DNA of 64,000 nt from Ilumatobacter fluminis (GTDB taxonomy: Bacteria > Actinomycetota > Acidimicrobiia > Acidimicrobiales > Ilumatobacteraceae): positions 1,922,001 through 1,986,000 of the forward strand of contig NZ_SOAU01000001.1 in assembly GCF_004364865.1 (NCBI RefSeq). The letters run 5' to 3'. The translations under genes and the position numbers were made by a program. How positions within the stretch are numbered: the first letter of the stretch is position 1; the number at the start of each line of letters is the position of its first letter. Of this stretch, positions 1 through 64,000 are shown piece by piece. The notes under the pieces are model-generated. The model saw only the letters and a program-made list of their open reading frames with translations, was not told the DNA's origin and searched no databases.

Positions 1-2
1 CC

Positions 3-467
3 TACTACGGGCCGACCCTCGAGGTCGACCGGCCGCGGTACGACAAGACCTTCCAGGTCAACCTGGCAGCGCCGCTGTTCTGGTCGCAGGCCGCCTACGA
101 GGCGGCGTTCCGTGACGAACCCGGCGTGATCGTCAACATCGCCTCGGTCGGCGGTCTGCGCGCCGAGGCCGGTCTCGGTGTGTACAACCTCACCAAGGCC
201 GCCCTGATCCACCTGACGCGGCAGTTGGCGAACGAGCTGGGCCCGAACCGGGTCGTCGGCATCGCACCCGGCCTGGTCGAGACCGACTTCGCGTCGTATC
301 TGGTCGACAACTTCGGTGAACAGCTCGCCGCGGCGATGCCGCTGCAGCGCCTGGGCGACCCGGAGGACATCGCCAACCTGGCGGTGTTCCTGGCGTCCGA
401 CAAGGCGTCGTGGATTACCGGGGAGACCTACGTGATCGACGGGGGAGCGGGCGTCCGCTCGACCTAG
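3..467 (+). CDS. SDR family oxidoreductase (5' end outside window)
   Basis: This is the C-terminal part of a short-chain dehydrogenase/reductase; the open frame runs in from before base 1, so the Rossmann glycine-rich nucleotide site is not visible. The catalytic segment is present: Ser in VNIASVGG, then the YxxxK motif as YNLTK, then the IAPGLVETD segment that follows the active site in this family. The end, ITGETYVIDGGAGVRST, is the usual SDR C-terminus (normally GxxxxVDGG). It is a soluble cytoplasmic NAD(P)(H)-dependent enzyme. The substrate cannot be told from the sequence. It ends 33 bases before the stop of the convergent TetR gene. Confidence 0.9.
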   Translation, partial: YYGPTLEVDRPRYDKTFQVNLAAPLFWSQAAYEAAFRDEPGVIVNIASVGGLRAEAGLGVYNLTKAALIHLTRQLANELGPNRVVGIAPGLVETDFASYLVDNFGEQLAAAMPLQRLGDPEDIANLAVFLASDKASWITGETYVIDGGAGVRST

Positions 468-500
468 CGCCCACGGAGCGGCGTGGCCCGGGCTCGCCGG

Positions 501-1094
501 TCAGCCGGGGTAGGAGGCGAGGAAGCGCTCGATGGCGTACTCGACGGTGAGGTCGATGGCACTGTCGTCGTCGGGGTGGGCTGCCAGCAGGGTGAAGAAC
601 ACGGGACCGATCAGCTGGCGGGCGACGAGTTCCTCGTCGGTGCCGGCCGGCAGGCGGCCGGCGGCGATGCCGCGATCGACCACGTCACGGAAGATGGCCT
701 TCTTCTCCTCGTGGTCGTCGTGGGCGATCTCGGCGAGTTCGGGCATGTGCTGCTGGAGCATCATCATCGCCGGCAGGATCGCTCGCCAGCGCGGCGTCGT
801 CATGACGGCGGCGACCTCGGTCACGACAGCGCGGAGGGCCTCGTCGAACGACAGGTCGGGGCTGGGCGGCGTGATGTCGGGGATGTTGGCCCGCATCACG
901 TCGACGAGCAGACCTTCTCGGGAATCCCAGTGCCGGTAGAGCGTCGACTTGGCGACGCCCGACCGCTCGGAGACGGCATCGACGGTGACCGCACGCGGGC
1001 CGGCTTCGGCCAGCAGTTCGGTGGCCGCATCGAGCATCTTGGCGCGGCTGCGCAGGACTCTCGGGTCGGTCGGGCGTTCGGTGCAGTCGGTCAT
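501..1094 (-). CDS. TetR/AcrR family transcriptional regulator
   Basis: The N-terminal helix-turn-helix is clear: ILDAATELLAEAGPRAVTVD-type residues, then SGVAKSTLYRHWDSREGLL, the canonical TetR recognition helix. The C-terminal ligand-binding half is variable, as usual. The ATG at 1094 gives 197 residues; a TTG at 1106 is a weaker alternative. The gene is divergent from the DHA2 exporter at 1261. The intergenic region holds a perfect inverted repeat (1183-1205), which fits the common arrangement of a local repressor controlling itself and an efflux pump. The ligand is unknown. Confidence 0.9.
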   Translation of the reverse strand: MTDCTERPTDPRVLRSRAKMLDAATELLAEAGPRAVTVDAVSERSGVAKSTLYRHWDSREGLLVDVMRANIPDITPPSPDLSFDEALRAVVTEVAAVMTTPRWRAILPAMMMLQQHMPELAEIAHDDHEEKKAIFRDVVDRGIAAGRLPAGTDEELVARQLIGPVFFTLLAAHPDDDSAIDLTVEYAIERFLASYPG

Positions 1095-1182
1095 CGGTCG
1101 TGGCAAGTCGTGGTCGTGTCGTGCTCGTGTCGTCGGTCACAGTGTGGCCGTTCGTGCGTCGACACCGTTGACTCTACCGTTT

Positions 1183-1205
1183 CGCTACGATACTGTTTCG
1201 TAGCG
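1183..1205. promoter_or_regulatory. Probable TetR operator
   Basis: A perfect 8-bp inverted repeat, CGCTACGA-N7-TCGTAGCG, lies between the divergent tetR (start 1094) and MFS exporter (start 1261) genes. Size and symmetry match TetR-family operators. Its position would let one repressor block both promoters. Binding is inferred, not shown. Confidence 0.7.
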
Positions 1206-1260
1206 TTTCCACCTGACGGAACGACCACCCACCACCCCCGACCCCTCGAAGGATCCCCCC

Positions 1261-2877
1261 ATGTCCACATCCGACACCCCACCCGTGCTCGGGGATGACC
1301 TCGCCCAACAGCCGAGCGGCGAGGAGATCACCACCGACGAGAAGCAGCTCCGCAACATCCTGATCGCGATGTGCACGGCGCTGATCGCCGTCATCGCCTC
1401 GGTCTCGGGCCTCAACGTCGCCCAGCAGGACCTGGCGGTCGACCTCGGCGCGTCCCAGAGCGAGATCCTCTGGATCATCAACGCCTACACGGTGGCGCTC
1501 GCCGCCCTCCTCATGCCGATCGGTGCGATCGGCGACCGCTGGGGTCGCAAGCCGATCCTGATGATCGGCCTCGTCGTGTTCGGCCTGGCGAGCCTCGGTG
1601 CCGCCGTCGCGACCACGACCGCCTTCATGATCGTCGCCCGCGTCGTCGCCGGTGTCGGTGCGGCCATGATCATGCCGGTCACCCTCTCGGTGATCACCTC
1701 CAGCTTCCCGCCCGAGGCCCGTACCCGGGCGATCGGCATCTGGGCCGGCTTCGCCGGTGCCGGCGGCATCATCGGCCTGTTCGTGTCGGCATTCATGGTC
1801 GACATGGTGAGCTGGCGTTGGCTGTTCGCCCTGCCGGTCGCACTCGTCGTGCTCGCCGGTGCGATGGCGTGGCGTTCGGTGCCCAACTCGCGGGAGCACA
1901 GCGAGCACCCGTTCGACACGGTCGGTTCGGTCCTGTCGGCGCTCGCCATCGGCGGCCTCGTCCTCGGTATCCACGAAGGACCCGAGCAGGGGTGGACGCA
2001 CTGGATCACCCTGACGGGCATCGTCGTCGGCGTGATCGCCGCCGTCGCCTTCGTGCTCTGGGAGCTGCGCCGCCACGACCCGCTCCTCGACGTGACCACG
2101 TTCAAGAACCGTGGCCTGGCGTCCGGTTCGCTCACCCTCCTCATCGTGTTCGCCGTCATGTTCGGCATCTTCCTGGTGCTGTTCCCGTACTTCCAGGCCG
2201 TGATCGGCTGGTCGGCGCTGCGCTCGGCCGTGGCACTGCTCCCGATGGCGTTCGTGATGATGCCGATGTCGGCCGTCGCCCCGTTCGTCGCCGAGCGGAT
2301 CGGCAGCCGCACGACGATGCTGTCGGGCGTGGCGATCTTCGCCACCGGCCTGGCGACGCTGGCGCTGAGGGCGTCGGTCGAGGGCGGCTACATGTCGGTC
2401 CTGCCCGGCCTCGTCATCATCGGCCTCGGCATGGGTCTCACCATGACCCCCGCCACTGCGGCGATCACGGAGACGCTCCCTGCCGACAAGCAGGGTGTCG
2501 CCTCGGCACTCAACGACACCTCTCGCGAGGTCGGCGGTGCCCTCGGTGTCGCCCTGCTCGGTTCGGTGCTGAGCGCCGGCTACGAGTCGGCCATCGAGCC
2601 CGACCTCGCCGGACTGCCCGAAGAACTCGCCGAACCGGCTCGTGAGGGCATCGGCGGAGCGCTCGCCGTCGCCGGCCAGGCCGGCGAGCAGGGTCCGCAG
2701 CTCGTCTCGGCCGCCCAGCACGCCTTCGTCGACGGTTGGGTGCAGTCGATGTGGATCGGCGTCGCCCTCGCCGGCGTCACCTTTGCCTACCTGCTGTTCT
2801 TTGGACCGAAGAAGCGCAACGAGACCGGCGACGTGCCCACCGCACAGGCCGAACTCGAACTCGCCCTCGAGGGCTGA
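1261..2877 (+). CDS. MFS multidrug exporter, DHA2 (14-TM) type
   Basis: This 538-residue membrane protein of the major facilitator superfamily matches the length of the 14-helix DHA2 (QacA/EmrB-like) drug:H+ antiporters. A short hydrophilic N-terminus is followed by repeated hydrophobic segments. The family motif A appears as GAIGDRWGRKP between helices 2 and 3, and motif C-like Gly/Pro residues occur in helix 5 (GFAGAGGIIGLF). The end is charged and cytoplasmic. It is divergent from a TetR gene with a good operator between them, so induction by an exported compound is likely. The substrate is not predictable. Confidence 0.9.
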   Translation: MSTSDTPPVLGDDLAQQPSGEEITTDEKQLRNILIAMCTALIAVIASVSGLNVAQQDLAVDLGASQSEILWIINAYTVALAALLMPIGAIGDRWGRKPILMIGLVVFGLASLGAAVATTTAFMIVARVVAGVGAAMIMPVTLSVITSSFPPEARTRAIGIWAGFAGAGGIIGLFVSAFMVDMVSWRWLFALPVALVVLAGAMAWRSVPNSREHSEHPFDTVGSVLSALAIGGLVLGIHEGPEQGWTHWITLTGIVVGVIAAVAFVLWELRRHDPLLDVTTFKNRGLASGSLTLLIVFAVMFGIFLVLFPYFQAVIGWSALRSAVALLPMAFVMMPMSAVAPFVAERIGSRTTMLSGVAIFATGLATLALRASVEGGYMSVLPGLVIIGLGMGLTMTPATAAITETLPADKQGVASALNDTSREVGGALGVALLGSVLSAGYESAIEPDLAGLPEELAEPAREGIGGALAVAGQAGEQGPQLVSAAQHAFVDGWVQSMWIGVALAGVTFAYLLFFGPKKRNETGDVPTAQAELELALEG

Positions 2878-2898
2878 TCGTCACCCGTGGGCTGACGG

Positions 2899-4113
2899 TC
2901 ACAGGTCATCGGTGTTCGCCAGGCCGGACAGAACCGGCTTGGCGAACACGATGGCGGCACCGAGCGTGATGCCGCCACCGAGCAGGAACGGCGCCTGCAG
3001 GTCGATGGCGTAGGCGACGAAGCCACCGGCCACGATGCCGAGCGCGCTGGCCGCAGCGCCGAACCAGCGGTAGGCGCCGTTCACCCGGCCGAACTGATCG
3101 GTCGGGATCAGGCGCTGCCGCACCGTGATGGTCGCCACGTTCCAGACCGTGATGCCGAACCCCATCACGAAGCCCGCCGTGGCGACCACGGCGACCGGTG
3201 GTGTCAGGCCGATGACGATCTGGGCGACACCGAACGCCAGGTAGGGCGCCACCACCGAATTCTTGAGCCCGATCGCACCGACGATGCGTGGCCCGAGCAG
3301 GCCGCCCGTCGCCGCTCCCATGGCCGTGATCGCGAGCAGGAGCCCGAACCCGAAGCTGTCGAGGCCGAGTTCGTCGACGGCGAACTTGGCGAAGATGCCC
3401 TGACCGAGCATCAAGCCGAGGTTCGTAACCGTGAACATGATGGCCAGCGTGCGGAGCAGCTGGTGACGGCCGAGCCATCGGATGGCCGAACGCAAACTGC
3501 GATCCTCGATCGGCACCATGGTGACCGGTGGCGCCTTGCGGATGCGGATGGTCAGCAGCAGCGCCGCCGCCACGGCGAAGCTCGCCGCATTGGCAGCGAA
3601 GGGCAGGCCGACGTCGATGTCGAAGAAGAAGGCACCCACGGCCAGGCCGGCGATCGAACCGGCGACGATCTCGGCGGCGAACAGCAACCCGTTCGCCCGG
3701 GCCAACTGGTCCTGCTCGACGAGCATCGGCACGAACGCCTGGGCCGTGCTGTCGAACAGCACCTCGCACGAACCGATCACGACGAGCAGCGCGACCAGCC
3801 ACCAGATCGAGATGCCACCCTGGATCGCCCAGGCGGCGATGATCGAGTAGAGGCCGACGCGAGCCAGGTTCGCCGACACCATGAGCAGTCGCCGGTCGAC
3901 CCGGTCGACCACGACACCGACGGGCAGCGAGATCACCAGCCACGGCACGAACGTCGCCACCGTCGTGAGCGCGAGCAGTCGTTCGTCGTCGGTCAGCGAG
4001 AGCGCGAGCAACGGCATGGCGACGAAGTTGATGCCGTCGCCGAGGTTGCTGATCAGGCTCGCCCACCACTGGCGCCAGTACGCCGTGGGCAACGGCTCGC
4101 GCGCGGTACTCAC
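2899..4113 (-). CDS. MFS transporter, EntS-like (MFS_3)
   Basis: This 404-residue, roughly 12-helix transporter begins with YWRQWWASLISNLGDGI, typical of the MFS_3 group that includes the enterobactin exporter EntS and macrolide pumps. The loop 2-3 motif is GVVVDRVDRRLLM, in place of the classical GxLaDrxGrkr. It starts with GTG. It ends 21 bases from the convergent DHA2 exporter stop and lies 54 bases downstream of menE on the same strand, so co-transcription with the amidase-menE pair is possible. The exported substrate is unknown. Confidence 0.85.
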   Translation of the reverse strand: MSTAREPLPTAYWRQWWASLISNLGDGINFVAMPLLALSLTDDERLLALTTVATFVPWLVISLPVGVVVDRVDRRLLMVSANLARVGLYSIIAAWAIQGGISIWWLVALLVVIGSCEVLFDSTAQAFVPMLVEQDQLARANGLLFAAEIVAGSIAGLAVGAFFFDIDVGLPFAANAASFAVAAALLLTIRIRKAPPVTMVPIEDRSLRSAIRWLGRHQLLRTLAIMFTVTNLGLMLGQGIFAKFAVDELGLDSFGFGLLLAITAMGAATGGLLGPRIVGAIGLKNSVVAPYLAFGVAQIVIGLTPPVAVVATAGFVMGFGITVWNVATITVRQRLIPTDQFGRVNGAYRWFGAAASALGIVAGGFVAYAIDLQAPFLLGGGITLGAAIVFAKPVLSGLANTDDL

Positions 4114-4167
4114 GCAGCCGTCACCACGGGGCGCTCGTCGTTCCCTGCCCGAGCCATCGGGGCGAAC

Positions 4168-5277
4168 CTAGCCGTCGCGTTCGACCAGATCGGCTCGTTT
4201 CAGCTTGCCCAACGTGGTGCGTGGCAGCTGTGAGGCGATCACCACGTTGCGTGGCGCGCAGTAGGCCGGCAGCTCGGCACGGACCGCCTCGCGCAGCTCG
4301 TCGAGCGACGGTGCGTCGCCGTCGGCCGGGACGACGAAGGCGGTGACGACGTGGCCCCACTCGGGGTCGGGGACGCCTGCGACGCCGACGTCGGCGACCT
4401 TCGGGTGGCGGGCGAGGACGCGCTCGACCGGGTCGGGCCAGACGTTCTCGCCGCCGGTGATGATCAGATCGCCACGGCGACCGTGCACGATCAGCTGTCC
4501 GTCGACCGTGAGCTCGCCGAGGTCGCCCGTCGGGAACCAGCCGCCGGCGACGAACGGATCGGTGCCGTCGCGGTAGCACCGCAAGAGCATCGGGGCGCGC
4601 AGCTGGATCTCGCCGTCGATGATGCGCACCTCGACCCGGTCGAGCGGCACACCGTCGTAGACGACGCCGCTGCCGGTCTCGGTCATGCCGTACGTGGTGA
4701 CCGAGTTGGCCGGCCGGTCGGCGGGGGCGTGGGCGCCGCCGAGGACGATCACGCGCCAGCGGTCGGTGTCGACCCGTCGCATGGCGGTCGCCACCAGGGA
4801 GACGAGCGTGGCGTCGCTCGAGTCGACGGTCTCGACGTCGAAGGCGGGGATCACGGTCAGCCGGGTGCCGGTGTGGAGGGCCCGGGTCACGACCGAGAGT
4901 CCGCCGACGTGGGCCAAAGGCAGACAGGCCAGCCAGTGGTCGTGTTCCGGATCGACGCCGAGTCGCGTCGACGTCGCCTCGGCGGAGGCGGCCACGGCCT
5001 CGTGGGTGAGGACGACCCCCTTGGGCGTGCCGGTCGATCCGCTGGTCGCCACGACGAGCGCGTCGCCGTCGTCGACCGGCCGGCCTTCGGCCAGCTCCGA
5101 GGTGCCGCCGGGCTCGACCACGGTGCTGGCTCCCATGGCGGCCATCAGCGCCGCCTTGGCAACCGGCGGGAACCGCTGGTCGACCGGCAAGACGGCGTCC
5201 CCCGAATCCCAGGCGCGCTGGAGTGCGTGCACGAACGCCGGACCGCCCGGCAGGTCGAGCGCGACGAGGCGCCGCAC
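4168..5277 (-). CDS. menE: o-Succinylbenzoate-CoA ligase (MenE-like)
   Basis: This is an acyl-adenylate-forming enzyme. The ATP phosphate-binding loop is VATSGSTGTPKG, the second core motif is TTYGMTETGSG, and the hinge region is FPTGDLGEL followed by HGRRGDLIITGGENVWP. The catalytic Lys is in PRTTLGKLKRADL near the C-terminus. It has 369 residues, much shorter than typical acyl-CoA ligases and close to the compact actinobacterial MenE proteins. menA, menD, menF and menG in the same window support activation of o-succinylbenzoate to its CoA ester for menaquinone synthesis. The GTG start at 5277 lies 2 bases after the stop of the amidase gene, so they are probably co-transcribed. Confidence 0.85.
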   Translation of the reverse strand: MRRLVALDLPGGPAFVHALQRAWDSGDAVLPVDQRFPPVAKAALMAAMGASTVVEPGGTSELAEGRPVDDGDALVVATSGSTGTPKGVVLTHEAVAASAEATSTRLGVDPEHDHWLACLPLAHVGGLSVVTRALHTGTRLTVIPAFDVETVDSSDATLVSLVATAMRRVDTDRWRVIVLGGAHAPADRPANSVTTYGMTETGSGVVYDGVPLDRVEVRIIDGEIQLRAPMLLRCYRDGTDPFVAGGWFPTGDLGELTVDGQLIVHGRRGDLIITGGENVWPDPVERVLARHPKVADVGVAGVPDPEWGHVVTAFVVPADGDAPSLDELREAVRAELPAYCAPRNVVIASQLPRTTLGKLKRADLVERDG

Positions 5278-5279
5278 CG

Positions 5280-6680
5280 TCAGGCCGTCACCGGATCGAT
5301 CGGTGCCGGGGCGCCTGCGGCGGCCTGGATCTGAGCGGCGACGTCGAGACAGCGGAGGTCGGTGAACCGGTCACCCATGACCTGCACGCCGACCGGCAAC
5401 CCGTCGGCCGTGCCGCACGGCACGATCGCACCCGGGAGGGCGAGGAAGTTGGCCGGCAGCACGGGACGCAAGGTGTCGCGGATGAGTTGTTCGTTGTCGC
5501 CGATGTCGGCGTCGTGCTCGAACGGCGGCATGCCCCACGTGGGCGACAGCAGGATCGGGTGCTGCGCGAAGAACTCCGACCACTCCCGCATCAGGCGGAA
5601 GCGGGTGCCCTGCACGTGGGCGGAGAGCTCGACCGAGGTCTCGGGTGCCACCTCGGCGAACCCGTCGAGGATCTTGCGTGCGTCCTCGCCGAGGATCTCG
5701 TCGAGGAGCGGCCGTGTGACCGACAGGTCGGAGAGCAGGAGCGCCGCCCACATCTCGATCGCCACCTCGTAGTCGGGCGGTGTCGCCTCGACCACGTCGT
5801 GGCCGGCATCGGCCAGGATGTCGGCCGCAGCACGGACCGCCGCCGCGATCTCCGGGTGGGTGTCGCCGCCGGGCGGGTCGGCCAGGACGGCGATGGTGAG
5901 GCGCTCACCGTCGGCGAGTTCGGTGAACGTCGCCGGGACCGATCGCGGGTCGCGCGGGCTCGGCCCGGCGATCGCCTCGAACGCGGCCCGCACATCGGCG
6001 ACGCGTCGGGCCATCGGGCCCTCGACCAGCATCTGCTGCGAGCTCAAGAGCTGGTCCTGCGGCGGGATGACCGTCGCCATCGGCACGGCGCCGACCGTGG
6101 GCTTGATCGATGCGATGCCGCAGCAGTGCGCCGGGTTGCGGAGCGAGCCGCCGATGTCGTTGCCGAGTCCGAGCGGGCTCATGCCGGAGGCGATCGCCGA
6201 CGCCTCGCCACCGCTCGAGCCGCCCGCGGTGCGGCCGGGGTGGTGCGGGTTGCGGGTGAGGCCGTGCAACGTGGAGTGGGTGTGGACGCGGAGCCCGAGA
6301 TCGGGCAGGTTGGTTCGTGCGAACGGGATCGCACCGGCGGCCCGCATGCGGGCGACGGTCGGGGCGTCGATCGGCGCGACCGCCTCGGCCAGGGCGGGGA
6401 GCCCCTGGGTCGTCGGCGTGCCGGCACAGTCGATGTTCTCCTTCACCGTGATCGGCACGCCGTGGAAGGGGCCGAGCTCGTCACCACGGCCGACGGCGGC
6501 GTCGGCCGCATCGGCGGCGGCCAGCGCCTCGTCGTCGAGGCGGCGGACGATCGCGTTCAGGTCGCCGTTGACGGCGTCGACGCGGGCCAGGTGGGCCTCG
6601 ACGACGGCCCGGCTCGTGGTCTCGCCCGACCGGATCTTCTCGGCCAGTTCGAGGGCGCCGAGTTGCCAGAGTTCGCTCAT
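5280..6680 (-). CDS. Amidase signature family amidase
   Basis: This 466-residue amidase-signature hydrolase has the Ser-cisSer-Lys triad. Lys80 sits in PITVKENID, the Gly/Ser-rich stretch AGGSSGGEA covers 152-160 with the cis-Ser, and the nucleophile is Ser179 in DIGGSLRNPA. The family hydrolyses amides and includes GatA; no GatB or GatC lies nearby, so a stand-alone catabolic amidase or aryl/acyl-amidase is likelier. The ATG at 6680 was chosen because upstream in-frame codons encode only an Arg-rich shadow of the opposite strand. It is divergent from menA with just 20 bases between the two starts. Substrate unknown. Confidence 0.88.
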   Translation of the reverse strand: MSELWQLGALELAEKIRSGETTSRAVVEAHLARVDAVNGDLNAIVRRLDDEALAAADAADAAVGRGDELGPFHGVPITVKENIDCAGTPTTQGLPALAEAVAPIDAPTVARMRAAGAIPFARTNLPDLGLRVHTHSTLHGLTRNPHHPGRTAGGSSGGEASAIASGMSPLGLGNDIGGSLRNPAHCCGIASIKPTVGAVPMATVIPPQDQLLSSQQMLVEGPMARRVADVRAAFEAIAGPSPRDPRSVPATFTELADGERLTIAVLADPPGGDTHPEIAAAVRAAADILADAGHDVVEATPPDYEVAIEMWAALLLSDLSVTRPLLDEILGEDARKILDGFAEVAPETSVELSAHVQGTRFRLMREWSEFFAQHPILLSPTWGMPPFEHDADIGDNEQLIRDTLRPVLPANFLALPGAIVPCGTADGLPVGVQVMGDRFTDLRCLDVAAQIQAAAGAPAPIDPVTA

Positions 6681-6700
6681 GCATCCATCATGACCGACGC

Positions 6701-7609
6701 ATGTCGACCGCCGAGAACACGCCCGCCCCGACCCTGTCCGACTGGGTCGCCGGTGCCCGCCCGCGCACCCTGCCCGCCGCCGTCGTTCCCGTCGCCGTCG
6801 GCGCCGGCGTCGCCGCCGGTCTCGGCGAGTCGTTCGGTGACGGCGTCGTGTGGTGGCGCGTGGTCGCGGCGCTCGTCGTGTCGCTCCTGCTCCAGATCGG
6901 CGTGAACTACGCCAACGACTACAGCGACGGGGTGCGCGGCACCGACGACGTGCGGGTCGGCCCGATGCGGCTGGTCGCAACCGGGACGGCGTCGCCGTCG
7001 GCGGTGAAGAAGGCGGCCCTGCTGTCGTTCGGACTGGCAGCGGTCGCCGGACTGGCGCTCGCCATCGCCACGTCGTGGTGGCTCGTGCTCGTCGGCGTCG
7101 CGGCGATCCTCGCCGCGTGGGGATACACGGGCGGCCCGAAGCCCTACGGCTATCTCGGGCTGGGCGAGGTCTTCGTGTTCGTGTTCTTCGGGTTGGTCGC
7201 CACGGCGGGCACCACCTACGTGGCGATCGAGGAGGTGCCGTGGGTGACGTGGCCTGCGTCGACCGGCGTCGGCTTGATCGCCTGCGCCCTGCTGGTCGTC
7301 AACAACCTGCGCGACATCCCGACCGACACCGACGCCGGCAAGCGGACGCTGGCCGTTCGGCTGGGCGACCAGCGGACCCGCTGGTTCTACGTGTTGTTGA
7401 TCGCGCTCACGTTCGCGTGCGTCGTCGTCAGCGCCATCGACCGTCCGTGGGCGCTGCTCGGCCTGCTCGGCATCCCGGCGTCGATCGGCCCCGTCAAGCA
7501 GGTGCTCGGCGGAGCGACCGGCCCGCAGCTGATCCCGGTGCTCGGCGGGACCGGCCAGACCCAGCTGGTCTTCGGCCTCACCTTCGCCTTCGGCCTCGCC
7601 CTCGGCTGA
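6701..7609 (+). CDS. menA: 1,4-Dihydroxy-2-naphthoate polyprenyltransferase MenA
   Basis: This integral membrane UbiA-family prenyltransferase attaches the polyprenyl chain to 1,4-dihydroxy-2-naphthoate, giving demethylmenaquinone. The first Asp-rich motif is NDYSD at about 72-76 within NYANDYSDGVRGTDD, which binds the prenyl diphosphate through Mg2+. The second is DIPTDTDAGKRTLAVRLG at about 205-222. The 302-residue length and about eight hydrophobic segments match MenA. The ATG at 6701 leaves only 20 bases to the divergent amidase start, so its promoter must overlap the other gene or the transcript is nearly leaderless. Confidence 0.93.
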   Translation: MSTAENTPAPTLSDWVAGARPRTLPAAVVPVAVGAGVAAGLGESFGDGVVWWRVVAALVVSLLLQIGVNYANDYSDGVRGTDDVRVGPMRLVATGTASPSAVKKAALLSFGLAAVAGLALAIATSWWLVLVGVAAILAAWGYTGGPKPYGYLGLGEVFVFVFFGLVATAGTTYVAIEEVPWVTWPASTGVGLIACALLVVNNLRDIPTDTDAGKRTLAVRLGDQRTRWFYVLLIALTFACVVVSAIDRPWALLGLLGIPASIGPVKQVLGGATGPQLIPVLGGTGQTQLVFGLTFAFGLALG

Positions 7610-7640
7610 CCACACGCTCCCGACGTGCGATGATCGGCGG

Positions 7641-7970
7641 ATGCCGATCGCCAACTGTTTCGTGCGGAGCGACATCGGCCCGATCGACGTCGACCGAGTG
7701 GTCGAGGTGTGGTCGGTGGTGTCCGGCGTCGCCGACGAGGAGATGACGGTCAACGTCGTGCGCGGTGAACAGGGCGGCAAGCGTTACGCGGCGACGGCGT
7801 CGCTGACGCTGCCGTCGCTCTGGAGCGGCGACGACGTCGAACGCCTGGCGACGGGTCTCTCACAGGCCTTGGCGGATGCGACCGGCGCCGCCGCCGACTC
7901 GATCCTCGTGATCACCACACTGATCCCGTCCGGCTCCGTCGTCGAAGCCGGCCACCTCGTCCACTGGTGA
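7641..7970 (+). CDS. Small conserved protein, possible tautomerase-superfamily member
   Basis: This is a 109-residue soluble protein. It begins MPIANCFV, so Met removal would expose Pro1, the catalytic residue of the 4-oxalocrotonate tautomerase superfamily. A hydrophobic beta-strand and a helix with LATGLSQALADATGAAADSI follow, where the family has its helix and the second strand ILVITTLIP. The assignment to tautomerases rests on this pattern only. The gene follows menA by 31 bases on the same strand. It ends 11 bases before the palindrome at 7982, which may act as its terminator. Confidence 0.55.
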   Translation: MPIANCFVRSDIGPIDVDRVVEVWSVVSGVADEEMTVNVVRGEQGGKRYAATASLTLPSLWSGDDVERLATGLSQALADATGAAADSILVITTLIPSGSVVEAGHLVHW

Positions 7971-7981
7971 CGTTAGGACGC

Positions 7982-8031
7982 ATGGGGTCGGATACGTCTC
8001 GTCGGGACCGACGAGACGTATCCGACCCCAT
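7982..8031. repeat. 50-bp perfect palindrome, copy 1
   Basis: Two 24-base arms (7982-8005 and 8008-8031) are exact reverse complements around the dinucleotide GA. The outer part reads ATGGGGTCGGATACGT inwards. It sits between two convergent genes (7641-7970 + and 8074-8793 -), a natural place for a bidirectional terminator, but it has no T-run. A second copy is at 10704-10753. The two differ by one paired (compensatory) base change and by the centre, so the symmetry itself appears to be maintained. Confidence 0.9.
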
Positions 8032-8073
8032 CCGTCGCTTCACCAGTCGGCGCCGGGACGGGCCCGTTCGGCG

Positions 8074-8793
8074 TTACGGGAGCCAGGTGGCGATGGTGTC
8101 GGCGACCGCCCCGGGGTGTTCGGAGTGGGCGGCGTGGCCGGCGCCGTCGATGGAGACGAACGTGGCGTTCGGGAGCGCCTCGGTCATCCGGAGGCCGATG
8201 ACGGTGAACTTGGTGTCGAGCGCGCCGGCGATCACGAGGACCGGCACGGTGATGCGTTCGAGCTCGCCCCACCGCGAGCGCTGGACACCGGTGCCTGCGG
8301 TTCGCAGGCTGTGGGCGAGTCCCGCCGCGGTGTTGCGTCGACGGTGGAGCAACCCGTCCGGGTCGGGCGGCAGGGTCGCGAACAGGGGAGCGGCGAGCCA
8401 CTCGTCGAGGAACGCATCGACGCCGACCCGCTCGATGTGGTCGGCGCGTTCGTCGTCGAGACGTCGGCGCTCTTCCCGCTCCGCCTCGTCGGCGATCCCC
8501 GGCGTCGCCCCGATCAGCACGAGGCGCTCGACCGGCGAACCGTCGAGCAGCGCAGTGTGGAGCGCGATGCGGCCACCCATCGAATAGCCGACGTAAGTGG
8601 CGGGTCCGATCGACGTCGCGAGCGCCGCTGCCGTCCGATCGATGTCGCGCTCGTCGGCCGCGCTCAGGCCGTGACCGGGCAGGTCCGGGAGGACCAGGGT
8701 GCTGTCACCGACCCGTTCGGCGACGGCGTGGGCGACGTGGTGCCAGTGGTGATGGGTCTGGGTGAAACCGTGCAGGAAGGCGATGCGCCGCAT
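8074..8793 (-). CDS. menH: Alpha/beta hydrolase, MenH-like (SHCHC synthase candidate)
   Basis: This 239-residue alpha/beta hydrolase starts FLHGFTQTHHHWHHV. The nucleophile elbow is GYSMGGR (Ser71), the acid is in the AGALDTKF strand, and the catalytic His is in GAGHAAHSEHP. Its short length, the PDLPGHG oxyanion region and the GYSMGGR elbow match MenH, which eliminates pyruvate from SEPHCHC to give SHCHC. menD just upstream on the other strand supports this role. Other small hydrolases share the fold, so the function is probable rather than certain. Its ATG overlaps the stop of the DsbA-family gene by one base (TGATG), suggesting translational coupling. Confidence 0.72.
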   Translation of the reverse strand: MRRIAFLHGFTQTHHHWHHVAHAVAERVGDSTLVLPDLPGHGLSAADERDIDRTAAALATSIGPATYVGYSMGGRIALHTALLDGSPVERLVLIGATPGIADEAEREERRRLDDERADHIERVGVDAFLDEWLAAPLFATLPPDPDGLLHRRRNTAAGLAHSLRTAGTGVQRSRWGELERITVPVLVIAGALDTKFTVIGLRMTEALPNATFVSIDGAGHAAHSEHPGAVADTIATWLP

Positions 8794-9554
8794 CACTCGG
8801 TGGCGCAGGCGTCGCCCTCGCACGAGTCGCCTGCGTCGACCGAGGCCTCGGCTGCGGCTTCGGCCTGCTCGGCGACACGCATCTTGTCGGCGAGGCGACG
8901 GAACACGTTGACGAAGGTGTCGGTGTCCTGAGCACCGGGGATCGCCCACTGGCCCTCGATCACGAAGGTGGGCACCGCGGAGATGCCGTGGTCGGCCGCC
9001 TGCGACAGGTCGTCGCCGACCGCACCGACACCGGCATCGCTCGACAGGAACCCCAGGATCTCGTCGCGTTCGGCGCCGAGTTCGGCGGCGCAATCGGCGA
9101 GGGTTTCGGGCAGGCCGATGTCGAGCCCGTCGACGAAGTAGGCCTGCAGCAGCCGCTCCTTCATCGCCTCTTGGGTGACGGGTGTGGCCGGCTGGTCGGC
9201 CCACCAGAGCAGGCGGTGGGCGAGCAGCGTGTTGGCGCGCAGCGCCCGGTCCATGTGGAACTCGAGGCCTTCGCCGGCGGCGGTGTCGGTGACGCGGTCG
9301 ATCAACATCTGGGCCTGCTCGGGGCCGCCGAACTTGCGGGCATACGCGTCGAACACCGGACCCGACTTGCCGGGCGACGCCGTCGGGTCGAGCTGGTACG
9401 GGCGGAAGTGGACCTCGAGATCGAGTTCGCCCTCGAGCTCGGCGGCCGCCTTCTCGAACCGGCGCTTGCCGATGTAGCACCACGGACACACCACGTCCGA
9501 CCAGATGTCGACTCGCAGTTTCGGAACGGTCGTCGCCTCGTCGTGAACGGTCAT
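8793..9554 (-). CDS. DsbA family oxidoreductase (FrnE-like)
   Basis: This cytoplasmic thioredoxin-fold protein has 253 residues. The active site C-P-W-C is at 23-26 in DVVCPWCYIGKRRFE, followed by the alpha-helical insert of the DsbA family and the cis-Pro region SAVPTFVIEGQWAIPGAQ. This is the layout of FrnE/HCCA-isomerase-like proteins, which act as disulfide isomerases or oxidoreductases. No signal peptide is seen. An extra CxxxxC pair lies near the C-terminus (SCEGDACATE), similar to the second cysteine pair of FrnE. It starts two bases from the divergent glycosyltransferase frame and overlaps the menH-like gene by one base. Confidence 0.88.
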   Translation of the reverse strand: MTVHDEATTVPKLRVDIWSDVVCPWCYIGKRRFEKAAAELEGELDLEVHFRPYQLDPTASPGKSGPVFDAYARKFGGPEQAQMLIDRVTDTAAGEGLEFHMDRALRANTLLAHRLLWWADQPATPVTQEAMKERLLQAYFVDGLDIGLPETLADCAAELGAERDEILGFLSSDAGVGAVGDDLSQAADHGISAVPTFVIEGQWAIPGAQDTDTFVNVFRRLADKMRVAEQAEAAAEASVDAGDSCEGDACATE

Positions 9555-9591
9555 GGGTCGAGCCTACGGGGCGGCGGCTACCGTCGCCGTC

Positions 9592-10686
9592 GTGGAGCCG
9601 AAGCGACGTGTGGCACTCGTCGAGCCGTACCTCGGTGGGTCGCACCGTGCCTGGGCCGAGGGATACGCCGAACGGTCGGCGCACGACGTCGAGGTGTTCG
9701 GGCTGCCGGCCATCCACTGGAAGTGGCGGATGCAGGGCGGGCACGTCACGCTGGCGCCACGCCTCGCAGAGGCCGCAGCGGTGCAGCCGTTCGACGCCGT
9801 CCTCACGACGAGCATGTGCAACGTGCCGGCACTGCTCGGGTTGTGTCGCCGGTCGCTCGGAGGCGTACCCGTCACGCTGTACATGCACGAGAACCAGCTG
9901 ACGTTCCCGCTGTCGGAACACGACCGGGTCGACCTGACGTACCCGATGATCAACTGGACGTCGATGGTCGCAGCCGACCGGGTCGTCTTCAACTCGGCGT
10001 ATCACCGCGACGAGTGGTTCGAGGCACTGCCGGGGTTGCTGGCGCGGTTCCCCGACGAGAAGCACGGGCGCTTCGTCGAGTCGGTGCGAGCCAGGTCGAC
10101 CGTGCTGCCGGTCGGGGCCGACCTCGCAGCGCTCGACGCCGTGCCCCGGGCGCGACGTGAGCGACCGCTGGTGCTGTGGAACCAGCGGTGGGAGTACGAC
10201 AAGGGACCCGAGGAGTTCGCCTCCGCGATCACGACCCTGGCCGACGAGGGCGTCGAGTTCGACGTGGCGTTGGCGGGGGAGCGGTTCGTCGACGAGCCGC
10301 CGTCGTTCGAGGCGCTGCGGGCGCGGCTGGGCGATCGTGTGGTGTACGCCGGCTGGGCCGAACTCGACGAGTATCGGCGCCTGTTGCGCAGCGCCGACGT
10401 GGTCGTGAGCACGGCGCACCATGAGTTCTACGGCATCGCCGTGGTGGAGGCCATCGCCGCCGGTGCGTGCCCGGTCGTGCCGAACCGGCTGGTGTACCCG
10501 GAACGCGTCCCACCCGAGTGGCACGACCGCTGCCTGTACGACGACGCGTCCGGGTTGGTCGAGCGCATCCGCTGGGCCGTGACGAACCGCGACGAGTCCG
10601 CCGCCGTCGCCACGGCGCTGCGCCCCTCCCTCGCCGACCACGACTGGTCCGCCGTCACCCCGTCCCTCGACACCCTGCTCCTGTGA
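9592..10686 (+). CDS. Glycosyltransferase, DUF3524/GTDC1 family (tRNA-queuosine mannosyltransferase-like)
   Basis: The N-terminus, RRVALVEPYLGGSHRAWAEGY, is the signature of the DUF3524 domain found in animal GTDC1, recently identified as the enzyme that mannosylates queuosine in tRNA-Asp. HWKWRMQGG and the MHENQLTFP / NSAYHRDEWFE blocks are also characteristic. The C-terminal GT-B half carries LWNQRWEYDKGPEEF and STAHHEFYGIAVVEAIAAG, the nucleotide-sugar E-x7-E type site. The GTG at 9592 gives 364 residues; an ATG at 9553 would overlap the divergent dsbA-like start. Acting on queuosine tRNA is inference from the family. No queuosine synthesis gene is in this window. Confidence 0.8.
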   Translation: MEPKRRVALVEPYLGGSHRAWAEGYAERSAHDVEVFGLPAIHWKWRMQGGHVTLAPRLAEAAAVQPFDAVLTTSMCNVPALLGLCRRSLGGVPVTLYMHENQLTFPLSEHDRVDLTYPMINWTSMVAADRVVFNSAYHRDEWFEALPGLLARFPDEKHGRFVESVRARSTVLPVGADLAALDAVPRARRERPLVLWNQRWEYDKGPEEFASAITTLADEGVEFDVALAGERFVDEPPSFEALRARLGDRVVYAGWAELDEYRRLLRSADVVVSTAHHEFYGIAVVEAIAAGACPVVPNRLVYPERVPPEWHDRCLYDDASGLVERIRWAVTNRDESAAVATALRPSLADHDWSAVTPSLDTLLL

Positions 10687-10703
10687 CCGTCGGATGACGA
10701 GGT

Positions 10704-10753
10704 ATGGGGTCGGATACGTTTCGTCGGTACCGACGAAACGTATCCGACCCCAT
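10704..10753. repeat. 50-bp perfect palindrome, copy 2
   Basis: Arms 10704-10727 and 10730-10753 are exact reverse complements around TA. The element equals the copy at 7982 except for one base pair in the stem (C:G there, T:A here, changed on both arms) and the central dinucleotide. It lies between the stop of the GTDC1-like gene and the start of menD, both on the + strand. It could therefore be a terminator, an attenuator-like element of menD, or a dispersed repeat. An open frame reads through it into menD, but the repeat is not part of MenD. Confidence 0.9.
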
Positions 10754-10774
10754 CTGCGCCGTATCGTGCTCGGC

Positions 10775-12397
10775 GTGATCGGGGATGCGAACGCCACCTG
10801 TTGTGCGACGTTGGTCGACGAGTGGATCCGGTGCGGGGTGCGGCACGCCGTCGTCGCCCCGGGGTCGAGGTCGACGCCGCTCGCGATCGCCCTGGCCGAA
10901 CGCGACGAGCTGCAGGTGCATGTCGTGCACGACGAGCGGGTCGCCGCCTTCGTGGCACTCGGGCTCGGGCTCGACGGGATCCCGGCCGTCCTGACGTGCA
11001 CCAGTGGGACGGCCACCGTGAACTTCCACCCGGCGGTCGTCGAGGCCGGACTGTCGAACGTGCCGATGATCGTCGCAACCGCCGACCGCCCGCCCGAGCT
11101 GCGGGGTGTCGGCGCACCGCAGACGATCGATCAGCTCGAGCTGTACGGCCGATCGGTGCGCTGGTTCCACGACGCTCCGGTACCCGACGAGGCCGACCCG
11201 GCCGGCTGGCGACCCCTCGCCCAGCGCGTCTTCTCGACCGCCGACGCAGGGCCGGTGCATCTCAACCTGCCGTTCCGTGAACCGTTGCTCGGCACGGTCG
11301 GCGAACTGCCCGAGCCGATCGGGCCGCCACTGCCCGTGCCGCGTGGCATGGCCGCGAGCGGTCCGGCGACCGAGTACGACCGGCAGCGCGGCGTGATCGT
11401 CGCCGGTGGACGCAGCGGGGTCGACCCCGACGACGTCGTCGCCCTGGCCGAACGGTTGGGCTGGCCGATCCTCGCCGATCCGTGTTCGGGGCTGCGCGGC
11501 GCCGCCAATGCGGTCGACGCATTCGAGTCGATGCTGCGGTACCGCGAGTTCGCCGACGCGCACGCACCCGAGGTGGTCGTCCGTGTCGGACGGGCACCCG
11601 CGTCGAAGACGCTGTCGCAGTGGATCGCCCGCAGCGATGCACCGGTGCTGCAGGTCGGTGGCCCGGGTGTGGTCGATCCCGACCGCAACGTGGCCGCCTT
11701 CTGTTCGCTCGACGACCTGCAGGCGCTCGCCGGGGCCGGCAACACCCCGTGGATGGCGCGGTGGCGGCACGCCGCCGATCGAGCCGAGGCCGCGATCGCC
11801 GCAGCCCTCGAGACCGAGCTCTCCGAACCGTCCGTCGCCCGCGCCACGGTGGTGGCGAGTTCGTCGGTCGACGGCGAGCTGGTCGTGTCGTCGTCGATGC
11901 CGATCCGCGACGTCGAGTGGTTCGGTGGAGTGACCGCACGGGTGCACGCCAACCGTGGCGCGAACGGGATCGACGGGGTGATGTCGACGGCGGTCGGTCG
12001 GGCGCTGCTCGGTGGGCCGGTGTTCGTCCTGATCGGCGACATCGCCTTCGCTCACGACAGCAACGCGCTGCTGGCACTCCGCCACCGTCGTGCCGATGTC
12101 AGGGTCGTCGTGATCGACAACGCCGGCGGCGGCATCTTCAACTTCCTCCCGCAGGCGACGGCCCTGTCGACCGAGCGGTTCGAGCAGCTGTTCGGCACCC
12201 CGCACGACACCGACCTCGTCGCGCTCGCGTCGGCCCACGGCCTCGACGCGACGACGGTCGACTCGCTCGAGCAGCTCCGCGAGCGTCTCGCCGTGTCCGG
12301 TCCGACGGTGACGCGGGTGGTCTCCGACCGTGTGGAGAACGTCGCCTTGCACGACGAGCTCCATGCGGCGGTCGCCGCCGCGCTGTCGACGCGCTGA
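10775..12397 (+). CDS. menD: SEPHCHC synthase MenD
   Basis: This thiamine-diphosphate enzyme joins isochorismate and 2-oxoglutarate to give 2-succinyl-5-enolpyruvyl-6-hydroxy-3-cyclohexene-1-carboxylate. The N-terminal Pyr domain begins CATLVDEWIRCGVRHAVVAPGSRSTPLAIAL, the MenD hallmark. The PP domain has the ThDP motif IGDIAFAHDSNALL through VVVIDNAGGGIFNFLP. The GTG at 10775 (or 10766) gives about 540 residues, the normal size; starting at 10694 would add residues encoded by the palindrome. Its stop overlaps the next gene's ATG by one base (TGATG). Confidence 0.95.
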   Translation: MIGDANATCCATLVDEWIRCGVRHAVVAPGSRSTPLAIALAERDELQVHVVHDERVAAFVALGLGLDGIPAVLTCTSGTATVNFHPAVVEAGLSNVPMIVATADRPPELRGVGAPQTIDQLELYGRSVRWFHDAPVPDEADPAGWRPLAQRVFSTADAGPVHLNLPFREPLLGTVGELPEPIGPPLPVPRGMAASGPATEYDRQRGVIVAGGRSGVDPDDVVALAERLGWPILADPCSGLRGAANAVDAFESMLRYREFADAHAPEVVVRVGRAPASKTLSQWIARSDAPVLQVGGPGVVDPDRNVAAFCSLDDLQALAGAGNTPWMARWRHAADRAEAAIAAALETELSEPSVARATVVASSSVDGELVVSSSMPIRDVEWFGGVTARVHANRGANGIDGVMSTAVGRALLGGPVFVLIGDIAFAHDSNALLALRHRRADVRVVVIDNAGGGIFNFLPQATALSTERFEQLFGTPHDTDLVALASAHGLDATTVDSLEQLRERLAVSGPTVTRVVSDRVENVALHDELHAAVAAALSTR

Positions 12398-12921
12398 TGG
12401 CGTCGGGCGAAGTCGGTGACGGCTTGGATTGGATGTCGGATCGCCAGCGTGACGGCGGCGTCGACTCCATCTCGTTGCCGGCACGGGTGCCGGGCACGCT
12501 CGAGCTGTGCGGCAAGCACGCGGTGGTCACCCGCTACGCGTCGGATCGTTGGGACGCCGTGGTGTGCCTGGTCGAGCGACACGAACTCGACGGCCGCTAC
12601 GGCGACTATCTCGCGTGGCTCGACTCGTCGCCGCCGGGCGCGACCTGGCTGCCGATCCACGATCTGCATGTCCCGACGACCGACGCGATGCGTGAGCTGG
12701 TCGAGTCGATCGTGTCGCGGCTGATGGCGGGGGAGCGGGTGCTCGTCCACTGCGCAGCGGGAATGGGGCGAGCCGGGACGACAGCCGCGTGCGTGCTGGT
12801 GCGGCTCGGCTCGACGGTCGACGACGCACTCGCCACGGTCACCCGCTGTCGACCCGGGGCCGGACCCGAGGCGGGTGTCCAGCTCGACCTGGTTCGGGAG
12901 TTCGCCGCCGGTCTGCGATGA
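12397..12921 (+). CDS. Dual-specificity/tyrosine phosphatase family protein
   Basis: This 174-residue protein has the Cys-phosphatase loop H-C-x5-R as HCAAGMGRAGT (His118, Cys119, Arg125) and an upstream general-acid candidate Asp in WLPIHDLHVPTTD. The layout resembles the CDKN3/DSP-like atypical phosphatases seen in bacteria. It is cytoplasmic, without a signal peptide. It is coupled to its neighbours: it overlaps menD by one base and the PLP-dehydratase gene by four (ATGA). A link to menaquinone synthesis is not evident. The substrate may be phosphotyrosine, phosphoserine or a small phosphate ester. Confidence 0.8.
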   Translation: MASGEVGDGLDWMSDRQRDGGVDSISLPARVPGTLELCGKHAVVTRYASDRWDAVVCLVERHELDGRYGDYLAWLDSSPPGATWLPIHDLHVPTTDAMRELVESIVSRLMAGERVLVHCAAGMGRAGTTAACVLVRLGSTVDDALATVTRCRPGAGPEAGVQLDLVREFAAGLR

Positions 12922-13847
12922 TCGCCGACGTGAGCGAGATGGTGACACCCGACGACATCGAACGAGCCGCCGAGCGGATCGGCGACCGTGCCCGTCGCAC
13001 ACCGGTCATCGCCCACGGCCAGCTCACGCTGAAGCTCGAACTGATGCAGCACGCCGGGTCGTTCAAGACGCGCGGCGCCTTCAACCGGGTGTTGGGCGAG
13101 GCCGACCTCCCCGACGCCGGCCTGATCGCAGCGAGCGGTGGCAACCACGGCGCGGCCCTCTCGTACGTCGGCGGCTCGCTCGGGGTGCCGACGGAGATCT
13201 TCATGCCGTCGACCTCGCCCGACATCAAGCGTCAGAACATCGAGCGGTTCGGTGCCACGGTGCACGTGATCGAGGGGTACTACGACGACGCCCAGGCCGC
13301 CGCCGACGAGCGGCGTGCGGAGACGGGTGCGATCCAGATCCACCCGTACGACCACCACGACACGGTCGCCGGTCAGGGCACGATGGCGCGAGAGCTGGAG
13401 GAACAGGTCGACGGCGTCGACACGATCATCGTGGCTGCAGGTGGTGGGGGCTTCATCGCCGGCCAGGCCGCTTGGTTCCGAGATCGGGTTCGGGTCGTCT
13501 GCGTCGAACCCGAGTCGAGCCAGTGCGTGCGCGCAGCGCTGGCGAACGGCAAGCCCGTGCCGGTGCCGGTCAGCGGCGTCGCCGCCGACTCGCTCGGAGC
13601 GAAGCAGGTCGGTGCGGCGCCGTGGCTGGTGATCCGCCAGTTCGTCGACGAGGCGGTCGTGGTGGCCGACGCATCCATTCGTGACGCGCAGCGAGAGCTC
13701 TGGAACGAGTGCCGCCTGATCGTCGAGCCGGGTGGGGCAGCGGCGCTGTCCGCGGTCCGGTCGGGTGCCTACGTACCGAGCCCGGGGGAGCGGGTGGTCG
13801 TCGTGGTCTGTGGGAGCAACGCCGACCCGGCGACCATCGTCGACTGA
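12918..13847 (+). CDS. Threonine/serine dehydratase-like PLP enzyme
   Basis: This fold-type II PLP enzyme has 309 residues. The Schiff-base Lys is Lys50 in HAGSFKTRGAFN, the substrate loop is ASGGNHGAAL, and the phosphate-binding glycine loop is AAGGGGFIAG. The C-terminal CGSNADP is close to the Ser/Cys-Gly site contacting the pyridine nitrogen. It lacks the regulatory ACT-like domain of biosynthetic IlvA, so it resembles catabolic threonine dehydratase, serine dehydratase or serine racemase. Its ATG overlaps the phosphatase stop as ATGA. It ends 6 bases from a convergent gene. The exact amino acid substrate is open. Confidence 0.87.
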   Translation: MIADVSEMVTPDDIERAAERIGDRARRTPVIAHGQLTLKLELMQHAGSFKTRGAFNRVLGEADLPDAGLIAASGGNHGAALSYVGGSLGVPTEIFMPSTSPDIKRQNIERFGATVHVIEGYYDDAQAAADERRAETGAIQIHPYDHHDTVAGQGTMARELEEQVDGVDTIIVAAGGGGFIAGQAAWFRDRVRVVCVEPESSQCVRAALANGKPVPVPVSGVAADSLGAKQVGAAPWLVIRQFVDEAVVVADASIRDAQRELWNECRLIVEPGGAAALSAVRSGAYVPSPGERVVVVVCGSNADPATIVD

Positions 13848-13853
13848 TCGCGC

Positions 13854-14354
13854 TCAGTCGCCGCCGGCGTGGCGCGTCGAGTACTCGACCGACTCGCGGA
13901 GGAACGCCGAGATCAGATCGTCGACCGTCTGCGTTGCCGACAGTTCGTGTACCGACGGCACGTCCTGCTCGGTCGTCTCGTCGGTTGCCGAGCCGGGCGC
14001 AGCGAGCTTCGCCGCCAGTTCGTCGAGGCTGTCGGCGAGCACATAGGCGGCAGCACCACTGCGCAGGATGCGCTTGACGGGCCCCGAGAGTTCGATGTCG
14101 AACTCCCAGTCGTCCAGCTCGACGACGACGACCCGCGCCCCGTCGTACTTCTCGCCGAGTGCGGCGATGAGTTGCGGGCTGCACGCCGGCGTCAGGACGA
14201 GGTCGGCGTGATCGCACGGCGCTCGCACGTCGAGCACCCGGGCGTCGAGGAGTTCGGCGAGTCGCTCTCGGGCCGGTCGCTTCAACGGCAGCGCCGTGAC
14301 GATCGTGCGCCGTTCGACGACCTCGTCGGCCGTCTCGACCCGCTCCATCTCCAT
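13854..14354 (-). CDS. Hypothetical protein
   Basis: I do not recognise this 166-residue protein. It is soluble and acidic, with no membrane segment or signal peptide. The first 100 residues alternate beta-like and helical stretches (RTIVTALPLKRP, ADLVLTPACSPQLI, ARVVVVELDDWEF), suggesting a small alpha/beta domain. A linker rich in Thr, Glu and Asp follows, and then a helical C-terminus (TVDDLISAFLRESVEYSTRH). ATG codons at 14354 and 14348 are both usable. The gene is convergent with the dehydratase (6 bases apart) and divergent from the HNH gene at 14504. Confidence 0.6.
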   Translation of the reverse strand: MEMERVETADEVVERRTIVTALPLKRPARERLAELLDARVLDVRAPCDHADLVLTPACSPQLIAALGEKYDGARVVVVELDDWEFDIELSGPVKRILRSGAAAYVLADSLDELAAKLAAPGSATDETTEQDVPSVHELSATQTVDDLISAFLRESVEYSTRHAGGD

Positions 14355-14468
14355 CGTCGGATCCTAGAACGGCACCGACGCTGCTGGGGCGCGTGGCCGC
14401 ATCGATCGACTACCACGTCCTGTCGTTGCGTCAGCACGAACATTACTGCGATATATGCTGCTCAGCGG

Positions 14469-14497
14469 TTGCTCACAAAACGCATGTTCGGTACCAT
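14469..14497 (+). promoter_or_regulatory. Sigma-70-like promoter for the DUF222/HNH gene
   Basis: TTGCTC (14469-14474), a 17-base spacer and TACCAT (14492-14497) form a reasonable housekeeping promoter in a patch that is visibly richer in A and T than its surroundings. The expected transcription start falls at or next to the ATG at 14504, so the mRNA would be leaderless. Confidence 0.55.
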
Positions 14498-14503
14498 TGG
14501 GTC

Positions 14504-15904
14504 ATGTTCGCCGAGCTCATCGAGAACAACCTCGCGTTGTCCGATGCCGAGCTCGATGCCGCTATCCGAGCCAACGAACTCGAACAGCGGCGACTCGCCG
14601 CCGAACACGCCGCACTGCTGTCGGTGTCCTCGGCGCGCGGCGCCTACCGGCTCGACGGGCAACGCACAGTGATCTCGTATCTGCGAGCGACGGAGAACCT
14701 GTCGAAAGGCGCAGCGTCGCAACGCCGCCGGGTGGCCGAGGTGTGTGATCTTGTACCGGCGCTCGGTGATGCGTTGCTCGCCGGTCGGGTCGGTGTCGAC
14801 CAGATCGTCGAGATCGCCCGGATCCATGCCAACCCGCGAACTCGTGACCACTTCGTCAAGGTCGCACCGATCTATCTCGAGTTCGCCGAGCATGACTCGC
14901 ATCTCGAACTGAAAGGCCGGATCGACGATTTCGTGCAGCTCGCCGACCAAGACGGTGCGTTCGCCGACCTGGTTTGTGACATCAACGAACGCGTCGCTCA
15001 CGTCCATGTGGTCGGTGGCACCCTCGACGTGAGGGTGCGTGGTGGTGACCCGTTGGTGGCCGATGAGTTCGTGGCGATCTTCGAACTGTTCGTCGACGAA
15101 GAGTTCCGTGCCGATGTCGACGCTCGTCGTGCCGAACACGGTGATCGTGCCGACGAGTTCCCGTTGCCGCGCACCGATCGGCAGCGTCGCTATGACGCGA
15201 TGATCGCGATGGCCCGCCACGCTCGCGCTCATCTCGCCGAGGGGAAACCAGCCGGGGCTGCGGAGGTCGTGACGAACATCGTCGCTGATCTCTCGACGTG
15301 GGGTGAAACGCTCGAACAGGCCGGGATGATCGCGACCGGTGACGGACAGGTCGTCGAACTCGACGACGACACCATCGACGACATCATCGACACGGTTGCT
15401 GCCGATCCCGAAGCGTGGATCGATCGGCAATGCCACACCGCCGACGGCACCCCACTGCACCCGATCACGGTGCTGCAAGCATCGTTGACGGGGCTGGTGC
15501 GTCGGGTCGTGGTCGACTCGGCCGGTGTCGTCATCGATCGGGGTCGGGCGGCCCGCTTGTTCGAAGGCGAAGCCCGAGCCGCCGCCAGGTTGTTGTATCG
15601 GGAGTGTTCACACCCCGGATGTTCGGTCAAGGTGCAGGCCTGTGACGTCGACCACGTCATCGAATGGTGGGCCGGAGGTCGCACCAACCAGAACAACGCC
15701 GACATCCGATGTAACACCCACAACCGGGACAAACACCGTGAACGATGGTCGAGCCGACGCGACGAACACGGCCGACAATTCACCATCCGACCCGACGGCA
15801 GCATCATGCTCCCCGTCGGCGCACGCCCACCCGACCTCACCCAAGACGAACTCGCCCACATCATCCGCCTCCGCCTCTACAACCAACTCGACCGAGCCAG
15901 CTGA
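14504..15904 (+). CDS. HNH endonuclease, DUF222 (13E12-repeat family)
   Basis: This is a 466-residue protein. The helical DUF222 domain fills roughly the first 320 residues (VISYLRATENLSKGAASQRR, LLAGRVGVDQIVEIARIH). The HNH nuclease module at about 369-413 has Cys-x4-Cys in ECSHPGCSVKV, the DH pair in CDVDHVIEW, Asn in NQNNADI and the last CxxHN as RCNTHNRDKHR. This is the abundant actinobacterial 13E12/REP13E12-type family, associated with mobile DNA. Its biological role is not established. Codon use has more A/T than neighbouring genes. A candidate leaderless promoter lies directly upstream and a long hairpin directly downstream, consistent with an acquired unit. Confidence 0.9.
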   Translation: MFAELIENNLALSDAELDAAIRANELEQRRLAAEHAALLSVSSARGAYRLDGQRTVISYLRATENLSKGAASQRRRVAEVCDLVPALGDALLAGRVGVDQIVEIARIHANPRTRDHFVKVAPIYLEFAEHDSHLELKGRIDDFVQLADQDGAFADLVCDINERVAHVHVVGGTLDVRVRGGDPLVADEFVAIFELFVDEEFRADVDARRAEHGDRADEFPLPRTDRQRRYDAMIAMARHARAHLAEGKPAGAAEVVTNIVADLSTWGETLEQAGMIATGDGQVVELDDDTIDDIIDTVAADPEAWIDRQCHTADGTPLHPITVLQASLTGLVRRVVVDSAGVVIDRGRAARLFEGEARAAARLLYRECSHPGCSVKVQACDVDHVIEWWAGGRTNQNNADIRCNTHNRDKHRERWSSRRDEHGRQFTIRPDGSIMLPVGARPPDLTQDELAHIIRLRLYNQLDRAS

Positions 15905-15993
15905 CCAGCGGTCGAGCCGACGGCAGAGTGCCGCAATCGGCGATGTTCGGGGTATCCGATCCGACGCATCGGGGCCGCCCGATGCTGCTCGTC

Positions 15994-16035
15994 CATGTTG
16001 CGCTCAGCTCCGAAGAGGGAACTGAGCGCGACATG
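15994..16035. repeat. Imperfect 18-bp inverted repeat (hairpin)
   Basis: Arms 15994-16011 and 16018-16035 pair at 16 of 18 positions, with one further G-U wobble in RNA, around a 6-base loop. Both ends read CATG. It follows the HNH gene by 89 bases. There is no T-run, so it may be a structure associated with the HNH element rather than a simple terminator. Confidence 0.7.
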
Positions 16036-16135
16036 AACGTGAACCGGAGAGTGCCCCTGAACTCCGGGGCGATGGCCGGCGTTATGGGCGCTCAGCCAGC
16101 GCGCAGTCTGCCGGATCCCGGACTGGTCTGGACGC

Positions 16136-16152
16136 CTTGCGCGCTGCGCAAG
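16136..16152. terminator. Terminator-like hairpin
   Basis: CTTGCGC-GCT-GCGCAAG is a perfect 7-bp stem with a 3-base loop, between the convergent HNH and PhyH genes. No T-run follows on either strand, so its role in termination is uncertain. Confidence 0.4.
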
Positions 16153-16254
16153 ACAGGGCGGTCACAGGGGTCCGAAGCGTTCTCGAGCTGTGGTTGACCG
16201 CGGGTCGTCTGGGTTGGACCGGTTTGATGTCGGTGACTGCGGTGTGACCCGTTC

Positions 16255-17148
16255 TCAGACGTCCTCGAGGAGCCGCTTGGGATGCATGCCCCGGACGAAT
16301 CCCATGAAGGGCGGATGGATGCTGTAACCGAGGAGCCGCTGGATGTGCTCGGACGAGCGAGCGACTCGCTGCTTCGACACCGACAGTGAGAAGTTCTCCT
16401 GGGGACGGCACCAGGGACGGCAGTACTGGGCGGTGACGCACATCCGTGACCGGTCGGTGTGGTTGGCGCCGCCGCCGTGCCAGGTGGTGCCGAGGAAGAA
16501 CAGCATCGAGCCGGCGGGCATCACAGCCGGGATGGCCGTGGCTTGTTCTTCTTCGGTGGGGAAGTGGTCGTCCCAGCGATGGGAGCCGGGGATGACGACT
16601 GTGGCGCCGTTGTCGGCGGTGAAGTCGTCGATCGCGAAGATCGTGGCGGCGCCGAGCGGCGGTCGGGGGCGCGGCCAGGGGTAGAAGTTGTCGTCTGGGT
16701 GGAGACCCTGAGCGGATTCACCGGGGGCGATGTCGATCACCTGGAGTTGCGACAGCAGATAGTTGGGCTCGAACAGTTCGTCGAGCAGGCCGAGCGCCAG
16801 CGGGTGCTCGACGATGTCGTCAAGCACGTCGGTGTCATCGATCGGTGAGTAGAGGCGACGCGTGCGGTATCCCTCGAACGCGTTGCGCCCGCCTTCGTGG
16901 ACGAACAGCGGCTCGACCGACGAGCGGATCTCGGCGACCGTCGCAAGGTCGAGGACGTTCTCGACGATGGTGTACCCGTCGCGGTCGAGATCGTCGAGAC
17001 ACCGACGGAGCTGCCTCTGGTCGGTGCTCGGTTGTGAGCCGGCGGTCGAGCGGTACTTCTTGGCGTGGTCGCCGGACAGGTACGCGTTGCTCGCGGACGC
17101 AGCGTCGGTGGATGTGCTGACGGTCGCGGCGCGGGTGGTGTGGGTCAT
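16255..17148 (-). CDS. Phytanoyl-CoA dioxygenase (PhyH) family protein
   Basis: This 297-residue member of the Fe(II)/2-oxoglutarate dioxygenases has the metal ligands His150 and Asp152 in GLHPDDNF and a distal His224 in TTWHGGGANHTDRSR. An Arg in that last block is the likely 2-oxoglutarate contact. LDRDGYTIVENVLD near residue 55 is the usual PhyH N-terminal motif, and IPGSHRWDDHFP matches the PGSH segment. The family hydroxylates diverse lipids and small molecules; the substrate cannot be named. The ATG overlaps the stop of a TetR gene by four bases, so regulator and enzyme form one operon, probably controlled from 17663-17684. Confidence 0.9.
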   Translation of the reverse strand: MTHTTRAATVSTSTDAASASNAYLSGDHAKKYRSTAGSQPSTDQRQLRRCLDDLDRDGYTIVENVLDLATVAEIRSSVEPLFVHEGGRNAFEGYRTRRLYSPIDDTDVLDDIVEHPLALGLLDELFEPNYLLSQLQVIDIAPGESAQGLHPDDNFYPWPRPRPPLGAATIFAIDDFTADNGATVVIPGSHRWDDHFPTEEEQATAIPAVMPAGSMLFFLGTTWHGGGANHTDRSRMCVTAQYCRPWCRPQENFSLSVSKQRVARSSEHIQRLLGYSIHPPFMGFVRGMHPKRLLEDV

Positions 17149-17651
17149 CGTTCCTCCTGTCGTGAGGGTTCAGAGATGCGTGTGGCTCGAGCCTCGACCA
17201 GCGGGCGGGACATCTCGCGGTAGGTGACCGTGCCGAGAAGGTCGACGACCGTGGCCGTCGCATCGTCGAGTGATGCCCTGTCATGGGCGACCAGTTCGAT
17301 CATCCGCTCGACCGGGGCTGACAGGGCCCAGCGGCCCGGTTGTTCGGGGAGGCGGAGCAAGCCGTAGGCCATCACCCGGCAATCGCCGGGGTGTTCGTCC
17401 GCCCACGACTCCAGCGATGCCCGAAGATCGTCGACCGGATCGCCCGAGCCGACGACTCGATCGACGACCTCGTGCAAATGGGCGTCGATGGTGTCGAGAC
17501 ACGCTGCGTACAGGCCGTTCTTCGATCCGAAGTGATGCATCACGTTCGCTTTCGACACGCCGGCCGCGAGCGCAACCTCCGAGATCGAAACGCCGTCGAT
17601 CCCGCGGCGTGCGAAGAGTCCGAAGGCGACGTCGACGATGCGGGAGCGCAT
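17145..17651 (-). CDS. TetR family regulator of the PhyH operon
   Basis: The 168-residue protein has an N-terminal TetR helix-turn-helix: IVDVAFGLFARRGIDGVSIS followed by AGVSKANVMHHFGSKNGLY, with the K-x-x-x-x-HHF pattern of the recognition helix. The C-terminal domain, with WADEHPGDCRVMAYGLLR, is not assignable to a ligand class. The gene is first in a two-gene unit with phyH (ATGA overlap). A perfect 9-bp-arm palindrome starts 12 bases upstream of its ATG, so autoregulation is likely. Confidence 0.9.
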   Translation of the reverse strand: MRSRIVDVAFGLFARRGIDGVSISEVALAAGVSKANVMHHFGSKNGLYAACLDTIDAHLHEVVDRVVGSGDPVDDLRASLESWADEHPGDCRVMAYGLLRLPEQPGRWALSAPVERMIELVAHDRASLDDATATVVDLLGTVTYREMSRPLVEARATRISEPSRQEER

Positions 17652-17662
17652 GGCGACATCCT

Positions 17663-17684
17663 ACTGACCGAACGATCGGTCAGT
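17663..17684. promoter_or_regulatory. Probable TetR operator
   Basis: ACTGACCGA-ACGA-TCGGTCAGT is a perfect inverted repeat with 9-bp arms and a 4-bp centre, just upstream of the tetR-phyH pair. It resembles the TGACCGAxxxTCGGTCA type of TetR site. The next + strand gene starts at 17912, too far away to be an obvious co-target. Confidence 0.75.
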
Positions 17685-17911
17685 CAAGGTGTGCTTGAGT
17701 CACCCAGAGACGTCGTCGCTCGGTATCGCCCAACCGGGCGAATACGCCCGACCGCTCCAGTACGGCACGACTACGGCGCTACTGGTGCTCGGTATCGCCG
17801 AGGAGGGGCAAGTCTCGAGCATCGGCGAGGAGTCGGACGACGGGTGGCGAGACGAAGGGAGGCGTTGCCCGGCGCGGCACTAGTTTGTTCGTCGACGACG
17901 GGAGGGGAGCC

Positions 17912-18742
17912 GTGTACGAGGAGCTGACGACGCTGCGAGTCGACGTCGCCGACCGGGTGGCGGTGGCGACGATCGATGCGCCGCCGATCAATGTGATGAC
18001 GGTGCCGATGCTCGTCGACCTGATGCGGTTCGGAACAGCCGTCGCCGACGACGACGAGGTCGGCGTCGTCGTGTTCCGCAGCGCCGATCCCGACTTCTTC
18101 ATCGCTCACTTCGACGTCGAGTCGATCCTCGCCATGCCGACGGACGAGCCGGCGGAGCGGTCGGGTACGCCGAACGGGTTCCATCGGATGTGCGAGATCT
18201 ACCGCACGATGCCCAAGCCGACGATCGTCGAGATCGCCGGACGGGTCGGCGGCGGTGGGAACGAGTTCGCGATGGCCTGCGACATGCGGTTCGGGGCCGT
18301 CGGGCGAACGATCATCAACCAGATGGAAGTGCCGCTCGGCATCCTGCCCGGCGGTGGCGGAACTCAACGCCTGCCACGCCTCGTCGGGCGCGGCCGAGCC
18401 TTGGAGATCATCCTCGGCGGCATCGACGTCGATGCGGTGACCGCAGAGCGGTGGGGATTGCTCAACCGCGCACTCGCCCCCGACGAGCTGACGCCCTACG
18501 TCGACGGTCTCGCCCGTCGGATCGCCTCGTTCCCGCCCGAGGCCGTGGCGCTCGCCAAGGAGTCGGTCGGCAACGTCGACACCATGACCATGGCCGACGG
18601 TCTCGCGGAGGAGGCCCACCTCTTCGAGCGCACGTTGCGGATTCCGGGAACGGCCGAGCGGATGCGCAGCTTCCTCGAACGCGGCGGTCAGACACGTGAG
18701 ACCGAGCTGAACATCGCCGACGCGTCCGGTCCGTCGATCTGA
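17912..18742 (+). CDS. Enoyl-CoA hydratase/isomerase family protein
   Basis: This 276-residue crotonase-fold protein has the oxyanion-hole strand FRSADPDFFIAHFDVESI and the second backbone-NH segment GRVGGGGNEFAMACDMRFG. The downstream PLGILPGGGGTQRLPRLVGRGRALEIILGG block is diagnostic of the family. It acts on CoA thioesters, probably in fatty-acid or side-chain breakdown. The GTG at 17912 is preceded by a strong GGAGG at the right distance; a TTG at 17885 is unlikely. MenB-specific motifs are missing, so it is not the naphthoate synthase absent from this window. Confidence 0.88.
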   Translation: MYEELTTLRVDVADRVAVATIDAPPINVMTVPMLVDLMRFGTAVADDDEVGVVVFRSADPDFFIAHFDVESILAMPTDEPAERSGTPNGFHRMCEIYRTMPKPTIVEIAGRVGGGGNEFAMACDMRFGAVGRTIINQMEVPLGILPGGGGTQRLPRLVGRGRALEIILGGIDVDAVTAERWGLLNRALAPDELTPYVDGLARRIASFPPEAVALAKESVGNVDTMTMADGLAEEAHLFERTLRIPGTAERMRSFLERGGQTRETELNIADASGPSI

Positions 18743-18750
18743 CGTCGGGT

Positions 18751-19332
18751 TTGCGGATCGTGCGATTCACACAGCTCGGCGAGCAGATCACCGACCGTCC
18801 GGGCCCGGTCCGGTTGGTGGCGATCGACGGGCCGGGCGGTGCCGGGAAGTCGACGTTCGCCGCTCACCTCGCTGCCGCGCTCGACGATGCGCCCGTCGTC
18901 CACACCGATGACTTCGCCAGTTGGGAGGAGCCGATCGACTGGTGGCCACGGCTGCTCGAGCAGGTGATCGAGCCGTTGGCCGCCGGACGCGCCGCCCGTT
19001 ACCAGCGATACGACTGGGCGTCTCGGTCCCTCGCCGAGTGGCTCGAGGTCGAACCCCACCCCGTGGTGATCATCGAGGGCGTGAGCTCAGGCCGGTCCGA
19101 GTGGCGTCACCACCTGTCGTTCGTCGTGTGGATCGAGACGCCCCACGACGAGCGTCTGCGACGCGGTCTCGAACGCGACGGTGCCGACGCGCTCGACGAC
19201 TGGGAGCGATGGGGCGCCGCCGAAGACGCCCACTATGCAGCCGACCCGACGCGACCGATCGCCGACGTCGTCGTCGACGGCACCGTGCCGGTCGTCGCCG
19301 GCGAGTTCTCGGTGATCGAGTTGCCGCGCTGA
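18751..19332 (+). CDS. P-loop kinase, uridine-kinase-like
   Basis: The Walker A motif is GPGGAGKST at about 27-35 in a 193-residue protein. VVHTDDFASWEEPIDWWP follows, matching the DDF segment that binds substrate in uridine/cytidine and related small-molecule kinases. VVIIEGVSSGR is the Walker B-like strand. The fold matches the actinobacterial uridine-kinase-like P-loop NTPases. The true phosphoryl acceptor is not known. It lies 8 bases after the crotonase stop on the same strand. TTG at 18751 and GTG at 18760 are both possible starts. Confidence 0.8.
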   Translation: MRIVRFTQLGEQITDRPGPVRLVAIDGPGGAGKSTFAAHLAAALDDAPVVHTDDFASWEEPIDWWPRLLEQVIEPLAAGRAARYQRYDWASRSLAEWLEVEPHPVVIIEGVSSGRSEWRHHLSFVVWIETPHDERLRRGLERDGADALDDWERWGAAEDAHYAADPTRPIADVVVDGTVPVVAGEFSVIELPR

Positions 19333-19333
19333 T

Positions 19334-19996
19334 CTAGCGTCGCCAGAACACGTGGTGGACGACGCCGCTGGGGCTTGCCGTGGACTCGTGATGGAACCGG
19401 TCGTCGAGCTCGTCGGGCGAGTGCCAGAGTCGCTCACCCCGCCCGAGCTCGACCGGAACGACGGCGACGTGCAGGGTGTCGACGAGATCGGCGTCCAGGA
19501 ATTGTCGAACGGTCGCGACCCCACCACCGAGGCGGACGTCCTTGCCATTCGCAGCTGAGCGGGCCTGCTGCAGCGCCTCGGCAGGGGTGGCGTCGATGAA
19601 GTGGAACGTCGTGTCGTCGAGCGTGAAGCTCGGACGAGGATGGTGCGTGAGCACGAGCACGGGCGTGTGGAAGGGCGGTGAGTCACCCCACCAGCCGGTC
19701 CAGTCGTGGTTCGCCCACGGTCCGCGCTGCGGGCCGAACTTGTTCCGGCCCATGATCTCGGCTCCGATGCCGTGGTGGAAGTCGCGGACGAAATAGTCGT
19801 CGATGCCGCGGGTGCCGCCCGGTTCGGTGCGTCCTGGCCAGCTGGCGGTGGGAATCGCCCAGGCAGCGAGTGCGGTCGGGTCGGCGTGACCGAACGGTCG
19901 ATCGATGCTCTGTCCCTCGCCCGAGCCGAACCCGTCGGCCGACAGCATGAAGTTCTGCACCCGCAGCAGTTGTCCCATTCCGTGATTCTTGCTCAA
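19334..19996 (-). CDS. Dihydrofolate reductase family protein (RibD C-terminal domain)
   Basis: This 220-residue protein has the RibD_C/DHFR-like fold. It begins LLRVQNFMLSADGFGSGEG, where DHFR-family proteins have SLDGxxA. EIMGRNKFGP is the nucleotide-binding GRxT-like loop, VLTHHPRPSFTLDDTTFHFI follows, and NGKDVRLGGGVATVRQFLDADLVDTLHVAVVPV is the characteristic glycine-rich NADPH site. Members are NADPH-dependent reductases of mostly unknown substrate, distinct from FolA. Starts at 19996 and 19978 are possible. Its stop is one base from the convergent kinase gene. Confidence 0.85.
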   Translation of the reverse strand: MSKNHGMGQLLRVQNFMLSADGFGSGEGQSIDRPFGHADPTALAAWAIPTASWPGRTEPGGTRGIDDYFVRDFHHGIGAEIMGRNKFGPQRGPWANHDWTGWWGDSPPFHTPVLVLTHHPRPSFTLDDTTFHFIDATPAEALQQARSAANGKDVRLGGGVATVRQFLDADLVDTLHVAVVPVELGRGERLWHSPDELDDRFHHESTASPSGVVHHVFWRR

Positions 19997-20045
19997 CCGT
20001 GACTGGTCCGCCTCCGCCGCTTCGCCGCCGGCGAGTTCTCGCCCG

Positions 20046-21248
20046 TCAGGGGCGGATGAGGGCGCTGAGCATCGCCTGGAACTTGGCTTGGGTCTCGGCG
20101 AGTTCGCTCAGCGGATCGCTGTCGGCGACGATGCCGCCGCCGGCGACGAGGCGCGCCGACCGGCGATCGTCGGACAGCTCGGCGCAGCGCAGCGATACCG
20201 CCCAGCGGCCGTCGCCGTTGGCGTCGCACCAGCCGACGGTTCCGCCGTACACGCCACGCTCGAACCCTTCCACCTGTTCGATGAGCTCGATCGCGGCCTC
20301 CCTCGGGTGACCCCCCACGGCCGGTGTGGGCTGGAGCGCACGCACCAACTCGATCACGGTGGCGTGCGGCTTCGACAGCATGCCCTCGGCGCGTGAGCCG
20401 AGGTGCTGCACGTTGGCGACCTTGACGATCTCGGGCTCGGGCGCCCAGTCGAGGTAGCTGCAGAACGGGAGCAGGGTGTCGCGCACCATCTCGATCGCAG
20501 CGGCGTGCTCGATCCGGTTCTTCTCGCTGGCGTGCAACTCGGCGGCCAGCTTCGCGTCGAGTTCGTCGTCGCCGGTCGTGCGAGTGGTGCCGGCGAGCGG
20601 GAACGAGCTGACGACGCCTCCGTCGACCGCGACGAGCAACTCGGGCGACGCCCCGATGAACCCGTCGATCGAGAACCGGTGGCTCGAACCGAACGTCGCC
20701 TTCAACCGGCGGAGGACGGTGTGCACGTCGATCGGCCGATCGGCACGAACCTCGATGGGGCGAGCGATGACGGCCTTCTGCAGCGTGCCGGCGCGTACGG
20801 CGTCGCGAGCGGCGGCGACGGCAGCGAGATAGCGGTCGGTGTCGACGAGCGGCTCGATCGTCCAACTCGCTGACGTCGGCTCGGGCTCGACCTCGGGCAG
20901 GAGCGGTCCGGCATCCCGAACGTCGTCGTCGTCGATCTCGGTGATCCATTGGCGACCGTCGGCATCCTTGCCGACGACGACGGCCGGGACGATCAGTTCG
21001 GCGTCGGCGCCCGGTCGGAAGGGGAGTGCACCCAGCGCGATCGGCCCGTTGACGCCACCGGCCCGGTCGTCGTGCTCGACGGCGGCGAGGAACTCGACCG
21101 CCTCGTCGGCGGGCACGCGAGCTGCGACGCCACGACCGGCGAAGCCGACGCCGTCCCGCACGAACAGGTAGCCGTCACCTCGGGCCACGTCGTTGAGGTC
21201 GACCGGCCGGTCGACCACCTCGGCGAGCGGGCGCGAAACGGCGCGCAC
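20046..21248 (-). CDS. menF: Isochorismate synthase MenF
   Basis: This 400-residue chorismate-binding enzyme converts chorismate to isochorismate for menaquinone. The C-terminal two thirds hold the family blocks: VRAGTLQKAVIARPIEV (Lys as general base), FSIDGFIGASPELLVAV, FPLAGTTRTTGDDELDAKL, SEKNRIEHAAAIEMVRDTL, VQHLGSRAEGMLS, QPTPAVGGHPREAAIELI, and the C-terminal LVAGGGIVADSDPLSELAET with metal-binding glutamates. The GTG start lies one base after the menG stop (TGA-C-GTG), so menG-menF is one unit. An EntC-like siderophore role is possible, but pairing with menG favours menaquinone. Confidence 0.92.
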   Translation of the reverse strand: MRAVSRPLAEVVDRPVDLNDVARGDGYLFVRDGVGFAGRGVAARVPADEAVEFLAAVEHDDRAGGVNGPIALGALPFRPGADAELIVPAVVVGKDADGRQWITEIDDDDVRDAGPLLPEVEPEPTSASWTIEPLVDTDRYLAAVAAARDAVRAGTLQKAVIARPIEVRADRPIDVHTVLRRLKATFGSSHRFSIDGFIGASPELLVAVDGGVVSSFPLAGTTRTTGDDELDAKLAAELHASEKNRIEHAAAIEMVRDTLLPFCSYLDWAPEPEIVKVANVQHLGSRAEGMLSKPHATVIELVRALQPTPAVGGHPREAAIELIEQVEGFERGVYGGTVGWCDANGDGRWAVSLRCAELSDDRRSARLVAGGGIVADSDPLSELAETQAKFQAMLSALIRP

Positions 21249-21249
21249 G

Positions 21250-21957
21250 TCAGTTCCGGGTGCCGGTCAGCTGCTGGGTGAGGCCACCCGACAACAGTGC
21301 GTGCTTCGCGTCGGCGAAACCCGAGCGTTGCAGCATCGCCACCATCTCGTCGGGTTCGGGCAGGTACGCCACGCTCTTGGGGAGGTAGCGGTACGCCGGT
21401 CCGTTCGACAGTGCGGCGCCGATCTTCGGCACGACCTTGCCGAAGTAGATGTCGTTGCCGAACTTCAGCACCTTGTTGCGCGGCACGCCGACGTCGAGCA
21501 GGGCGATGCGGCCACCAGGTCGGACGACGCGAGCCAGCTCGTCGAAGAAGGCGCCGAGGTCGACCAGGTTGCGCAATGCGAAACCACAGATCACCCCGTC
21601 GACCGAGGCGTCGGGAACCGGCAGGTTCAAGATGTCGGCCTGCATGCGCGGGGCACCCGACCGGTCGGCAGCGAGCATGCCGTACGACAGGTCGACCGAG
21701 ATCGGCACGAGCCCTGCATCGCGCAGGTCGATGCACAGATCGCCGGTGCCCGACGCCAGGTCGAGCACGGTCGCACCGGCGGGCAGGGCGAGGTCGCGGA
21801 CGGTCTTGCGGCGCCAACGCACGTCGAGCCGGAACGTCATGATCCGGTTGACGAGGTCGTAGCGCGGGGCGATGGCATCGAACATGTCGCGCACCGCCGC
21901 CTTCTTCTCGTCGCCCTCGGGCAGGGTCTCGGTGTCCCACGAAGCAGGTTCGGTCAC
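21250..21957 (-). CDS. menG: Demethylmenaquinone methyltransferase MenG/UbiE
   Basis: This class I SAM-dependent methyltransferase performs the last step of menaquinone synthesis. The UbiE hallmarks are MFDAIAPRYDLVNRIMTF near residue 25-42, SAM motif I VLDLASGTGDL at 64-74, and GFALRNLVDLGAFFDELARVVRPGG with the RNL-D motif. The YFGKVVPKIGAAL and YRYLPKS blocks are also typical. It has 235 residues, the family norm, and starts with GTG. It is the first gene of a menG-menF pair and is divergent from an acyl-CoA dehydrogenase across 73 bases. Confidence 0.95.
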   Translation of the reverse strand: MTEPASWDTETLPEGDEKKAAVRDMFDAIAPRYDLVNRIMTFRLDVRWRRKTVRDLALPAGATVLDLASGTGDLCIDLRDAGLVPISVDLSYGMLAADRSGAPRMQADILNLPVPDASVDGVICGFALRNLVDLGAFFDELARVVRPGGRIALLDVGVPRNKVLKFGNDIYFGKVVPKIGAALSNGPAYRYLPKSVAYLPEPDEMVAMLQRSGFADAKHALLSGGLTQQLTGTRN

Positions 21958-21980
21958 GTCTCCCGAGGCTACCGAGCGCC

Positions 21981-22017
21981 CGACCGAGCACGGTTCGTCC
22001 GCTGTCTCACTCGGTCG
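21981..22017. promoter_or_regulatory. Inverted repeat between menG and an acyl-CoA dehydrogenase
   Basis: CGACCGAG (21981-21988) and CTCGGTCG (22010-22017) are exact reverse complements 21 bases apart, within the 73-base divergent interval. It could be an operator for either gene. An 8-bp match in G+C-rich DNA may also be chance. Confidence 0.3.
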
Positions 22018-22030
22018 TCAGACTCGACGG

Positions 22031-23251
22031 ATGATCGATTTCACGTTCCCACCCGAGGTCGAAGAGGTCCGGCTGAAGGTCCGCGAGTTCATGGACACCC
22101 GGGTCCGGCCGGCGTGGGAGGCGATCGATCAGGACAACCGCGACGAGGTCGTCAAGACGATCGTCGAACTCCGCAAGGAGGCCCACGACGACTGGGGCCT
22201 GTGGCTGCCCCACATGCCGCCCGAATGGGGCGGGATGGGGCTCGGGCCCACCGCCATGGCCGCCGTCAGCGCCGAAGCGTCGAAGGTCGGGATCGGCCCG
22301 TTCGTCATCAACGCCCAGGCCCCCGACGAAGGCAACCAGCACACCCTCCTGCACTGGGGCACCGACGAGCAGAAGGAGAAGTACCTCAAGCCGCTGTGCA
22401 ACGGAACCGCCCGCTCGTGCTTCGCCATGACCGAACCCGAGGTCGCCGGTTCCGATCCGACCCTGATCAAGACCTTCGCCTACCAGGACGGCGACGAGTG
22501 GGTCATCAACGGACACAAGTGGTTCATCTCCGGTGCCCGCGGCGCCAAGTTCGCGATGCTCGTCGCCCGCACCGAGGAAGACCCCGACATCCCGCAAGCC
22601 GCGAACTCGTGCTTCATCGTCGATCTGCCGTCGGAGGGCTGGAACGTCGTCCGCGACGTCCACACCATGTCGGGCGGACACAACCACTGCGAGATCCTCA
22701 TCGAAGACCTCCGGGTGCCGGCCGAGAACATGCTCGGCGGACGCGGTCAGGGACACCTGCTCGGCCAGTACCGGCTCGGACCCGCCCGACTCGCCCACTG
22801 CATGCGCTGGATCGGCCAGGCCGAGATCGCTCTCGACATGATGGTCGAGCGGGCCATGGAGCGCTACAGCCACGGCTCGATCCTCGCCGAGAAGCAAGGC
22901 ATCCAGTGGCTGATCAGCGACTCGGCCGTCGAGCTGTACCAGTGCAAGCTGATGGTGCTGCACGCCGCGTACCAGATCGAGCACGGCATGGACTTCACCG
23001 CCGTCGTGTCGATGGCGAAGCACTTCGTCGCCAACAGCCTGTGGCGGATCATCGACCGGGCGATCCAGGTGCACGGCGCACTCGGCTACTCGACCGACAC
23101 CCCGCTCGCCGGCATGCTGCAGCAGGCCCGCTGGGCCCGCTTCGCCGACGGCGCCGACGAGATCCACCAGATGCGCATCGCCCAGCGCACGATCGCCGCC
23201 TTCAACGACGACGGCACCACCAAGAAGGCGACCGGCAACCTGCCGCTCTGA
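22031..23251 (+). CDS. Acyl-CoA dehydrogenase
   Basis: This 406-residue flavoprotein of the acyl-CoA dehydrogenase family begins IDFTFPPEVEEVRLKVREFM, the N-terminal helical domain. The central blocks are CFAMTEPEVAGSDPTLIKTFA and WVINGHKWFISGA, where FAD and substrate bind. The C-terminal domain carries QVHGALGYSTDTPLAGMLQQARWARFADGADEIHQMRIAQRTI, matching the family's second signature. The ATG at 22031 fits the N-terminal alignment. It oxidises an acyl-CoA with an electron-transferring flavoprotein as acceptor; the chain specificity is unknown. The same-strand luciferase-like gene follows by 20 bases. Confidence 0.93.
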   Translation: MIDFTFPPEVEEVRLKVREFMDTRVRPAWEAIDQDNRDEVVKTIVELRKEAHDDWGLWLPHMPPEWGGMGLGPTAMAAVSAEASKVGIGPFVINAQAPDEGNQHTLLHWGTDEQKEKYLKPLCNGTARSCFAMTEPEVAGSDPTLIKTFAYQDGDEWVINGHKWFISGARGAKFAMLVARTEEDPDIPQAANSCFIVDLPSEGWNVVRDVHTMSGGHNHCEILIEDLRVPAENMLGGRGQGHLLGQYRLGPARLAHCMRWIGQAEIALDMMVERAMERYSHGSILAEKQGIQWLISDSAVELYQCKLMVLHAAYQIEHGMDFTAVVSMAKHFVANSLWRIIDRAIQVHGALGYSTDTPLAGMLQQARWARFADGADEIHQMRIAQRTIAAFNDDGTTKKATGNLPL

Positions 23252-23271
23252 CATGACGCGATGATGGCGTG

Positions 23272-24176
23272 ATGGAACTCGGCATTTCGCTCGCCTCGTT
23301 CACCGCCCGTCCCGGCGCCGGCGCGGCGCGCCATCTGGTCGCCATGGCGCGGGCCGCCGCCGACGGTGGGCTCGCCACGCTGTCACTCGGCGACCAGCAC
23401 CTCGTCGGGGCGGGTGCCGGCTACTTCCAGAACACACCCGCGCTCGGACGACTGCTGGCCGAGTGGTCGTCGACCGGTCGACCGGCCGGCTGCCTGTTCC
23501 TCCTGCCGATGTGGTCGCCCGTGCTCGTTGCCGAGCAGGTGGGCACGCTGGCGGCGCTCCACGACGGACCGTTCGTGGTGCAGACCGGCATCGGCGGGTC
23601 GCCGCACCAGTTTGCAGCACTGGGTGCGTCGACGGAGCACCGGGTGTCGGTGTTCGAGGAGGGCGTCCGCGTCGTGCAGGCGTTGCTGGCGGGGGAGACG
23701 GTGTCGAGCGAGCGGTTCGGCTTCACCGACGTGTCGATCGGCCTCGTCCCCGAACGACCGATCGAGTGGTGGATGGGAACCGCCAACCCCGCCGGGCTGC
23801 GTCGTGCCGCCAGGTTCGGGGCCGCGTGGTACGCGTTCCCGTCGGCCGACTCGGCGGTGTTCGACGAACACGCGGCCGTCTACCGGGAGGCGTGTGCCGA
23901 GTACGGCACCGAACCCCGCATCCACATGCGTCGCGACGTCATGGTGCTCGCCGATGGCGACGAGGCCGAACGGTTGGGGAGCGGCCTGATCGAACTCGGC
24001 TACCGGGGTCAGCAGCGCAACCAGATCGACTGCGGTACCCCCGACCAGGTCGCCGAGTCGCTGGCGGTGTGGGCCGAACGCGGTGTCGACCAGATCGTCA
24101 CCCGCACCATGGGAGCGAGCGACCCGACCTCGAGACGGTCCGGAACCTGGCCGCGGTCGCGCGGCTCCTTGCCTGA
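23272..24176 (+). CDS. LLM-class (F420-dependent type) oxidoreductase, frameshifted near its 3' end
   Basis: This is a luciferase-like TIM-barrel oxidoreductase: MELGISLASFT, VAEQVGTLAALHDGPFVVQTGIG and EWWMGTANPAGLRRAARFG match this family, whose actinobacterial members mostly use F420. The frame from the ATG at 23272 is normal until SDPT (24121-24129), then turns into Arg-rich nonsense running to 24438. Adding one base at about 24128 restores D-P-T-L-E-T-V-R-N-L-A-A-V-A-R-L-L-A and a stop at 24174-24176, giving about 302 residues. So there is a one-base loss at the end of the gene, either real or a sequence error. Its last barrel helix would be altered. Same strand as the dehydrogenase upstream. 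Confidence 0.85.
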
Positions 24177-24186
24177 CTCGACGCGT

Positions 24187-24366
24187 TCAGCGGCGGGAGC
24201 GGATGGTCTGGCCGAGCACGGCGCCGCCGATGGCGGCGAGGACCATGAAGCCGGCGTACCAGGCGTTCATCGCGTCGCCCCGGGCGCGGGCGATCATGCC
24301 GACCACGACCGCACCGGTCACGGCGACCCACACCACGAACAACCGGGAACGCGTGTCGACCTGCAC
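24187..24366 (-). CDS. Small two-helix membrane protein
   Basis: This is a 59-residue frame starting with GTG at 24366. It encodes MQVDTRSRLFVVWVAVTGAV and continues through two hydrophobic segments, about residues 9-26 and 36-52, joined by a short polar loop (ARARGDAMNAW) and ended by RSRR. The hydrophobic pattern and the basic flanks look like a real small membrane protein. The overlapping + strand frame is only the out-of-frame extension of the luciferase-like gene. Function unknown. It is convergent with the luciferase-like gene, ending 10 bases from its restored stop. Confidence 0.6.
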   Translation of the reverse strand: MQVDTRSRLFVVWVAVTGAVVVGMIARARGDAMNAWYAGFMVLAAIGGAVLGQTIRSRR

Positions 24367-24470
24367 GACGCGAGCCTGCCACGCCGGCGTCTTCGGTCGC
24401 GGCCGACCGCTGTGTCACACTGTTATCGCAGTCGGTGAGCGGCATCGGCTGCGGCGGAAAGGAATGTGAC

Positions 24471-25007
24471 ATGGCGGATATGCGGACGGTCCTCGTGGGC
24501 TGGAAGAAGGGCATGACGAGCATGGCCCAGACGTATGTGGTGGAGATCGAGGGTGACACCGCCCACTTCACCCGGGTCGGGCCAGGTGGTGCGCACTGGA
24601 GCCCCGACTACCTCTCGCTCGGCATGGCGGCGAACGGGGTGAACCCGAACAACCCACTCGAGCGCTCGTACGCCCGACTCGATCTGCAGATCGGGATGGG
24701 CTCGAAGCTCGGCGAGGTTGCCGGCGAAAAGATCCTGGCCAAGTACCGCAAGGAGATCGAGACCAACGTCGCGCTCTTCGACGAACAGGGCCGTGATGCG
24801 GTCCGGCACAAGTCGAACATGTCGGTGCCGGCGTCCGAACTCGCCGCTGCGACCTTCGTCGACAAGTTGCCCGGCGGCGCGCCGCCCGCATTGCGAGTAC
24901 TCGAAGGCCCCCACGCCGAGGCCAAGATCGGCGGCAAGCGCTGGTTCCTGTTCCAGCTCCCCGACACCCCACCCCTGAGCGACCTGTTCGCCGCTGCCTC
25001 GACCTGA
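24471..25007 (+). CDS. Hypothetical protein
   Basis: I do not recognise this 178-residue soluble protein. It begins MADMRTVLVGWKKGMTSMAQ and has a beta-rich first part (TYVVEIEGDTAHFTRVGPGG), a central helical region (LGEVAGEKILAKYRKEIETN), and an end that reads like another small alpha/beta unit (AKIGGKRWFLFQLPDTPPLSDLF). The ATG at 24471 follows AAGGAA at a suitable distance and was preferred over a GTG at 24435. No cysteine pair, metal site or P-loop is visible. It precedes dinB by 55 bases; no functional link is evident. Confidence 0.6.
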   Translation: MADMRTVLVGWKKGMTSMAQTYVVEIEGDTAHFTRVGPGGAHWSPDYLSLGMAANGVNPNNPLERSYARLDLQIGMGSKLGEVAGEKILAKYRKEIETNVALFDEQGRDAVRHKSNMSVPASELAAATFVDKLPGGAPPALRVLEGPHAEAKIGGKRWFLFQLPDTPPLSDLFAAAST

Positions 25008-25062
25008 ACCGACCGTTCCGAACCAGCGGGCGCCCGCCGGTCCGACGGCGTAGCGTGGCCAT

Positions 25063-26382
25063 GTGGCCCCGCCGCACCGAACCATCCTCCACGTCGACAT
25101 GGACGCGTTCTTCGTGTCGGTGGAGTTGCGGCGGCGGCCCGAACTGCGGGGGCAGCCGGTCGTGGTGGGCGGGACGGGGAACCGGGGGGTCGTTGCTGCG
25201 GCGTCGTATGAGGCCCGTCGGTACGGGGTCCACTCGGCGCTGCCGTCGGCGATCGCTCGTCGACGCTGCCCCCATGCCGTGTTCCTGCCGGGCGACCACG
25301 AGTTGTACGCCGAGGTGTCGGGCCAGGTGCACGAGATCTTCGGCCGGTACACGCCGTTGATCGAACCGCTGTCGCTCGACGAGGCGTTCCTCGACGTGAG
25401 CGGCGCGATCCGGCTGTTCGGCGAAGGCGTGGCGATCGCGCAGCGGATCCGCGACGACGTCCACCGCGAACTCGACCTGACCTGCTCCGTCGGCGTCGCC
25501 CCGAACAAGTTCCTCGCCAAGATGGCGTCCGTCGAGGCCAAACCCCGCGCCAAGCCGGAAGGGATCGAACCCGGCGCCGGCGTCGTCGAGGTGCGGCCCG
25601 GGGAGGAGACCTCGTTCCTGCACCCCCTGTCGGTCCGCCGACTGTGGGGCGTCGGGCCGAAGACGTACGAGAAACTCGACCGGATCGGCGTCCGAACGAT
25701 CGGCGATCTGGCTGCCCTGCCGGAATCGACCCTCGTGTCGGCCCTCGGCCCGGCGAGCGGTCACCACCTCCTCGCCCTGTCGCAAGGCCTCGACAGCCGA
25801 CCCGTCGAGGTCGAACGCGACCCGAAGTCGATCGGGCACGAAGAGACCTACCCACACGACCTGTACGAGCTCGACGACCTCGACCGTGAACTGGTCCGGC
25901 TCTCCGACGCGGTCGCCGGTCGGCTCCGCAAGTTCGGCAACGGCGCCAAGACCCTCACCCTCAAGGTCCGGTTCGCCGGATTCCGCACCGTCACCCGCTC
26001 GGTCACCCTGCCCGCCGGCATCGACACCGCTCCGGAGATCGTCGCCGCCGTGAAACCCCTGCTCCACGCACTCGACGTCTCAGCGGGCGTCCGCCTGTTG
26101 GGGGTGTCGGGCAGCAACTTCGGTGGTCGGTCGGAACAGCTCGACCTGTTCAGCGCGATGGCGCCCGAACCGGCCCCCGACGTGCAGCGGTCGTCGGCGG
26201 CGATCGACGAGATCCGGGAGAAGTTCGGGGCGGCCGCGATCGGCCCGGCGAGCTCGATCAGCGGCGACAAACTCAGGGTCGTCCGGCGTGGCGCGCAGCA
26301 GTGGGGACCCGACCAACAACCCGGTTCGGAGCCCGGACCCACCCGTTCGGGCGACACCGACGGGACGAACGACCCGAATTGA
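25063..26382 (+). CDS. dinB: DNA polymerase IV
   Basis: This Y-family translesion polymerase has 439 residues. Catalytic carboxylates are Asp12 in HVDMDAFFVSVE and Asp106/Glu107 in LSLDEAFLDVS; the Phe after DAF is the probable steric gate. SYEARRYGVHSALP, CSVGVAPNKFLAKMAS and LWGVGPKTYEKL (thumb helix-hairpin-helix) are all present. The little-finger domain ends with QLDLFS, a good sliding-clamp-binding motif, followed by a tail of about 80 residues of low complexity. GTG start. No LexA-type box was recognised upstream. Confidence 0.95.
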   Translation: MAPPHRTILHVDMDAFFVSVELRRRPELRGQPVVVGGTGNRGVVAAASYEARRYGVHSALPSAIARRRCPHAVFLPGDHELYAEVSGQVHEIFGRYTPLIEPLSLDEAFLDVSGAIRLFGEGVAIAQRIRDDVHRELDLTCSVGVAPNKFLAKMASVEAKPRAKPEGIEPGAGVVEVRPGEETSFLHPLSVRRLWGVGPKTYEKLDRIGVRTIGDLAALPESTLVSALGPASGHHLLALSQGLDSRPVEVERDPKSIGHEETYPHDLYELDDLDRELVRLSDAVAGRLRKFGNGAKTLTLKVRFAGFRTVTRSVTLPAGIDTAPEIVAAVKPLLHALDVSAGVRLLGVSGSNFGGRSEQLDLFSAMAPEPAPDVQRSSAAIDEIREKFGAAAIGPASSISGDKLRVVRRGAQQWGPDQQPGSEPGPTRSGDTDGTNDPN

Positions 26383-26428
26383 GCCCGGTCGCGTTGAGAC
26401 TGCGGCAGAAACCTGCGATGATGATGCC

Positions 26429-26752
26429 GTGCCACTGTCCGAAGACGAGCAACGGATCCTCCGTCAGATCGAGCTCGATCTGCAATCCGACCCGACGTTC
26501 CAGCAGCGCGTCCACCGCGTCTCGCGTCGTCGCCTGATCGGACTCTCGGTGGCACTGGTCGTCGGACTGGTGCTCACCATCCTCGGCCTGGCACTCCACT
26601 TCTGGCTCGCCTTCGGTGGCTTCATCGCCGTTCTGGTGATCGCGATCATGCTCGAACAAGAGGTTCGAGTCGTCGGACGCGACAAGATCGGCCAGCTACC
26701 GATCAACGCCTGGCTCACGGGTTCGGCCCGAGAGCAACGCCGCCAGGACTGA
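26429..26752 (+). CDS. DUF3040 membrane protein
   Basis: This 107-residue protein begins MPLSEDEQRILRQIELDLQS, the signature N-terminus of the actinobacterial DUF3040 family. Two close hydrophobic segments (LIGLSVALVVGLVLTILGLAL and FWLAFGGFIAVLVIAIML) place it in the inner membrane with a cytoplasmic N-terminal helix. Family function is unknown. The GTG at 26429 was chosen because DUF3040 proteins start exactly here. In many actinobacteria such genes lie close to dinB or to mraZ/dcw; here it follows dinB by 46 bases. Confidence 0.85.
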   Translation: MPLSEDEQRILRQIELDLQSDPTFQQRVHRVSRRRLIGLSVALVVGLVLTILGLALHFWLAFGGFIAVLVIAIMLEQEVRVVGRDKIGQLPINAWLTGSAREQRRQD

Positions 26753-26850
26753 ACCTCCCCGTCGCCGCTCTGCGGCATCGTGTCCCCCGCCGTCGATCTC
26801 GATGGTCCGCGGTCGCCCTCGACACCGCTCGGCCGCGCTGCGACCGAGCG

Positions 26851-29160
26851 TCAGCGGTACGCCGTGAAGTAGCGCTCGACGCGCTGCGTCGCCGTCATCG
26901 TGTCGGTCGTGATCTTGTCGATCTGGGTGGCCCAGAGCTCGCAGTCGTCGGCGATCGAGTCGCCGAACGTGCCGCGCCGCTCGACGTCGAGTTCGTCCGG
27001 TCGGGCGAACGACACGAGATCGACCACTTCGGCGAGCGAGGCCATCGGCCTGGCGGCAACCGGCATCACCGCAGCCGTCGCCGTCGCCCATTCGGTCGCC
27101 GTCATCGCCGGCGACCCGACGACGCCGACATCGGAGGCGGCAGCGCACGCCCGTTGCCAGGCCGCCGCGATCTGGTCGCGGGGTCCGTGCACCCGTGACC
27201 GCAAGCGCAGCAGCCGTCGGATGATCGCCGGTGCTGCGATCACCAGAACCACCAGCGAGATCACGACGATCGGAGTCCACGGGAATCCGCCGCTCCCGTC
27301 GTCGTCACCGCTACCGACCGGGACCGGTTCGATGTTGGGGTCGGGGTCGGACGGGATGCCGGCGTCGGCCGGCGTGTCGGGCACGGCGTCGCCGGGGATC
27401 GTGGTGGTGGTCACGGCGGGGGAGTCGTTCTGCACGACGGTCGGCGGAGCAGTCGGCGTGGGGCCCGGCAGCGGATCGGCACCGGAGCCGTCACCGCCGC
27501 CGGTTCCCGACTCGTCCTGCTGCGCCGGCACGCCCGTGTACGACTCGGCGCCGGGTGCGCCACGACCCGGTGTCGGTTCGAAGGCGACCCAGCCGATGCC
27601 GTCGAACCACAGCTCGGGCCAGGCGTGGGCGTTCTTGCCGATCACGGTGAACCATCCCGGCTCCTCCTGCGTGCCGGGGGTGTATCCGACGGCGACCCGC
27701 GACGGGATCCCGGCGACGCGTGCCATCGCCGCGAAGGTGGCGGCGAACTGCTCGCAGTAGCCGGCGCGGACCTCGAAGAAGCTCTCGATCGCATTGGCAT
27801 CGTGACCCGACTGCACCTCGAGGCTGTACGTGAACTGGGTCGGATCACGGAACCACGACTGCAGGGCGAGCGCCTGCTCGTACGGCGACGTGATCCCGGC
27901 GGTCAGCCGTTCGGTCTCCTCGAACAACACGTCGGGGAGGTTGTCGGGCAGTTCGAGATAGATCTCGTCGGGCACCGCTGCGACACCGGCACTCGCCAAC
28001 GTCTCGGGATCGGCGTCGGGGGCGACGGAGACGATGTCGAACAGGTCGCCGGGCTCGAAATCCTGTGGCGACAGCAAGGTGCTCGAATCGTCCTGCTGGC
28101 GCAGCCGCAGCTGTTTGCCGTCGGACACGCCGGAGGCCTGCACCGGGTCGGCGGCTGCGGGCACCACGTCGCCCTCGAGGGCGAGGATCTGGATCTGCTG
28201 GCGGATGCGGGTGCCGTCCCCGCTCGTCGGAGCGTCGACCGGGTCGAGATCGCTCGGCGGCAGCGTGAACCGCTGACCGTCGAACGCGGCCAGGGTGATC
28301 AGGCGCCAGTACGCCTCCTCGTCGGCGTTCACCCGGAACAGTTCGACGTTGCCGAGGTTGGTCAGCCGACTCCGGATGTCGACGAGCGGGTTGTCGATCA
28401 GGTTGGTGCCCGACCGTCCCTTCGTCTCGTAGAGCGGCTCCTCACCGGCACCGGGGAGTCGTGGGCCGATCGCGCCGGCGAGCAGTGCGATGACGAGCGC
28501 CGAGGCGAGTGCCACCGGCGCGGCGAGCGACGTGGCACTCCGGCGCGCCGACAGCACGGTCGCCCGATCACGGTCGTGGAGCTGTCGGAGCGCGATCACG
28601 GCGAGCACGCCGGTGCCCACCAGGAGCGCCGTCGACGCGATACGCAACCGGTCGTCGCCGAGAGCGGCGATGAAGACGAACAGCACGCCGCCGGGCACGA
28701 GTGCTTCGCCCCTCGCCTGGGCGCGGAACGCGAAGGCATCCGACATCGAGATGACGAGCACGAGCGACAGCGCCGACAGCGACGCCCAGCCGACGACGTC
28801 GTACAGCACCGGCGCCACCGCCGTGGGGAACTGGTCTCGGACGAGCGACAGCTGGTTCTGAACGGCATCCCAGGTCGTGCCACCCGGGATCAGCAGGTTC
28901 AGCGTGTCGCGGTAGTAGACGACGCCGAGCAGCCACACCAGCACGAGTGCCTGTGCCGGGATCGCCAGCCAGCCGCTCACGCCGGCTCGCCGGAGCCCGA
29001 ACGAGAAGCCGTGGCCGACGACGGCGAGCAGGACGAAGTCGGACAGGAACGCCCACCCGGAAAAGACCCGGGCGAAGCCGACCGCGACGGCGATCGTGTA
29101 CCCGCACAGGGCGACCGTGGCGAGGGCGTCCTTCGTCAACGAGGTCGAGGGGCGACTCAT
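26851..29160 (-). CDS. Transglutaminase-like membrane protein (TgpA/DUF3488 type)
   Basis: This 769-residue protein has an N-terminal block of about seven hydrophobic segments (residues 10-240), a large outer region with the transglutaminase core, a Pro/Thr/Asp-rich linker, one more hydrophobic segment (WTPIVVISLVVLVIAAPAII) and a C-terminal cytoplasmic domain. The catalytic Cys469 is in RAGYCEQFAATFAAMARVAGIPSR-type sequence and His512 in GKNAHAWPELWF. It is the third gene of a MoxR-DUF58-transglutaminase operon, overlapping DUF58 by four bases. That set is widespread. Its role, possibly cell-envelope protein processing or cross-linking, is not settled. Confidence 0.9.
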   Translation of the reverse strand: MSRPSTSLTKDALATVALCGYTIAVAVGFARVFSGWAFLSDFVLLAVVGHGFSFGLRRAGVSGWLAIPAQALVLVWLLGVVYYRDTLNLLIPGGTTWDAVQNQLSLVRDQFPTAVAPVLYDVVGWASLSALSLVLVISMSDAFAFRAQARGEALVPGGVLFVFIAALGDDRLRIASTALLVGTGVLAVIALRQLHDRDRATVLSARRSATSLAAPVALASALVIALLAGAIGPRLPGAGEEPLYETKGRSGTNLIDNPLVDIRSRLTNLGNVELFRVNADEEAYWRLITLAAFDGQRFTLPPSDLDPVDAPTSGDGTRIRQQIQILALEGDVVPAAADPVQASGVSDGKQLRLRQQDDSSTLLSPQDFEPGDLFDIVSVAPDADPETLASAGVAAVPDEIYLELPDNLPDVLFEETERLTAGITSPYEQALALQSWFRDPTQFTYSLEVQSGHDANAIESFFEVRAGYCEQFAATFAAMARVAGIPSRVAVGYTPGTQEEPGWFTVIGKNAHAWPELWFDGIGWVAFEPTPGRGAPGAESYTGVPAQQDESGTGGGDGSGADPLPGPTPTAPPTVVQNDSPAVTTTTIPGDAVPDTPADAGIPSDPDPNIEPVPVGSGDDDGSGGFPWTPIVVISLVVLVIAAPAIIRRLLRLRSRVHGPRDQIAAAWQRACAAASDVGVVGSPAMTATEWATATAAVMPVAARPMASLAEVVDLVSFARPDELDVERRGTFGDSIADDCELWATQIDKITTDTMTATQRVERYFTAYR

Positions 29161-30332
29161 GCCGATGCCGCCGTGTGGAGTTCGTGGGTGAGGCCGCGCG
29201 TCCCGGCCAGGCGGTTCCACTGTTCGCGGAACGACTCGAGCGTCGACGCGTCGACCGTGAGCCGACTGCCGCCGTCGCCGCCCGACCCGGTGAAGATGCC
29301 GATCCGAGTGAGTGTCGGGTCGGTGCTCCGGTCGGTCTGGCGCCACGCGGGACGATCGGGCGAGGAGGTGACGATCACCACGAGCCCGAGCCCCTCGCCG
29401 GGGTCGCGCTCGACGTCGTCGATCGCAGGACCCGGCTCGAGGCGTGCGAGCCGTTCGAGCGCGTGGGTCGCTACATCGGGACCCCGGAGGTCGATGTCGC
29501 CGCCGGTGACGAAGCGGGTGGTCAGCCCGGCCCGTTCGGCACTGAGTGCGATGCTCGCCGAGATCGTGACCGCCCGCTCGAACACGTCGGCCGCGGCGTC
29601 GTCGACAGGAGCCGGGTAGGAGGCGGCCTCCCGGTCGAGGATCACGATGCAGCGCCGAACACCCTGCGCCTCGTGCTGTCGCACCTTCAGATCCTCGGAC
29701 CGCGCCGACGCCCGCCAGTGGATCGACCTCGGCTCGTCGCCGGGCACGTAGTCGCGCAAGCTGTGGAACTCACCGACGCCGGTTCGCTGTGCGAGCGCGA
29801 GGAGGTGGCGCCCGAGCACACCGTGGCCGAGCGACGGCATGGCGACCTCGATCGTCTGCGGCGCCACGGTCACCTCGGTGGCCGGGGCTGCGATCGTCGT
29901 GCCGCCGGCCAGCCCGAGCAGGTCGTACCGCTCGAGGGTGGTGGGGCCGATCGTGAGCACGCCGCGTCGCTGCGCCGGCACGCGATAGCCGGCGTCGACG
30001 TGCTGCCCGGCGCCGAGGGTGGCGATCGTGAGCCGTGCCGAACTGGCGGTGCCGACCGGCTCGACGAGCGACACGCGCGGCGACCGGACCGAGCCACGGT
30101 TCTCGATCGTCAGGTCGACCCGCCCGGCGTCACCGACGGTCAGCATCGAGGGGTGCACCCAGCGGTGGACGTGGACTCGGGGGCGGAACAGCTGCACGAC
30201 GAGCACCGCCAGGACGACGGCGACCGCGAGCGCGGCGCCGATCACGAACAACTCGAGGATGCCGAAGACGCGTCCGACGACGATGGCCACGACCGCCGAA
30301 ACGGCGATGGTCCAGCCCTGACGAGTGGGCAT
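29157..30332 (-). CDS. DUF58 domain protein
   Basis: This 391-residue protein has two N-terminal hydrophobic segments (WTIAVSAVVAIVVGRVFGI and LFVIGAALAVAVVLAVLVV), a beta-rich region, and the DUF58 block EFHSLRDYVPGDEPRSIHWRASAR. A von Willebrand-like strand, CIVILDREAAS, follows. DUF58 proteins pair with MoxR ATPases and transglutaminase-like proteins, as here. The ATG at 30332 sits 11 bases after the moxR stop, and its own stop overlaps the transglutaminase ATG. Likely a membrane-anchored partner or client of the ATPase. Confidence 0.9.
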   Translation of the reverse strand: MPTRQGWTIAVSAVVAIVVGRVFGILELFVIGAALAVAVVLAVLVVQLFRPRVHVHRWVHPSMLTVGDAGRVDLTIENRGSVRSPRVSLVEPVGTASSARLTIATLGAGQHVDAGYRVPAQRRGVLTIGPTTLERYDLLGLAGGTTIAAPATEVTVAPQTIEVAMPSLGHGVLGRHLLALAQRTGVGEFHSLRDYVPGDEPRSIHWRASARSEDLKVRQHEAQGVRRCIVILDREAASYPAPVDDAAADVFERAVTISASIALSAERAGLTTRFVTGGDIDLRGPDVATHALERLARLEPGPAIDDVERDPGEGLGLVVIVTSSPDRPAWRQTDRSTDPTLTRIGIFTGSGGDGGSRLTVDASTLESFREQWNRLAGTRGLTHELHTAASA

Positions 30333-30343
30333 CTGCCCCGCCG

Positions 30344-31303
<960 letters not shown>

Positions 31304-31370
31304 GGGGCGTCAGGCTAGACCCTGGCCGGAGTCCGTGTCGTTCGGCCCGTCGGCGCTACCGTTGCCCGCC

Positions 31371-32282
31371 GTGACCGAACCCGCCGATGCGACCGACGCC
31401 GGATTCCTGGCGATCGACCTCGGTCCGTCGCGTCTCACGTGCGGCGTCGTCGACGAGCGCGGCGACGTCGTCCTCCGAGATCGCATCGCGACACCGTCGC
31501 GCAACGTGTGGCCGGCGCTCACCCAACTCGTCAAGCGTGTCCTGGCGGCGAAGCCGTCCGACGTCACCCCGATCGCCGTCGGACTGACGTGCCCGGGGCC
31601 GATCGATCACGGCACCGGGTCGATGAAGCCCGTCGGCATGCCGACGTGGCACGACTTCCCGCTGCGCCGCGAACTGTCGGCCATCACCGACCTGCCCGTG
31701 TACATCGACACCGCCGGACGCGGTCTCGCCCGGGCCGAGCTCTGGCGAGGTGAGTTCGCCGGGGTCCCGTTCGCCGACCAGAACTTCGCGACCCTGTCGG
31801 TCGGCGACGAGGTCGACGGCGCACTCGTGAGCGGCGGTCGCGTCCTCGAGGGCCTCACCGACAACCTCGGACAGTTCGGCCATCTGGTCGTCGAACCCGA
31901 CGGCGCCGAATGCGTCTGCGGTGCGGCCGGCTGCCTCGCCGCCTACGCGAGCGTCCGTGCGATCGAGGCGTCCACCGGACGCGAGTTACGGCGCACGCCG
32001 CCGGCCCGGATCGACAACGTCGGCACGATGCTCGCCCGCGCCTGCGCGTCGCTCGCCGCCATGCTCGACGTGTCGGAGATCGTCATCGGCGGCGTCGTCC
32101 CCGAGGTGCTCGGTCCGCCGATGTTCGACGCCCTCGCCAAGGAGTTCGAGGTGCGCAGCTGCTTGCCGCACCTCGAATCGGTGCGGGTGCGCGGGGTGAG
32201 CTCGCGGCAGGTCGGTCCGCTCATCGCCGCGGCCGCGGTCGCACTGGCGCAGCACAGCGTCGACGCGGTCGCTCCGGACTGA
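31371..32282 (+). CDS. ROK family protein, divergent
   Basis: This 303-residue protein has the ROK/glucokinase-like fold. The zinc motif CVCGAAGCLAAYAS (consensus CxCGxxGCLE) and the final SEIVIGGVVPEV block are clear. Other sites are altered: the ATP phosphate loop is AIDLGPSRLTCGVVD instead of DIGGTK, the sugar-binding GExGH is GQFGH, and the catalytic region NDANAA is IDTAGRG, keeping the Asp. It has no DNA-binding domain. It may be a sugar kinase with changed specificity or a non-catalytic ROK protein. GTG start. Divergent from moxR; 25 bases before an acyl-CoA dehydrogenase gene. Confidence 0.8.
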   Translation: MTEPADATDAGFLAIDLGPSRLTCGVVDERGDVVLRDRIATPSRNVWPALTQLVKRVLAAKPSDVTPIAVGLTCPGPIDHGTGSMKPVGMPTWHDFPLRRELSAITDLPVYIDTAGRGLARAELWRGEFAGVPFADQNFATLSVGDEVDGALVSGGRVLEGLTDNLGQFGHLVVEPDGAECVCGAAGCLAAYASVRAIEASTGRELRRTPPARIDNVGTMLARACASLAAMLDVSEIVIGGVVPEVLGPPMFDALAKEFEVRSCLPHLESVRVRGVSSRQVGPLIAAAAVALAQHSVDAVAPD

Positions 32283-32307
32283 AACCGCGCGCCGACCGAG
32301 GAGTAGC

Positions 32308-33537
32308 GTGATCGGCATGCAGCCGACCTATTCCGCAGACGCCGAGGCCTACCGCCAGAAAGTGCAGGCCTTCCTCGCCGAGAAGCTGCCGTCCAACTGG
32401 GGCGGCATGGGCACCCTCGAGGGCGATGCGCTCACCGAGTTCGTCACCGAGTGGCGCGGCACCCTCTACGAGGCCAACTACCTCGCCCCGGGCTGGCCGG
32501 CCGAGTACGGCGGCGCCGGGCTCACGGCGCTCGAGCAGGTGATCCTCGCCGAGGAGTTCGCCAAAGCCGGCGTGCCGACCGGCGGACCGAACGATGGGTT
32601 CGGCATCCAGATGCTCGGCAACACGCTGCTCATGATGGGCAGCGAGGAGCAGAAGCAGTACTACTTGCCGCGCATCCTCTCCGGTGAGGACACCTGGTGC
32701 CAGGGCTACTCCGAGCCCAACGCCGGTTCCGACCTCGGCAACGTCGGTCTGCGTGCCGTCCTCGACGGCGACCAGTGGGTGCTCAACGGCCAGAAGATCT
32801 GGACGTCGGCCGGCCACCTCGCCGATCACATCTTCACCGTCGCCCGCACCGACCCCGACGCGCCGAAGCACAAGGGCATCTCGTTCCTCCTGGTCGACAT
32901 GCGTCAGCCGGGCATCGAGGTGCGCCCGATCAGGATGATCTCGGGCGAGTCCGAGTTCAACGAGGTCTTCTACACCGACGCCGTCACGCCGAAGGACCAC
33001 GTCGTCGGCGGGGTCAACGACGGATGGCGCGTCGCCATGGCGCTGCTCGGGTACGAGCGCGGCGAGGCCGCGGCCACCCAGCCGATCCGGTTCCAGGCCG
33101 AAGTTGATCGACTGTTCATCCTCGCCAAGGAACGCGGCGTCGCCGACGACCCCGTGATCCGCCAGAAGCTCGCGTGGGCCTACTCGCAGGTCCAGATCAT
33201 GCGCTACAACGGCATGCGCGTCCTCACCCAGTTCCTCCAGGGCCATCACCCCGGCCCCGACGCCGCGATCGGCAAGCTGTTCTGGAGCGAGTACCACCGC
33301 ATCGTCACCGAGCTCGCCGTCGACATCTACGGCGCCGAGGCGATGGTCGTCGACGGGCGGGAGCCCTCGTCGGCGTTCGGTGCCGACGACGCGGGCGCAG
33401 CGAACTCGACCGGATCGTGGGTGAACACGTTCCTCAACGCCCGCGCCGGCACGATCTACGCCGGGTCGTCCGAGATCCAGCGCAACATCATCGGCGAGAT
33501 GGTGCTCGGCCTGCCCAAGGAGCCTCGTCCGAAGTGA
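32308..33537 (+). CDS. Acyl-CoA dehydrogenase
   Basis: This 409-residue flavin-dependent acyl-CoA dehydrogenase has an N-terminal helical part with LYEANYLAPGWPAEYGGAG, the central CQGYSEPNAGSDLGNVGLRA and WVLNGQKIWTSAGHLADHIF, and the C-terminal ARAGTIYAGSSEIQRNIIGEMVLGLPK. This last block is characteristic of the FadE subfamily common in actinobacterial lipid and sterol breakdown, whose members sometimes form heterodimers. The GTG at 32308 has GAGGAG four bases upstream; an ATG at 32317 is the alternative. It overlaps the small downstream gene by four bases. Substrate unknown. Confidence 0.92.
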   Translation: MIGMQPTYSADAEAYRQKVQAFLAEKLPSNWGGMGTLEGDALTEFVTEWRGTLYEANYLAPGWPAEYGGAGLTALEQVILAEEFAKAGVPTGGPNDGFGIQMLGNTLLMMGSEEQKQYYLPRILSGEDTWCQGYSEPNAGSDLGNVGLRAVLDGDQWVLNGQKIWTSAGHLADHIFTVARTDPDAPKHKGISFLLVDMRQPGIEVRPIRMISGESEFNEVFYTDAVTPKDHVVGGVNDGWRVAMALLGYERGEAAATQPIRFQAEVDRLFILAKERGVADDPVIRQKLAWAYSQVQIMRYNGMRVLTQFLQGHHPGPDAAIGKLFWSEYHRIVTELAVDIYGAEAMVVDGREPSSAFGADDAGAANSTGSWVNTFLNARAGTIYAGSSEIQRNIIGEMVLGLPKEPRPK

Positions 33538-33776
33538 CCTTCTCGACGGTGCTGGCGGTCGTCCGGCGACCCGATCTCTGGACGACCGCTGCCCGTCAGG
33601 CACGTCGCACCGCGCCGCCCGGTTGGTGGAAGCACCGGCCGTTCCTGCCCGTCCCGTCGGGCGACTACCTCCGTTTCCGGCTGACGACGCAGTACGGCGA
33701 TCCCGACGCCCGTCCCGATCCGTCCGACACCATCGCCTATCTGGAGTGGTGTCGTGAGTGGGACCGGGCCGCTTGA
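33534..33776 (+). CDS. Small conserved actinobacterial protein
   Basis: This 80-residue soluble basic protein starts with GTG in a GTGA overlap with the dehydrogenase stop. It contains RRPDLWTTAARQARRTAPPG followed by WWKHRPFLPVPSGDYLRFR and ends IAYLEWCREWDRAA. This Trp/Pro-rich pattern recurs in small uncharacterised proteins of many actinobacteria. No catalytic motif is visible. Coupling to the dehydrogenase is probably positional; function unknown. Confidence 0.7.
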   Translation: MTFSTVLAVVRRPDLWTTAARQARRTAPPGWWKHRPFLPVPSGDYLRFRLTTQYGDPDARPDPSDTIAYLEWCREWDRAA

Positions 33777-33901
33777 CGAACGACCGCATCGGAAGCCGCT
33801 GAATCGCGCTCATCGCGCGAAGTCGCCGCAGATCACGACGGCGTGAGGTTTTCGAACAATTTTTGCTCAAGGCGCTCATGCAATGGGACGAAAGATCCGG
33901 C

Positions 33902-35242
33902 ATGTTCGCATCACGACGGTTTCTTGCCGCCAGCGTCGCCTTTCTGACCGCATCCACCTTCGCCTTCACCGACTCGGCCGCTGCGGCCGGCGACACCTAC
34001 GTCGTCCGGTCGGGCGACTCGATCTACGGCATCGCCTACGACCAGGGCGTCTCGGTCAACCAGCTCATGTCGGCCAACGGGCTCGAGATCACCAGCGTGA
34101 TCCTGCCCGGCCAGCGCCTCACGATCCCGGGCGGCGTGACCCCGGCCCCGTCAGCGACGAACTCGGGCGGCTCGTCGGGCGGCGGCACGACCACGTCGTC
34201 GAACGGCACGTACACGATCGTCGCCGGCGACTCGCTGTCGCGGATCGCCTCGAAGCACGGCGTCACGCTGGCCGCCCTGCTCACCGCGAACGACCTTCAG
34301 ATCTCGAGCCTCATCCTGCCGGGCCAGCGCCTCACGATCCCGGGCGGTGGCTCGTCGAGCGGCTCGACCGGCAACTCGTCGAACAACGCCTCGAGCGGCT
34401 CGTCGGGTTCGGCCTCGGCGGGCACGGCGACGTACAAGGTCCAGTCGGGCGATTCGCTCTCGCAGATCGCGTCGCGTCACGACGTGCGCCTCGCCGACCT
34501 GTTGACGGTCAACGGTCTCCAGATCACGAGCGTGATCCACCCCGGCCGCCTCCTCAAGCTGCCGGCCGGAGCGACGGTCGCCGAACCCGCCGCCACGCCG
34601 GCTGCGGTCGCCCCGAGCGCCACGACGACGTCAGGGTCGAACCCGACGTCGTCGGCCACTCACACGGTCGTCGCCGGCAACTCGCTGTCGGGCATCGCCG
34701 CCTCGTACGGCGTGACGCTGGCGAGTCTGCTGTCGGTCAACGACATGCGCGTCGACTCGTTGATCCTGCCCGGCCAGACCCTGCAGCTGCCCGCCGGTGC
34801 CTCGGCGCCCACGGCGGCGCCGACCCCTGCGCCGACCTCGACGGCGCCGGTCTCGAACGCCGCCCAGTCACGGATCGACACGGTCGTCGCGTACGCCCTG
34901 GCGCAGGTCGGCAAGGAGTACGCCTTCTTCACGAAGGGCCCCGACTCGTTCGACTGCTCCGGGCTGACCTTGGCGGCGTACCGCGAGGTCGGCATCAACC
35001 TGACGCACTGGAGCGCCGCTCAGGCCAACCAGGGCGTGCGGGTCGATCTCGACACCGACGGCATCCGTGCCGGCGACCTCGTGTTCCAGCAGCGCAACGG
35101 CTCACTGGTGATCAACCACGTCGGTATCGCGATCGACGGTCAGCGGTGGGTCCACGCCGTGGGGACGGGCAAGGGTGTCCGGATCAGCGCACTGCCCGAC
35201 GCCAGCACGATCACGACCGTGCGTCGCTACATCGACGGCTGA
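33902..35242 (+). CDS. Secreted LysM/NlpC-P60 peptidoglycan hydrolase
   Basis: This is a 446-residue exported wall hydrolase. A signal peptide (MFASRRFLAASVAFLTASTF, cleavage expected near AAAAG-D at about 29) is followed by four LysM repeats at about 33-76, 101-145, 180-224 and 257-301, each with GDS/GNSL and LPGQxLxxP-type ends. Ser/Thr/Ala/Pro-rich linkers separate them. The C-terminal NlpC/P60 domain has Cys352 in SFDCSGLTLAAY and His406 in INHVGIAIDG, and probably cuts stem peptides as a DL-endopeptidase. The ATG at 33902 puts the signal peptide first; starts at 33878 or 33863 would extend it. It lies shortly before the dcw cluster. Confidence 0.92.
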   Translation: MFASRRFLAASVAFLTASTFAFTDSAAAAGDTYVVRSGDSIYGIAYDQGVSVNQLMSANGLEITSVILPGQRLTIPGGVTPAPSATNSGGSSGGGTTTSSNGTYTIVAGDSLSRIASKHGVTLAALLTANDLQISSLILPGQRLTIPGGGSSSGSTGNSSNNASSGSSGSASAGTATYKVQSGDSLSQIASRHDVRLADLLTVNGLQITSVIHPGRLLKLPAGATVAEPAATPAAVAPSATTTSGSNPTSSATHTVVAGNSLSGIAASYGVTLASLLSVNDMRVDSLILPGQTLQLPAGASAPTAAPTPAPTSTAPVSNAAQSRIDTVVAYALAQVGKEYAFFTKGPDSFDCSGLTLAAYREVGINLTHWSAAQANQGVRVDLDTDGIRAGDLVFQQRNGSLVINHVGIAIDGQRWVHAVGTGKGVRISALPDASTITTVRRYIDG

Positions 35243-35279
35243 CGGGGCTCGGCCCGCCGACGGCCGTAGCGTGGTCGGC

Positions 35280-35993
35280 ATGGTGATGGTCGACGAGCGC
35301 CGTGACACCGCCGAGGTGTTGCACGGCACCGACCCGTTCGCGGACGGAACGATCACCGAGCCCGTCGTCCGGGTCTGCGAACCGACCCGCCCGGCGATCG
35401 TGCTCGGATCCCGCCAGACCGACGAGCTGCTCGATCTCGCCCGGGTCGCCGACGCCGGTCTCGAGGTCGTGCGGCGCCGGTCGGGTGGGGGAGCGGTGTT
35501 GCTGCGTCCCGAGGCGATCGTCTGGATCGATCTGGTCGTGCCGCACGGGACGGCACCCGACGACGTCCGTGGATCGATGATCTGGGCCGGCGAGCGCTGG
35601 CGTGAGGCACTCGTCGCTCGCGGCGCCGAGCGGCACCGGCTCGACGTGCACGACGGCGGCATGGAGTGCACCCCGTGGTCGGGCCTGGTGTGCTTCGCCG
35701 GTCTCGGGCCCGGCGAGATCACCGTCGAGGGGCGCAAGCTCGTCGGGCTCAGCCAGCGGCGCACCCGCCACGGGGTGCGCATCCAGGGGCAGGTGCACCG
35801 ACGGTCGATCCTCGGTGAGATGCCGGCTCTGTTCTCCGTCGATACGCCGAGCGTCCCGATCGCCGAGGTGGCCACCCTCGCCGACGCAAACCTCGCCGAC
35901 ACAGCCCTCGCCGACGTCACGGCGCACGAGCTGGCGGTGTCGCTGGCCGAATCGATCGCCGGGCCGGCCGGGGCCCGAACGACACCCGTGTAA
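35280..35993 (+). CDS. Lipoate-protein ligase A-like protein (BPL/LplA/LipB family)
   Basis: The 237-residue protein has the family's cofactor loop VVRRRSGGGAVLL, with RRxSGGG as in LplA, and the catalytic Lys in VEGRKLVGLSQRRTRHGVRIQGQ. The PAIVLGSRQ strand near the N-terminus is also typical. It would attach lipoate or octanoate to E2/GcvH-type domains through an adenylate, or act as an amidotransferase; a biotin ligase is less likely, as no DNA-binding or C-terminal cap domain is seen. ATGs at 35280 and 35286 are both possible. A perfect hairpin follows the stop directly. Confidence 0.82.
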   Translation: MVMVDERRDTAEVLHGTDPFADGTITEPVVRVCEPTRPAIVLGSRQTDELLDLARVADAGLEVVRRRSGGGAVLLRPEAIVWIDLVVPHGTAPDDVRGSMIWAGERWREALVARGAERHRLDVHDGGMECTPWSGLVCFAGLGPGEITVEGRKLVGLSQRRTRHGVRIQGQVHRRSILGEMPALFSVDTPSVPIAEVATLADANLADTALADVTAHELAVSLAESIAGPAGARTTPV

Positions 35994-36012
35994 TTCGCGC
36001 GCTCCGCGCGAA
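35994..36012 (+). terminator. Terminator-like hairpin after the lipoate-ligase gene
   Basis: TTCGCGCG-CTC-CGCGCGAA forms a perfect 8-bp stem starting one base after the TAA stop at 35993. It separates the upstream genes from the dcw promoter. No T-run follows, as is common in actinobacteria. Confidence 0.6.
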
Positions 36013-36081
36013 CAGCCGTTCGGCACTCGCGGTGAGATTCTCCCTGCTCACGGCACGTAGCGGGCGATGCTCGGTGAGAAT

Positions 36082-36107
36082 TGGGGGCAATTGGGGGTGA
36101 ATGGTTG
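36082..36107 (+). promoter_or_regulatory. MraZ operator: three direct repeats at 10-bp spacing
   Basis: TGGGGG occurs at 36082 and 36092, and a degenerate TGGTTG at 36102, so three boxes are spaced exactly one helical turn apart. MraZ is known to bind TGGGN direct repeats with this 10-bp period upstream of its own operon. The third box overlaps the -35 element, which fits repression of the dcw cluster by MraZ. Confidence 0.85.
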
Positions 36108-36134
36108 ACTTCGGTGAACACTGACGGTCATACT
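36105..36134 (+). promoter_or_regulatory. Promoter of the dcw cluster (Pmra)
   Basis: TTGACT (36105-36110), an 18-base spacer and CATACT (36129-36134) form a good sigma-70-type promoter. Transcription would start near 36141, giving an untranslated leader of about 75 bases before the mraZ GTG at 36217. Confidence 0.75.
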
Positions 36135-36216
36135 TCGGGCCACGGAAGTGCGACCCGCCGCCTTCCGGGAGCAGGCAGCACGCGCGGGACGAGGCCCAGG
36201 AAGGTGTGGAACGAAC

Positions 36217-36642
36217 GTGTTCGTCGGTGAATTCGACCGCAGCGTCGACGGCGCTGGTCGCGTCGCGCTCCCGGCCGAGTTCCGTGAGCGGCTCGGCTCG
36301 AGCTGCTACCTCACCGCCCACCCCAAGGGCTACGTGTCCGTGAGCACCGTTGCCGACTTCGACCGCAAGGCCGCCGAGATGCTCGACAAGTACAGCCGTG
36401 GCGAGGTGACCGAGGCCGCCGTCCGAAAGATGGGGCGCGACTCCAACCTCGTCTCGATCGACAAGCAGGGTCGCATCACCATCGACGAGGTCAACCGCGG
36501 CCGCGCCGGCATCGAGACCGGCGGACAGGCGAAGCTGGTCGGTGCCCTCGACCGGCTCGAGATCTGGCGACCCAGCCGATACGACACGATCACCGACGAA
36601 GACGACGTCACCGAACCCAACCGAGTCTGGAACGACACGTGA
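36217..36642 (+). CDS. mraZ: Transcriptional regulator MraZ
   Basis: This 141-residue protein has two SpoVT/AbrB-like halves. It opens with the conserved FVGEFDRSVDGAGRVALPAEFRE-type sequence; the second half has NLVSIDKQGRITIDEVNR, each with the D-x-x-G-R motif that forms the DNA-binding ring surface. MraZ represses its own operon by binding TGGGN boxes, present at 36082-36107. The GTG at 36217 is where all MraZ proteins begin. It overlaps rsmH by four bases (GTGA). Following it is a canonical dcw order. Confidence 0.95.
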   Translation: MFVGEFDRSVDGAGRVALPAEFRERLGSSCYLTAHPKGYVSVSTVADFDRKAAEMLDKYSRGEVTEAAVRKMGRDSNLVSIDKQGRITIDEVNRGRAGIETGGQAKLVGALDRLEIWRPSRYDTITDEDDVTEPNRVWNDT

Positions 36643-37601
36643 GTGACGCCGCTCGGACCTTCGACCACGATCCGGTCATGCGAGACGAGATCGTGGAAAC
36701 CTTCCGCGACGTACCGCCCGGTGTGATCGTCGACGCGACACTCGGCGGCGGCGGCCACAGCGAGGCCCTGCTGGAGTCGCGCGCCGATCTCCGCATCCTC
36801 GGACTCGACCGCGATCCGGCGGCGCTCGACGCGGCCACCGCTCGGCTCGAACGCTTCGGCGACCGACTGATGACCCACCGCTGCCGATTCGACGAACTCG
36901 ACGCCGCCATGGCGCAGCACGAGGTGAGCGAGCTCTCGGGTGCACTGTTCGACCTCGGCGTCTCGTCGCCGCAGCTCGACCGCGCCGACCGAGGGTTCTC
37001 GTACCGCAACGACGGCCCGCTCGACATGCGCATGGACACCGATGCGCCGTGGTCGGCGGACGACGTCGTCAACGGCTACGACGAACGCCGTCTCGCCGAC
37101 GTGATCCGCCGGTTCGGCGACGAGCGCTTCGCGAAGCGGATCGCCGCTGCCATCGTCGAAGCCCGCCCGATCGAGACGACCACCCGCCTCGCGGAGGTCG
37201 TCACCACGGCGATCCCGGCGCCCGCCCGCCGCACGGGCGGCCACCCCGCCAAGCGCACCTTCCAGGCGATCCGGATCGAGGTCAACGGCGAACTCGACGC
37301 GATCCCCGACGCCATCGACGCAGCGATCGACTCGCTGGTCGTCGGCGGCCGGATCGCGGTTCTGGCGTACCACTCGGGCGAGGACAAGATCGTCAAGGAC
37401 CGCATCCGTGAGGCGGAGACCGGTGGCTGCGAATGCCCGCCGGAGCTGCCGTGCGTGTGCGGGGCGGTGCAAACCGTCCGCATCGTGCGGGCGCCGAAGC
37501 GACCGACCGCCGACGAACAAGCCCGCAACCGACGTGCCACGTCCGCACGGTTTCGCGTCGCCGAGAAGATCGCCGACCGACAGGTCGAGGAGGTCGACTG
37601 A
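36639..37601 (+). CDS. rsmH: 16S rRNA (cytosine(1402)-N(4))-methyltransferase RsmH
   Basis: This 320-residue SAM methyltransferase (also MraW) modifies C1402 in the ribosomal P site. Its SAM motif is VDATLGGGGHSEALLE, an RsmH hallmark. LFDLGVSSPQLDRADRGFSYRNDGPLDMRMD, KRTFQAIRIEVNGEL and LAYHSGEDKIVK are equally diagnostic. It starts with GTG overlapping mraZ and ends in TGATG with ftsL. Near the C-terminus, GGCECPPELPCVCG holds a cluster of cysteines seen in actinobacterial RsmH. Confidence 0.96.
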   Translation: MSDAARTFDHDPVMRDEIVETFRDVPPGVIVDATLGGGGHSEALLESRADLRILGLDRDPAALDAATARLERFGDRLMTHRCRFDELDAAMAQHEVSELSGALFDLGVSSPQLDRADRGFSYRNDGPLDMRMDTDAPWSADDVVNGYDERRLADVIRRFGDERFAKRIAAAIVEARPIETTTRLAEVVTTAIPAPARRTGGHPAKRTFQAIRIEVNGELDAIPDAIDAAIDSLVVGGRIAVLAYHSGEDKIVKDRIREAETGGCECPPELPCVCGAVQTVRIVRAPKRPTADEQARNRRATSARFRVAEKIADRQVEEVD

Positions 37602-38104
37602 TGGCATCGCCACTCCGCTCCCTCACGTCGATCCGGTCGACGCCCGGCCGGGCTGCACCCCAGTCGTCGCGCTCGCAACGACCCGACCTGCGCGTGGTGC
37701 CCGGCCGTCGACGGTTCGCGTGGTTCGCGATGTTCCTGATGGTGCTGGTCACCGGGCTCCTGCTCGGTGCGACGTATCTGCACACCCGCATCGCCGAGCG
37801 CCAGCTCGAGATCGACCGGCTCGACGCCGCGATGCGGACCGCGCAGGAGGAGTTCGACGTGTTGCGAGCCGAACGCGCCGTGCTGCGTTCGCCGACCCGC
37901 CTCGCCGACGAGGCGACGGCGCTCGGGATGCACGCCGGTGAGGAGAGCGAGTTCGTGCCGATCGATCCGATGCTGCTCGCCGTCACGATCGCCCAGACCG
38001 GACGGCTCCCGACCGCCGACGCGATCGACCCCGGCTCGTACGCCCGTCTCGAACCGCTCGACCAGTTCCGACTGGTGAAGAACGTCTCCCAGGAGGCACC
38101 GTGA
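37601..38104 (+). CDS. ftsL: Cell division protein FtsL-like
   Basis: This 167-residue bitopic protein has a basic cytoplasmic N-terminus (about 38 residues), one transmembrane helix at about 39-60 (FAWFAMFLMVLVTGLLLGAT), then a coiled-coil-prone segment (ERQLEIDRLDAAMRTAQEEF) ending in LADEATALGM. That is the FtsL/DivIC architecture. Position between rsmH and ftsI makes FtsL the natural identity; sequence conservation in this family is low. It would join FtsQ and a DivIC protein in the divisome and activate FtsW-FtsI. A strong GAGGAGGT lies 6 bases before the ATG. Confidence 0.85.
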   Translation: MASPLRSLTSIRSTPGRAAPQSSRSQRPDLRVVPGRRRFAWFAMFLMVLVTGLLLGATYLHTRIAERQLEIDRLDAAMRTAQEEFDVLRAERAVLRSPTRLADEATALGMHAGEESEFVPIDPMLLAVTIAQTGRLPTADAIDPGSYARLEPLDQFRLVKNVSQEAP

Positions 38105-40344
38105 GTCGCCGCACGCCACCGCCCCGCCCGACCCGTCGGGCTGCGCCACGGGTGCAACCAGCGACTCGACGCGTCCGCGACGACGGCAGCGCCGGCGCGG
38201 CCCGCTCCGATCGCCGACCCTCCGGTCGCCGTGACGACGGACGCCGCCCCGACGACCGCCGATCGTCCGGACGCACCCATCGCTCGCCCGAGCCCGACCC
38301 GCGCCGTTCCGGCTCCAGCCGGTCGGCTTCCGGCCGCTCGAACGCGAACCGGTCGGGTTCCGGCCGGTCCGACACCGGGCGCTCGACTCCTGCACGTTCG
38401 AACCCGGCACGTTCGACGTCGAACCGCAGCCGTCAGGCGCCGCCGCCACGCCGCAAGCGTCAGGTGCGTTTCAACGAGCCGTCGACCGCACCGTCGCGGC
38501 TCCACCGGGCGCTGGCTCCGCAGCCTCGCAAGAAGCGTCGCCGCAACGTCGTCGCCGATCAGCCGGCGCCGAAGCGACGGACCGACCGGTTCGGCTTCGG
38601 CAGCAGCGCGATGCGCCTGCGACTCCTGCTGCTCGTGCTCGTGCTCGTGCTCGGCTACGTCCTGTTCCGGGTCGGGCGGATCCAGAGCTCCGATGGCGAG
38701 TCGTACCGCGTCGCCGCCGCCGACATGTGGCAGCGCGACCGCGAACTGCCCGCCGACCGGGGGACGATCTTCGATCGTGACGGTGAAGAACTCGCGCTCT
38801 CGATCCCCGGGTACTCGATCAGTGTCAACCCGAAGCTCGTCACCAACCCCGACGCCACGGCGAGCATGCTGCAAGGGGCACTCGGCCTCGACGAGGACGA
38901 GACCAACAGCCTCCATCAGGAGCTGATCGCCCAGACGAAGGGGTTCGTCTACGTCGAACGACAGGTCGACCAGCAGACCGGCGAGGCGATCGCCGAACTC
39001 GGGATCAACGGCATCAACGTCGACGCCGAGCCGATCCGCGTCCTGCCCGGTGGTACGACGGGGTGGAGCGTCATCGGCCGCACCAACATCGACGGTGAGG
39101 GCATCGCCGGCCTCGAGGCCCAGTACGACGAGCTGCTCACGGGCCAGCCCGGCCAACTCCGCAAGGAGGTCGCACCCGGTGGGCGTTCGGTCGCCGGTTC
39201 CGAGGAGATCATCGCCGAACCGGTCCCGGGCAACGACCTGATCCTCACCATCGACCGCTCGATCCAGTTCCAGGCCGAGGAGCAGCTCCGCAAGCGGGTC
39301 GAAGAGGTGTCGGCGAAGTCCGGCACGATCGTGATCATGGACACCGACACCGGCGACCTGCTCGCGATGGCGTCGGTCGACCGGAACGACGACGGTGTCG
39401 TCGAGGTGACGTCGGGCAACTTCACCGCCGTCAACGCGTACGAGCCGGGCTCGGTCGCCAAGGTCATCACCATCGCCGCCGGTCTGAACGAGGGCTCGGT
39501 CGACTCGCAGTCGACGTTCGTCGTGCCGTGGCGCCGCCAGTACGCCGACGACCTCCTGAAGGACTCGCACCAGCACCCCGACGAACTGATGACGGTCGAA
39601 CAGATCCTCGTCGAGTCGTCGAACATCGGCACGATCGACGTGCAGGAATCGCTCGGCGGCGGCAACTGGGAAGCCGCTCGTGAGACCCACTGGGACTACA
39701 TGCGGGCCTTCGGCCTCGGCGAGAAGACGGCGCTCGACTTCCCCGGTGAGTCGGCCGGCATCCTGAAGCACTGGACCGATCTGTGGGGTTCGGAGCGAGT
39801 CACGGTCGCCTACGGCCAGGGCCTCGCGAGTACGTCGATCCAGCTCGCCACCGCCGTCAACGTGATCGCGAACGACGGCACCTATGTCGCGCCGCGGCTC
39901 GTCCAAGGCGTCGTCGGCCCCGACGGCACCGTCACCGACGCCGATCCGTCGGTGACCCACGAGGTGCTCTCGACCGAGACGGCCGAGGAGATGCAGCGCA
40001 TGATGCGCCAGGTGGTCTGCCGGGGTACCGGGACCCGGGCCCAGCTCGGCTTCGACAGCTTCAGCGTGGCGGGCAAGACCGGTACCGGCCTCAAGTCGCA
40101 GCCCAATGGCACTTACCTCAACGAACGTGGCGAGCGCGTGTACTACGCCAGCTTCGTCGGGTTCTTCCCGGCCGAGGACCCACAGATCACGATCCTGATC
40201 TCGATCGACGAGCCGCCCGCCGGCGACATCAACCGCTTCGGCGGTACCGCCGCCGCCCCGGTCTTCGCCGAACTCGCCCCGACGATCGTGCACGAACAGG
40301 GGCTGCAGCCGCCGCCCGAGGACCAGATGATCGCCTGTTCGTGA
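38101..40344 (+). CDS. ftsI: Septal peptidoglycan transpeptidase FtsI (PBP3)
   Basis: This 747-residue class B penicillin-binding protein has its transmembrane helix at about 171-191 (LRLLLLVLVLVLGYVLF). The dimerisation/pedestal region follows, with ADRGTIFDRDGEELA. The transpeptidase motifs are S451-x-x-K in EPGSVAKV, S506-S-N in VESSNIGT, and K659-T-G in VAGKTGTGLK. The odd part is the cytoplasmic tail: about 170 residues very rich in Arg, Ser and Pro, with runs such as SGRSDTGRSTPARSNPARS; usual FtsI tails are 20-60 residues. GTG start in a GTGA overlap with ftsL; it also overlaps murE. Confidence 0.95.
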   Translation: MSRRTPPPRPTRRAAPRVQPATRRVRDDGSAGAARSDRRPSGRRDDGRRPDDRRSSGRTHRSPEPDPRRSGSSRSASGRSNANRSGSGRSDTGRSTPARSNPARSTSNRSRQAPPPRRKRQVRFNEPSTAPSRLHRALAPQPRKKRRRNVVADQPAPKRRTDRFGFGSSAMRLRLLLLVLVLVLGYVLFRVGRIQSSDGESYRVAAADMWQRDRELPADRGTIFDRDGEELALSIPGYSISVNPKLVTNPDATASMLQGALGLDEDETNSLHQELIAQTKGFVYVERQVDQQTGEAIAELGINGINVDAEPIRVLPGGTTGWSVIGRTNIDGEGIAGLEAQYDELLTGQPGQLRKEVAPGGRSVAGSEEIIAEPVPGNDLILTIDRSIQFQAEEQLRKRVEEVSAKSGTIVIMDTDTGDLLAMASVDRNDDGVVEVTSGNFTAVNAYEPGSVAKVITIAAGLNEGSVDSQSTFVVPWRRQYADDLLKDSHQHPDELMTVEQILVESSNIGTIDVQESLGGGNWEAARETHWDYMRAFGLGEKTALDFPGESAGILKHWTDLWGSERVTVAYGQGLASTSIQLATAVNVIANDGTYVAPRLVQGVVGPDGTVTDADPSVTHEVLSTETAEEMQRMMRQVVCRGTGTRAQLGFDSFSVAGKTGTGLKSQPNGTYLNERGERVYYASFVGFFPAEDPQITILISIDEPPAGDINRFGGTAAAPVFAELAPTIVHEQGLQPPPEDQMIACS

Positions 40345-41828
40345 CGACGATGGCCGAGATCTCACGAAGCCTGATCGAGGCGCTTCCGACCGGAGACGTG
40401 GTCGACACCGTCGGCGACGTCACCGCCGTGGTGCCGGTCGACCTCACCCACGACTCCCGTGACGTCGAGGCCGGGTGGGCGTTCGCCTGCGTGCCGGGCG
40501 ACACCCACGACGGACACGACTTCGCGCCCGCCGCCGTCGACGCCGGCGCGAGCCTGCTGATCGTCGAACGTCGCCTCCCGCTCGACGTCGCACAGCTCGT
40601 GGTGACCGACGTCCGTCGCACGATGGGACCCCTCGCCGCGCACGTGCACGGCCGACCCGCCACGAAGCTGCGGATGGTCGGCGTCACCGGCACCAACGGC
40701 AAGACCACGACGACCCACCTCGTCGGCTCGATCATGCGCGCCGCCGGCTGGAACGAGCGCGAGATGGGCACCCTCTCGGGCGCCCGGACGACGCCGGAGG
40801 CGCCCGACCTACAACGCCGCCTCGCCGGGTACGTCGCCGACGGCGTCGACGCCGTCGTGATGGAGGTCTCGTCGCACGCACTCGCGCTGCACCGCGTGAA
40901 CGGGGTGCGTTTCGACGTCGCCGGCTTCACCAACCTCGGCCGCGACCACCTCGACCTCCACGAGTCGATGGAGGCGTACTTCCGCGCCAAGGCGTCGCTG
41001 TTCACCGTCGATCTCGCCGAGTCCGGCGTGACCAACCTCGACGATCCGTACGGCCGGCTCCTGCTCGATGCCGCTGACATCCCGATGGACGGATACCGGC
41101 TCGACGACGCGGTCGACCTCGACGTCACCGTGGGCCGCCACTCGTTCCGCTGGCGCGGGACCGACGTCACGGTCCCGCTCGGCGGTCGCTTCAACGTCTA
41201 CAACTCGCTGTGCGCGCTCGCGATCGCCGAGCTCCTCGGCATCGACGCCGAGACCGCAGCACACGGGTTGGCCACGATCCCACCGGTGCCCGGGCGCTTC
41301 GAGGTGGTCACCGCCGCCGGTGCGCCGTTCGTCGCAGTCGTCGACTACGCACACACCCCCGACGGGCTGGTCGAACTCCTGACGGCGGTGCGTCGCGACG
41401 CCGGGTCGGGCCGGGTCATCTGCGTCTTCGGATGCGGCGGCGACCGCGACCGCGAGAAGCGCCCGCTGATGGGTGCGGCGGCTGCCACCCATGCCGATCT
41501 CGTCGTGGCGACGTCGGACAATCCGCGACGCGAAGACCCGGAAGCGATCATCGACGAGGCCGTCGGCGGCATCGAACCCCGATACCGTGAGCGAGTCGTC
41601 GTCGAAGTCGACCGCCGTGCCGGCATCGCCGCAGCGCTCCGGGCCGCCCGTCCGGGTGACGTCGTGGTCATCGCCGGCAAGGGGCACGAGACGACTCAGA
41701 CGATCGGCGACACCGCCTACCCCTTCGACGACCGCGCCGTGACGCGCGAACTACTCGCTGACATGAACATCCCGCCATCTCCCGCCCCCGATCCGACCAC
41801 CGCCAGCAGCGAGGAGGGCAGCGCATGA
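40341..41828 (+). CDS. murE: UDP-MurNAc-L-Ala-D-Glu:meso-DAP ligase MurE
   Basis: This cytoplasmic Mur ligase has 495 residues. The ATP loop is GTNGKTTT at 117-124, and TNLGRDHLDLHESMEAYFRAK-type sequence is the central domain signature, with the carbamylated-Lys region. The specificity motif reads DNPR (393-396) in ATSDNPRREDP, the form that selects meso-diaminopimelate over lysine, so the wall is DAP-type. VIAGKGHETTQ near the C-terminus is typical. GTG at 40341 overlaps ftsI; ATG at 40350 is an alternative. Its stop overlaps the mraY ATG, leaving no room for murF, which normally comes next. Confidence 0.96.
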   Translation: MTTMAEISRSLIEALPTGDVVDTVGDVTAVVPVDLTHDSRDVEAGWAFACVPGDTHDGHDFAPAAVDAGASLLIVERRLPLDVAQLVVTDVRRTMGPLAAHVHGRPATKLRMVGVTGTNGKTTTTHLVGSIMRAAGWNEREMGTLSGARTTPEAPDLQRRLAGYVADGVDAVVMEVSSHALALHRVNGVRFDVAGFTNLGRDHLDLHESMEAYFRAKASLFTVDLAESGVTNLDDPYGRLLLDAADIPMDGYRLDDAVDLDVTVGRHSFRWRGTDVTVPLGGRFNVYNSLCALAIAELLGIDAETAAHGLATIPPVPGRFEVVTAAGAPFVAVVDYAHTPDGLVELLTAVRRDAGSGRVICVFGCGGDRDREKRPLMGAAAATHADLVVATSDNPRREDPEAIIDEAVGGIEPRYRERVVVEVDRRAGIAAALRAARPGDVVVIAGKGHETTQTIGDTAYPFDDRAVTRELLADMNIPPSPAPDPTTASSEEGSA

Positions 41829-42868
41829 TCGCCGTCATCATCGCCGGCTTCGTCGCCACGCTGATCTCACTGTTCGGCACCCGCTTCCTGATCGTCTACT
41901 TCCGCCGCCGCGGGCAGGGTCAGCCGATCCTCGGCGACGAGATCGACATGGGCCCCGACTGGCACAAGCCGAAGGAGGGCACGCCCACGATGGGCGGCCT
42001 GGCGATCGTCGTCGCCGCTTTCGTCGGCTGGGTGGTCGCCCACGTCCGCGACCTCGCGTTCTCCGACCAGGCGATGATCGTCTGGGTCGGCATCCTCGCC
42101 ATGGGTGCGATGGGTTTCCTCGACGACTTCATCAAGGTCCGCAAGCGCCACAACCGGGGCATCTTCTGGAAGCAGAAGAACTACATCACGATGCTGATGA
42201 GCTTCGGCATCGCCTGGGCGCTCATCGGCGTCACCGGGATCTCCGAGACGATCTCGCTCGCCCGTGCCGAGGACGGCATCGACGTGCCGGGCTTCGTCTG
42301 GGTGATCTGGGCCGGCATCATCATCTGGGCGACGACCAACGCCGTCAACGTCACCGACGGGCTCGACGGCCTGGCCGGCGGCTCGGCGCTGATGGGGTTC
42401 GGCGCCTTCACGATCATCGGGTACTGGGCGTTCCGCAACCCCGACGTCTACGCCGAGGTCGTCAACCCGCTCGACATGGGTGTCATGGCGGCCGCCTTCG
42501 CCGGTGGTTGTCTCGGCTTCCTCTGGTGGAACGCCGCCCCGGCCCGGATCTTCATGGGCGACGTCGGCGCGCTCGCCATCGGTGCGGCACTCGCCCTGAT
42601 GGCGCTCACCCTCAACACGCACCTGCTCCTGGTCTTCATCTGTGGCATCAATGTGATCGAAGCCGGGTCCGTCGCCATCCAGATGGGCGTGTTCAAGGCA
42701 TCGGGTCGCAAGAAGCGTCTGTTCCGCATGTCACCGATCCACCACCACTTCGAGCTCGGCGGCTGGCCCGAGACCACCGTCATCATCCGGTTCTGGCTGA
42801 TCTCGGCGATCAGCGTCGCCATCGCGCTCGCCATCTTCATCGCCGACTACACCCGGGTGGTCGGCTGA
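41825..42868 (+). CDS. mraY: Phospho-MurNAc-pentapeptide translocase MraY
   Basis: This 347-residue polytopic enzyme makes lipid I by transferring phospho-MurNAc-pentapeptide to undecaprenyl phosphate. Diagnostic blocks are KEGTPTMGGLAIV, MGFLDDFIKV with the Asp pair, TTNAVNVTDGLDGLAGGSA, RIFMGDVGALAIG, and RMSPIHHHFELGGW. MGDVGALAIG replaces the more usual MGDTGSLALG, a mild change. About ten hydrophobic segments are visible. It overlaps murE as ATGA and is followed one base later by murD. Confidence 0.96.
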   Translation: MIAVIIAGFVATLISLFGTRFLIVYFRRRGQGQPILGDEIDMGPDWHKPKEGTPTMGGLAIVVAAFVGWVVAHVRDLAFSDQAMIVWVGILAMGAMGFLDDFIKVRKRHNRGIFWKQKNYITMLMSFGIAWALIGVTGISETISLARAEDGIDVPGFVWVIWAGIIIWATTNAVNVTDGLDGLAGGSALMGFGAFTIIGYWAFRNPDVYAEVVNPLDMGVMAAAFAGGCLGFLWWNAAPARIFMGDVGALAIGAALALMALTLNTHLLLVFICGINVIEAGSVAIQMGVFKASGRKKRLFRMSPIHHHFELGGWPETTVIIRFWLISAISVAIALAIFIADYTRVVG

Positions 42869-42869
42869 C

Positions 42870-44285
42870 GTGCGCGCCCTCGTGCACGGCCTCGCCATCA
42901 CGGGGGCATCCACCGTCCGCGCGCTGCAGCGCCACGGGCACGAGGTGGTGGTGACCGACGACTCGATCGACGACGAGAAGCGGGCGCTCGCCGCCGGCCT
43001 CGGCGTCGAACTCTCGTCGCCACCGACCGACGGACTGGGGGAGTGGATCGCGGGATTCGACCTGTTCTCACCGGCACCCGGGGTGCCCGAGGGGCACCCG
43101 CTCGTCGTCGCGGCGCTCGACGCCGGTGTCCCTGTCGAGAGCGAGATCGAGATCGCCTACCGCTGGGAACAGCAGCGCGCTGCCGGGCCGCGACCGATCC
43201 TCGCGATCACCGGGACCGACGGCAAGACGTCGACGACCGAGTTGACGGTCGCGATCCTGCGTGCCGCCGGCCTCCACACCGCCGCGCTCGGCAACACCGA
43301 CGTCCCGCTCCTCGACGCGATCGACGACGACGCCTACGACGCCTTCGTGGTCGAATGCACCAGCTTCCGCCTCGCGTTCACCACGACGTTCCGCGCCGAT
43401 GCCGCGGTCTGGCTCAACCTGGCCCCCGACCATCTCAACTGGCACGCCTCGATGGACACCTACGAGGCCGCGAAGGCCAAGCTCTTCGCGCAGCAGCGGG
43501 CCGACGACGTCGCGATCGGCTTCGTCGACGATCCCGTCGTCATGCGTCATCTGGCCGCTGCACCGTCGAAGCAGCGGACGTTCGGCACCACGGGGGCCGA
43601 TTATCACGTCGACGGCGACCGGCTGGTCGGCCCCGCCGGACCGATCGTCGACGCGTCCGTCATGAAGCGCAGCCTGCCGCACGACCGGACGAACGCACTT
43701 GCCGCCAGTGCCCTCGTGCTCGAGACCGGCCTGGCCACGACCGACGACATCGCGACGGCGCTGGCCGGGTTCGTGACACCCGAGCACCGGCTCGAGCCGA
43801 TCGTCGAGGACGACGGCATCGCCTGGTACAACGACTCGAAGGCGACCACACCACACGCTGCGGCGACTGCGATCCGGGCATTCGACTCGCTCGTGCTGAT
43901 CGCCGGCGGGTCGCGCAAGGGTGTGTCGCTCGCGCCGATGGCCGCCGAACCGCAGCGGTTGCGCGCCGTCGTGGCGATCGGTGAGGCGGCACCCGACGTC
44001 CACGACGCGTTCGACACGGCCGTCGATGCCGCCGTGGAGGTCGTCGACGCCGCCTCGATGCCCGAGGCCATCGCGACCGCACACCACCTCGCCCGGCCCG
44101 GGGACGCCGTCGTGCTCTCGCCGGGCTGCGCCAGCTTCGACTGGTACCGCAACTACACCGAACGCGGCACCGTCTTCAAGCAACTCGTGCACGACCACCT
44201 CGCCGCCCACGCGGCGCGAACCACCGAAACCGACCGTGACGAAACGGACGCCGGAGCCGACCCGATGACGGAGGACCTCACATGA
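42870..44285 (+). CDS. murD: UDP-MurNAc-L-Ala:D-Glu ligase MurD
   Basis: This 471-residue Mur ligase adds D-glutamate. The ATP loop is ITGTDGKTSTTE (Asp replaces the usual Asn). TSFRLAFTTTF and WLNLAPDHLNWHASMDTYEAAK belong to the central domain, and HRLEPIVEDDGIAWYNDSKATTPHAA plus LSPGCASFDWYRNYTERGTVF to the C-terminal one. The last 25 residues are a polar extension. GTG start one base after the mraY stop; its end overlaps ftsW as ATGA. Confidence 0.94.
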   Translation: MRALVHGLAITGASTVRALQRHGHEVVVTDDSIDDEKRALAAGLGVELSSPPTDGLGEWIAGFDLFSPAPGVPEGHPLVVAALDAGVPVESEIEIAYRWEQQRAAGPRPILAITGTDGKTSTTELTVAILRAAGLHTAALGNTDVPLLDAIDDDAYDAFVVECTSFRLAFTTTFRADAAVWLNLAPDHLNWHASMDTYEAAKAKLFAQQRADDVAIGFVDDPVVMRHLAAAPSKQRTFGTTGADYHVDGDRLVGPAGPIVDASVMKRSLPHDRTNALAASALVLETGLATTDDIATALAGFVTPEHRLEPIVEDDGIAWYNDSKATTPHAAATAIRAFDSLVLIAGGSRKGVSLAPMAAEPQRLRAVVAIGEAAPDVHDAFDTAVDAAVEVVDAASMPEAIATAHHLARPGDAVVLSPGCASFDWYRNYTERGTVFKQLVHDHLAAHAARTTETDRDETDAGADPMTEDLT

Positions 44286-45637
44286 CGATCGCGATCAGGC
44301 CCGACACCGCCGATGTCCGGGCGCGCCGCGAGGCGGCCCTGGAACGCATCAACGGTGGCCCGAGTCGGCAGAAGCGCTCGGGCGCGCCGAAGCGCGCCAA
44401 GCCCTCCCGCCGTGTCGTCAAGACCTCGAAGCCGGCCGAGCGCGAAGTGCTCGGCCCGACGCCCGGCATCTACTACTGGATCGGGCTCACCGTCGCCGCG
44501 TTCGTGATGCTCGGCCTCGTGATGGTGCTGTCCGCGACGTCCGCTCGTGAGGTCGCCAGTTCGGAGACGCCGTACGACACGTTCATGCGGCAGTCGATGT
44601 GGGCGGCGATCGGCCTCGTCGGCCTGGTGATCGCCCTCAAGGTGCCGTACCACCGGTGGCGCGCCCTGGTGATCCCGCTCGCCGTCATCGCCGCCGGCCT
44701 CATGATGCTGCCGTTCGTGCCCGGTGTCGGCGTCACCGTCAACGACGCCAACTCGTGGGTGCGGTTCGGGTCGTTCGGCTTCCAGCCGTCGGAGTTCCTC
44801 AAGCTCGCGGCGATCGCGTTCCTGGCCGACCACTTCACGCGCCACGAACACGATCTGCACCTGCCTCGCCACGGGCTCATCCCGCTCGGACTGGTCACGT
44901 TCGGCTGCGCCGGCGTCAGCTTCATGCAGGGCGACCTCGGTGCCGCCATCGTCCTCACCGCGGTCTCGCTGTGCGTCGCGCTCATCGCTGGCGTCCCGTT
45001 CCGGCACATCGGAGCGATCACCGCAGTCGGCGCGATGGGCGCCATGATCGCCGTGATGTCGAGCCCGTGGCGGTTCAACCGTCTCACGGCGTTCCGCGAC
45101 ATCGAGGGCAACAAGGAGCATCTCGCCTTCCAGTCGTGGCAGGGACTCCTCAGCATCGCCAACGGCGGATGGACGGGCTCGGGCATCGGCGGGAGCCGAT
45201 CGAAGCTCGGCTACCTCCCGTACGCCCACTCCGACTTCATTTTCGCCGTGATCGCCGACGAACTCGGCTTCATCGGTTCGGTCGCCGTGATCGGCGGATT
45301 CGGCCTCATCGTGTGGTTCGGCGTCCAGGCGGCCCTCGCCGCCCCCGACCGCTTCGGCATGTTGCTCGCCGGCGGCATCGCCTGCTGGCTCGGCGTGCAG
45401 GCGATCGTCAACATCGGCGGCGTCGCCGGCGTCATCCCGGTGACCGGACTCACCCTGCCGTTCTTCTCGGCCGGTGGTACGTCGCTCAGCGTCTCGATGG
45501 TCGCCGCCGGACTCCTGCTCAACGTCGCCAGGCGAGCGATCACCGCACCCCGCCCACGCCGTGCGGCGAAGCGGGCCGGCCGCGCCCACGCGTCGACCCG
45601 CACCGGGCGCCCGACCCGTTCGACGGCCCGTGTCTGA
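44282..45637 (+). CDS. ftsW: Septal peptidoglycan polymerase FtsW
   Basis: This 451-residue SEDS-family glycosyltransferase polymerises lipid II with FtsI. It has about ten membrane segments. Conserved parts are NDANSWVRFGSFGFQPSEFLKLA-type sequence, FMQGDLGAAIVL, the GWTGSGIGGSRSKLGYLPYAHSDFIFAVIADELGFIG loop with the catalytic Asp region, and GLTLPFFSAGGTSLSVSMVAAG. The cytoplasmic N-terminus (about 60 residues) and C-terminus (about 30) are both basic and extended. It overlaps murD by four and murG by eight bases. Confidence 0.95.
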   Translation: MTIAIRPDTADVRARREAALERINGGPSRQKRSGAPKRAKPSRRVVKTSKPAEREVLGPTPGIYYWIGLTVAAFVMLGLVMVLSATSAREVASSETPYDTFMRQSMWAAIGLVGLVIALKVPYHRWRALVIPLAVIAAGLMMLPFVPGVGVTVNDANSWVRFGSFGFQPSEFLKLAAIAFLADHFTRHEHDLHLPRHGLIPLGLVTFGCAGVSFMQGDLGAAIVLTAVSLCVALIAGVPFRHIGAITAVGAMGAMIAVMSSPWRFNRLTAFRDIEGNKEHLAFQSWQGLLSIANGGWTGSGIGGSRSKLGYLPYAHSDFIFAVIADELGFIGSVAVIGGFGLIVWFGVQAALAAPDRFGMLLAGGIACWLGVQAIVNIGGVAGVIPVTGLTLPFFSAGGTSLSVSMVAAGLLLNVARRAITAPRPRRAAKRAGRAHASTRTGRPTRSTARV

Positions 45638-46739
45638 CGCGCCGTACGCCGTCGTTACCGGCGGCGGCACCTCGGGACATGTCCTCCCGGCGCTGGCCGT
45701 GGCGGAAGGGCTCGTCGCACGCGGCCACGACCCGTCGACGATCCACTACGCCGGGTGCGAACGCGGGATCGAGACGCGACTGTTGCCCGACACGCCGTTC
45801 CCGCACCACTTCTACGACGTCGACGGGTTCCAACGCAGCCTCTCGAAGCGCAACCTGTCGTTCGTGCCGAAGATGTGGCGCGCCCGCCGCGAGGCGATCG
45901 AGCGATTCCGGCCGGCGCCCCCGAAGGTGGTCGTGAGCGTCGGCGGCTACGCATCGATGCCGAGCGTCTTCGCCGCCCGCAAGCTCGGCATCCCGGTCGT
46001 CGTCGTCAGCTACGACCTCAAACCCGGACGCGCCAGCCAGGTCGCAGCGAAGCGTGCCGCCGCGTGCGCCGTCGCGTTCCCCGATTCGCCGCTGCCGCGC
46101 GCCACCCGCACCGGGGCACCGGTCCGCCGGTCGATCCTCGACGTCGACCGTGTCGCCGACCGGTCCGCCGCTCGGGCCGAACTGGGGCTGCCCGATGATC
46201 GGTTCGTCGTCGCGATCATGGGCGGTTCGCAGGGCTCGGGCGTGCTGAACGAGGCGGTGTGGAGCTGGCTCGATCGGGTCGGCGACGACGCGACGCTGGC
46301 GATCCGCCACGCCGTGGGTGAGCGCTTCATCGAACGGGCGCCCGACGCCCGCAACGGCGCCGACGGGGTGCTCTACCAGCCGATCGGGTACGAGCCCCGC
46401 ATGCCGCTGGTCTACGCCGCGGCCGACGTGCTCGTCGGACGCGGCGGGGCGAGCACGGTCCACGAGGTCGCCGCCACCGGGACTCCTGCGGTGCTGGTTC
46501 CGTGGGCCGCCTCGGCCGACGACCATCAGACGCTCAACGTGCGGTGGCTCGCCGACGACGGCGCCGCCGTCATGCTGCCCGAGTCCGACGTGGCGCGACT
46601 CGGTGACGTCCTGGACGAACTCCGCGGTGACGACGCACGTCGTGACGAGCTCGCCCGCCGTGCCGCCGAGGCCGGTGAGGTGCATCGCAGCGGCGCGCTC
46701 GCACGCCTCGTCGAGTCCGTGGCGGACGGCACGGACTGA
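45630..46739 (+). CDS. murG: Lipid II synthase MurG
   Basis: This 369-residue GT-B glycosyltransferase adds GlcNAc to lipid I at the inner face of the membrane. GGGTSGHVLPALAVAEGL is the first Gly-rich loop (with Ser in place of Gly), SVGGYASMPSVFAARKLGIPVVVV the second. IMGGSQGSGVLNEAVW opens the UDP-GlcNAc domain, followed by YAAADVLVGRGGASTVHEVAATGTPAVLVPW, the donor-sugar site. GTG at 45630 overlaps ftsW. A 50-base gap separates it from murC, one of the few gaps in the cluster. Confidence 0.95.
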   Translation: MSDAPYAVVTGGGTSGHVLPALAVAEGLVARGHDPSTIHYAGCERGIETRLLPDTPFPHHFYDVDGFQRSLSKRNLSFVPKMWRARREAIERFRPAPPKVVVSVGGYASMPSVFAARKLGIPVVVVSYDLKPGRASQVAAKRAAACAVAFPDSPLPRATRTGAPVRRSILDVDRVADRSAARAELGLPDDRFVVAIMGGSQGSGVLNEAVWSWLDRVGDDATLAIRHAVGERFIERAPDARNGADGVLYQPIGYEPRMPLVYAAADVLVGRGGASTVHEVAATGTPAVLVPWAASADDHQTLNVRWLADDGAAVMLPESDVARLGDVLDELRGDDARRDELARRAAEAGEVHRSGALARLVESVADGTD

Positions 46740-46789
46740 TCGCTCGAGATGCCCGGTGTGCGGGTGCCGATGCCAATAGCCTGATCGCC

Positions 46790-48199
46790 GTGGTGAACCC
46801 CGTCGCCCAGCCCACCCCGCCGCTCGACCTGTCGACGCCGCGCCGCCTGCACGTCATCGGTGCTGCCGGACCCGGCATGTCGGCGATCGCCTTGGCGCTC
46901 GCCCAAATGGGCCACAACGTCTCCGGCGTCGATCTGCGCGAACGCCAGGTGCTCGACCGGCTGCGGGCCGCCGGCGTCATCGTCAACATCGGCCACGACC
47001 GGAACCACGTCGTCGGGTGCGACGCCGTCACCGCCTCGTCGGCGATCCCCGACACCCTCAACGAACTCGACGAGGCCCGCAAGCTCGGCATCCCGACCCT
47101 CAGCCGGGCCGGGATGTTGGCGTCGATGTGCGCGCAGGCGAAGTCGATCGCCGTCGCCGGGACGCACGGCAAGACGACGTCGTCGTCGATGCTGATGCTG
47201 ATCCTGGCCGAGGCCGGCCTCCATCCGAGCTTCGTGATCGGTGGTGACGTCAACGACATGGGCACCGGCGCCCAGTGGACCGGCGGCGAATGGTTCGTCG
47301 TCGAGGCCGACGAGAGCGACGGCACCCACCTCGAACTCCCCCTTCACGGCACGATCATCACGAACATCGACGTCGATCACCTCGACCTGTACGGCACGAT
47401 CGACGGCGTCGAGGCAGCGTTCGACCAGTACCTCGCCCAGATCCCCGGGCCCAAGGTGGTGTCAGCCGACGACGAGCGCAGCCGCCGCGTCGCCGACCGC
47501 CACGGGGCACTCACCTTCGGCCTCACCGAACACGCCGATGTCCGCGCCGTCGACCTCGTCGCCGAGCATGGATCGTTCCGCTTCCGGATCGAGCGCGACG
47601 GGCGCGAACTCGCCGCGATCGACCTGCCACTGCGCGGCGAGCACAACGTCGCCAACGCGACCGGCGCGTTCACGATGGCGGTCGAGATGGGCGTCGATCC
47701 CGAGGTCGCGGCACGAGCGCTCGCCAAGTTCGGCGGTGTCGCCCGCCGGTTCGACGTTCGCGGCGTCGATGGAGGAGCGACGTTCGTCGACGACTACGCC
47801 CACATCCCGACCGAGATCGATGCCGCGCTCCGCGCCGCCCGCGACAGCGGCGACGACTGGCAGCGCATCGTCGCCGTGTTCCAGCCGAACCGCTACCACC
47901 GGATGGCGATGATGTGGCGCGACTATGCCGACTGCTTCGAGGTCGCCGACGTCGTCGTGCTCACCGACATCTACGCGTCGGGCACGACCCCCATCCCGGG
48001 TGTGACCGGGAAGCTGGTCGTCAACGCCGTGCTCGACGAGCACCCCGACAAGCGGGTCGTCTGGTTGCCGCGACGCGACGAACTCATCGACTATCTCGCT
48101 CGAACCGTGCGTGCCGGAGACGTGTGCATCTCGATGGGCTGTGGCGACATCGCCTCGCTGCCCGACGAGGTGCTCGCCGCACGCCGAGGCGACGCATGA
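46790..48199 (+). CDS. murC: UDP-MurNAc:L-Ala ligase MurC
   Basis: This 469-residue enzyme is the first Mur ligase of the pathway. The N-terminal UDP-MurNAc domain starts RLHVIGAAGPGMSAIALALA (usually GIGGxGMS). The ATP loop is AGTHGKTTSSSM, then EADESDGTHLELP, TNIDVDHLDLYG, RRFDVRG and DDYAHIPTEIDAAL, all MurC blocks, and FQPNRYHRM near the C-terminal domain. GTG start. It overlaps murB as ATGA. Confidence 0.95.
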   Translation: MVNPVAQPTPPLDLSTPRRLHVIGAAGPGMSAIALALAQMGHNVSGVDLRERQVLDRLRAAGVIVNIGHDRNHVVGCDAVTASSAIPDTLNELDEARKLGIPTLSRAGMLASMCAQAKSIAVAGTHGKTTSSSMLMLILAEAGLHPSFVIGGDVNDMGTGAQWTGGEWFVVEADESDGTHLELPLHGTIITNIDVDHLDLYGTIDGVEAAFDQYLAQIPGPKVVSADDERSRRVADRHGALTFGLTEHADVRAVDLVAEHGSFRFRIERDGRELAAIDLPLRGEHNVANATGAFTMAVEMGVDPEVAARALAKFGGVARRFDVRGVDGGATFVDDYAHIPTEIDAALRAARDSGDDWQRIVAVFQPNRYHRMAMMWRDYADCFEVADVVVLTDIYASGTTPIPGVTGKLVVNAVLDEHPDKRVVWLPRRDELIDYLARTVRAGDVCISMGCGDIASLPDEVLAARRGDA

Positions 48200-49212
48200 C
48201 CGACCCGACGGCGCCCGCCGACGCGGGCGAGTTCCTGCGGGAACGGTTGGGTGATGCCGTCGTCGCCGATCGGCCGCTCGGGCCGCTGACGACCTACCGC
48301 GTCGGGGGTGCCGCCCGCTGGTTCGTCGACGCCCGGTCCGTCGACGACCTGCTGGCCGTCGCAGACGCGCGTCGTCGCACCGGTGTGTCGGTCCTCATGA
48401 TCGGCCGCGGCTCGAACATGCTCGTCGCCGACGAGGGATTCGACGGCGTCGCCGTCTCGGTCGCCGGGTTCGCCGGCGAGGTCGAGCTCCCCGATCGTGT
48501 CGAGAACGGCATGTCCGTCGCACTCTGCGACGACGGCGACCCGGTCGAGGTTCGCGCCGGCGGGGGAGCGGCGCTGCCGGTCGTCGCCCGACGGACCGCC
48601 GCTGCCGGCATCCGCGGCTTCGAGTGGGCCGTCGGCGTGCCCGGCTCCATCGGTGGTGCCGTGCGGATGAACGCCGGCGGGCACGGGTCCGACATGGCGG
48701 CCTGCGTGATCGACGTCGGATTGATCGACCTCGACGACCCGGATCGTGGCCGCTTCCGAACGGCGGTTGCCGATCTCGGCCTGCGCTTCCGGGCGTCGTC
48801 GCTACCGCCGGCGCAGATCGTGCTCGACGCTCGGCTCGCGCTGCACGTCGGCGACCGGGCCGCAGCGGAAGCGGAGATCTCCGAGATCGTCCGCTGGCGT
48901 CGCGAGCACCAGCCGGGCGGCCAGAACTGTGGATCGGTGTTCGTCAACCCGGTGCCCGGCGAGGTCACCTCGGGTGGCTTGATCGACGGGCTCGACCTGC
49001 GCGGCTTCCGGATCGGGACGTCGTGGGTGTCGGAGAAGCACGCCAACTTCATCCAGGCCGACGACGGCGGGTCGGCCGCCGACGTGCGCGCCGTGATCGA
49101 GGCGGTGCGCCGTCGCGTCGCCGAGGCCACCGGCTATCACCTGCGCAGCGAGGTCAGGCTCGTCGGGTTCGACGACACCGACCCAATGTCGTTCGAGGAG
49201 GCGCATCCGTGA
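48196..49212 (+). CDS. murB: UDP-N-acetylenolpyruvoylglucosamine reductase MurB
   Basis: This FAD/NADPH enzyme of 338 residues makes UDP-MurNAc. FAD-binding blocks are TTYRVGGAARWFVDA, LMIGRGSNMLVAD and WAVGVPGSIGGAVRMNAGGHG. The REHQPGGQNCGSVFVNP segment holds the catalytic Ser and the type II-like RxxxxP...GSxFxNP motif, and VSEKHANFIQ is near the end with the catalytic Glu in HLRSEVRLVG. A modest insertion occurs around residues 95-112. It overlaps murC by four bases and ftsQ by four (GTGA). Confidence 0.95.
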   Translation: MTDPTAPADAGEFLRERLGDAVVADRPLGPLTTYRVGGAARWFVDARSVDDLLAVADARRRTGVSVLMIGRGSNMLVADEGFDGVAVSVAGFAGEVELPDRVENGMSVALCDDGDPVEVRAGGGAALPVVARRTAAAGIRGFEWAVGVPGSIGGAVRMNAGGHGSDMAACVIDVGLIDLDDPDRGRFRTAVADLGLRFRASSLPPAQIVLDARLALHVGDRAAAEAEISEIVRWRREHQPGGQNCGSVFVNPVPGEVTSGGLIDGLDLRGFRIGTSWVSEKHANFIQADDGGSAADVRAVIEAVRRRVAEATGYHLRSEVRLVGFDDTDPMSFEEAHP

Positions 49213-50876
49213 GCGATCTCCCCGGACACGATCACGATCCCGACCCGGCCGCGCTCGACGAGTTGCGGCGTGCGTTCGGCGACGAGGCGACCCGTCCGAC
49301 CCAGCCGAACCCGGTCGTCCGTCGAGACGACGAGCCATCCGGTGGCGACCGCACCGAGGCGACGCCGGACGAGCCGGTCGGATCGCCCGAGCTCGCGGCG
49401 CTGGCTCGCGGCGTCCGCACCGACCACGAACCCACGCCACCCGGACTCGCCGAGGAGCCGGACGAATCTCACGAGTCGACCTCGGACCCGGAGGAACAAG
49501 CGGCCGGCGAGACGATCGAGACCGTCGAAACGGTCGAATCGGTCGAGACGAGGCCCGCGACGCGCTCCGACGGCGAGGAACACGACGACGAACACGGCGA
49601 CGAACACGACGACGAACACAACGCCGAACCCGGGACCCGGCGTGACGCAGGTCTCGACGACGACGCTGCCGCCGATCAGGACGCGGAGCATCACACGGAC
49701 GATGACGGCGGCTCCGGCCGCGAGTCCGCCCGCGAGCCCGCCCGCGAGTCAGACGGCGAACACGTCGAGCACGATCCGACCCCGGAAGCCGAGCCTGCGG
49801 CCCTCCCCGAGGCCCCCGCACCGACGATCATCCGGATCGACGACTACAGCGGTTCGACCACCATCGATCCCGACGACCCTGGTCCGGCCCGTCTCGGCGA
49901 ACACACCACGACCGATCGAGCCGACCGCGATGCAGATGGCCGCGCCGATGGTGATACCGCCGGCGGCGGCGTCATCTCGATCTCGGTCGACGACGACCTG
50001 CCCGATCCGGTCTACGTCGAGGGCAACCTCGATCGCGACGGCGGCGGCACGATCGTCTTCATCGAGAACGACGAAACCGGTGACACGTTGGCGCCGGAGT
50101 CCGAACGCGACATGCGTCGTGGCATCGAGCCTCGCATGCGGGAGCGGCGTGTCGCCGTCAAGCGCGCCCAGGGGCGCCGGCGGCTCAAGCGGGTGCTCCT
50201 GATCGTCGGGATCGTCGTGATCGTCGTCGGCGGACTGGCGGTGCTCGGTTCTCCACTGTTCGCCGTTCGCGAGGACAATGTCGAGATCTACGGCGCCGTC
50301 TACTCCCGCGGTGAGGAGTTCGATGCCGTGGTCGACGACGCCGTCGGCACGCCGGTGCTCCGCGTCGACACGACCCAGCTCGAAGACGACCTGGAGGCGA
50401 TCCCGTGGATCGAACAAGCCCAGGTCACGACCCAGTTCCCGTACGGGCTGACGATCGACGTGCGCGAGCGTGCCGCCGTCTCCACCTACCAGGGGCCCGA
50501 CGGGCGGTTCCGGGTGCTCGACCGGGACGGCCGGGTGCTCGACGTGATCGAGGACGGGTACCCGTACGCCTACGTGCTGATCGGTGGTCCGGACGCCGTC
50601 GATCTCGAACCCGGCGAGTTCGCCCCGCAGGGTTACGCCGCGGCGTCCGAACTCGCCAAGAACCTCACCAGCTCGGTGCGCGGCAACGTGGTGCGCATCG
50701 AGGTCTTCTCCGACGGGTCGCGCCTCGAACTGCAACTCGACGACGGCTCGACGATCTTCTTCGGTGAGGCGCGCGACATCCTCGCCAAGCTGGTCCGACT
50801 CGAGGCGGTGCTCGCCAACGGCGAGGAACGCGAGCCCGGTCTGATCGACGTCTCGACGTCCGATGTCACCCGATGA
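49209..50876 (+). CDS. ftsQ: Cell division protein FtsQ with very long acidic N-terminal tail
   Basis: This 555-residue bitopic protein has a transmembrane helix at about 328-348 (VLLIVGIVVIVVGGLAVLG), a POTRA domain (FAVREDNVEIYGAVYSRGEE), and the beta domain with TTQFPYGLTIDVRERAAVST and the VLDRDGRVL strand, as in FtsQ/DivIB. The C-terminal third is normal. The N-terminal cytoplasmic part is not: about 325 residues dominated by Asp, Glu, Thr, Pro and His, with runs such as GEEHDDEHGDEHDDEHNAEP; usual tails are 20-120 residues. Just before the membrane it turns basic (RRVAVKRAQGRRRLKR). GTG start overlapping murB. It ends before a 245-base gap to ftsZ. Confidence 0.9.
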   Translation: MSDLPGHDHDPDPAALDELRRAFGDEATRPTQPNPVVRRDDEPSGGDRTEATPDEPVGSPELAALARGVRTDHEPTPPGLAEEPDESHESTSDPEEQAAGETIETVETVESVETRPATRSDGEEHDDEHGDEHDDEHNAEPGTRRDAGLDDDAAADQDAEHHTDDDGGSGRESAREPARESDGEHVEHDPTPEAEPAALPEAPAPTIIRIDDYSGSTTIDPDDPGPARLGEHTTTDRADRDADGRADGDTAGGGVISISVDDDLPDPVYVEGNLDRDGGGTIVFIENDETGDTLAPESERDMRRGIEPRMRERRVAVKRAQGRRRLKRVLLIVGIVVIVVGGLAVLGSPLFAVREDNVEIYGAVYSRGEEFDAVVDDAVGTPVLRVDTTQLEDDLEAIPWIEQAQVTTQFPYGLTIDVRERAAVSTYQGPDGRFRVLDRDGRVLDVIEDGYPYAYVLIGGPDAVDLEPGEFAPQGYAAASELAKNLTSSVRGNVVRIEVFSDGSRLELQLDDGSTIFFGEARDILAKLVRLEAVLANGEEREPGLIDVSTSDVTR

Positions 50877-50895
50877 TCGGGTGTGAACCTGACGT

Positions 50896-50915
50896 TGACG
50901 GTCAGGTGACCGTCA
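50896..50915. promoter_or_regulatory. Inverted repeat after ftsQ
   Basis: TGACGGTCA-GG-TGACCGTCA is a perfect repeat with 9-bp arms, 20 bases after the ftsQ stop, in the 245-base ftsQ-ftsZ gap. In RNA it would form only a strained tight hairpin, so a protein-binding operator for a separate ftsZ promoter is an alternative to a terminator. A TAGCAT-like -10 candidate lies near 50990, without a clear -35. Confidence 0.5.
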
Positions 50916-51121
50916 CGTGGAGGTCGGCCGATGGCGAGGTCGAGACGACCACATCGTCCGACGTCATCGCGGTTCGCGCGGGTTCGGGCTAGCATCCCCC
51001 GAAGTACCTGGGGAGACGTGGCAGGATGAAGCGCGTCTGTCCAGGACGGAAACGAACACCCCATGCAGCCGAAGTTCTCTCTACTCTCATCTGACCGCAA
51101 CCCTCGCCGGAGGTTCTCCTG

Positions 51122-52213
51122 ATGTCCTCGCCACAGAACTACCTCGCGGTCATCAAGGTCGTCGGCGTCGGCGGCGGCGGTGTCAACGCCGTCAACCGCA
51201 TGATCGACGCCGGGCTCAAGGGCGTCGAGTTCATCGCGGTCAACACCGACGCACAGGCGTTGCTCATGAGCGACGCCGACGTCAAGCTCGACATCGGCCG
51301 CGACCTCACGCGTGGGCTCGGTGCCGGCAGCGACCCCGAGGTGGGGCGTTCCGCAGCCGAAGCCCACGACGACGAGATCGACGAGATGGTCAAGGGCGCC
51401 GACATGGTGTTCATCACCGCCGGTGAAGGCGGCGGCACCGGCACCGGTGCCGCACCGGTCATCGCCGAGATCGCCCGCAATGCCGGCGCGCTCACGATCG
51501 GCGTGGTCACCCGCCCGTTCGGGTTCGAGGGACGCCGTCGTGCGGTGCAGGCCGACAGCGGCATCCAGCGTCTCAAGGAGAAGGTCGACACCCTGATCGT
51601 CATCCCGAACGATCGGTTGCTCACCGTCGCCAACGAGAAGACGAGCGTGCTCAATGCGTTCAAGATGGCCGACGAGGTCCTCCTGCAGGGTGTCTCGGGC
51701 ATCACGAACCTGATCACGACGCCGGGCCTGATCAACACCGACTTCGCCGACGTCAAGATGGTGCTCTCGAACGCCGGCTCGGCGCTCATGGGTATCGGTC
51801 AGGCGAGCGGCGACGACCGTGCGGTCGCGGCCGCCAAGCAGGCGATCAGCAGCCCGCTGCTCGAGTCGGCCATCGACGGCGCTCGCGGCATCCTCCTCAA
51901 CATCACCGGCCCGTCGAGCATGGGTCTGTTCGAGATGAACGCTGCCGCCGAGATCATCCACGGTGTGGCGCACCAGGACGCCAACATCATCTTCGGTGCC
52001 GTCATCGACGACGAGATGGGCGACGAGGTCAAGGTCACCGTCATCGCCGCCGGGTTCGACCGGCTCGACGCACCGTCGTCGAGCGGCGGCCTCCAGCTCG
52101 GCAACGGTGGCAGCTCGACGCGTATCACCGAGCTGTTCGCCGAACCGGCAGAGACCGACGAACCCGACGATGACGACGACGACGATTTCGACGTCCCGTC
52201 GTTCCTGAAGTAG
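51122..52213 (+). CDS. ftsZ: Cell division GTPase FtsZ
   Basis: This tubulin homologue of 363 residues has [16 protein letters not shown] at the N-terminus, the GTP signature [10 protein letters not shown] at 103-111, the T7-loop region in [27 protein letters not shown], and the C-terminal peptide [11 protein letters not shown] that docks SepF and other partners. The linker before that peptide is very short (about 30 residues, Asp-rich), against longer linkers in many actinobacteria. The ATG at 51122 follows GGAGGT by 7 bases. The 245-base upstream gap implies its own promoter or processing site. Confidence 0.97.
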
Positions 52214-52241
52214 TCGCCGCCGCGACGGCCCGAACGTCACG

Positions 52242-52910
52242 GTGAGCACCTTCTCCGTCGACTCGGTGCGGGCGGCCCTCGACGAGCTGCACGCACGGAT
52301 CGAACGCGCCGGTGGCACCGACGTCGAGATCGTCGCGGTGACCAAGACGTTCGGCCCCGAGGCGATCGAGGCGGCGCTCGCCGCCGGCTGCCGGTCGATC
52401 GGGGAGAACTACGCCCAGGAACTGCTCGACAAGCGCGAGGTGGCCGCGTCCGCCGAGGTGCACTTCATCGGCCAGTTGCAGAGCAACAAGGTGCGCCAAC
52501 TCGCCGGCGTCGTCGACGTCTACGAGACCGTCGACCGGGCCAAGCTCGCCCGCGAGATCGCCAAGCGCGCGCCCGGTGCCCGGATCCTGATCCAGGTCGA
52601 CACCACGGGCGAGCCCGGCAAGGGTGGCGTCCCGCTGGCCGACCTCGATCCGCTCGTCGATCACGTGCGTGATCTCGACCTCGATCTCATCGGTCTGATG
52701 ACTGTCGGGCCGACCGAGGGTGGGCCTGCTGCCGCGGCGCCCGGCTTCCGGCAGGTTCGTGCGGCCGTCGACCGTCTCGGACTCTCGGTGTGCTCGATGG
52801 GCATGACCGCCGACCTCGAGGTCGCAGTCGCCGAGGGCAGCACCCAGGTCCGTGTCGGCACCGCATTGTTCGGGCAGCGTGTCCGCACCCGGAGTGACCA
52901 GGAGCGATAG
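52242..52910 (+). CDS. PLP homeostasis protein YggS/YlmE
   Basis: This 222-residue single-domain TIM-barrel protein has PLP bound at Lys35 in EIVAVTKTFGPEA. IGENYAQELLDK, HFIGQLQSNKVR, GLMTVGP and LSVCSMGMTADLEVAVAEGSTQVRVGTALFG are all family signatures. It controls cellular PLP levels and is not itself a known metabolic enzyme. GTG start 29 bases after ftsZ. In many actinobacteria a laccase-domain gene (ylmD) sits between ftsZ and this gene; it is missing here. Confidence 0.93.
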   Translation: MSTFSVDSVRAALDELHARIERAGGTDVEIVAVTKTFGPEAIEAALAAGCRSIGENYAQELLDKREVAASAEVHFIGQLQSNKVRQLAGVVDVYETVDRAKLAREIAKRAPGARILIQVDTTGEPGKGGVPLADLDPLVDHVRDLDLDLIGLMTVGPTEGGPAAAAPGFRQVRAAVDRLGLSVCSMGMTADLEVAVAEGSTQVRVGTALFGQRVRTRSDQER

Positions 52911-52932
52911 GCTCTCGGGCCGAGGAGGAAGC

Positions 52933-53481
52933 ATGTCTTTCTGGAAGCGTTCGATGGACTATCTGGGACTCGGACCCGATGATGCGTACGACGACTACGA
53001 CATCGAGGACGACTACGAGCCGGCACCCAACCGTCGACGCGCGCCCGAGCCCGAGCCGCGCCAGCGACCGCCGCGCGAAGACACCGGGTCCGAGGGTGTC
53101 GTCCGCACGCTGCCCAGCCGACCCACGTTCCCGTCGCGAGACTTCGATCCGTCCCAAGCCCGTCGTGCTCCCGAGCGAGCCGACGATTCCGGCGTCCAGC
53201 CCCGACCGCAGCGCACCACTTCCGGAGGCAACGTGGAACCCACGACCGTTCGACCCCGCCGGTTCGATCAGGCACAGGAGGTCGCCGACAAGTTCAAGGA
53301 CGGCCAGCCGGTCATCATGAACCTCGAAGGCTCCGATCGCGAGGTCGCCCGACGACTGATCGACTTCGCGAGCGGGCTCTGCTACGGGCTCGACGGTTCG
53401 ATGGAGAAGGTCGCCAACGGGGTGTACCTCCTCAAGCCTGCGGCATCCCGCGGCGGGCGCTACGACGAGTACGACGACTGA
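52933..53481 (+). CDS. sepF: Cell division protein SepF
   Basis: This 182-residue protein begins with a short amphipathic membrane-binding helix (MSFWKRSMDYLGLGP). A charged, disordered linker of about 90 residues follows (Pro/Arg/Asp-rich), then the SepF core: FDQAQEVADKFKDGQPVIMNLEGSDREVARRLIDFASGLCYGLDGSMEKVANGVYLLKP-type sequence. SepF tethers FtsZ filaments to the membrane in actinobacteria, which lack FtsA. The ATG at 52933 is preceded by GAGGAGGA. Its stop overlaps the divIVA ATG (TGATG); the yggT gene that often lies between them is absent. Confidence 0.95.
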   Translation: MSFWKRSMDYLGLGPDDAYDDYDIEDDYEPAPNRRRAPEPEPRQRPPREDTGSEGVVRTLPSRPTFPSRDFDPSQARRAPERADDSGVQPRPQRTTSGGNVEPTTVRPRRFDQAQEVADKFKDGQPVIMNLEGSDREVARRLIDFASGLCYGLDGSMEKVANGVYLLKPAASRGGRYDEYDD

Positions 53482-54395
53482 TGAGCATGGAACTGACGCC
53501 CAGCCAGATCAGCGGTGCGACGTTCCGCACCGTCCGCAAGGGATACGACCCCGCCGAGGTCGACGCCTTGCTCAACGACGCAGCAGCCGCCCTCGAGCAG
53601 GCCCAACAGCAGGCCACGGCAATGGAAGCCCGCGCCCGTGCCGCCGTCGCCCGACTCCAGGAACAGCAGCAGGCGGCGTCGCCCGCCGCCGACCCGGCAC
53701 CGGTCGCCGCGGCACCCGAACCCGACGCACCCCGCACACCGGTGCAGATGGGCGCCGACGAGGCCGAGACGATCTCGCGCACCCTGCTGCTCGCCCAGCG
53801 CACCGCCGACACCACGATCGCCGAAGCCGAGACCGAGGCCGACCGGATCCGCACCGCCGCTCGCACCGAAGCCGACGCCACACTCGACTCGACCCGCGAG
53901 ATGTCGTCGCAGCTCATGGAAGAGGCTCGCACCGAGGCGCGCAAGGCCAGCGAGGCCGAGCGGGTCGCCGCGGCCAACGAGGTCGAGTCGCTCAAGGCCC
54001 GCCGTGAGTTCCTGCTCGGCGACGTCGATCAGCTCGAAGGGTTCCTCATCGACCAGCGCGAACGCCTCCGTGGCGCCGCGCGTCAGATCGAGGCGTTGTG
54101 CGACCGAGTCCCGTCCGGACTCGGCCAGGTCGCACCGCCGATCGTGTCGGCCTCGAACGACGAGCCGGGCGACGAGACCGGCGAGTTGTTCCTGCCGCCC
54201 GAGGCGCGGATGCCCTTCGCCGGGCCCGACGAGCTGGCCGACGCATTGGGCGACACCGAGCTCGCCGACACGAGCGCCTCGAACGGCGACGTCGACACCG
54301 GCGAACTCGACGTGACGCAGGCCATCGAATCGGTCGATGCACCCGACCTCCCGGTCCGCGGCCAGTCCGACGGCGAAACGCCCTCGTCCAACTGA
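53481..54395 (+). CDS. DivIVA domain protein
   Basis: This 304-residue protein has the DivIVA lipid-binding N-terminus ELTPSQISGATFRTVRKGYDPAEVDALL, followed by helices interrupted by an Ala/Pro linker (residues about 65-90). A long coiled coil then runs from about 95 to 210 (SRTLLLAQRTADTTIAEAET onward), with an acidic disordered C-terminus. In actinobacteria DivIVA (Wag31) marks the poles and directs tip growth. The placement after sepF is the usual one. The interrupted coiled coil is longer than in minimal DivIVA. Starts at 53481 or 53487. Confidence 0.9.
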   Translation: MSMELTPSQISGATFRTVRKGYDPAEVDALLNDAAAALEQAQQQATAMEARARAAVARLQEQQQAASPAADPAPVAAAPEPDAPRTPVQMGADEAETISRTLLLAQRTADTTIAEAETEADRIRTAARTEADATLDSTREMSSQLMEEARTEARKASEAERVAAANEVESLKARREFLLGDVDQLEGFLIDQRERLRGAARQIEALCDRVPSGLGQVAPPIVSASNDEPGDETGELFLPPEARMPFAGPDELADALGDTELADTSASNGDVDTGELDVTQAIESVDAPDLPVRGQSDGETPSSN

Positions 54396-54414
54396 CCCTC
54401 CGGTCCGTTAACCT

Positions 54415-54631
54415 GGACCGTCAACGGCAACGACGAGGCCATCACCTCCGAGCCTCCGGAAGAACGGCGTCGCACCCCACCGGTGCGTCGCTCACTAGAA
54501 CCGGACGGGACCAGCCCGTCAACGCTGGCGCAGCCGAGTGGCCGCCCTCTGCGGAGAGCGGCAAGCAGGGTGGTACCGCGGGCACGTCCCGTCCCTGGTG
54601 ATACGACGACACACGTCCGCCAGGAGCCCCC
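54415..54631 (+). promoter_or_regulatory. T-box leader (isoleucine) of ileS
   Basis: The conserved T-box AGGGTGGTACCGCGG is at 54567-54581; TGGT (54571-54574) would pair with the uncharged 3' end of tRNA, its last U facing A73. Upstream, GAGGC/GCCTC (54435-54439 and 54452-54456) closes a short stem I loop holding ATC (54441-54443) followed by A, the expected isoleucine specifier. Further hairpins include GACGGG/CCCGTC near 54504-54520. No terminator T-run is present. CCTGG (54594-54598) can pair with CCAGG (54620-54624), covering part of the AGGAG ribosome site, so control is probably at translation, as in other actinobacterial ileS T-boxes. Confidence 0.92.
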
Positions 54632-57600
54632 GTGAACACCACCCGCCGATACCCGACCGTTCCGTCGCAGCCGAAGCTGCCGGCGATCGAGCGCGACGTC
54701 CTCGACCGTTGGGAGCGTGACCAGACGTTCCAGGCGTCGATCGACGCCCGCGACGCCGGCACCGACGGCGACAACGAGTACGTGTTCTACGACGGCCCGC
54801 CGTTCGCGAACGGTTTACCGCACTACGGCCACCTGCTGACCGGTTACGTCAAAGACGCCGTTCCGCGCTACCAGACGATGCGCGGCCGCAAGGTCGAGCG
54901 TCGCTTCGGCTGGGACTGCCACGGCCTGCCGGCCGAGGTCCAGGTCGAGAAGGAACTCGGCATCTCCGGCCACCCGGAGATCCTGCAGTACGGCGTGGGT
55001 GCCTTCAACGACGCCTGTCGTACCTCGGTGCTCCAGTTCACCGACGAGTGGCGCGATTACGTGACCCGTCAGGCTCGCTGGGTCGACTTCGACAACGACT
55101 ATAAGACCCTCGACACCGACTACATGGAGTCGGTCATGTGGGCCCTCAAGACGCTGTGGGACAAGGGCCTGATGTACGAGGGCTTCCGTGTGCTCTGGTA
55201 CTGCTGGCACTGCGAGACGCCGCTGTCGAACACCGAGACCAAGATGGACGACACGTACCGTCCCCGCCAGGATCCGGCCGTCACCGTGTCGTTGAAGCTC
55301 GACGCGTCCGGCACCGACCTCGACGGCGTGAACATGCTGGTGTGGACGACGACGCCCTGGACGCTGCCGTCGAACCTGGCCGCTGCCGTGCACTCCGACG
55401 TCGAGTACGTCGTCGTCGAGTCGGACGAGCACCCGGGCGAACGCTTCCTGCTCGCGGAGGCACGCGTCGCCGCCTACGCACGCGAGCTGGGGGAGGAGCC
55501 GACGGTCGTGTCGCGCCACAGCGGCGCCGACCTCGTCGGCGTTCGGTATCACCCGCCGTTCGACTTTTTCGTCGGGCGCGACAACGCCCACCAGGTGCTG
55601 ACGGCCGACTACGTCACGACCGACGACGGCACCGGTGTCGTGCACATCGCTCCCGCCTTCGGTGAGGACGACAAGCTCGTCACCGACGCGGCCGGCATCG
55701 AGGTCGTCAATCCCGTCGACCAGGGCGGCAAATTCACCGCCGACGTCCCGACCTACGAGGGCGTGCACGTCTTCGAGGCGAACAAGACGATCATCGCCGA
55801 CCTCAAGGCCGCCGATCTGCTGCTGCGTCACGAGACGTACGACCACCCCTACCCGCATTGTTGGCGCTGCGACAGCCCGCTGATCCAGCGCGCCGTGTCG
55901 TCGTGGTTCATCGAGGTGACCAAGTTCAAGGACCGGATGGTCGAGCTGAACCAGCAGATCACCTGGGTGCCCGAGCACATCAAGGACGGCCAGTTCGGCA
56001 AGTGGCTCGAGAACGCCCGCGACTGGAACATCTCCCGCAACCGGTTCTGGGGCTCGCCGATCCCGGTCTGGAAGAGCGACGATCCCGAGTACCCGCGCAT
56101 CGATGTCTACGGCTCGATCGCCGAACTCGAGGCCGACTTCGGCGTCGAGGTCACCGATCTGCACCGCCCGACGATCGACGACCTCGTGCGCCCGAACCCC
56201 GACGACCCCAGCGGTCGGTCGATGATGCGTCGCGTCCCGGAGGTGCTCGACTGCTGGTTCGAGTCGGGCTCGATGCCGTTCGCGCAGGTGCACTACCCGT
56301 TCGAGAACGCCGACTGGTTCGAGCATCACTATCCCGGCGACTTCATCGTCGAGTACATCGGCCAGACCCGCGGCTGGTTCTACACCCTGCACGTCCTGGC
56401 GACTGCGTTGTTCGACCGGCCTGCGTTCAGCACGTGCGTCAGCCACGGCATCGTGCTCGGCGACGACGGCCGCAAGATGTCGAAGTCGCTCAAGAACTAT
56501 CCCGACCCGAACGAGATGTTCGACGTCTACGGCGCCGACGCGATGCGCTGGTACCTGCTGTCGTCGCCGATCCTGCGCGGCGCCGACTTCTCGGTGACCG
56601 AGGAGGGCATGCGCGACACGGTGCGCCACGTCGTGCTGCCGTTCTGGAACGCCTACTACTTCCTCACCCTCTACGCGAATGCCGGGGGCGTGGTCGGCTC
56701 GTTCCGAACCGACCAGACCGACGTGCTCGACCGTTACCTGCTCGGGGAGCTGCGCGAGCTCGTCGACGGTTCGACCGAGCGGATGGAGCGCTACGACCTG
56801 TTCGGCGCCTGCGAGCAGGTGCTGACGTTCCTCGACACCCTCACGAACTGGTACATCCGCCGCAGCCGCGACCGGTTCTGGGCCGGTGACCAGGACGCCG
56901 TCGACACCTTGCACACGGCGCTCGTGACGCTGTGCCAGGTCGCTGCGCCACTGCTCCCGATGGTGACCGAGCACGTGTACGAGGGCCTCACCGGCGGTGA
57001 GCAGAGCGTGCACCTGACCGACTGGCCGTCGGCCGACGTGTTCCCGCACGATGCTGACCTGCACGCCGGCATGGCCCAGGTGCGCGACGCCTGCTCGACG
57101 CTGCTCTCGCTCCGCAAGGCCGAAGGGTTGCGCGTCCGTCTTCCGCTCGCGAAGGCCGTGGTGGCCACGCCCGACGCGGCGCTGGTGCAGCCGCACCTCG
57201 CGATCTTGCGCGACGAGCTGAACGTGAAGGACGTCGAGTTGACGACCGACGTCGACGCCTATGGCTCGAAGGAACTCGTGCTCAACCCGAAGGCGCTCGG
57301 CCCCCGGTTGGGCGGCCAGACCCAGCAGGTGATCAAGGCGCACAAGGCCGGCGACTGGTCGATCGACGGTGACGTCGCAATCGTCGGCGGGATCGAGCTG
57401 CAGCCGGGCGAGTTCGACTTCCGTCTGGTCTCGTCCGGCGACGGCGCCGTCACGACGCTGAAGTCGACCGACGGACTCGTCGTTCTCGACACCGAGGTCA
57501 CCCCTGAACTCGAACGCGAGGGCGTCGCTCGCGACCTGGTGCGCAAGATCCAGCAGGCCCGCCGCGACGCCGACCTCGACGTCAGCGACCGCATCGTGCT

Positions 57601-57736
57601 GACCCTCGTCGGCCCGGCCGACGAGATCGAGGCGTTCGAGACCCACCGCGACCTCGTGACCAAGGAGACGCTCACGGTCGACGCGACCGCGTCGGTCGGT
57701 GAACCGTCGATCACGGTGGTCCGTTCGGAGGGCTGA
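54632..57736 (+). CDS. ileS: Isoleucyl-tRNA synthetase
   Basis: This 1034-residue class I synthetase has the HIGH motif as HYGH (64-67) in [18 protein letters not shown] and KMSKS at 615-619 in [32 protein letters not shown], the CP1 editing domain with [16 protein letters not shown], and [11 protein letters not shown] are all present. Its length and sequence place it with the eukaryote-like (type 2) IleRS usual in actinobacteria, a group often less sensitive to mupirocin. The GTG at 54632 has AGGAG six bases upstream, inside the T-box sequestering helix. Its stop overlaps the DUF167 gene by one base. Confidence 0.97.
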
Positions 57737-58011
57737 TGGCCCGCCTCGTCGTCCGTGTCCGGCCCGGAGCCCGCCGCAGCGGGTTCACGGGCTGGTACGG
57801 CGACCACCCGAAGCTCGCCGTGGCCGCACCGCCGGTCGACGGTGCCGCCAACGACGAGTGCGTCCGGGTGATCGCGACGACGTTCGGGGTACGCCCGCGC
57901 GACGTCCGCCTCGTGATCGGTGCGGCGTCGCGGACGAAGCACTTCGAGATCGACGGTGTGGACGACGCCGAGGTGGCGGACGCGCTCGACCGTCTGATCG
58001 GCGCAGGATGA
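57736..58011 (+). CDS. DUF167 (YggU) family protein
   Basis: This 91-residue protein contains the YggU pattern: LVVRVRPGARRSGFTGWYGD, then LAVAAPPVDGAANDECVRVIA with the conserved PPVDGAAN, and VIGAASRTKHFEIDG with the GxxSRxK. These small alpha/beta proteins are widespread, and their function is not defined. The ATG overlaps the ileS stop (TGATG). The next gene starts 60 bases later. Confidence 0.92.
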   Translation: MARLVVRVRPGARRSGFTGWYGDHPKLAVAAPPVDGAANDECVRVIATTFGVRPRDVRLVIGAASRTKHFEIDGVDDAEVADALDRLIGAG

Positions 58012-58071
58012 ACGATTTCGGGCTCCGGAGACGGTAGAGTCCGGCGTCCAGAATCCCCGGAGGTGAGCCGG

Positions 58072-58950
58072 ATGGCTGCGAAGAAGAAGCCCGCCACGAA
58101 GGCGGCGGCGAAGAAGAAGGCTCCGGCCAAGAAGGCCGCCGCCACGAAGGCAGCAGCGAAGAAGGCCGCCGCCAAGAAGGCCGCCGCCAAGAAGGCTCCG
58201 GCCAAGAAGGCAGCCGCCAAGAAGCAAGCAGCCTCGAAGAAGGCTCCGGCCAAGAAAGCCGCTCCGGCCAAGAAGAACGCAGCCGCGAAGAAAGCCGCTC
58301 CGGCCAAGAAGAACGCAGCCGCGAAGAAAGCCGCTCCGGCCAAGAAGGCTCGCGCCACGAAGGCGACGTCCACGTCCACGAAGGCGTCGGCTCCGAAGAA
58401 ATCTCCGGCCACGAAGACCACGGCCGCGACCAAGAAACCGTCGACCTCGAAGAAGTCGACGACGACCACATCCACCCCCAAGACCGACGGCGCCAAGAAG
58501 GCAGCCGAGGAGGCCTCAGCAGTGCAGGATTTGCCGAAGCCCCGCTTCAACAAAGACGGATTCGGATACACGAAGGACTTCGACCTGTCGTTCGTGAAGG
58601 AAATGTACGACTTGCTCCAAGAAGAGCGGGTCTCGCTCACCGGCCAGGTGAAGCGACTCGAAGACGAAGCCCATCAGCTCGTCGAAGAAGCCGAGATGGG
58701 CGATGTCCAGTTCGACGACGAGGGAGGCGAAGGCGACACCATGGTCGTCGAGCGTGAGCGTGATCTCGCCCTCAGCGCCCAGGCTCGCGAGGCGGTCGAG
58801 GAGATCGACGCCGCCATCGAGCGCATCATGCAGGGAACGTACGGCTACTCGACGGTGTCGGGGAAGCCGATCCCACGTGAGCGCCTCGAGGCGATCCCGT
58901 GGTCGAGCGTGCTCGTCGAGGAGAAGGTCGGCGGGATCGGCCGCCGATGA
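58072..58950 (+). CDS. DksA/TraR-like protein with histone-like Lys/Ala tail, zinc cysteines lost
   Basis: This 292-residue protein has two parts. Residues 1 to about 150 are a Lys/Ala/Pro tail (AAKKAPAKKAA-type repeats) like the DNA-binding tails of mycobacterial HupB and eukaryotic H1. Residues about 155-292 form a DksA/TraR-type coiled coil (SFVKEMYDLLQEERVSLTGQ...ERERDLALSAQAREAVEEID) and the expected finger, GTYGYSTVSGKPIPRERLEAIPWSS-type sequence. Where the family has four zinc cysteines, this one has none (Ser, Ser, Leu, Glu). It may bind RNA polymerase and DNA. The ATG at 58072 follows GGAGG by 9 bases; GTG at 58063 is possible. It overlaps lspA by four bases. Confidence 0.85.
   Translation: MAAKKKPATKAAAKKKAPAKKAAATKAAAKKAAAKKAAAKKAPAKKAAAKKQAASKKAPAKKAAPAKKNAAAKKAAPAKKNAAAKKAAPAKKARATKATSTSTKASAPKKSPATKTTAATKKPSTSKKSTTTTSTPKTDGAKKAAEEASAVQDLPKPRFNKDGFGYTKDFDLSFVKEMYDLLQEERVSLTGQVKRLEDEAHQLVEEAEMGDVQFDDEGGEGDTMVVERERDLALSAQAREAVEEIDAAIERIMQGTYGYSTVSGKPIPRERLEAIPWSSVLVEEKVGGIGRR
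58258..58347 (+). repeat. 36-bp in-gene tandem repeat (2.5 units)
   Basis: Two identical 36-base units (58258-58293 and 58294-58329) plus half a unit (58330-58347) encode AAPAKKNAAAKK twice and then AAPAKK. Identity at the DNA level shows recent duplication inside the Lys/Ala tail, so tail length is probably variable between strains. Confidence 0.9.
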
Positions 58951-59504
58951 GCCTCCTGCCCAGCTCCGCGCGGCGCTGGGCTCCGATCGCCCTGGCGGTC
59001 GTCGTCCTCGATCAGCTCACCAAGTGGTGGGCGCTCAACACCCTCGACGACCGCGACATCGATCTGTTCTGGACCCTGCGGTTCAACCTGTCGTTCAACA
59101 ACGGCATGGCGTTCAGCCAGGGCGAAGGGCTCGGTCCCGTGATCGGGGTGCTCGCGCTCGTCGTCATCGTGGCGCTGGTGCTCAGCGTTCGACGTGAGGA
59201 CAATGCGCTCGCCGACGTCGCCGTCGGCCTGATCGTCGGCGGCGCGATCGGCAACGTGATCGATCGGCTGTTCCGCGATCCGGCCTGGATGCGCGGCGCC
59301 GTGGTCGACTTCATCGACTTCCAGTGGTTTCCGATCTTCAACGTCGCCGACATGGGCATCACGATCGGCGGCATCTTGCTGATCGCCGTGTCGTGGTGGT
59401 CGGCCCGACAGGCCGAACAGGCCGAACAGGCCGAACAGGCCGACGGCGTCGCTGGTGACGGTGCCGGTGAGACGAACGACTCGCCGGAGTCGAAGGACGC
59501 ATGA
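58947..59504 (+). CDS. lspA: Prolipoprotein signal peptidase
   Basis: This 185-residue aspartic membrane protease removes lipoprotein signal peptides. It has four hydrophobic segments. VLDQLTKWWAL near residue 20, FNLSFNNGMAFS, GGAIGNVIDRLFR, VVDFIDF (Asp121) and PIFNVADMGITIG (Asp135) are the family blocks; the last two Asp residues form the catalytic dyad. The C-terminus carries a small repeat (QAEQAEQAEQAD) from a 9-base DNA repeat. It overlaps the DksA-like gene and the pseudouridine synthase gene by four bases each. Confidence 0.96.
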   Translation: MSLLPSSARRWAPIALAVVVLDQLTKWWALNTLDDRDIDLFWTLRFNLSFNNGMAFSQGEGLGPVIGVLALVVIVALVLSVRREDNALADVAVGLIVGGAIGNVIDRLFRDPAWMRGAVVDFIDFQWFPIFNVADMGITIGGILLIAVSWWSARQAEQAEQAEQADGVAGDGAGETNDSPESKDA

Positions 59505-60436
59505 TCACCGAGACCGTCCCGTCGGCGCTCGCCGGTGAGCGGGTCGACCGCATCGTCGCATTCGTGCTCGACGTGAGTCGATCGGTCGCCACGTCGGTGA
59601 TCGAGGCCGGTGGCGTGCTCGTCGACGGTGCGCCGGCGACGAGCGGCAAGGTCCGCCTCGAGGAGGGGCAGGTGGTGTCGGTCGATCCGGACGCCGTCGA
59701 GGACGAACAACCGCCGGGTCCCGACCCGACGGTGACGTTCGGGGTGATCCACGTCGACGACGACGTGATCGTGGTCGACAAGCCGGCCGGACTCGTCGTG
59801 CATCCCGGTGCCGGCAACACCGACGGCACCCTCGTCAACGGGTTGCTCGCCCGCTTCCCCGAACTGGCCGGCGTCGGCGGCGACCCGATCCGACCCGGCA
59901 TCGTCCACCGGCTCGACGCCGGGAGCTCCGGCCTGCTGGTCGTCGCTCGCACCGACGCCGCGGCCGAGGGCCTGATCGAACAGTTCGCCGATCACTCGGC
60001 GACGCGCGTCTACCGGGCGCTCGTCTGGGGGCATCCTGACGCGCCGCACGGCATCATCGATGCGCCGATCGGCCGCTCGAAGCGAGATCCGCTCAAGATG
60101 GCAGTCGTCGCCGACGGGCGCTGGGCCCGCACCGAGTACCGAGTGTTGGAGCGATTCGACGGGCCGGCCGAACTGGCACTGCTCGAGTGCGAACTCGAGA
60201 CGGGGCGCACCCATCAGATCCGCGTCCACCTGAGCTCGATCAACCACCCGCTGGTCGGCGATCCGGTCTACGGCCAGCGCCGACCGAAGCTGGGGGTGGA
60301 ACGACCCTTCCTCCACGCTGCACAGCTGGCGTTCGAACACCCCGGCACGGGTGAGTCGGTGCGGTTCGAGAGTCCGCTGGCCGCCGACCTCCAGCAGCGG
60401 CTCGACAGCTTGCGTCCCGTCGTCGACGACGACTGA
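59501..60436 (+). CDS. RluA/RluD family 23S rRNA pseudouridine synthase
   Basis: The 311-residue enzyme has an N-terminal S4 RNA-binding domain (ERVDRIVAFVLDVSRSVATS) and the catalytic domain with IVVDKPAGLVVHPGAGN, PGIVHRLDAGSSGLLVVART (catalytic Asp in HRLD), ELETGRTHQIRVHLSSINHPLVGDPVYG and RPFLHAAQLAF. This is the RluD type, usually found right after lspA. Ser replaces Thr in the HRLDxxTSG motif, a minor change. It ends 23 bases from the convergent Rrf2 gene. Confidence 0.93.
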   Translation: MITETVPSALAGERVDRIVAFVLDVSRSVATSVIEAGGVLVDGAPATSGKVRLEEGQVVSVDPDAVEDEQPPGPDPTVTFGVIHVDDDVIVVDKPAGLVVHPGAGNTDGTLVNGLLARFPELAGVGGDPIRPGIVHRLDAGSSGLLVVARTDAAAEGLIEQFADHSATRVYRALVWGHPDAPHGIIDAPIGRSKRDPLKMAVVADGRWARTEYRVLERFDGPAELALLECELETGRTHQIRVHLSSINHPLVGDPVYGQRRPKLGVERPFLHAAQLAFEHPGTGESVRFESPLAADLQQRLDSLRPVVDDD

Positions 60437-60459
60437 CCCGTCCGGTCGGGCGTGCGACG

Positions 60460-60903
60460 TCAGGCGGGGGCTTGCGGCCAGGGTGCCTCGCCGCGGCTCA
60501 CCGCGGCGATCGAGGCGAGCGTGTAGCCCTCGAGGTGGCGACGCATGACGTCGCCGGCGACGTTCCAGATCGCGAGCAGCACGCACTGCCCCTCGTGATC
60601 GCAGGCGCCGTCCTGGTGTGGTTGGCCGAAGTCGCCGAGGGTGATCGGCCCGTCGACCGCGGACACGATCTCCGACAGCAGGATCTCGTCGGCGTCGCGG
60701 GCCAACACGTAGCCGCCGCCCACGCCGCGCTTCGAGCGAACGAGGCCGGCGCCCTTCAGCGCCAGCAGGATCTGCTCGAGGTACGGCTGGGGGAGGCCGG
60801 TGCGCTCGGCGATGTCGCGCACCGAGGTCGGGCCGGACTCGTCGTGCAGCGCCAAGGACAGCAAGGCACGACAGGCATAGTCCCCTCGGGTCGACACACG
60901 CAC
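60460..60903 (-). CDS. Rrf2 family transcriptional regulator
   Basis: This 147-residue winged-helix regulator begins MRVSTRGDYACRALLSLALH, typical of Rrf2. The recognition helix is RTGLPQPYLEQILLALKGAGLV, followed by the wing SKRGVGGGYVLAR. The sensory region has only two cysteines, GACDHEGQCVL (Cys-x5-Cys), where IscR-like members use three to hold a [2Fe-2S] cluster; a different cluster geometry, another ligand or thiol sensing is possible. GTG start at 60903. It is divergent from the phosphodiesterase gene across about 100 bases. Confidence 0.9.
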   Translation of the reverse strand: MRVSTRGDYACRALLSLALHDESGPTSVRDIAERTGLPQPYLEQILLALKGAGLVRSKRGVGGGYVLARDADEILLSEIVSAVDGPITLGDFGQPHQDGACDHEGQCVLLAIWNVAGDVMRRHLEGYTLASIAAVSRGEAPWPQAPA

Positions 60904-61004
60904 GGCGCACAGGGTAGCGCTCGACCGATCGGCCGACGCGGAGCGGACGATCTCGCGGGGTCCGGTTGGCGAACGAGGGTGCGAGGTGGTGGACTGGTCG
61001 GTGC

Positions 61005-62126
61005 GTGACCACCGAGACCCCCACTCCGATCATCCCCGACTACGGCGGTGCCAACGTTCGCGGCATCGTTCCGGCGTTGCTCGGCCCGGGTTCGTGGGCC
61101 GATTCGCTGCCGTCGTGGTTCCCCGAGCCCGTCCGCCACGCCGACCAGGTCGTCCTGCTGGTCCTCGACGGCCTGGGCTGGGACCAGCTCCAGGAGCGTC
61201 CCGACATCGCACCGACGATCGCGGGCCTCACCGGCGGACGGATCTCGACCGTCGCCCCGACCACGACCGCAACGGCGCTGTCGTCGATCGCCACCGGTCT
61301 CACGCCTGGCGAGCACGGTCTGATCGGCTACCGCATGGTGCTCGGCGGCGAGGTCATGAACGTGTTGCAGTGGGCGGTCGACGGCGAGCAGCGTCGTCGT
61401 TCGCAACCGCCCGAGCGTGTGCAGTCGTATCCGGCGTTCCTCGGCGATCCGGTTCCGGTCGTGACCCCGATGGAACTCGTCGGTTCGGCGTTCTCGGCGG
61501 CGCACCTGCGCGGGAGTCGCCCGGTCGGCTGGCGGGCGCTGTCGTCGATGCCGATCGAGATCCGTCACCAACTCGACGACGGTGAGCGCCTCGTCTACGC
61601 CTACTACGGCGGCGTCGACAAGATCGCCCACGAGCGAGGGTTCGGCGACTTCTACGACGCCGAGCTCCGCGCCGCCGACCGGCTGGTCGGCGACATCCTG
61701 GCGGTGCTGCCGGCGGGCGCCGCACTGATGATCACGGCCGACCACGGCCAGGTCGAGATCGGCCCCAACATCGTCTATCCCTCGAACGGTCTCCTCGACC
61801 ATGTCGCCTTGCAGTCCGGCGAAGGCCGCTTCCGGTGGCTCCACGCCCACAAGGGCGGCCTCGACGACCTCCTCCAGGCGGCGACCGACGAGTTCTCCGA
61901 CACCGGCTGGGTCCTGAGCCGGGAGCAGATGATCGACGAGCGGTGGTTCGGCCCGAACCTGCCGACCCCGGTCGCATCGCGGCTCGGCGACGTCGCCGTC
62001 GTCGCCCGCGAACTCGTCAGCTACTACGACCCGCTCGACTCCGGGCCCTTCGAGCTGATGTGCCGTCACGGATCGATGACCTCCGCCGAGGTGTACGTCC
62101 CGCTCCTGGCGGGAATGGCCGAGTAG
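61005..62126 (+). CDS. Alkaline phosphatase superfamily phosphodiesterase/pyrophosphatase
   Basis: The 373-residue protein has the nucleotide pyrophosphatase/phosphodiesterase layout. The first metal Asp is in VVLLVLDGLGWDQL, the nucleophilic Thr in VAPTTTATALSSIATGLTPG, and metal ligands are in YYGGVDKIAHERG and LMITADHGQVEIG, with a late His in MCRHGSMTS. No signal peptide is visible, so it is probably cytoplasmic or exported by another route. GTG at 61005. The substrate could be nucleotides, nucleotide sugars or phosphodiesters. It is followed 33 bases later by bpa. Confidence 0.88.
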   Translation: MTTETPTPIIPDYGGANVRGIVPALLGPGSWADSLPSWFPEPVRHADQVVLLVLDGLGWDQLQERPDIAPTIAGLTGGRISTVAPTTTATALSSIATGLTPGEHGLIGYRMVLGGEVMNVLQWAVDGEQRRRSQPPERVQSYPAFLGDPVPVVTPMELVGSAFSAAHLRGSRPVGWRALSSMPIEIRHQLDDGERLVYAYYGGVDKIAHERGFGDFYDAELRAADRLVGDILAVLPAGAALMITADHGQVEIGPNIVYPSNGLLDHVALQSGEGRFRWLHAHKGGLDDLLQAATDEFSDTGWVLSREQMIDERWFGPNLPTPVASRLGDVAVVARELVSYYDPLDSGPFELMCRHGSMTSAEVYVPLLAGMAE

Positions 62127-62159
62127 GCCGATCCGTTACACAGCCCAGGAGCTGATTCG

Positions 62160-62783
62160 ATGACCGACACCAACACCACCCCCGACACGCCGACCACCGA
62201 GCCCGCCGACGAGACGTCAGATGCCGCCGGCACCAACGGTGCTGACGGTGTGGAGCGTGGCGAGCTGGTCGGAGTCCGGGACGGTGAGGGCGGCGACGAC
62301 GGTGACGAGAGTGGTGACGTCGAGCCGTCCGGTGCGATCACCGAGCCGGCCAAGGTCATGCGGATCGGTTCGATGGTCAAGCAACTCCTCGACGAGGTGC
62401 GCGACATGGAACTCGACGAGCCGAGCCGCGAGCGGCTGGCCGAGATCTACGAGCGTTCCGTCGTCGAGTTGAGCGAGGCGCTCTCGCCCGACCTGCAAGA
62501 GGAGCTCCGCATGCTCGCCCTGCCGTTCGACGAGGACACCGTGCCGACCGAGCCGGAACTGCGCATCGCCAAGGCCCAGCTGGTCGGCTGGCTCGAGGGG
62601 CTGTTCCACGGCATCCAGGCGTCGCTCGTCGCGCAACAGATGGCGGCCCGCCAGCAGCTCGAACAGATGCGCCAGATCGGCCCCGGCGGCCAACCGCAGC
62701 CGGGTCAGCCGATGCCCGGCCAGCCGGGCCAGCCCGGGCAGGGCCTGCCGCCGCAGAGCGACCGCCCCGGCACGTACATCTAG
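62160..62783 (+). CDS. bpa: Bacterial proteasome activator Bpa/PafE
   Basis: This 207-residue protein matches the ATP-independent activator of the actinobacterial 20S proteasome. The core (about 63-172) has AKVMRIGSMVKQLLDEVRDM, PSRERLAEIYERSVVELSEAL, DLQEELRMLALPFDEDTVPTEPELRIAKAQLVGWLEGLFHGIQASL-type sequence and AQQMAARQQLEQMRQ, the four-helix bundle that forms the 12-mer ring. The N-terminal 60 residues are acidic and disordered, and a Gly/Pro/Gln linker leads to the terminal GTYI, replacing the GQYL docking motif but keeping its Tyr. It implies proteasome genes elsewhere in the genome. Confidence 0.92.
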   Translation: MTDTNTTPDTPTTEPADETSDAAGTNGADGVERGELVGVRDGEGGDDGDESGDVEPSGAITEPAKVMRIGSMVKQLLDEVRDMELDEPSRERLAEIYERSVVELSEALSPDLQEELRMLALPFDEDTVPTEPELRIAKAQLVGWLEGLFHGIQASLVAQQMAARQQLEQMRQIGPGGQPQPGQPMPGQPGQPGQGLPPQSDRPGTYI

Positions 62784-63682
62784 AACAAGCTCGACTGCCC
62801 GGTCGTCTCGCCACGAGGCGCGACCGGGAGCGGGTCGGGGAGCGGTTCGAGTCCGGGAACGAGTTCGCGCACCGCGGCATGGAGTCGGCGGGCGAGGTCG
62901 GGCGAGTCGAGGTTCTCGGGCTGGTGCACGAACACGTACGGTCGGCGCCCCTCGGCGAGCCAGTCGACGAGCTGCGGTACCCACGCGGTCAGACCGGCCA
63001 GCGAACGGTCGGACGGGTCGGCGCCGATCACCCGCACCACCGGCTCGTCGCCCATCAGGTCGGTGACGACCGGCAGCTTCGGCTTCGTGCGCCGCTCGTC
63101 GACCGACGCCTCCGACCTGGGTGATTCGGCGTACAGCGGACGGGTGTCGAGCACGACCCGTCCGATCGGTCCGGTCGGAGCGTCGCTCAGGATCGAATCG
63201 ACCGCCCGGTGTGCGGCGCCGCCGTCGAAGAACGCCGGGTGCCGCAGCTCGACGACCCATCGGTGCGTCGCCGGGAGGCGCCCGACGAACTCGGCGAGCG
63301 CCCGCAGGTCGTTCGGTCCGAACGAGGGCGGCATCTGCAACTGCACCGGGCCGATCCGCTCACCCAGCGGCGAGATCCGGTCGAGGAACTCGGCGAGCGC
63401 TGCGTCGGCCCCGGCGCGGAGCCGGAGGTCGTGGGTGACGGTGCGCGGCACCTTGAACGCGAACCGGAACTCGTCCGGCGCCTGTGCCGCCCACTTCTCG
63501 ATCGTCGACGCGGCCGGCACGGCGTAGAACGTCGTGTTGCCCTCGACGGCGTTACACCAGCGTGCGTACTCGGACAGTTCGTTGCCCTTGTTGCCGGGGG
63601 AGAGGAACCGGCCGACCCACGGCCCGTGAGCCCACATCGGACAACCGACGCGCAGGACGGGTCGGGAGGACGGTGCAGTCAC
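62780..63682 (-). CDS. DUF72 (YecE-like) family protein
   Basis: This 300-residue TIM-barrel-like protein begins LRVGCPMWAHGPWVGRFLSP. NAVEGNTTFYAVPAASTIEKWA, FRFAFKVPRTVTHDLRL, GPVQLQMPPSFGP, HRWVVELRHPAFF, VVLDTRPLY and PYVFVHQPENLDSPDLAR are DUF72 blocks. Function is unknown; an endonuclease IV-like fold has been proposed for the family. GTG start at 63682, overlapping the luciferase-like stop by four bases. Its own TAG lies in CTAG and overlaps the bpa stop on the other strand. Confidence 0.9.
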   Translation of the reverse strand: MTAPSSRPVLRVGCPMWAHGPWVGRFLSPGNKGNELSEYARWCNAVEGNTTFYAVPAASTIEKWAAQAPDEFRFAFKVPRTVTHDLRLRAGADAALAEFLDRISPLGERIGPVQLQMPPSFGPNDLRALAEFVGRLPATHRWVVELRHPAFFDGGAAHRAVDSILSDAPTGPIGRVVLDTRPLYAESPRSEASVDERRTKPKLPVVTDLMGDEPVVRVIGADPSDRSLAGLTAWVPQLVDWLAEGRRPYVFVHQPENLDSPDLARRLHAAVRELVPGLEPLPDPLPVAPRGETTGQSSLF

Positions 63683-64000
63683 GGGGTGCCGTACGCCTCG
63701 ACGATCGGTTCGAGCTCGGCCGGGCTCGCCCCGTGCATGATCACCGCGTCGGCGCCCAGGTCGAGCTGACCTCGCACCGACGCAGCGCACTGCTCGGCGG
63801 TGCCGGTGGCAGCCGGGGCCAACCACTCGTCGGGGAGCAGCCCGGCGATGTGCTCGAGCTGCTCGGTCGAGGCCACGACGTCGATCGCGCCGCCGACGCC
63901 CTGTACGACCTCGTCGGCGCGGAACGCGCTGAGGACGGCCGGGTCCCACCGATTCGTCTCGACCATCAGGTCGCCGTACGCCTGCAGGTACGTGGCGAGT
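63679..64000 (-). CDS. LLM-class F420-dependent type oxidoreductase (5' part outside window)
   Basis: This is the C-terminal 106 residues of a luciferase-like oxidoreductase whose start lies beyond base 64000. LATYLQAYGDLMVETNRWDP leads to helices and strands ending PAATGTAEQCAASVRGQLDLGADAVIMHGASPAELEPIVEAYG, the usual last part of the barrel (GTPEQVxxxLxxxxxxGxDxVxLH). An internal Met at 63966 is not the start. Cofactor F420 is likely from the family in actinobacteria, but not proven. It overlaps the DUF72 start by four bases, so the two are co-transcribed. Confidence 0.88.
   Translation of the reverse strand, partial: LATYLQAYGDLMVETNRWDPAVLSAFRADEVVQGVGGAIDVVASTEQLEHIAGLLPDEWLAPAATGTAEQCAASVRGQLDLGADAVIMHGASPAELEPIVEAYGTP

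Follow-up and report, generated by a model that had tools for sequence, protein, structure and literature searches.

Palindromes of a dispersed, REPIN-like repeat family behind gene ends in Ilumatobacter-type genomes

In REPIN hairpins, compensatory changes are a common feature according to Bertels and Rainey (2011; PMC3116915, in the portion drawn on here). REPIN-like elements have been described mostly for Proteobacteria and some other phyla in the excerpts consulted. In the TIRYT arrangement, the palindromic repeats that flank Y1 transposase genes (TIRs) bear no relation to GTAG, and some of them contain a GGGG motif (Di Nocera et al., 2013; PMC3733652). According to extracts of the same report, these TIRs are moderately abundant and often occur as dimers, and the motif GGGGWSAS is common to some of them. 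The GTAG and CGTC REPs discussed in those extracts lie mostly behind the ends of open reading frames and, in the genomes which that study covers, less than 20 bp from the 3' ends of convergent genes.

Two 50-bp palindromes with perfect 24-bp arms were found at positions 7982-8031 (copy 1) and 10704-10753 (copy 2) of the window, by which is meant the whole 64,000-nt stretch of DNA analysed. According to the original prediction, the two differ by one stem pair (C:G against T:A) and by their centre, and neither has a T-run; re-reading of the window letters bore out all of this, as well as the palindromes themselves, the centres being GA and TA. In 64 kb of random DNA with the composition of the window, about 7e-8 such perfect 24-bp arms with a loop of 0-10 would be expected. 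Copy 2 consists of 25 + 25 nt with a 100% arm match. Copy 1 stretches to 7977-8036, where 29-nt arms match at 97% around 2 nt, and this extended stem includes a remnant of the outer half-stem. The RNA fold over 7977-8036 has -53.0 kcal/mol on the plus strand and -55.6 kcal/mol on the minus strand (z -9.6 and -9.9 respectively), and that over 10699-10758 at copy 2 has -45.9 kcal/mol. An Rfam search gave nothing above threshold; miRNA hairpins and one lncRNA matched below it, which is taken as a generic effect of long hairpins.

Our gene calls and Pfam assignments agree with the earlier placement of copy 1 between convergent genes and of copy 2 ahead of menD. Copy 1 lies 11 nt behind the stop codon of a gene for a 109-aa protein with no Pfam family (7641-7970, plus strand) and faces a convergent alpha/beta hydrolase gene (8074-8793, minus strand). 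Copy 2 occupies a 79-nt tandem gap, 17 nt behind the stop codon of a glycosyltransferase gene (9553-10686, plus strand; tRNA-queuosine alpha-mannosyltransferase N-terminal domain). The gene that follows (10766-12397, plus strand; called start 12 nt past copy 2) codes for a menD-like thiamine-diphosphate enzyme and is presumably menD. No D copy was found next to menD in seven other genomes of the genus or behind the hydrolase gene in eight; since gene order differs at most of these loci, this absence says no more than that the placement is lineage-specific.

The repeat family to which the two palindromes belong, designated D, has at least 42 dispersed copies in the 4.78-Mb Ilumatobacter-type genome that contains the window (G000), namely 37 inverted pairs and five single units, the window's two included. 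A second genome (G112) contains 40 pairs and eight singles (48 copies at 41 loci). The genome-wide search that had been proposed thus returned many copies at unrelated places, which disposes of both a lack of further copies and a single local duplication. Words of the arm, at two or fewer mismatches, matched G000 70 times forward and 63 times reverse, as against one and seven times for a reversed control; inside the window, six matches against 4.3 expected are too few to be informative. Thirty-nine of the 42 copies lie between called genes and three inside them. Matches to D occurred in five of 200 genomes of the bacterial family: G000 and G112 with many, G123 with one copy and two others with a weak single match. 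An exact scan of GTDB r220, in which the genome itself may be left out, matched two MAGs, and no viral contig carried D.

The arms of D read GGGGTCGGATACGTTTCGTCG around a spacer of 4 or 25-30 nt. Each copy is formed by two inverted units, CGACGAA-N-GGGGTCGGATACG-T-TTCGTCG, and the outer half-stem is often decayed, which leaves a recognisable core of 46 bp in the short class and one of 67-72 bp, with a free spacer, in the long class. Both window copies are of the short class: copy 1 has the C variant at position 15 of both arms and the spacer GGAC, and copy 2 has consensus arms and the spacer GTAC. The 14 long-class spacers in G000 are mostly dissimilar while the arms are near-identical, the units being more conserved than the spacer. 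Other REPINs were found nested within D copies. Covariation between the outer and inner half-stems of a unit was found in a sister family carried by a congener, D2 (5.42 of 7 pairs, against 5.11 after shuffling, sd 0.05), and was not seen in D (4.00 against 4.05 shuffled; 3.34 against 3.36). The window palindromes are repeats of REPIN architecture, members of a dispersed and most likely mobile family.

Very probably, the palindromes represent a non-autonomous, REPIN-like mobile repeat. We infer that D is mobilised by a Y1 transposase: copies would move in single-stranded, hairpin form, a Y1 HuH enzyme of the RAYT/TnpA-REP type doing the cutting and joining. Once placed, the hairpin would probably serve as 3'-end structure for the mRNA of one neighbouring gene or of both, and template-switch correction between the arms together with selection for the fold would keep the arms symmetric. 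The RAYT that the original prediction suggested looking for was found only in part, in that G000 does encode one RAYT-like Y1 gene (53 of 80 bits, below the NCBIfam cut-off), but the repeat flanking it is family F. Among 11 Y1 loci looked at, none had a RAYT adjoining a D copy, and the two Y1 genes of G112, a genome 79% complete, are not beside D. Kin palindromes also flank RAYTs elsewhere, B in G067 and C in G112, where these families are respectively abundant; B and C thus have a cognate RAYT flanked by the same repeat, whereas D does not. Families A, B and C are also without a RAYT of their own in G000, so that orphanhood is common and says little either way. With no D-cognate enzyme found, it may have been lost or gone unsampled, or D may be served in trans. 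Several further palindrome families of the same build coexist with D in G000; in 464 kb, 42 of 44 strong palindromes are intergenic, and 34 of these fall in eight families.

A facing stop codon lies at most 25 nt away for 27 of 38 classified D copies in G000 and for 35 of 42 in G112, where 15% (random bases) or 45% (random intervals) would be expected. Of the copies in tandem gaps, 13 of 15 in G000 and 19 of 20 in G112 are closer to the stop codon upstream. A candidate role as bidirectional terminator fits this position. It is quite conceivable, if rather less than probable, that these are domesticated 3'-end elements, in which the hairpin behind the stop is itself needed for termination without a U-tract, for protection of the RNA 3' end or for ribosome stalling near the stop. 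This can coexist with a mobile origin. The stop-proximal position in both genomes speaks for it, as do the T-tailed terminator-like sites in positions 1-20000 of the window, which are not above chance (three found against 4.6 expected), and E. coli REPs at most 15 nt from a stop, which are reported to stall ribosomes (PMC12306157, in the extract available). However, eight of 38 copies in G000 and four of 42 in G112 lie between divergent genes, most gaps of at least 10 nt have no hairpin by a criterion of our own (hairpins in 23/60 convergent, 31/178 tandem and 12/76 divergent gaps), and a similar distribution would be expected from biased insertion or if copies were purged from coding sequences and promoters.

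If the hairpin itself is needed, any family that forms one in a given slot would be kept, and the conservation of slots while families change, along with arms better kept than flanks, favours domestication. When 13 D2 sites were mapped to G000, 11 of them proved to be occupied by a different family, whole or as a fragment. Occupancy of slots in G067 and G000 was shared in 13 cases, one-sided in 2 + 2 and absent from both in 16 (p=1.6e-5), and the table was unchanged when re-run; two rows (L138) that map to two unrelated stretches of G000, probably driven by repeats, were set apart. In a small test, spacers of orthologous long copies of D2 and D had no evident homology (scores 8, 10 and 9, against 8-16 for non-orthologous copies on the same strand; 3/3 pairs). 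Neither an excision nor an insertion event was observed, and clean empty-site evidence comes from one case (L132/L162), itself carrying a nested element. These data allow the tentative proposal that it is the slot which is inherited and not the REPIN in it: behind given stop codons, three Ilumatobacter-type species would retain a paired hairpin at matching places but each fill these with families of their own (D, D2, C, G, H), arms and spacer being replaced together, either because existing REPINs serve as landing pads or because the gene end demands a hairpin. In that case families would compete for a fixed stock of slots and turn over in concert along the whole chromosome, even without a cognate transposase.

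Arm symmetry within D copies exceeds chance in both genomes. Arm mismatches within copies numbered 11 in G000, against 20.1 with shuffled partners (36 pairs, one of two L034 copies dropped; none of 5000 shuffles as low), and 11 in the 40 pairs of G112, against 15.4 (P 0.001). The compensatory change that had been noted, the C:G/T:A pair, is real, but such changes are not the rule, with nine symmetric against 25 asymmetric ones in 77 pairs. In the 37 pairs of G000, seven changes from the consensus are symmetric, four of them from two linked L034 copies, and 13 asymmetric; in the 40 pairs of G112, the counts are two and 12. The change is also less exceptional than was thought, as one copy (L050) is half-changed at the very position where the window copies differ. 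The re-matching of palindrome arms by template switching at replication is known as quasi-palindrome correction. Symmetry and persistence might arise with nothing selected, the arms being re-matched by template switching and the copies homogenised by recombination, which appears unlikely though worth weighing. The above-chance symmetric changes and the half-changed copy agree with such a process, and a 1.74-Mb inversion whose break points fall at two D copies (one junction readable, the G112 contig ending at the second) suggests that copies recombine. Nevertheless, the arms of five intact orthologous copies in two species differ at 3/210 sites, as against 15.9% in the flanks, and the tight position at stop codons would be left unexplained. 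Broken D copies exist as well as the intact orthologous ones.

A role as operator-like site for a dimeric DNA-binding protein would agree with the dyad symmetry and conserved arms, but is very improbable: D is mostly found past the ends of genes and not in front of promoters, several parallel families have the same build, and a sequence-specific site would not survive the swapping of its slot occupant for a different family. The inverted repeats of Tn3-type transposons start with GGGG. The 'MITE' part of the earlier 'dispersed REP/MITE-like family', unlike the REPIN-like inverted doublets, hardly stands: D is short, dispersed and non-coding with inverted ends that begin GGGG, but descent from a DDE transposon (such as one of Tn3 type) as a classical MITE is scarcely credible, because none of the five offsets tested showed a direct target duplication (lengths 2-6, 8 or 9 nt), bar a weak k=2 excess in G112 (8/39 against 4.1 expected), and the flanks tend to extend the palindrome instead of repeating directly.

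Compared with the systems described above, D resembles the GTAG and CGTC REPs (PMC3733652, as far as the extracts describe them) in its position behind gene ends and differs from them in its units, each a stem of about 7 bp that encloses a loop of about 15 nt. No GT[AG]G tetranucleotide stands at the foot of the hairpin in the consensus unit, and the CGTC of D sits inside the stem and not in an unpaired tag. Among TIRYT repeats, as outlined in the same extracts, the kin families C and F fit GGGGWSAS with GGGGTCAG, whereas D reads GGGGTCGG, one base off, and no adjoining transposase was found; this mismatch, the missing GTAG foot and the lack of an adjoining RAYT are points against the reading of D as a mobile, REPIN-like repeat. 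The host of D belongs to the Actinomycetota, and the string 'actinobacteri' is absent from the main text of PMC3733652.

The closest likeness is to REPINs as characterized in the portion of Bertels and Rainey (2011; PMC3116915) drawn on here; shared features are a less conserved spacer between two highly conserved units in inverted orientation, an intergenic and dispersed distribution, compensatory changes and a link to RAYTs as a kind. Most D copies are pairs (37/42 in G000 and 40/48 in G112), the doublet forming one hairpin in RNA folds; the units of D exceed the spacer in conservation, and it is dispersed outside genes in high copy number. It departs from those REPINs in having neither a GTAG foot nor a located cognate RAYT; in addition, most copies have a spacer of as little as 4 nt, which turns the pair into one palindrome. 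An Acidimicrobiia genome (Actinomycetota) thus holds several REPIN-like families at once with one RAYT, and its orthologous slots, where families have been swapped, amount to a natural experiment in which sequence changes while position and hairpin stay. This bears on the status of REPINs, which may be parasites, domesticated elements of the 3' end or both at once, and Ilumatobacter genomes allow a direct comparison of whether hairpin or mobility is kept.

The two palindromes of the window lie at positions 7982-8031 and 10704-10753, exactly where the original prediction had placed them, and they belong to a dispersed family of paired-hairpin palindromes, named here family D. With up to two mismatches allowed, the arm word TGGGGTCGGATACG gave 70 + 63 matches in the 4,775,416-base Ilumatobacter fluminis contig, of which the window forms bases 1922001-1986000, compared with 1 + 7 for the reversed word used as a control. 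The 43 stretches around these matches hold at least 42 D copies (37 inverted pairs and five single units), a count that covers all arm matches with at most one mismatch and undercounts diverged copies. The spacer between the units is 4 nt long in 23 pairs and 25-30 nt long in 14. Among named relatives that carry D, the nearest, the metagenome-assembled genome (MAG) Ilumatobacter sp. HKST-UBA13 (JAGQSS01), contains 40 pairs and eight single units across 41 loci, with spacers of 4-5 nt in 39 pairs and of 28 nt in one. Most short spacers read GTCC or GGAC, and since these are reverse complements of each other, the centre of D has an orientation. The long spacers are for the most part mutually dissimilar. 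Arm and flank together form a smaller unit, CGACGAA-N-GGGGTCGGATACG-T-TTCGTCG, the outer half of which is kept only in part.

The distribution of D is narrow. Among 200 genomes of the same taxonomic family, evenly drawn from a larger group, an arm match with no more than two mismatches was found in five: many in I. fluminis and HKST-UBA13, one copy in another Ilumatobacter-type genome (G123) and a weak single match in each of two others. An exact scan of the GTDB r220 contigs, where records of I. fluminis itself may be absent, matched only HKST-UBA13 and one other MAG, and the arm had no match in IMG/VR.

Copies of D lie mostly close behind stop codons. With our own simple codon-usage gene caller, trained on 464 kb and not compared with annotation, 38 of the 42 copies in I. 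fluminis were classifiable as convergent (15), tandem (15) or divergent (8), as were 42 of the 48 in HKST-UBA13 (18, 20 and 4 respectively); a slightly different classification in I. fluminis gave 15 convergent, 16 tandem and 8 divergent, with three inside called genes. A facing stop codon was within 25 nt of 27 of the 38 copies and 35 of the 42, against expectations of 15% for random intergenic bases and 45% for random positions in randomly drawn intervals, which is the harder comparison. In tandem gaps, D was nearer to the upstream stop than to the next start in 13 of 15 cases in I. fluminis and 19 of 20 in HKST-UBA13. In this actinobacterial genome, the window gene at 9553-10686 encodes a tRNA-queuosine alpha-mannosyltransferase N-terminal domain; it adjoins a menD-like gene.

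At rest, a D element would fold into a hairpin of high stability, whichever strand is read. Predicted RNA folds of the window copies reached -45.9 to -55.6 kcal/mol (z -9.3 to -9.9), and that of one long D copy -51.4 kcal/mol (z -6.8). Lying mostly close behind a stop codon, it could end or guard the transcripts of one neighbour or of both. Window positions 1-20000 showed no excess of T-tailed terminator-like sites (three found, 4.6 expected), a result that is compatible with such a role at transcript ends and does not demonstrate it.

Both arms carry the consensus in 27 of 36 D pairs in I. fluminis (one of two linked copies having been dropped) and in 30 of 40 in HKST-UBA13. Across 77 pairs, nine arm changes were symmetric and 25 asymmetric, two linked copies supplying four of the nine. 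The symmetric C:G/T:A change on which the original prediction relied is real, but it belongs to the less frequent class. Even so, the two arms of a pair agree more closely than arms with shuffled partners. Among the copies, L050 is half-changed at exactly the position that separates the two window copies.

Family D is one of several such families in the genus. The window and 20 stretches of 20 kb (464 kb of I. fluminis, chosen without regard to D except for the window) yielded 44 strong palindromes, all of which were kept; 42 were intergenic, and 34 of these fell into eight recurrent families. Word counts in ten genus genomes placed family A (GATGTCWGACATC) at 99 sites in I. fluminis alone, and family B (GGGGTCTGACCTCA) at 62 sites there, 64 in genome G067 and none in the other eight. 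Family C (GGGGTCAGGCACCTTCTG, up to one mismatch) had 141 sites in I. fluminis, 149 in HKST-UBA13, 45 in G067 and none in the other seven. D2 (TGGTGTCGGATCC), a sister family of D, had 82 sites in G067, five in I. fluminis and none or one in the other eight. Its unit consensus in G067 is GGCACGGAT-GGTGTCGGATCC-CTTCCGTGC, and the stems of D2 and D differ at positions that are complementary. A second dispersed kind, also near gene ends, is a single near-perfect palindrome of about 41-51 bp with a GCGTGAACAAACTGCGGAA-like core and no GGTC motif (L168 2973, L169 7555, L165 18151, L166 1179 and L162 11781).

Intergenic slots holding a palindrome were compared between species, ten of them by MAFFT alignment, in which some centres are mis-aligned. 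Thirteen D2 sites of G067 mapped to the I. fluminis stretches analysed, where the slot holds D or a D variant (7), C (2), a C fragment, G, a D2 fragment or nothing (one each); six mapped to the HKST-UBA13 stretches analysed, with D (3), H, C or nothing (one each). When each alignable intergenic interval of at least 8 nt was scored for a strong palindrome, G067 and I. fluminis both had one in 13 intervals, only G067 in two, only I. fluminis in two and neither in 16 (p = 1.6e-5); the families differed in 12 of the 13 common slots and agreed in one. With only I. fluminis DNA chosen without regard to D, these counts were 4, 0, 0 and 6 (p = 0.005). The remaining stretches were picked around D or D2, which raises occupancy generally and does not thereby force co-placement in the same interval. 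G067 and HKST-UBA13 gave six intervals with both, two and two one-sided and nine with neither (p = 0.02). HKST-UBA13 and I. fluminis gave 7, 2, 0 and 14 (both, first only, second only, neither; p = 1.5e-4), and 2, 1, 0 and 6 in DNA chosen without regard to D (p = 0.08, not significant). Thirteen HKST-UBA13 palindromes of any family had a counterpart interval in I. fluminis. Two (L138), probably repeat-driven, were set apart; of the other 11 intervals, six held the same family (in one case as a remnant and in one as an interrupted copy), four a different family and one nothing. One additional slot with D in place of C was aligned by hand between these two genomes. As read from these alignments, slots outlast their occupants. 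Spacer homology was absent from all three long-long D2/D slot pairs and present in a D/D pair (L144/L049), so the entire element, arms and spacer, seems to be replaced. Possible sources of this turnover are elements re-inserting into hairpins already present, recombination, or selection that favours some hairpin at the slot. One slot common to I. fluminis (L166 ~8032) and G067 (L265 879) has a repeat with GTCGATTTAATCGAC-like arms in both.

Five intact orthologous D copies of I. fluminis and HKST-UBA13 differed at 3 of 210 arm sites, two of the three being one symmetric change, compared with 15.9% of 3,737 aligned flanking bases (P = 2e-12). This comparison leaves out L118 (deleted to a remnant in I. 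fluminis), L145 (interrupted there) and L108 (cut by a contig end), whose readable arm differs at 4 of 21 sites and would bring the total to 7 of 231. The remnant is an 18-bp piece (L041 ~2058-2075) with an intact orthologue in HKST-UBA13 (L118 5245). Intact arms are thus well kept, yet copies decay. One HKST-UBA13 copy (L144 5077-5146) joins the left flank of the I. fluminis copy at 1365438 (L049) to the inverted left flank of that at 3109787 (L062). Assembled sequence thus places a 1.74-Mb inversion between the two genomes with break points at two D copies, the HKST-UBA13 junction being a single MAG contig; at the first break point, G067 has the same order as I. fluminis. REPINs, inverted doublets of REP units, also enter REPINs, as an A-type element sits mid-copy inside D in I. 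fluminis (L061 1902-2027) and a C element does so in HKST-UBA13 (L132 ~296-409).

D is most likely a non-autonomous, REPIN-like element that a Y1 HuH transposase has spread via single-stranded hairpins. The D-cognate enzyme is missing from view. I. fluminis has a single gene that matches Y1 transposases; the repeats on its sides belong to family F and not to D, and its match to the NCBIfam model of REP-associated tyrosine transposases (RAYTs) is weak (53 of 80 bits, below the cut-off). A Y1 gene was present in seven of eight other genus genomes searched (G090 being left out). Family B brackets the G067 locus (L153), whose gene has an in-frame TAG stop although the genome holds 64 B sites, and family C brackets one locus of HKST-UBA13. 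G038, G054 and G101 each have one Y1 gene with other palindromes on both sides, G079 has a palindrome on one side, and the G123 locus is flanked by inverted GGGGTCAGGCACA repeats; Y1 loci L147, L151 and L152 have no bracketing pair. Palindromes of this build thus go with RAYTs in the genus. None of the 11 Y1 loci has D beside it, HKST-UBA13 being only 79% complete. Beside the G079 RAYT gene is a fully perfect 74-bp palindrome (L148 1006-1079), built like short-class D from two units with GGGTCAGACC cores.

Judged by titles and the beginnings of abstracts, no paper matched searches on Ilumatobacter palindromes, REPs in Acidimicrobi- or RAYTs in Actinomycetota, and listings with few subscription papers gave no evident match on the turnover of REPs or REPINs at orthologous sites. 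REPINs are described as two inverted units whose ends are conserved, with a spacer maintained in length and pairing; compensatory changes are common among them (Bertels and Rainey, PMC3116915). GTAG and CGTC REPs were reported in named phyla, with 3' ends less than 20 bp away; in the same study, other palindromic repeats, some of which have GGGGWSAS in common, flanked RAYT-like genes (Di Nocera et al., PMC3733652). The Actinobacteridae in one sampled set had only subclass 1.1 genes (PMC6006769), Escherichia coli genomes with REPINs and without a RAYT have been described (PMC8049555), and a REP count is given for Acidimicrobium ferrooxidans (PMC12306157). The slot-turnover pattern is without a description in the literature searched; D itself is a variant of an already known, REPIN-like kind.
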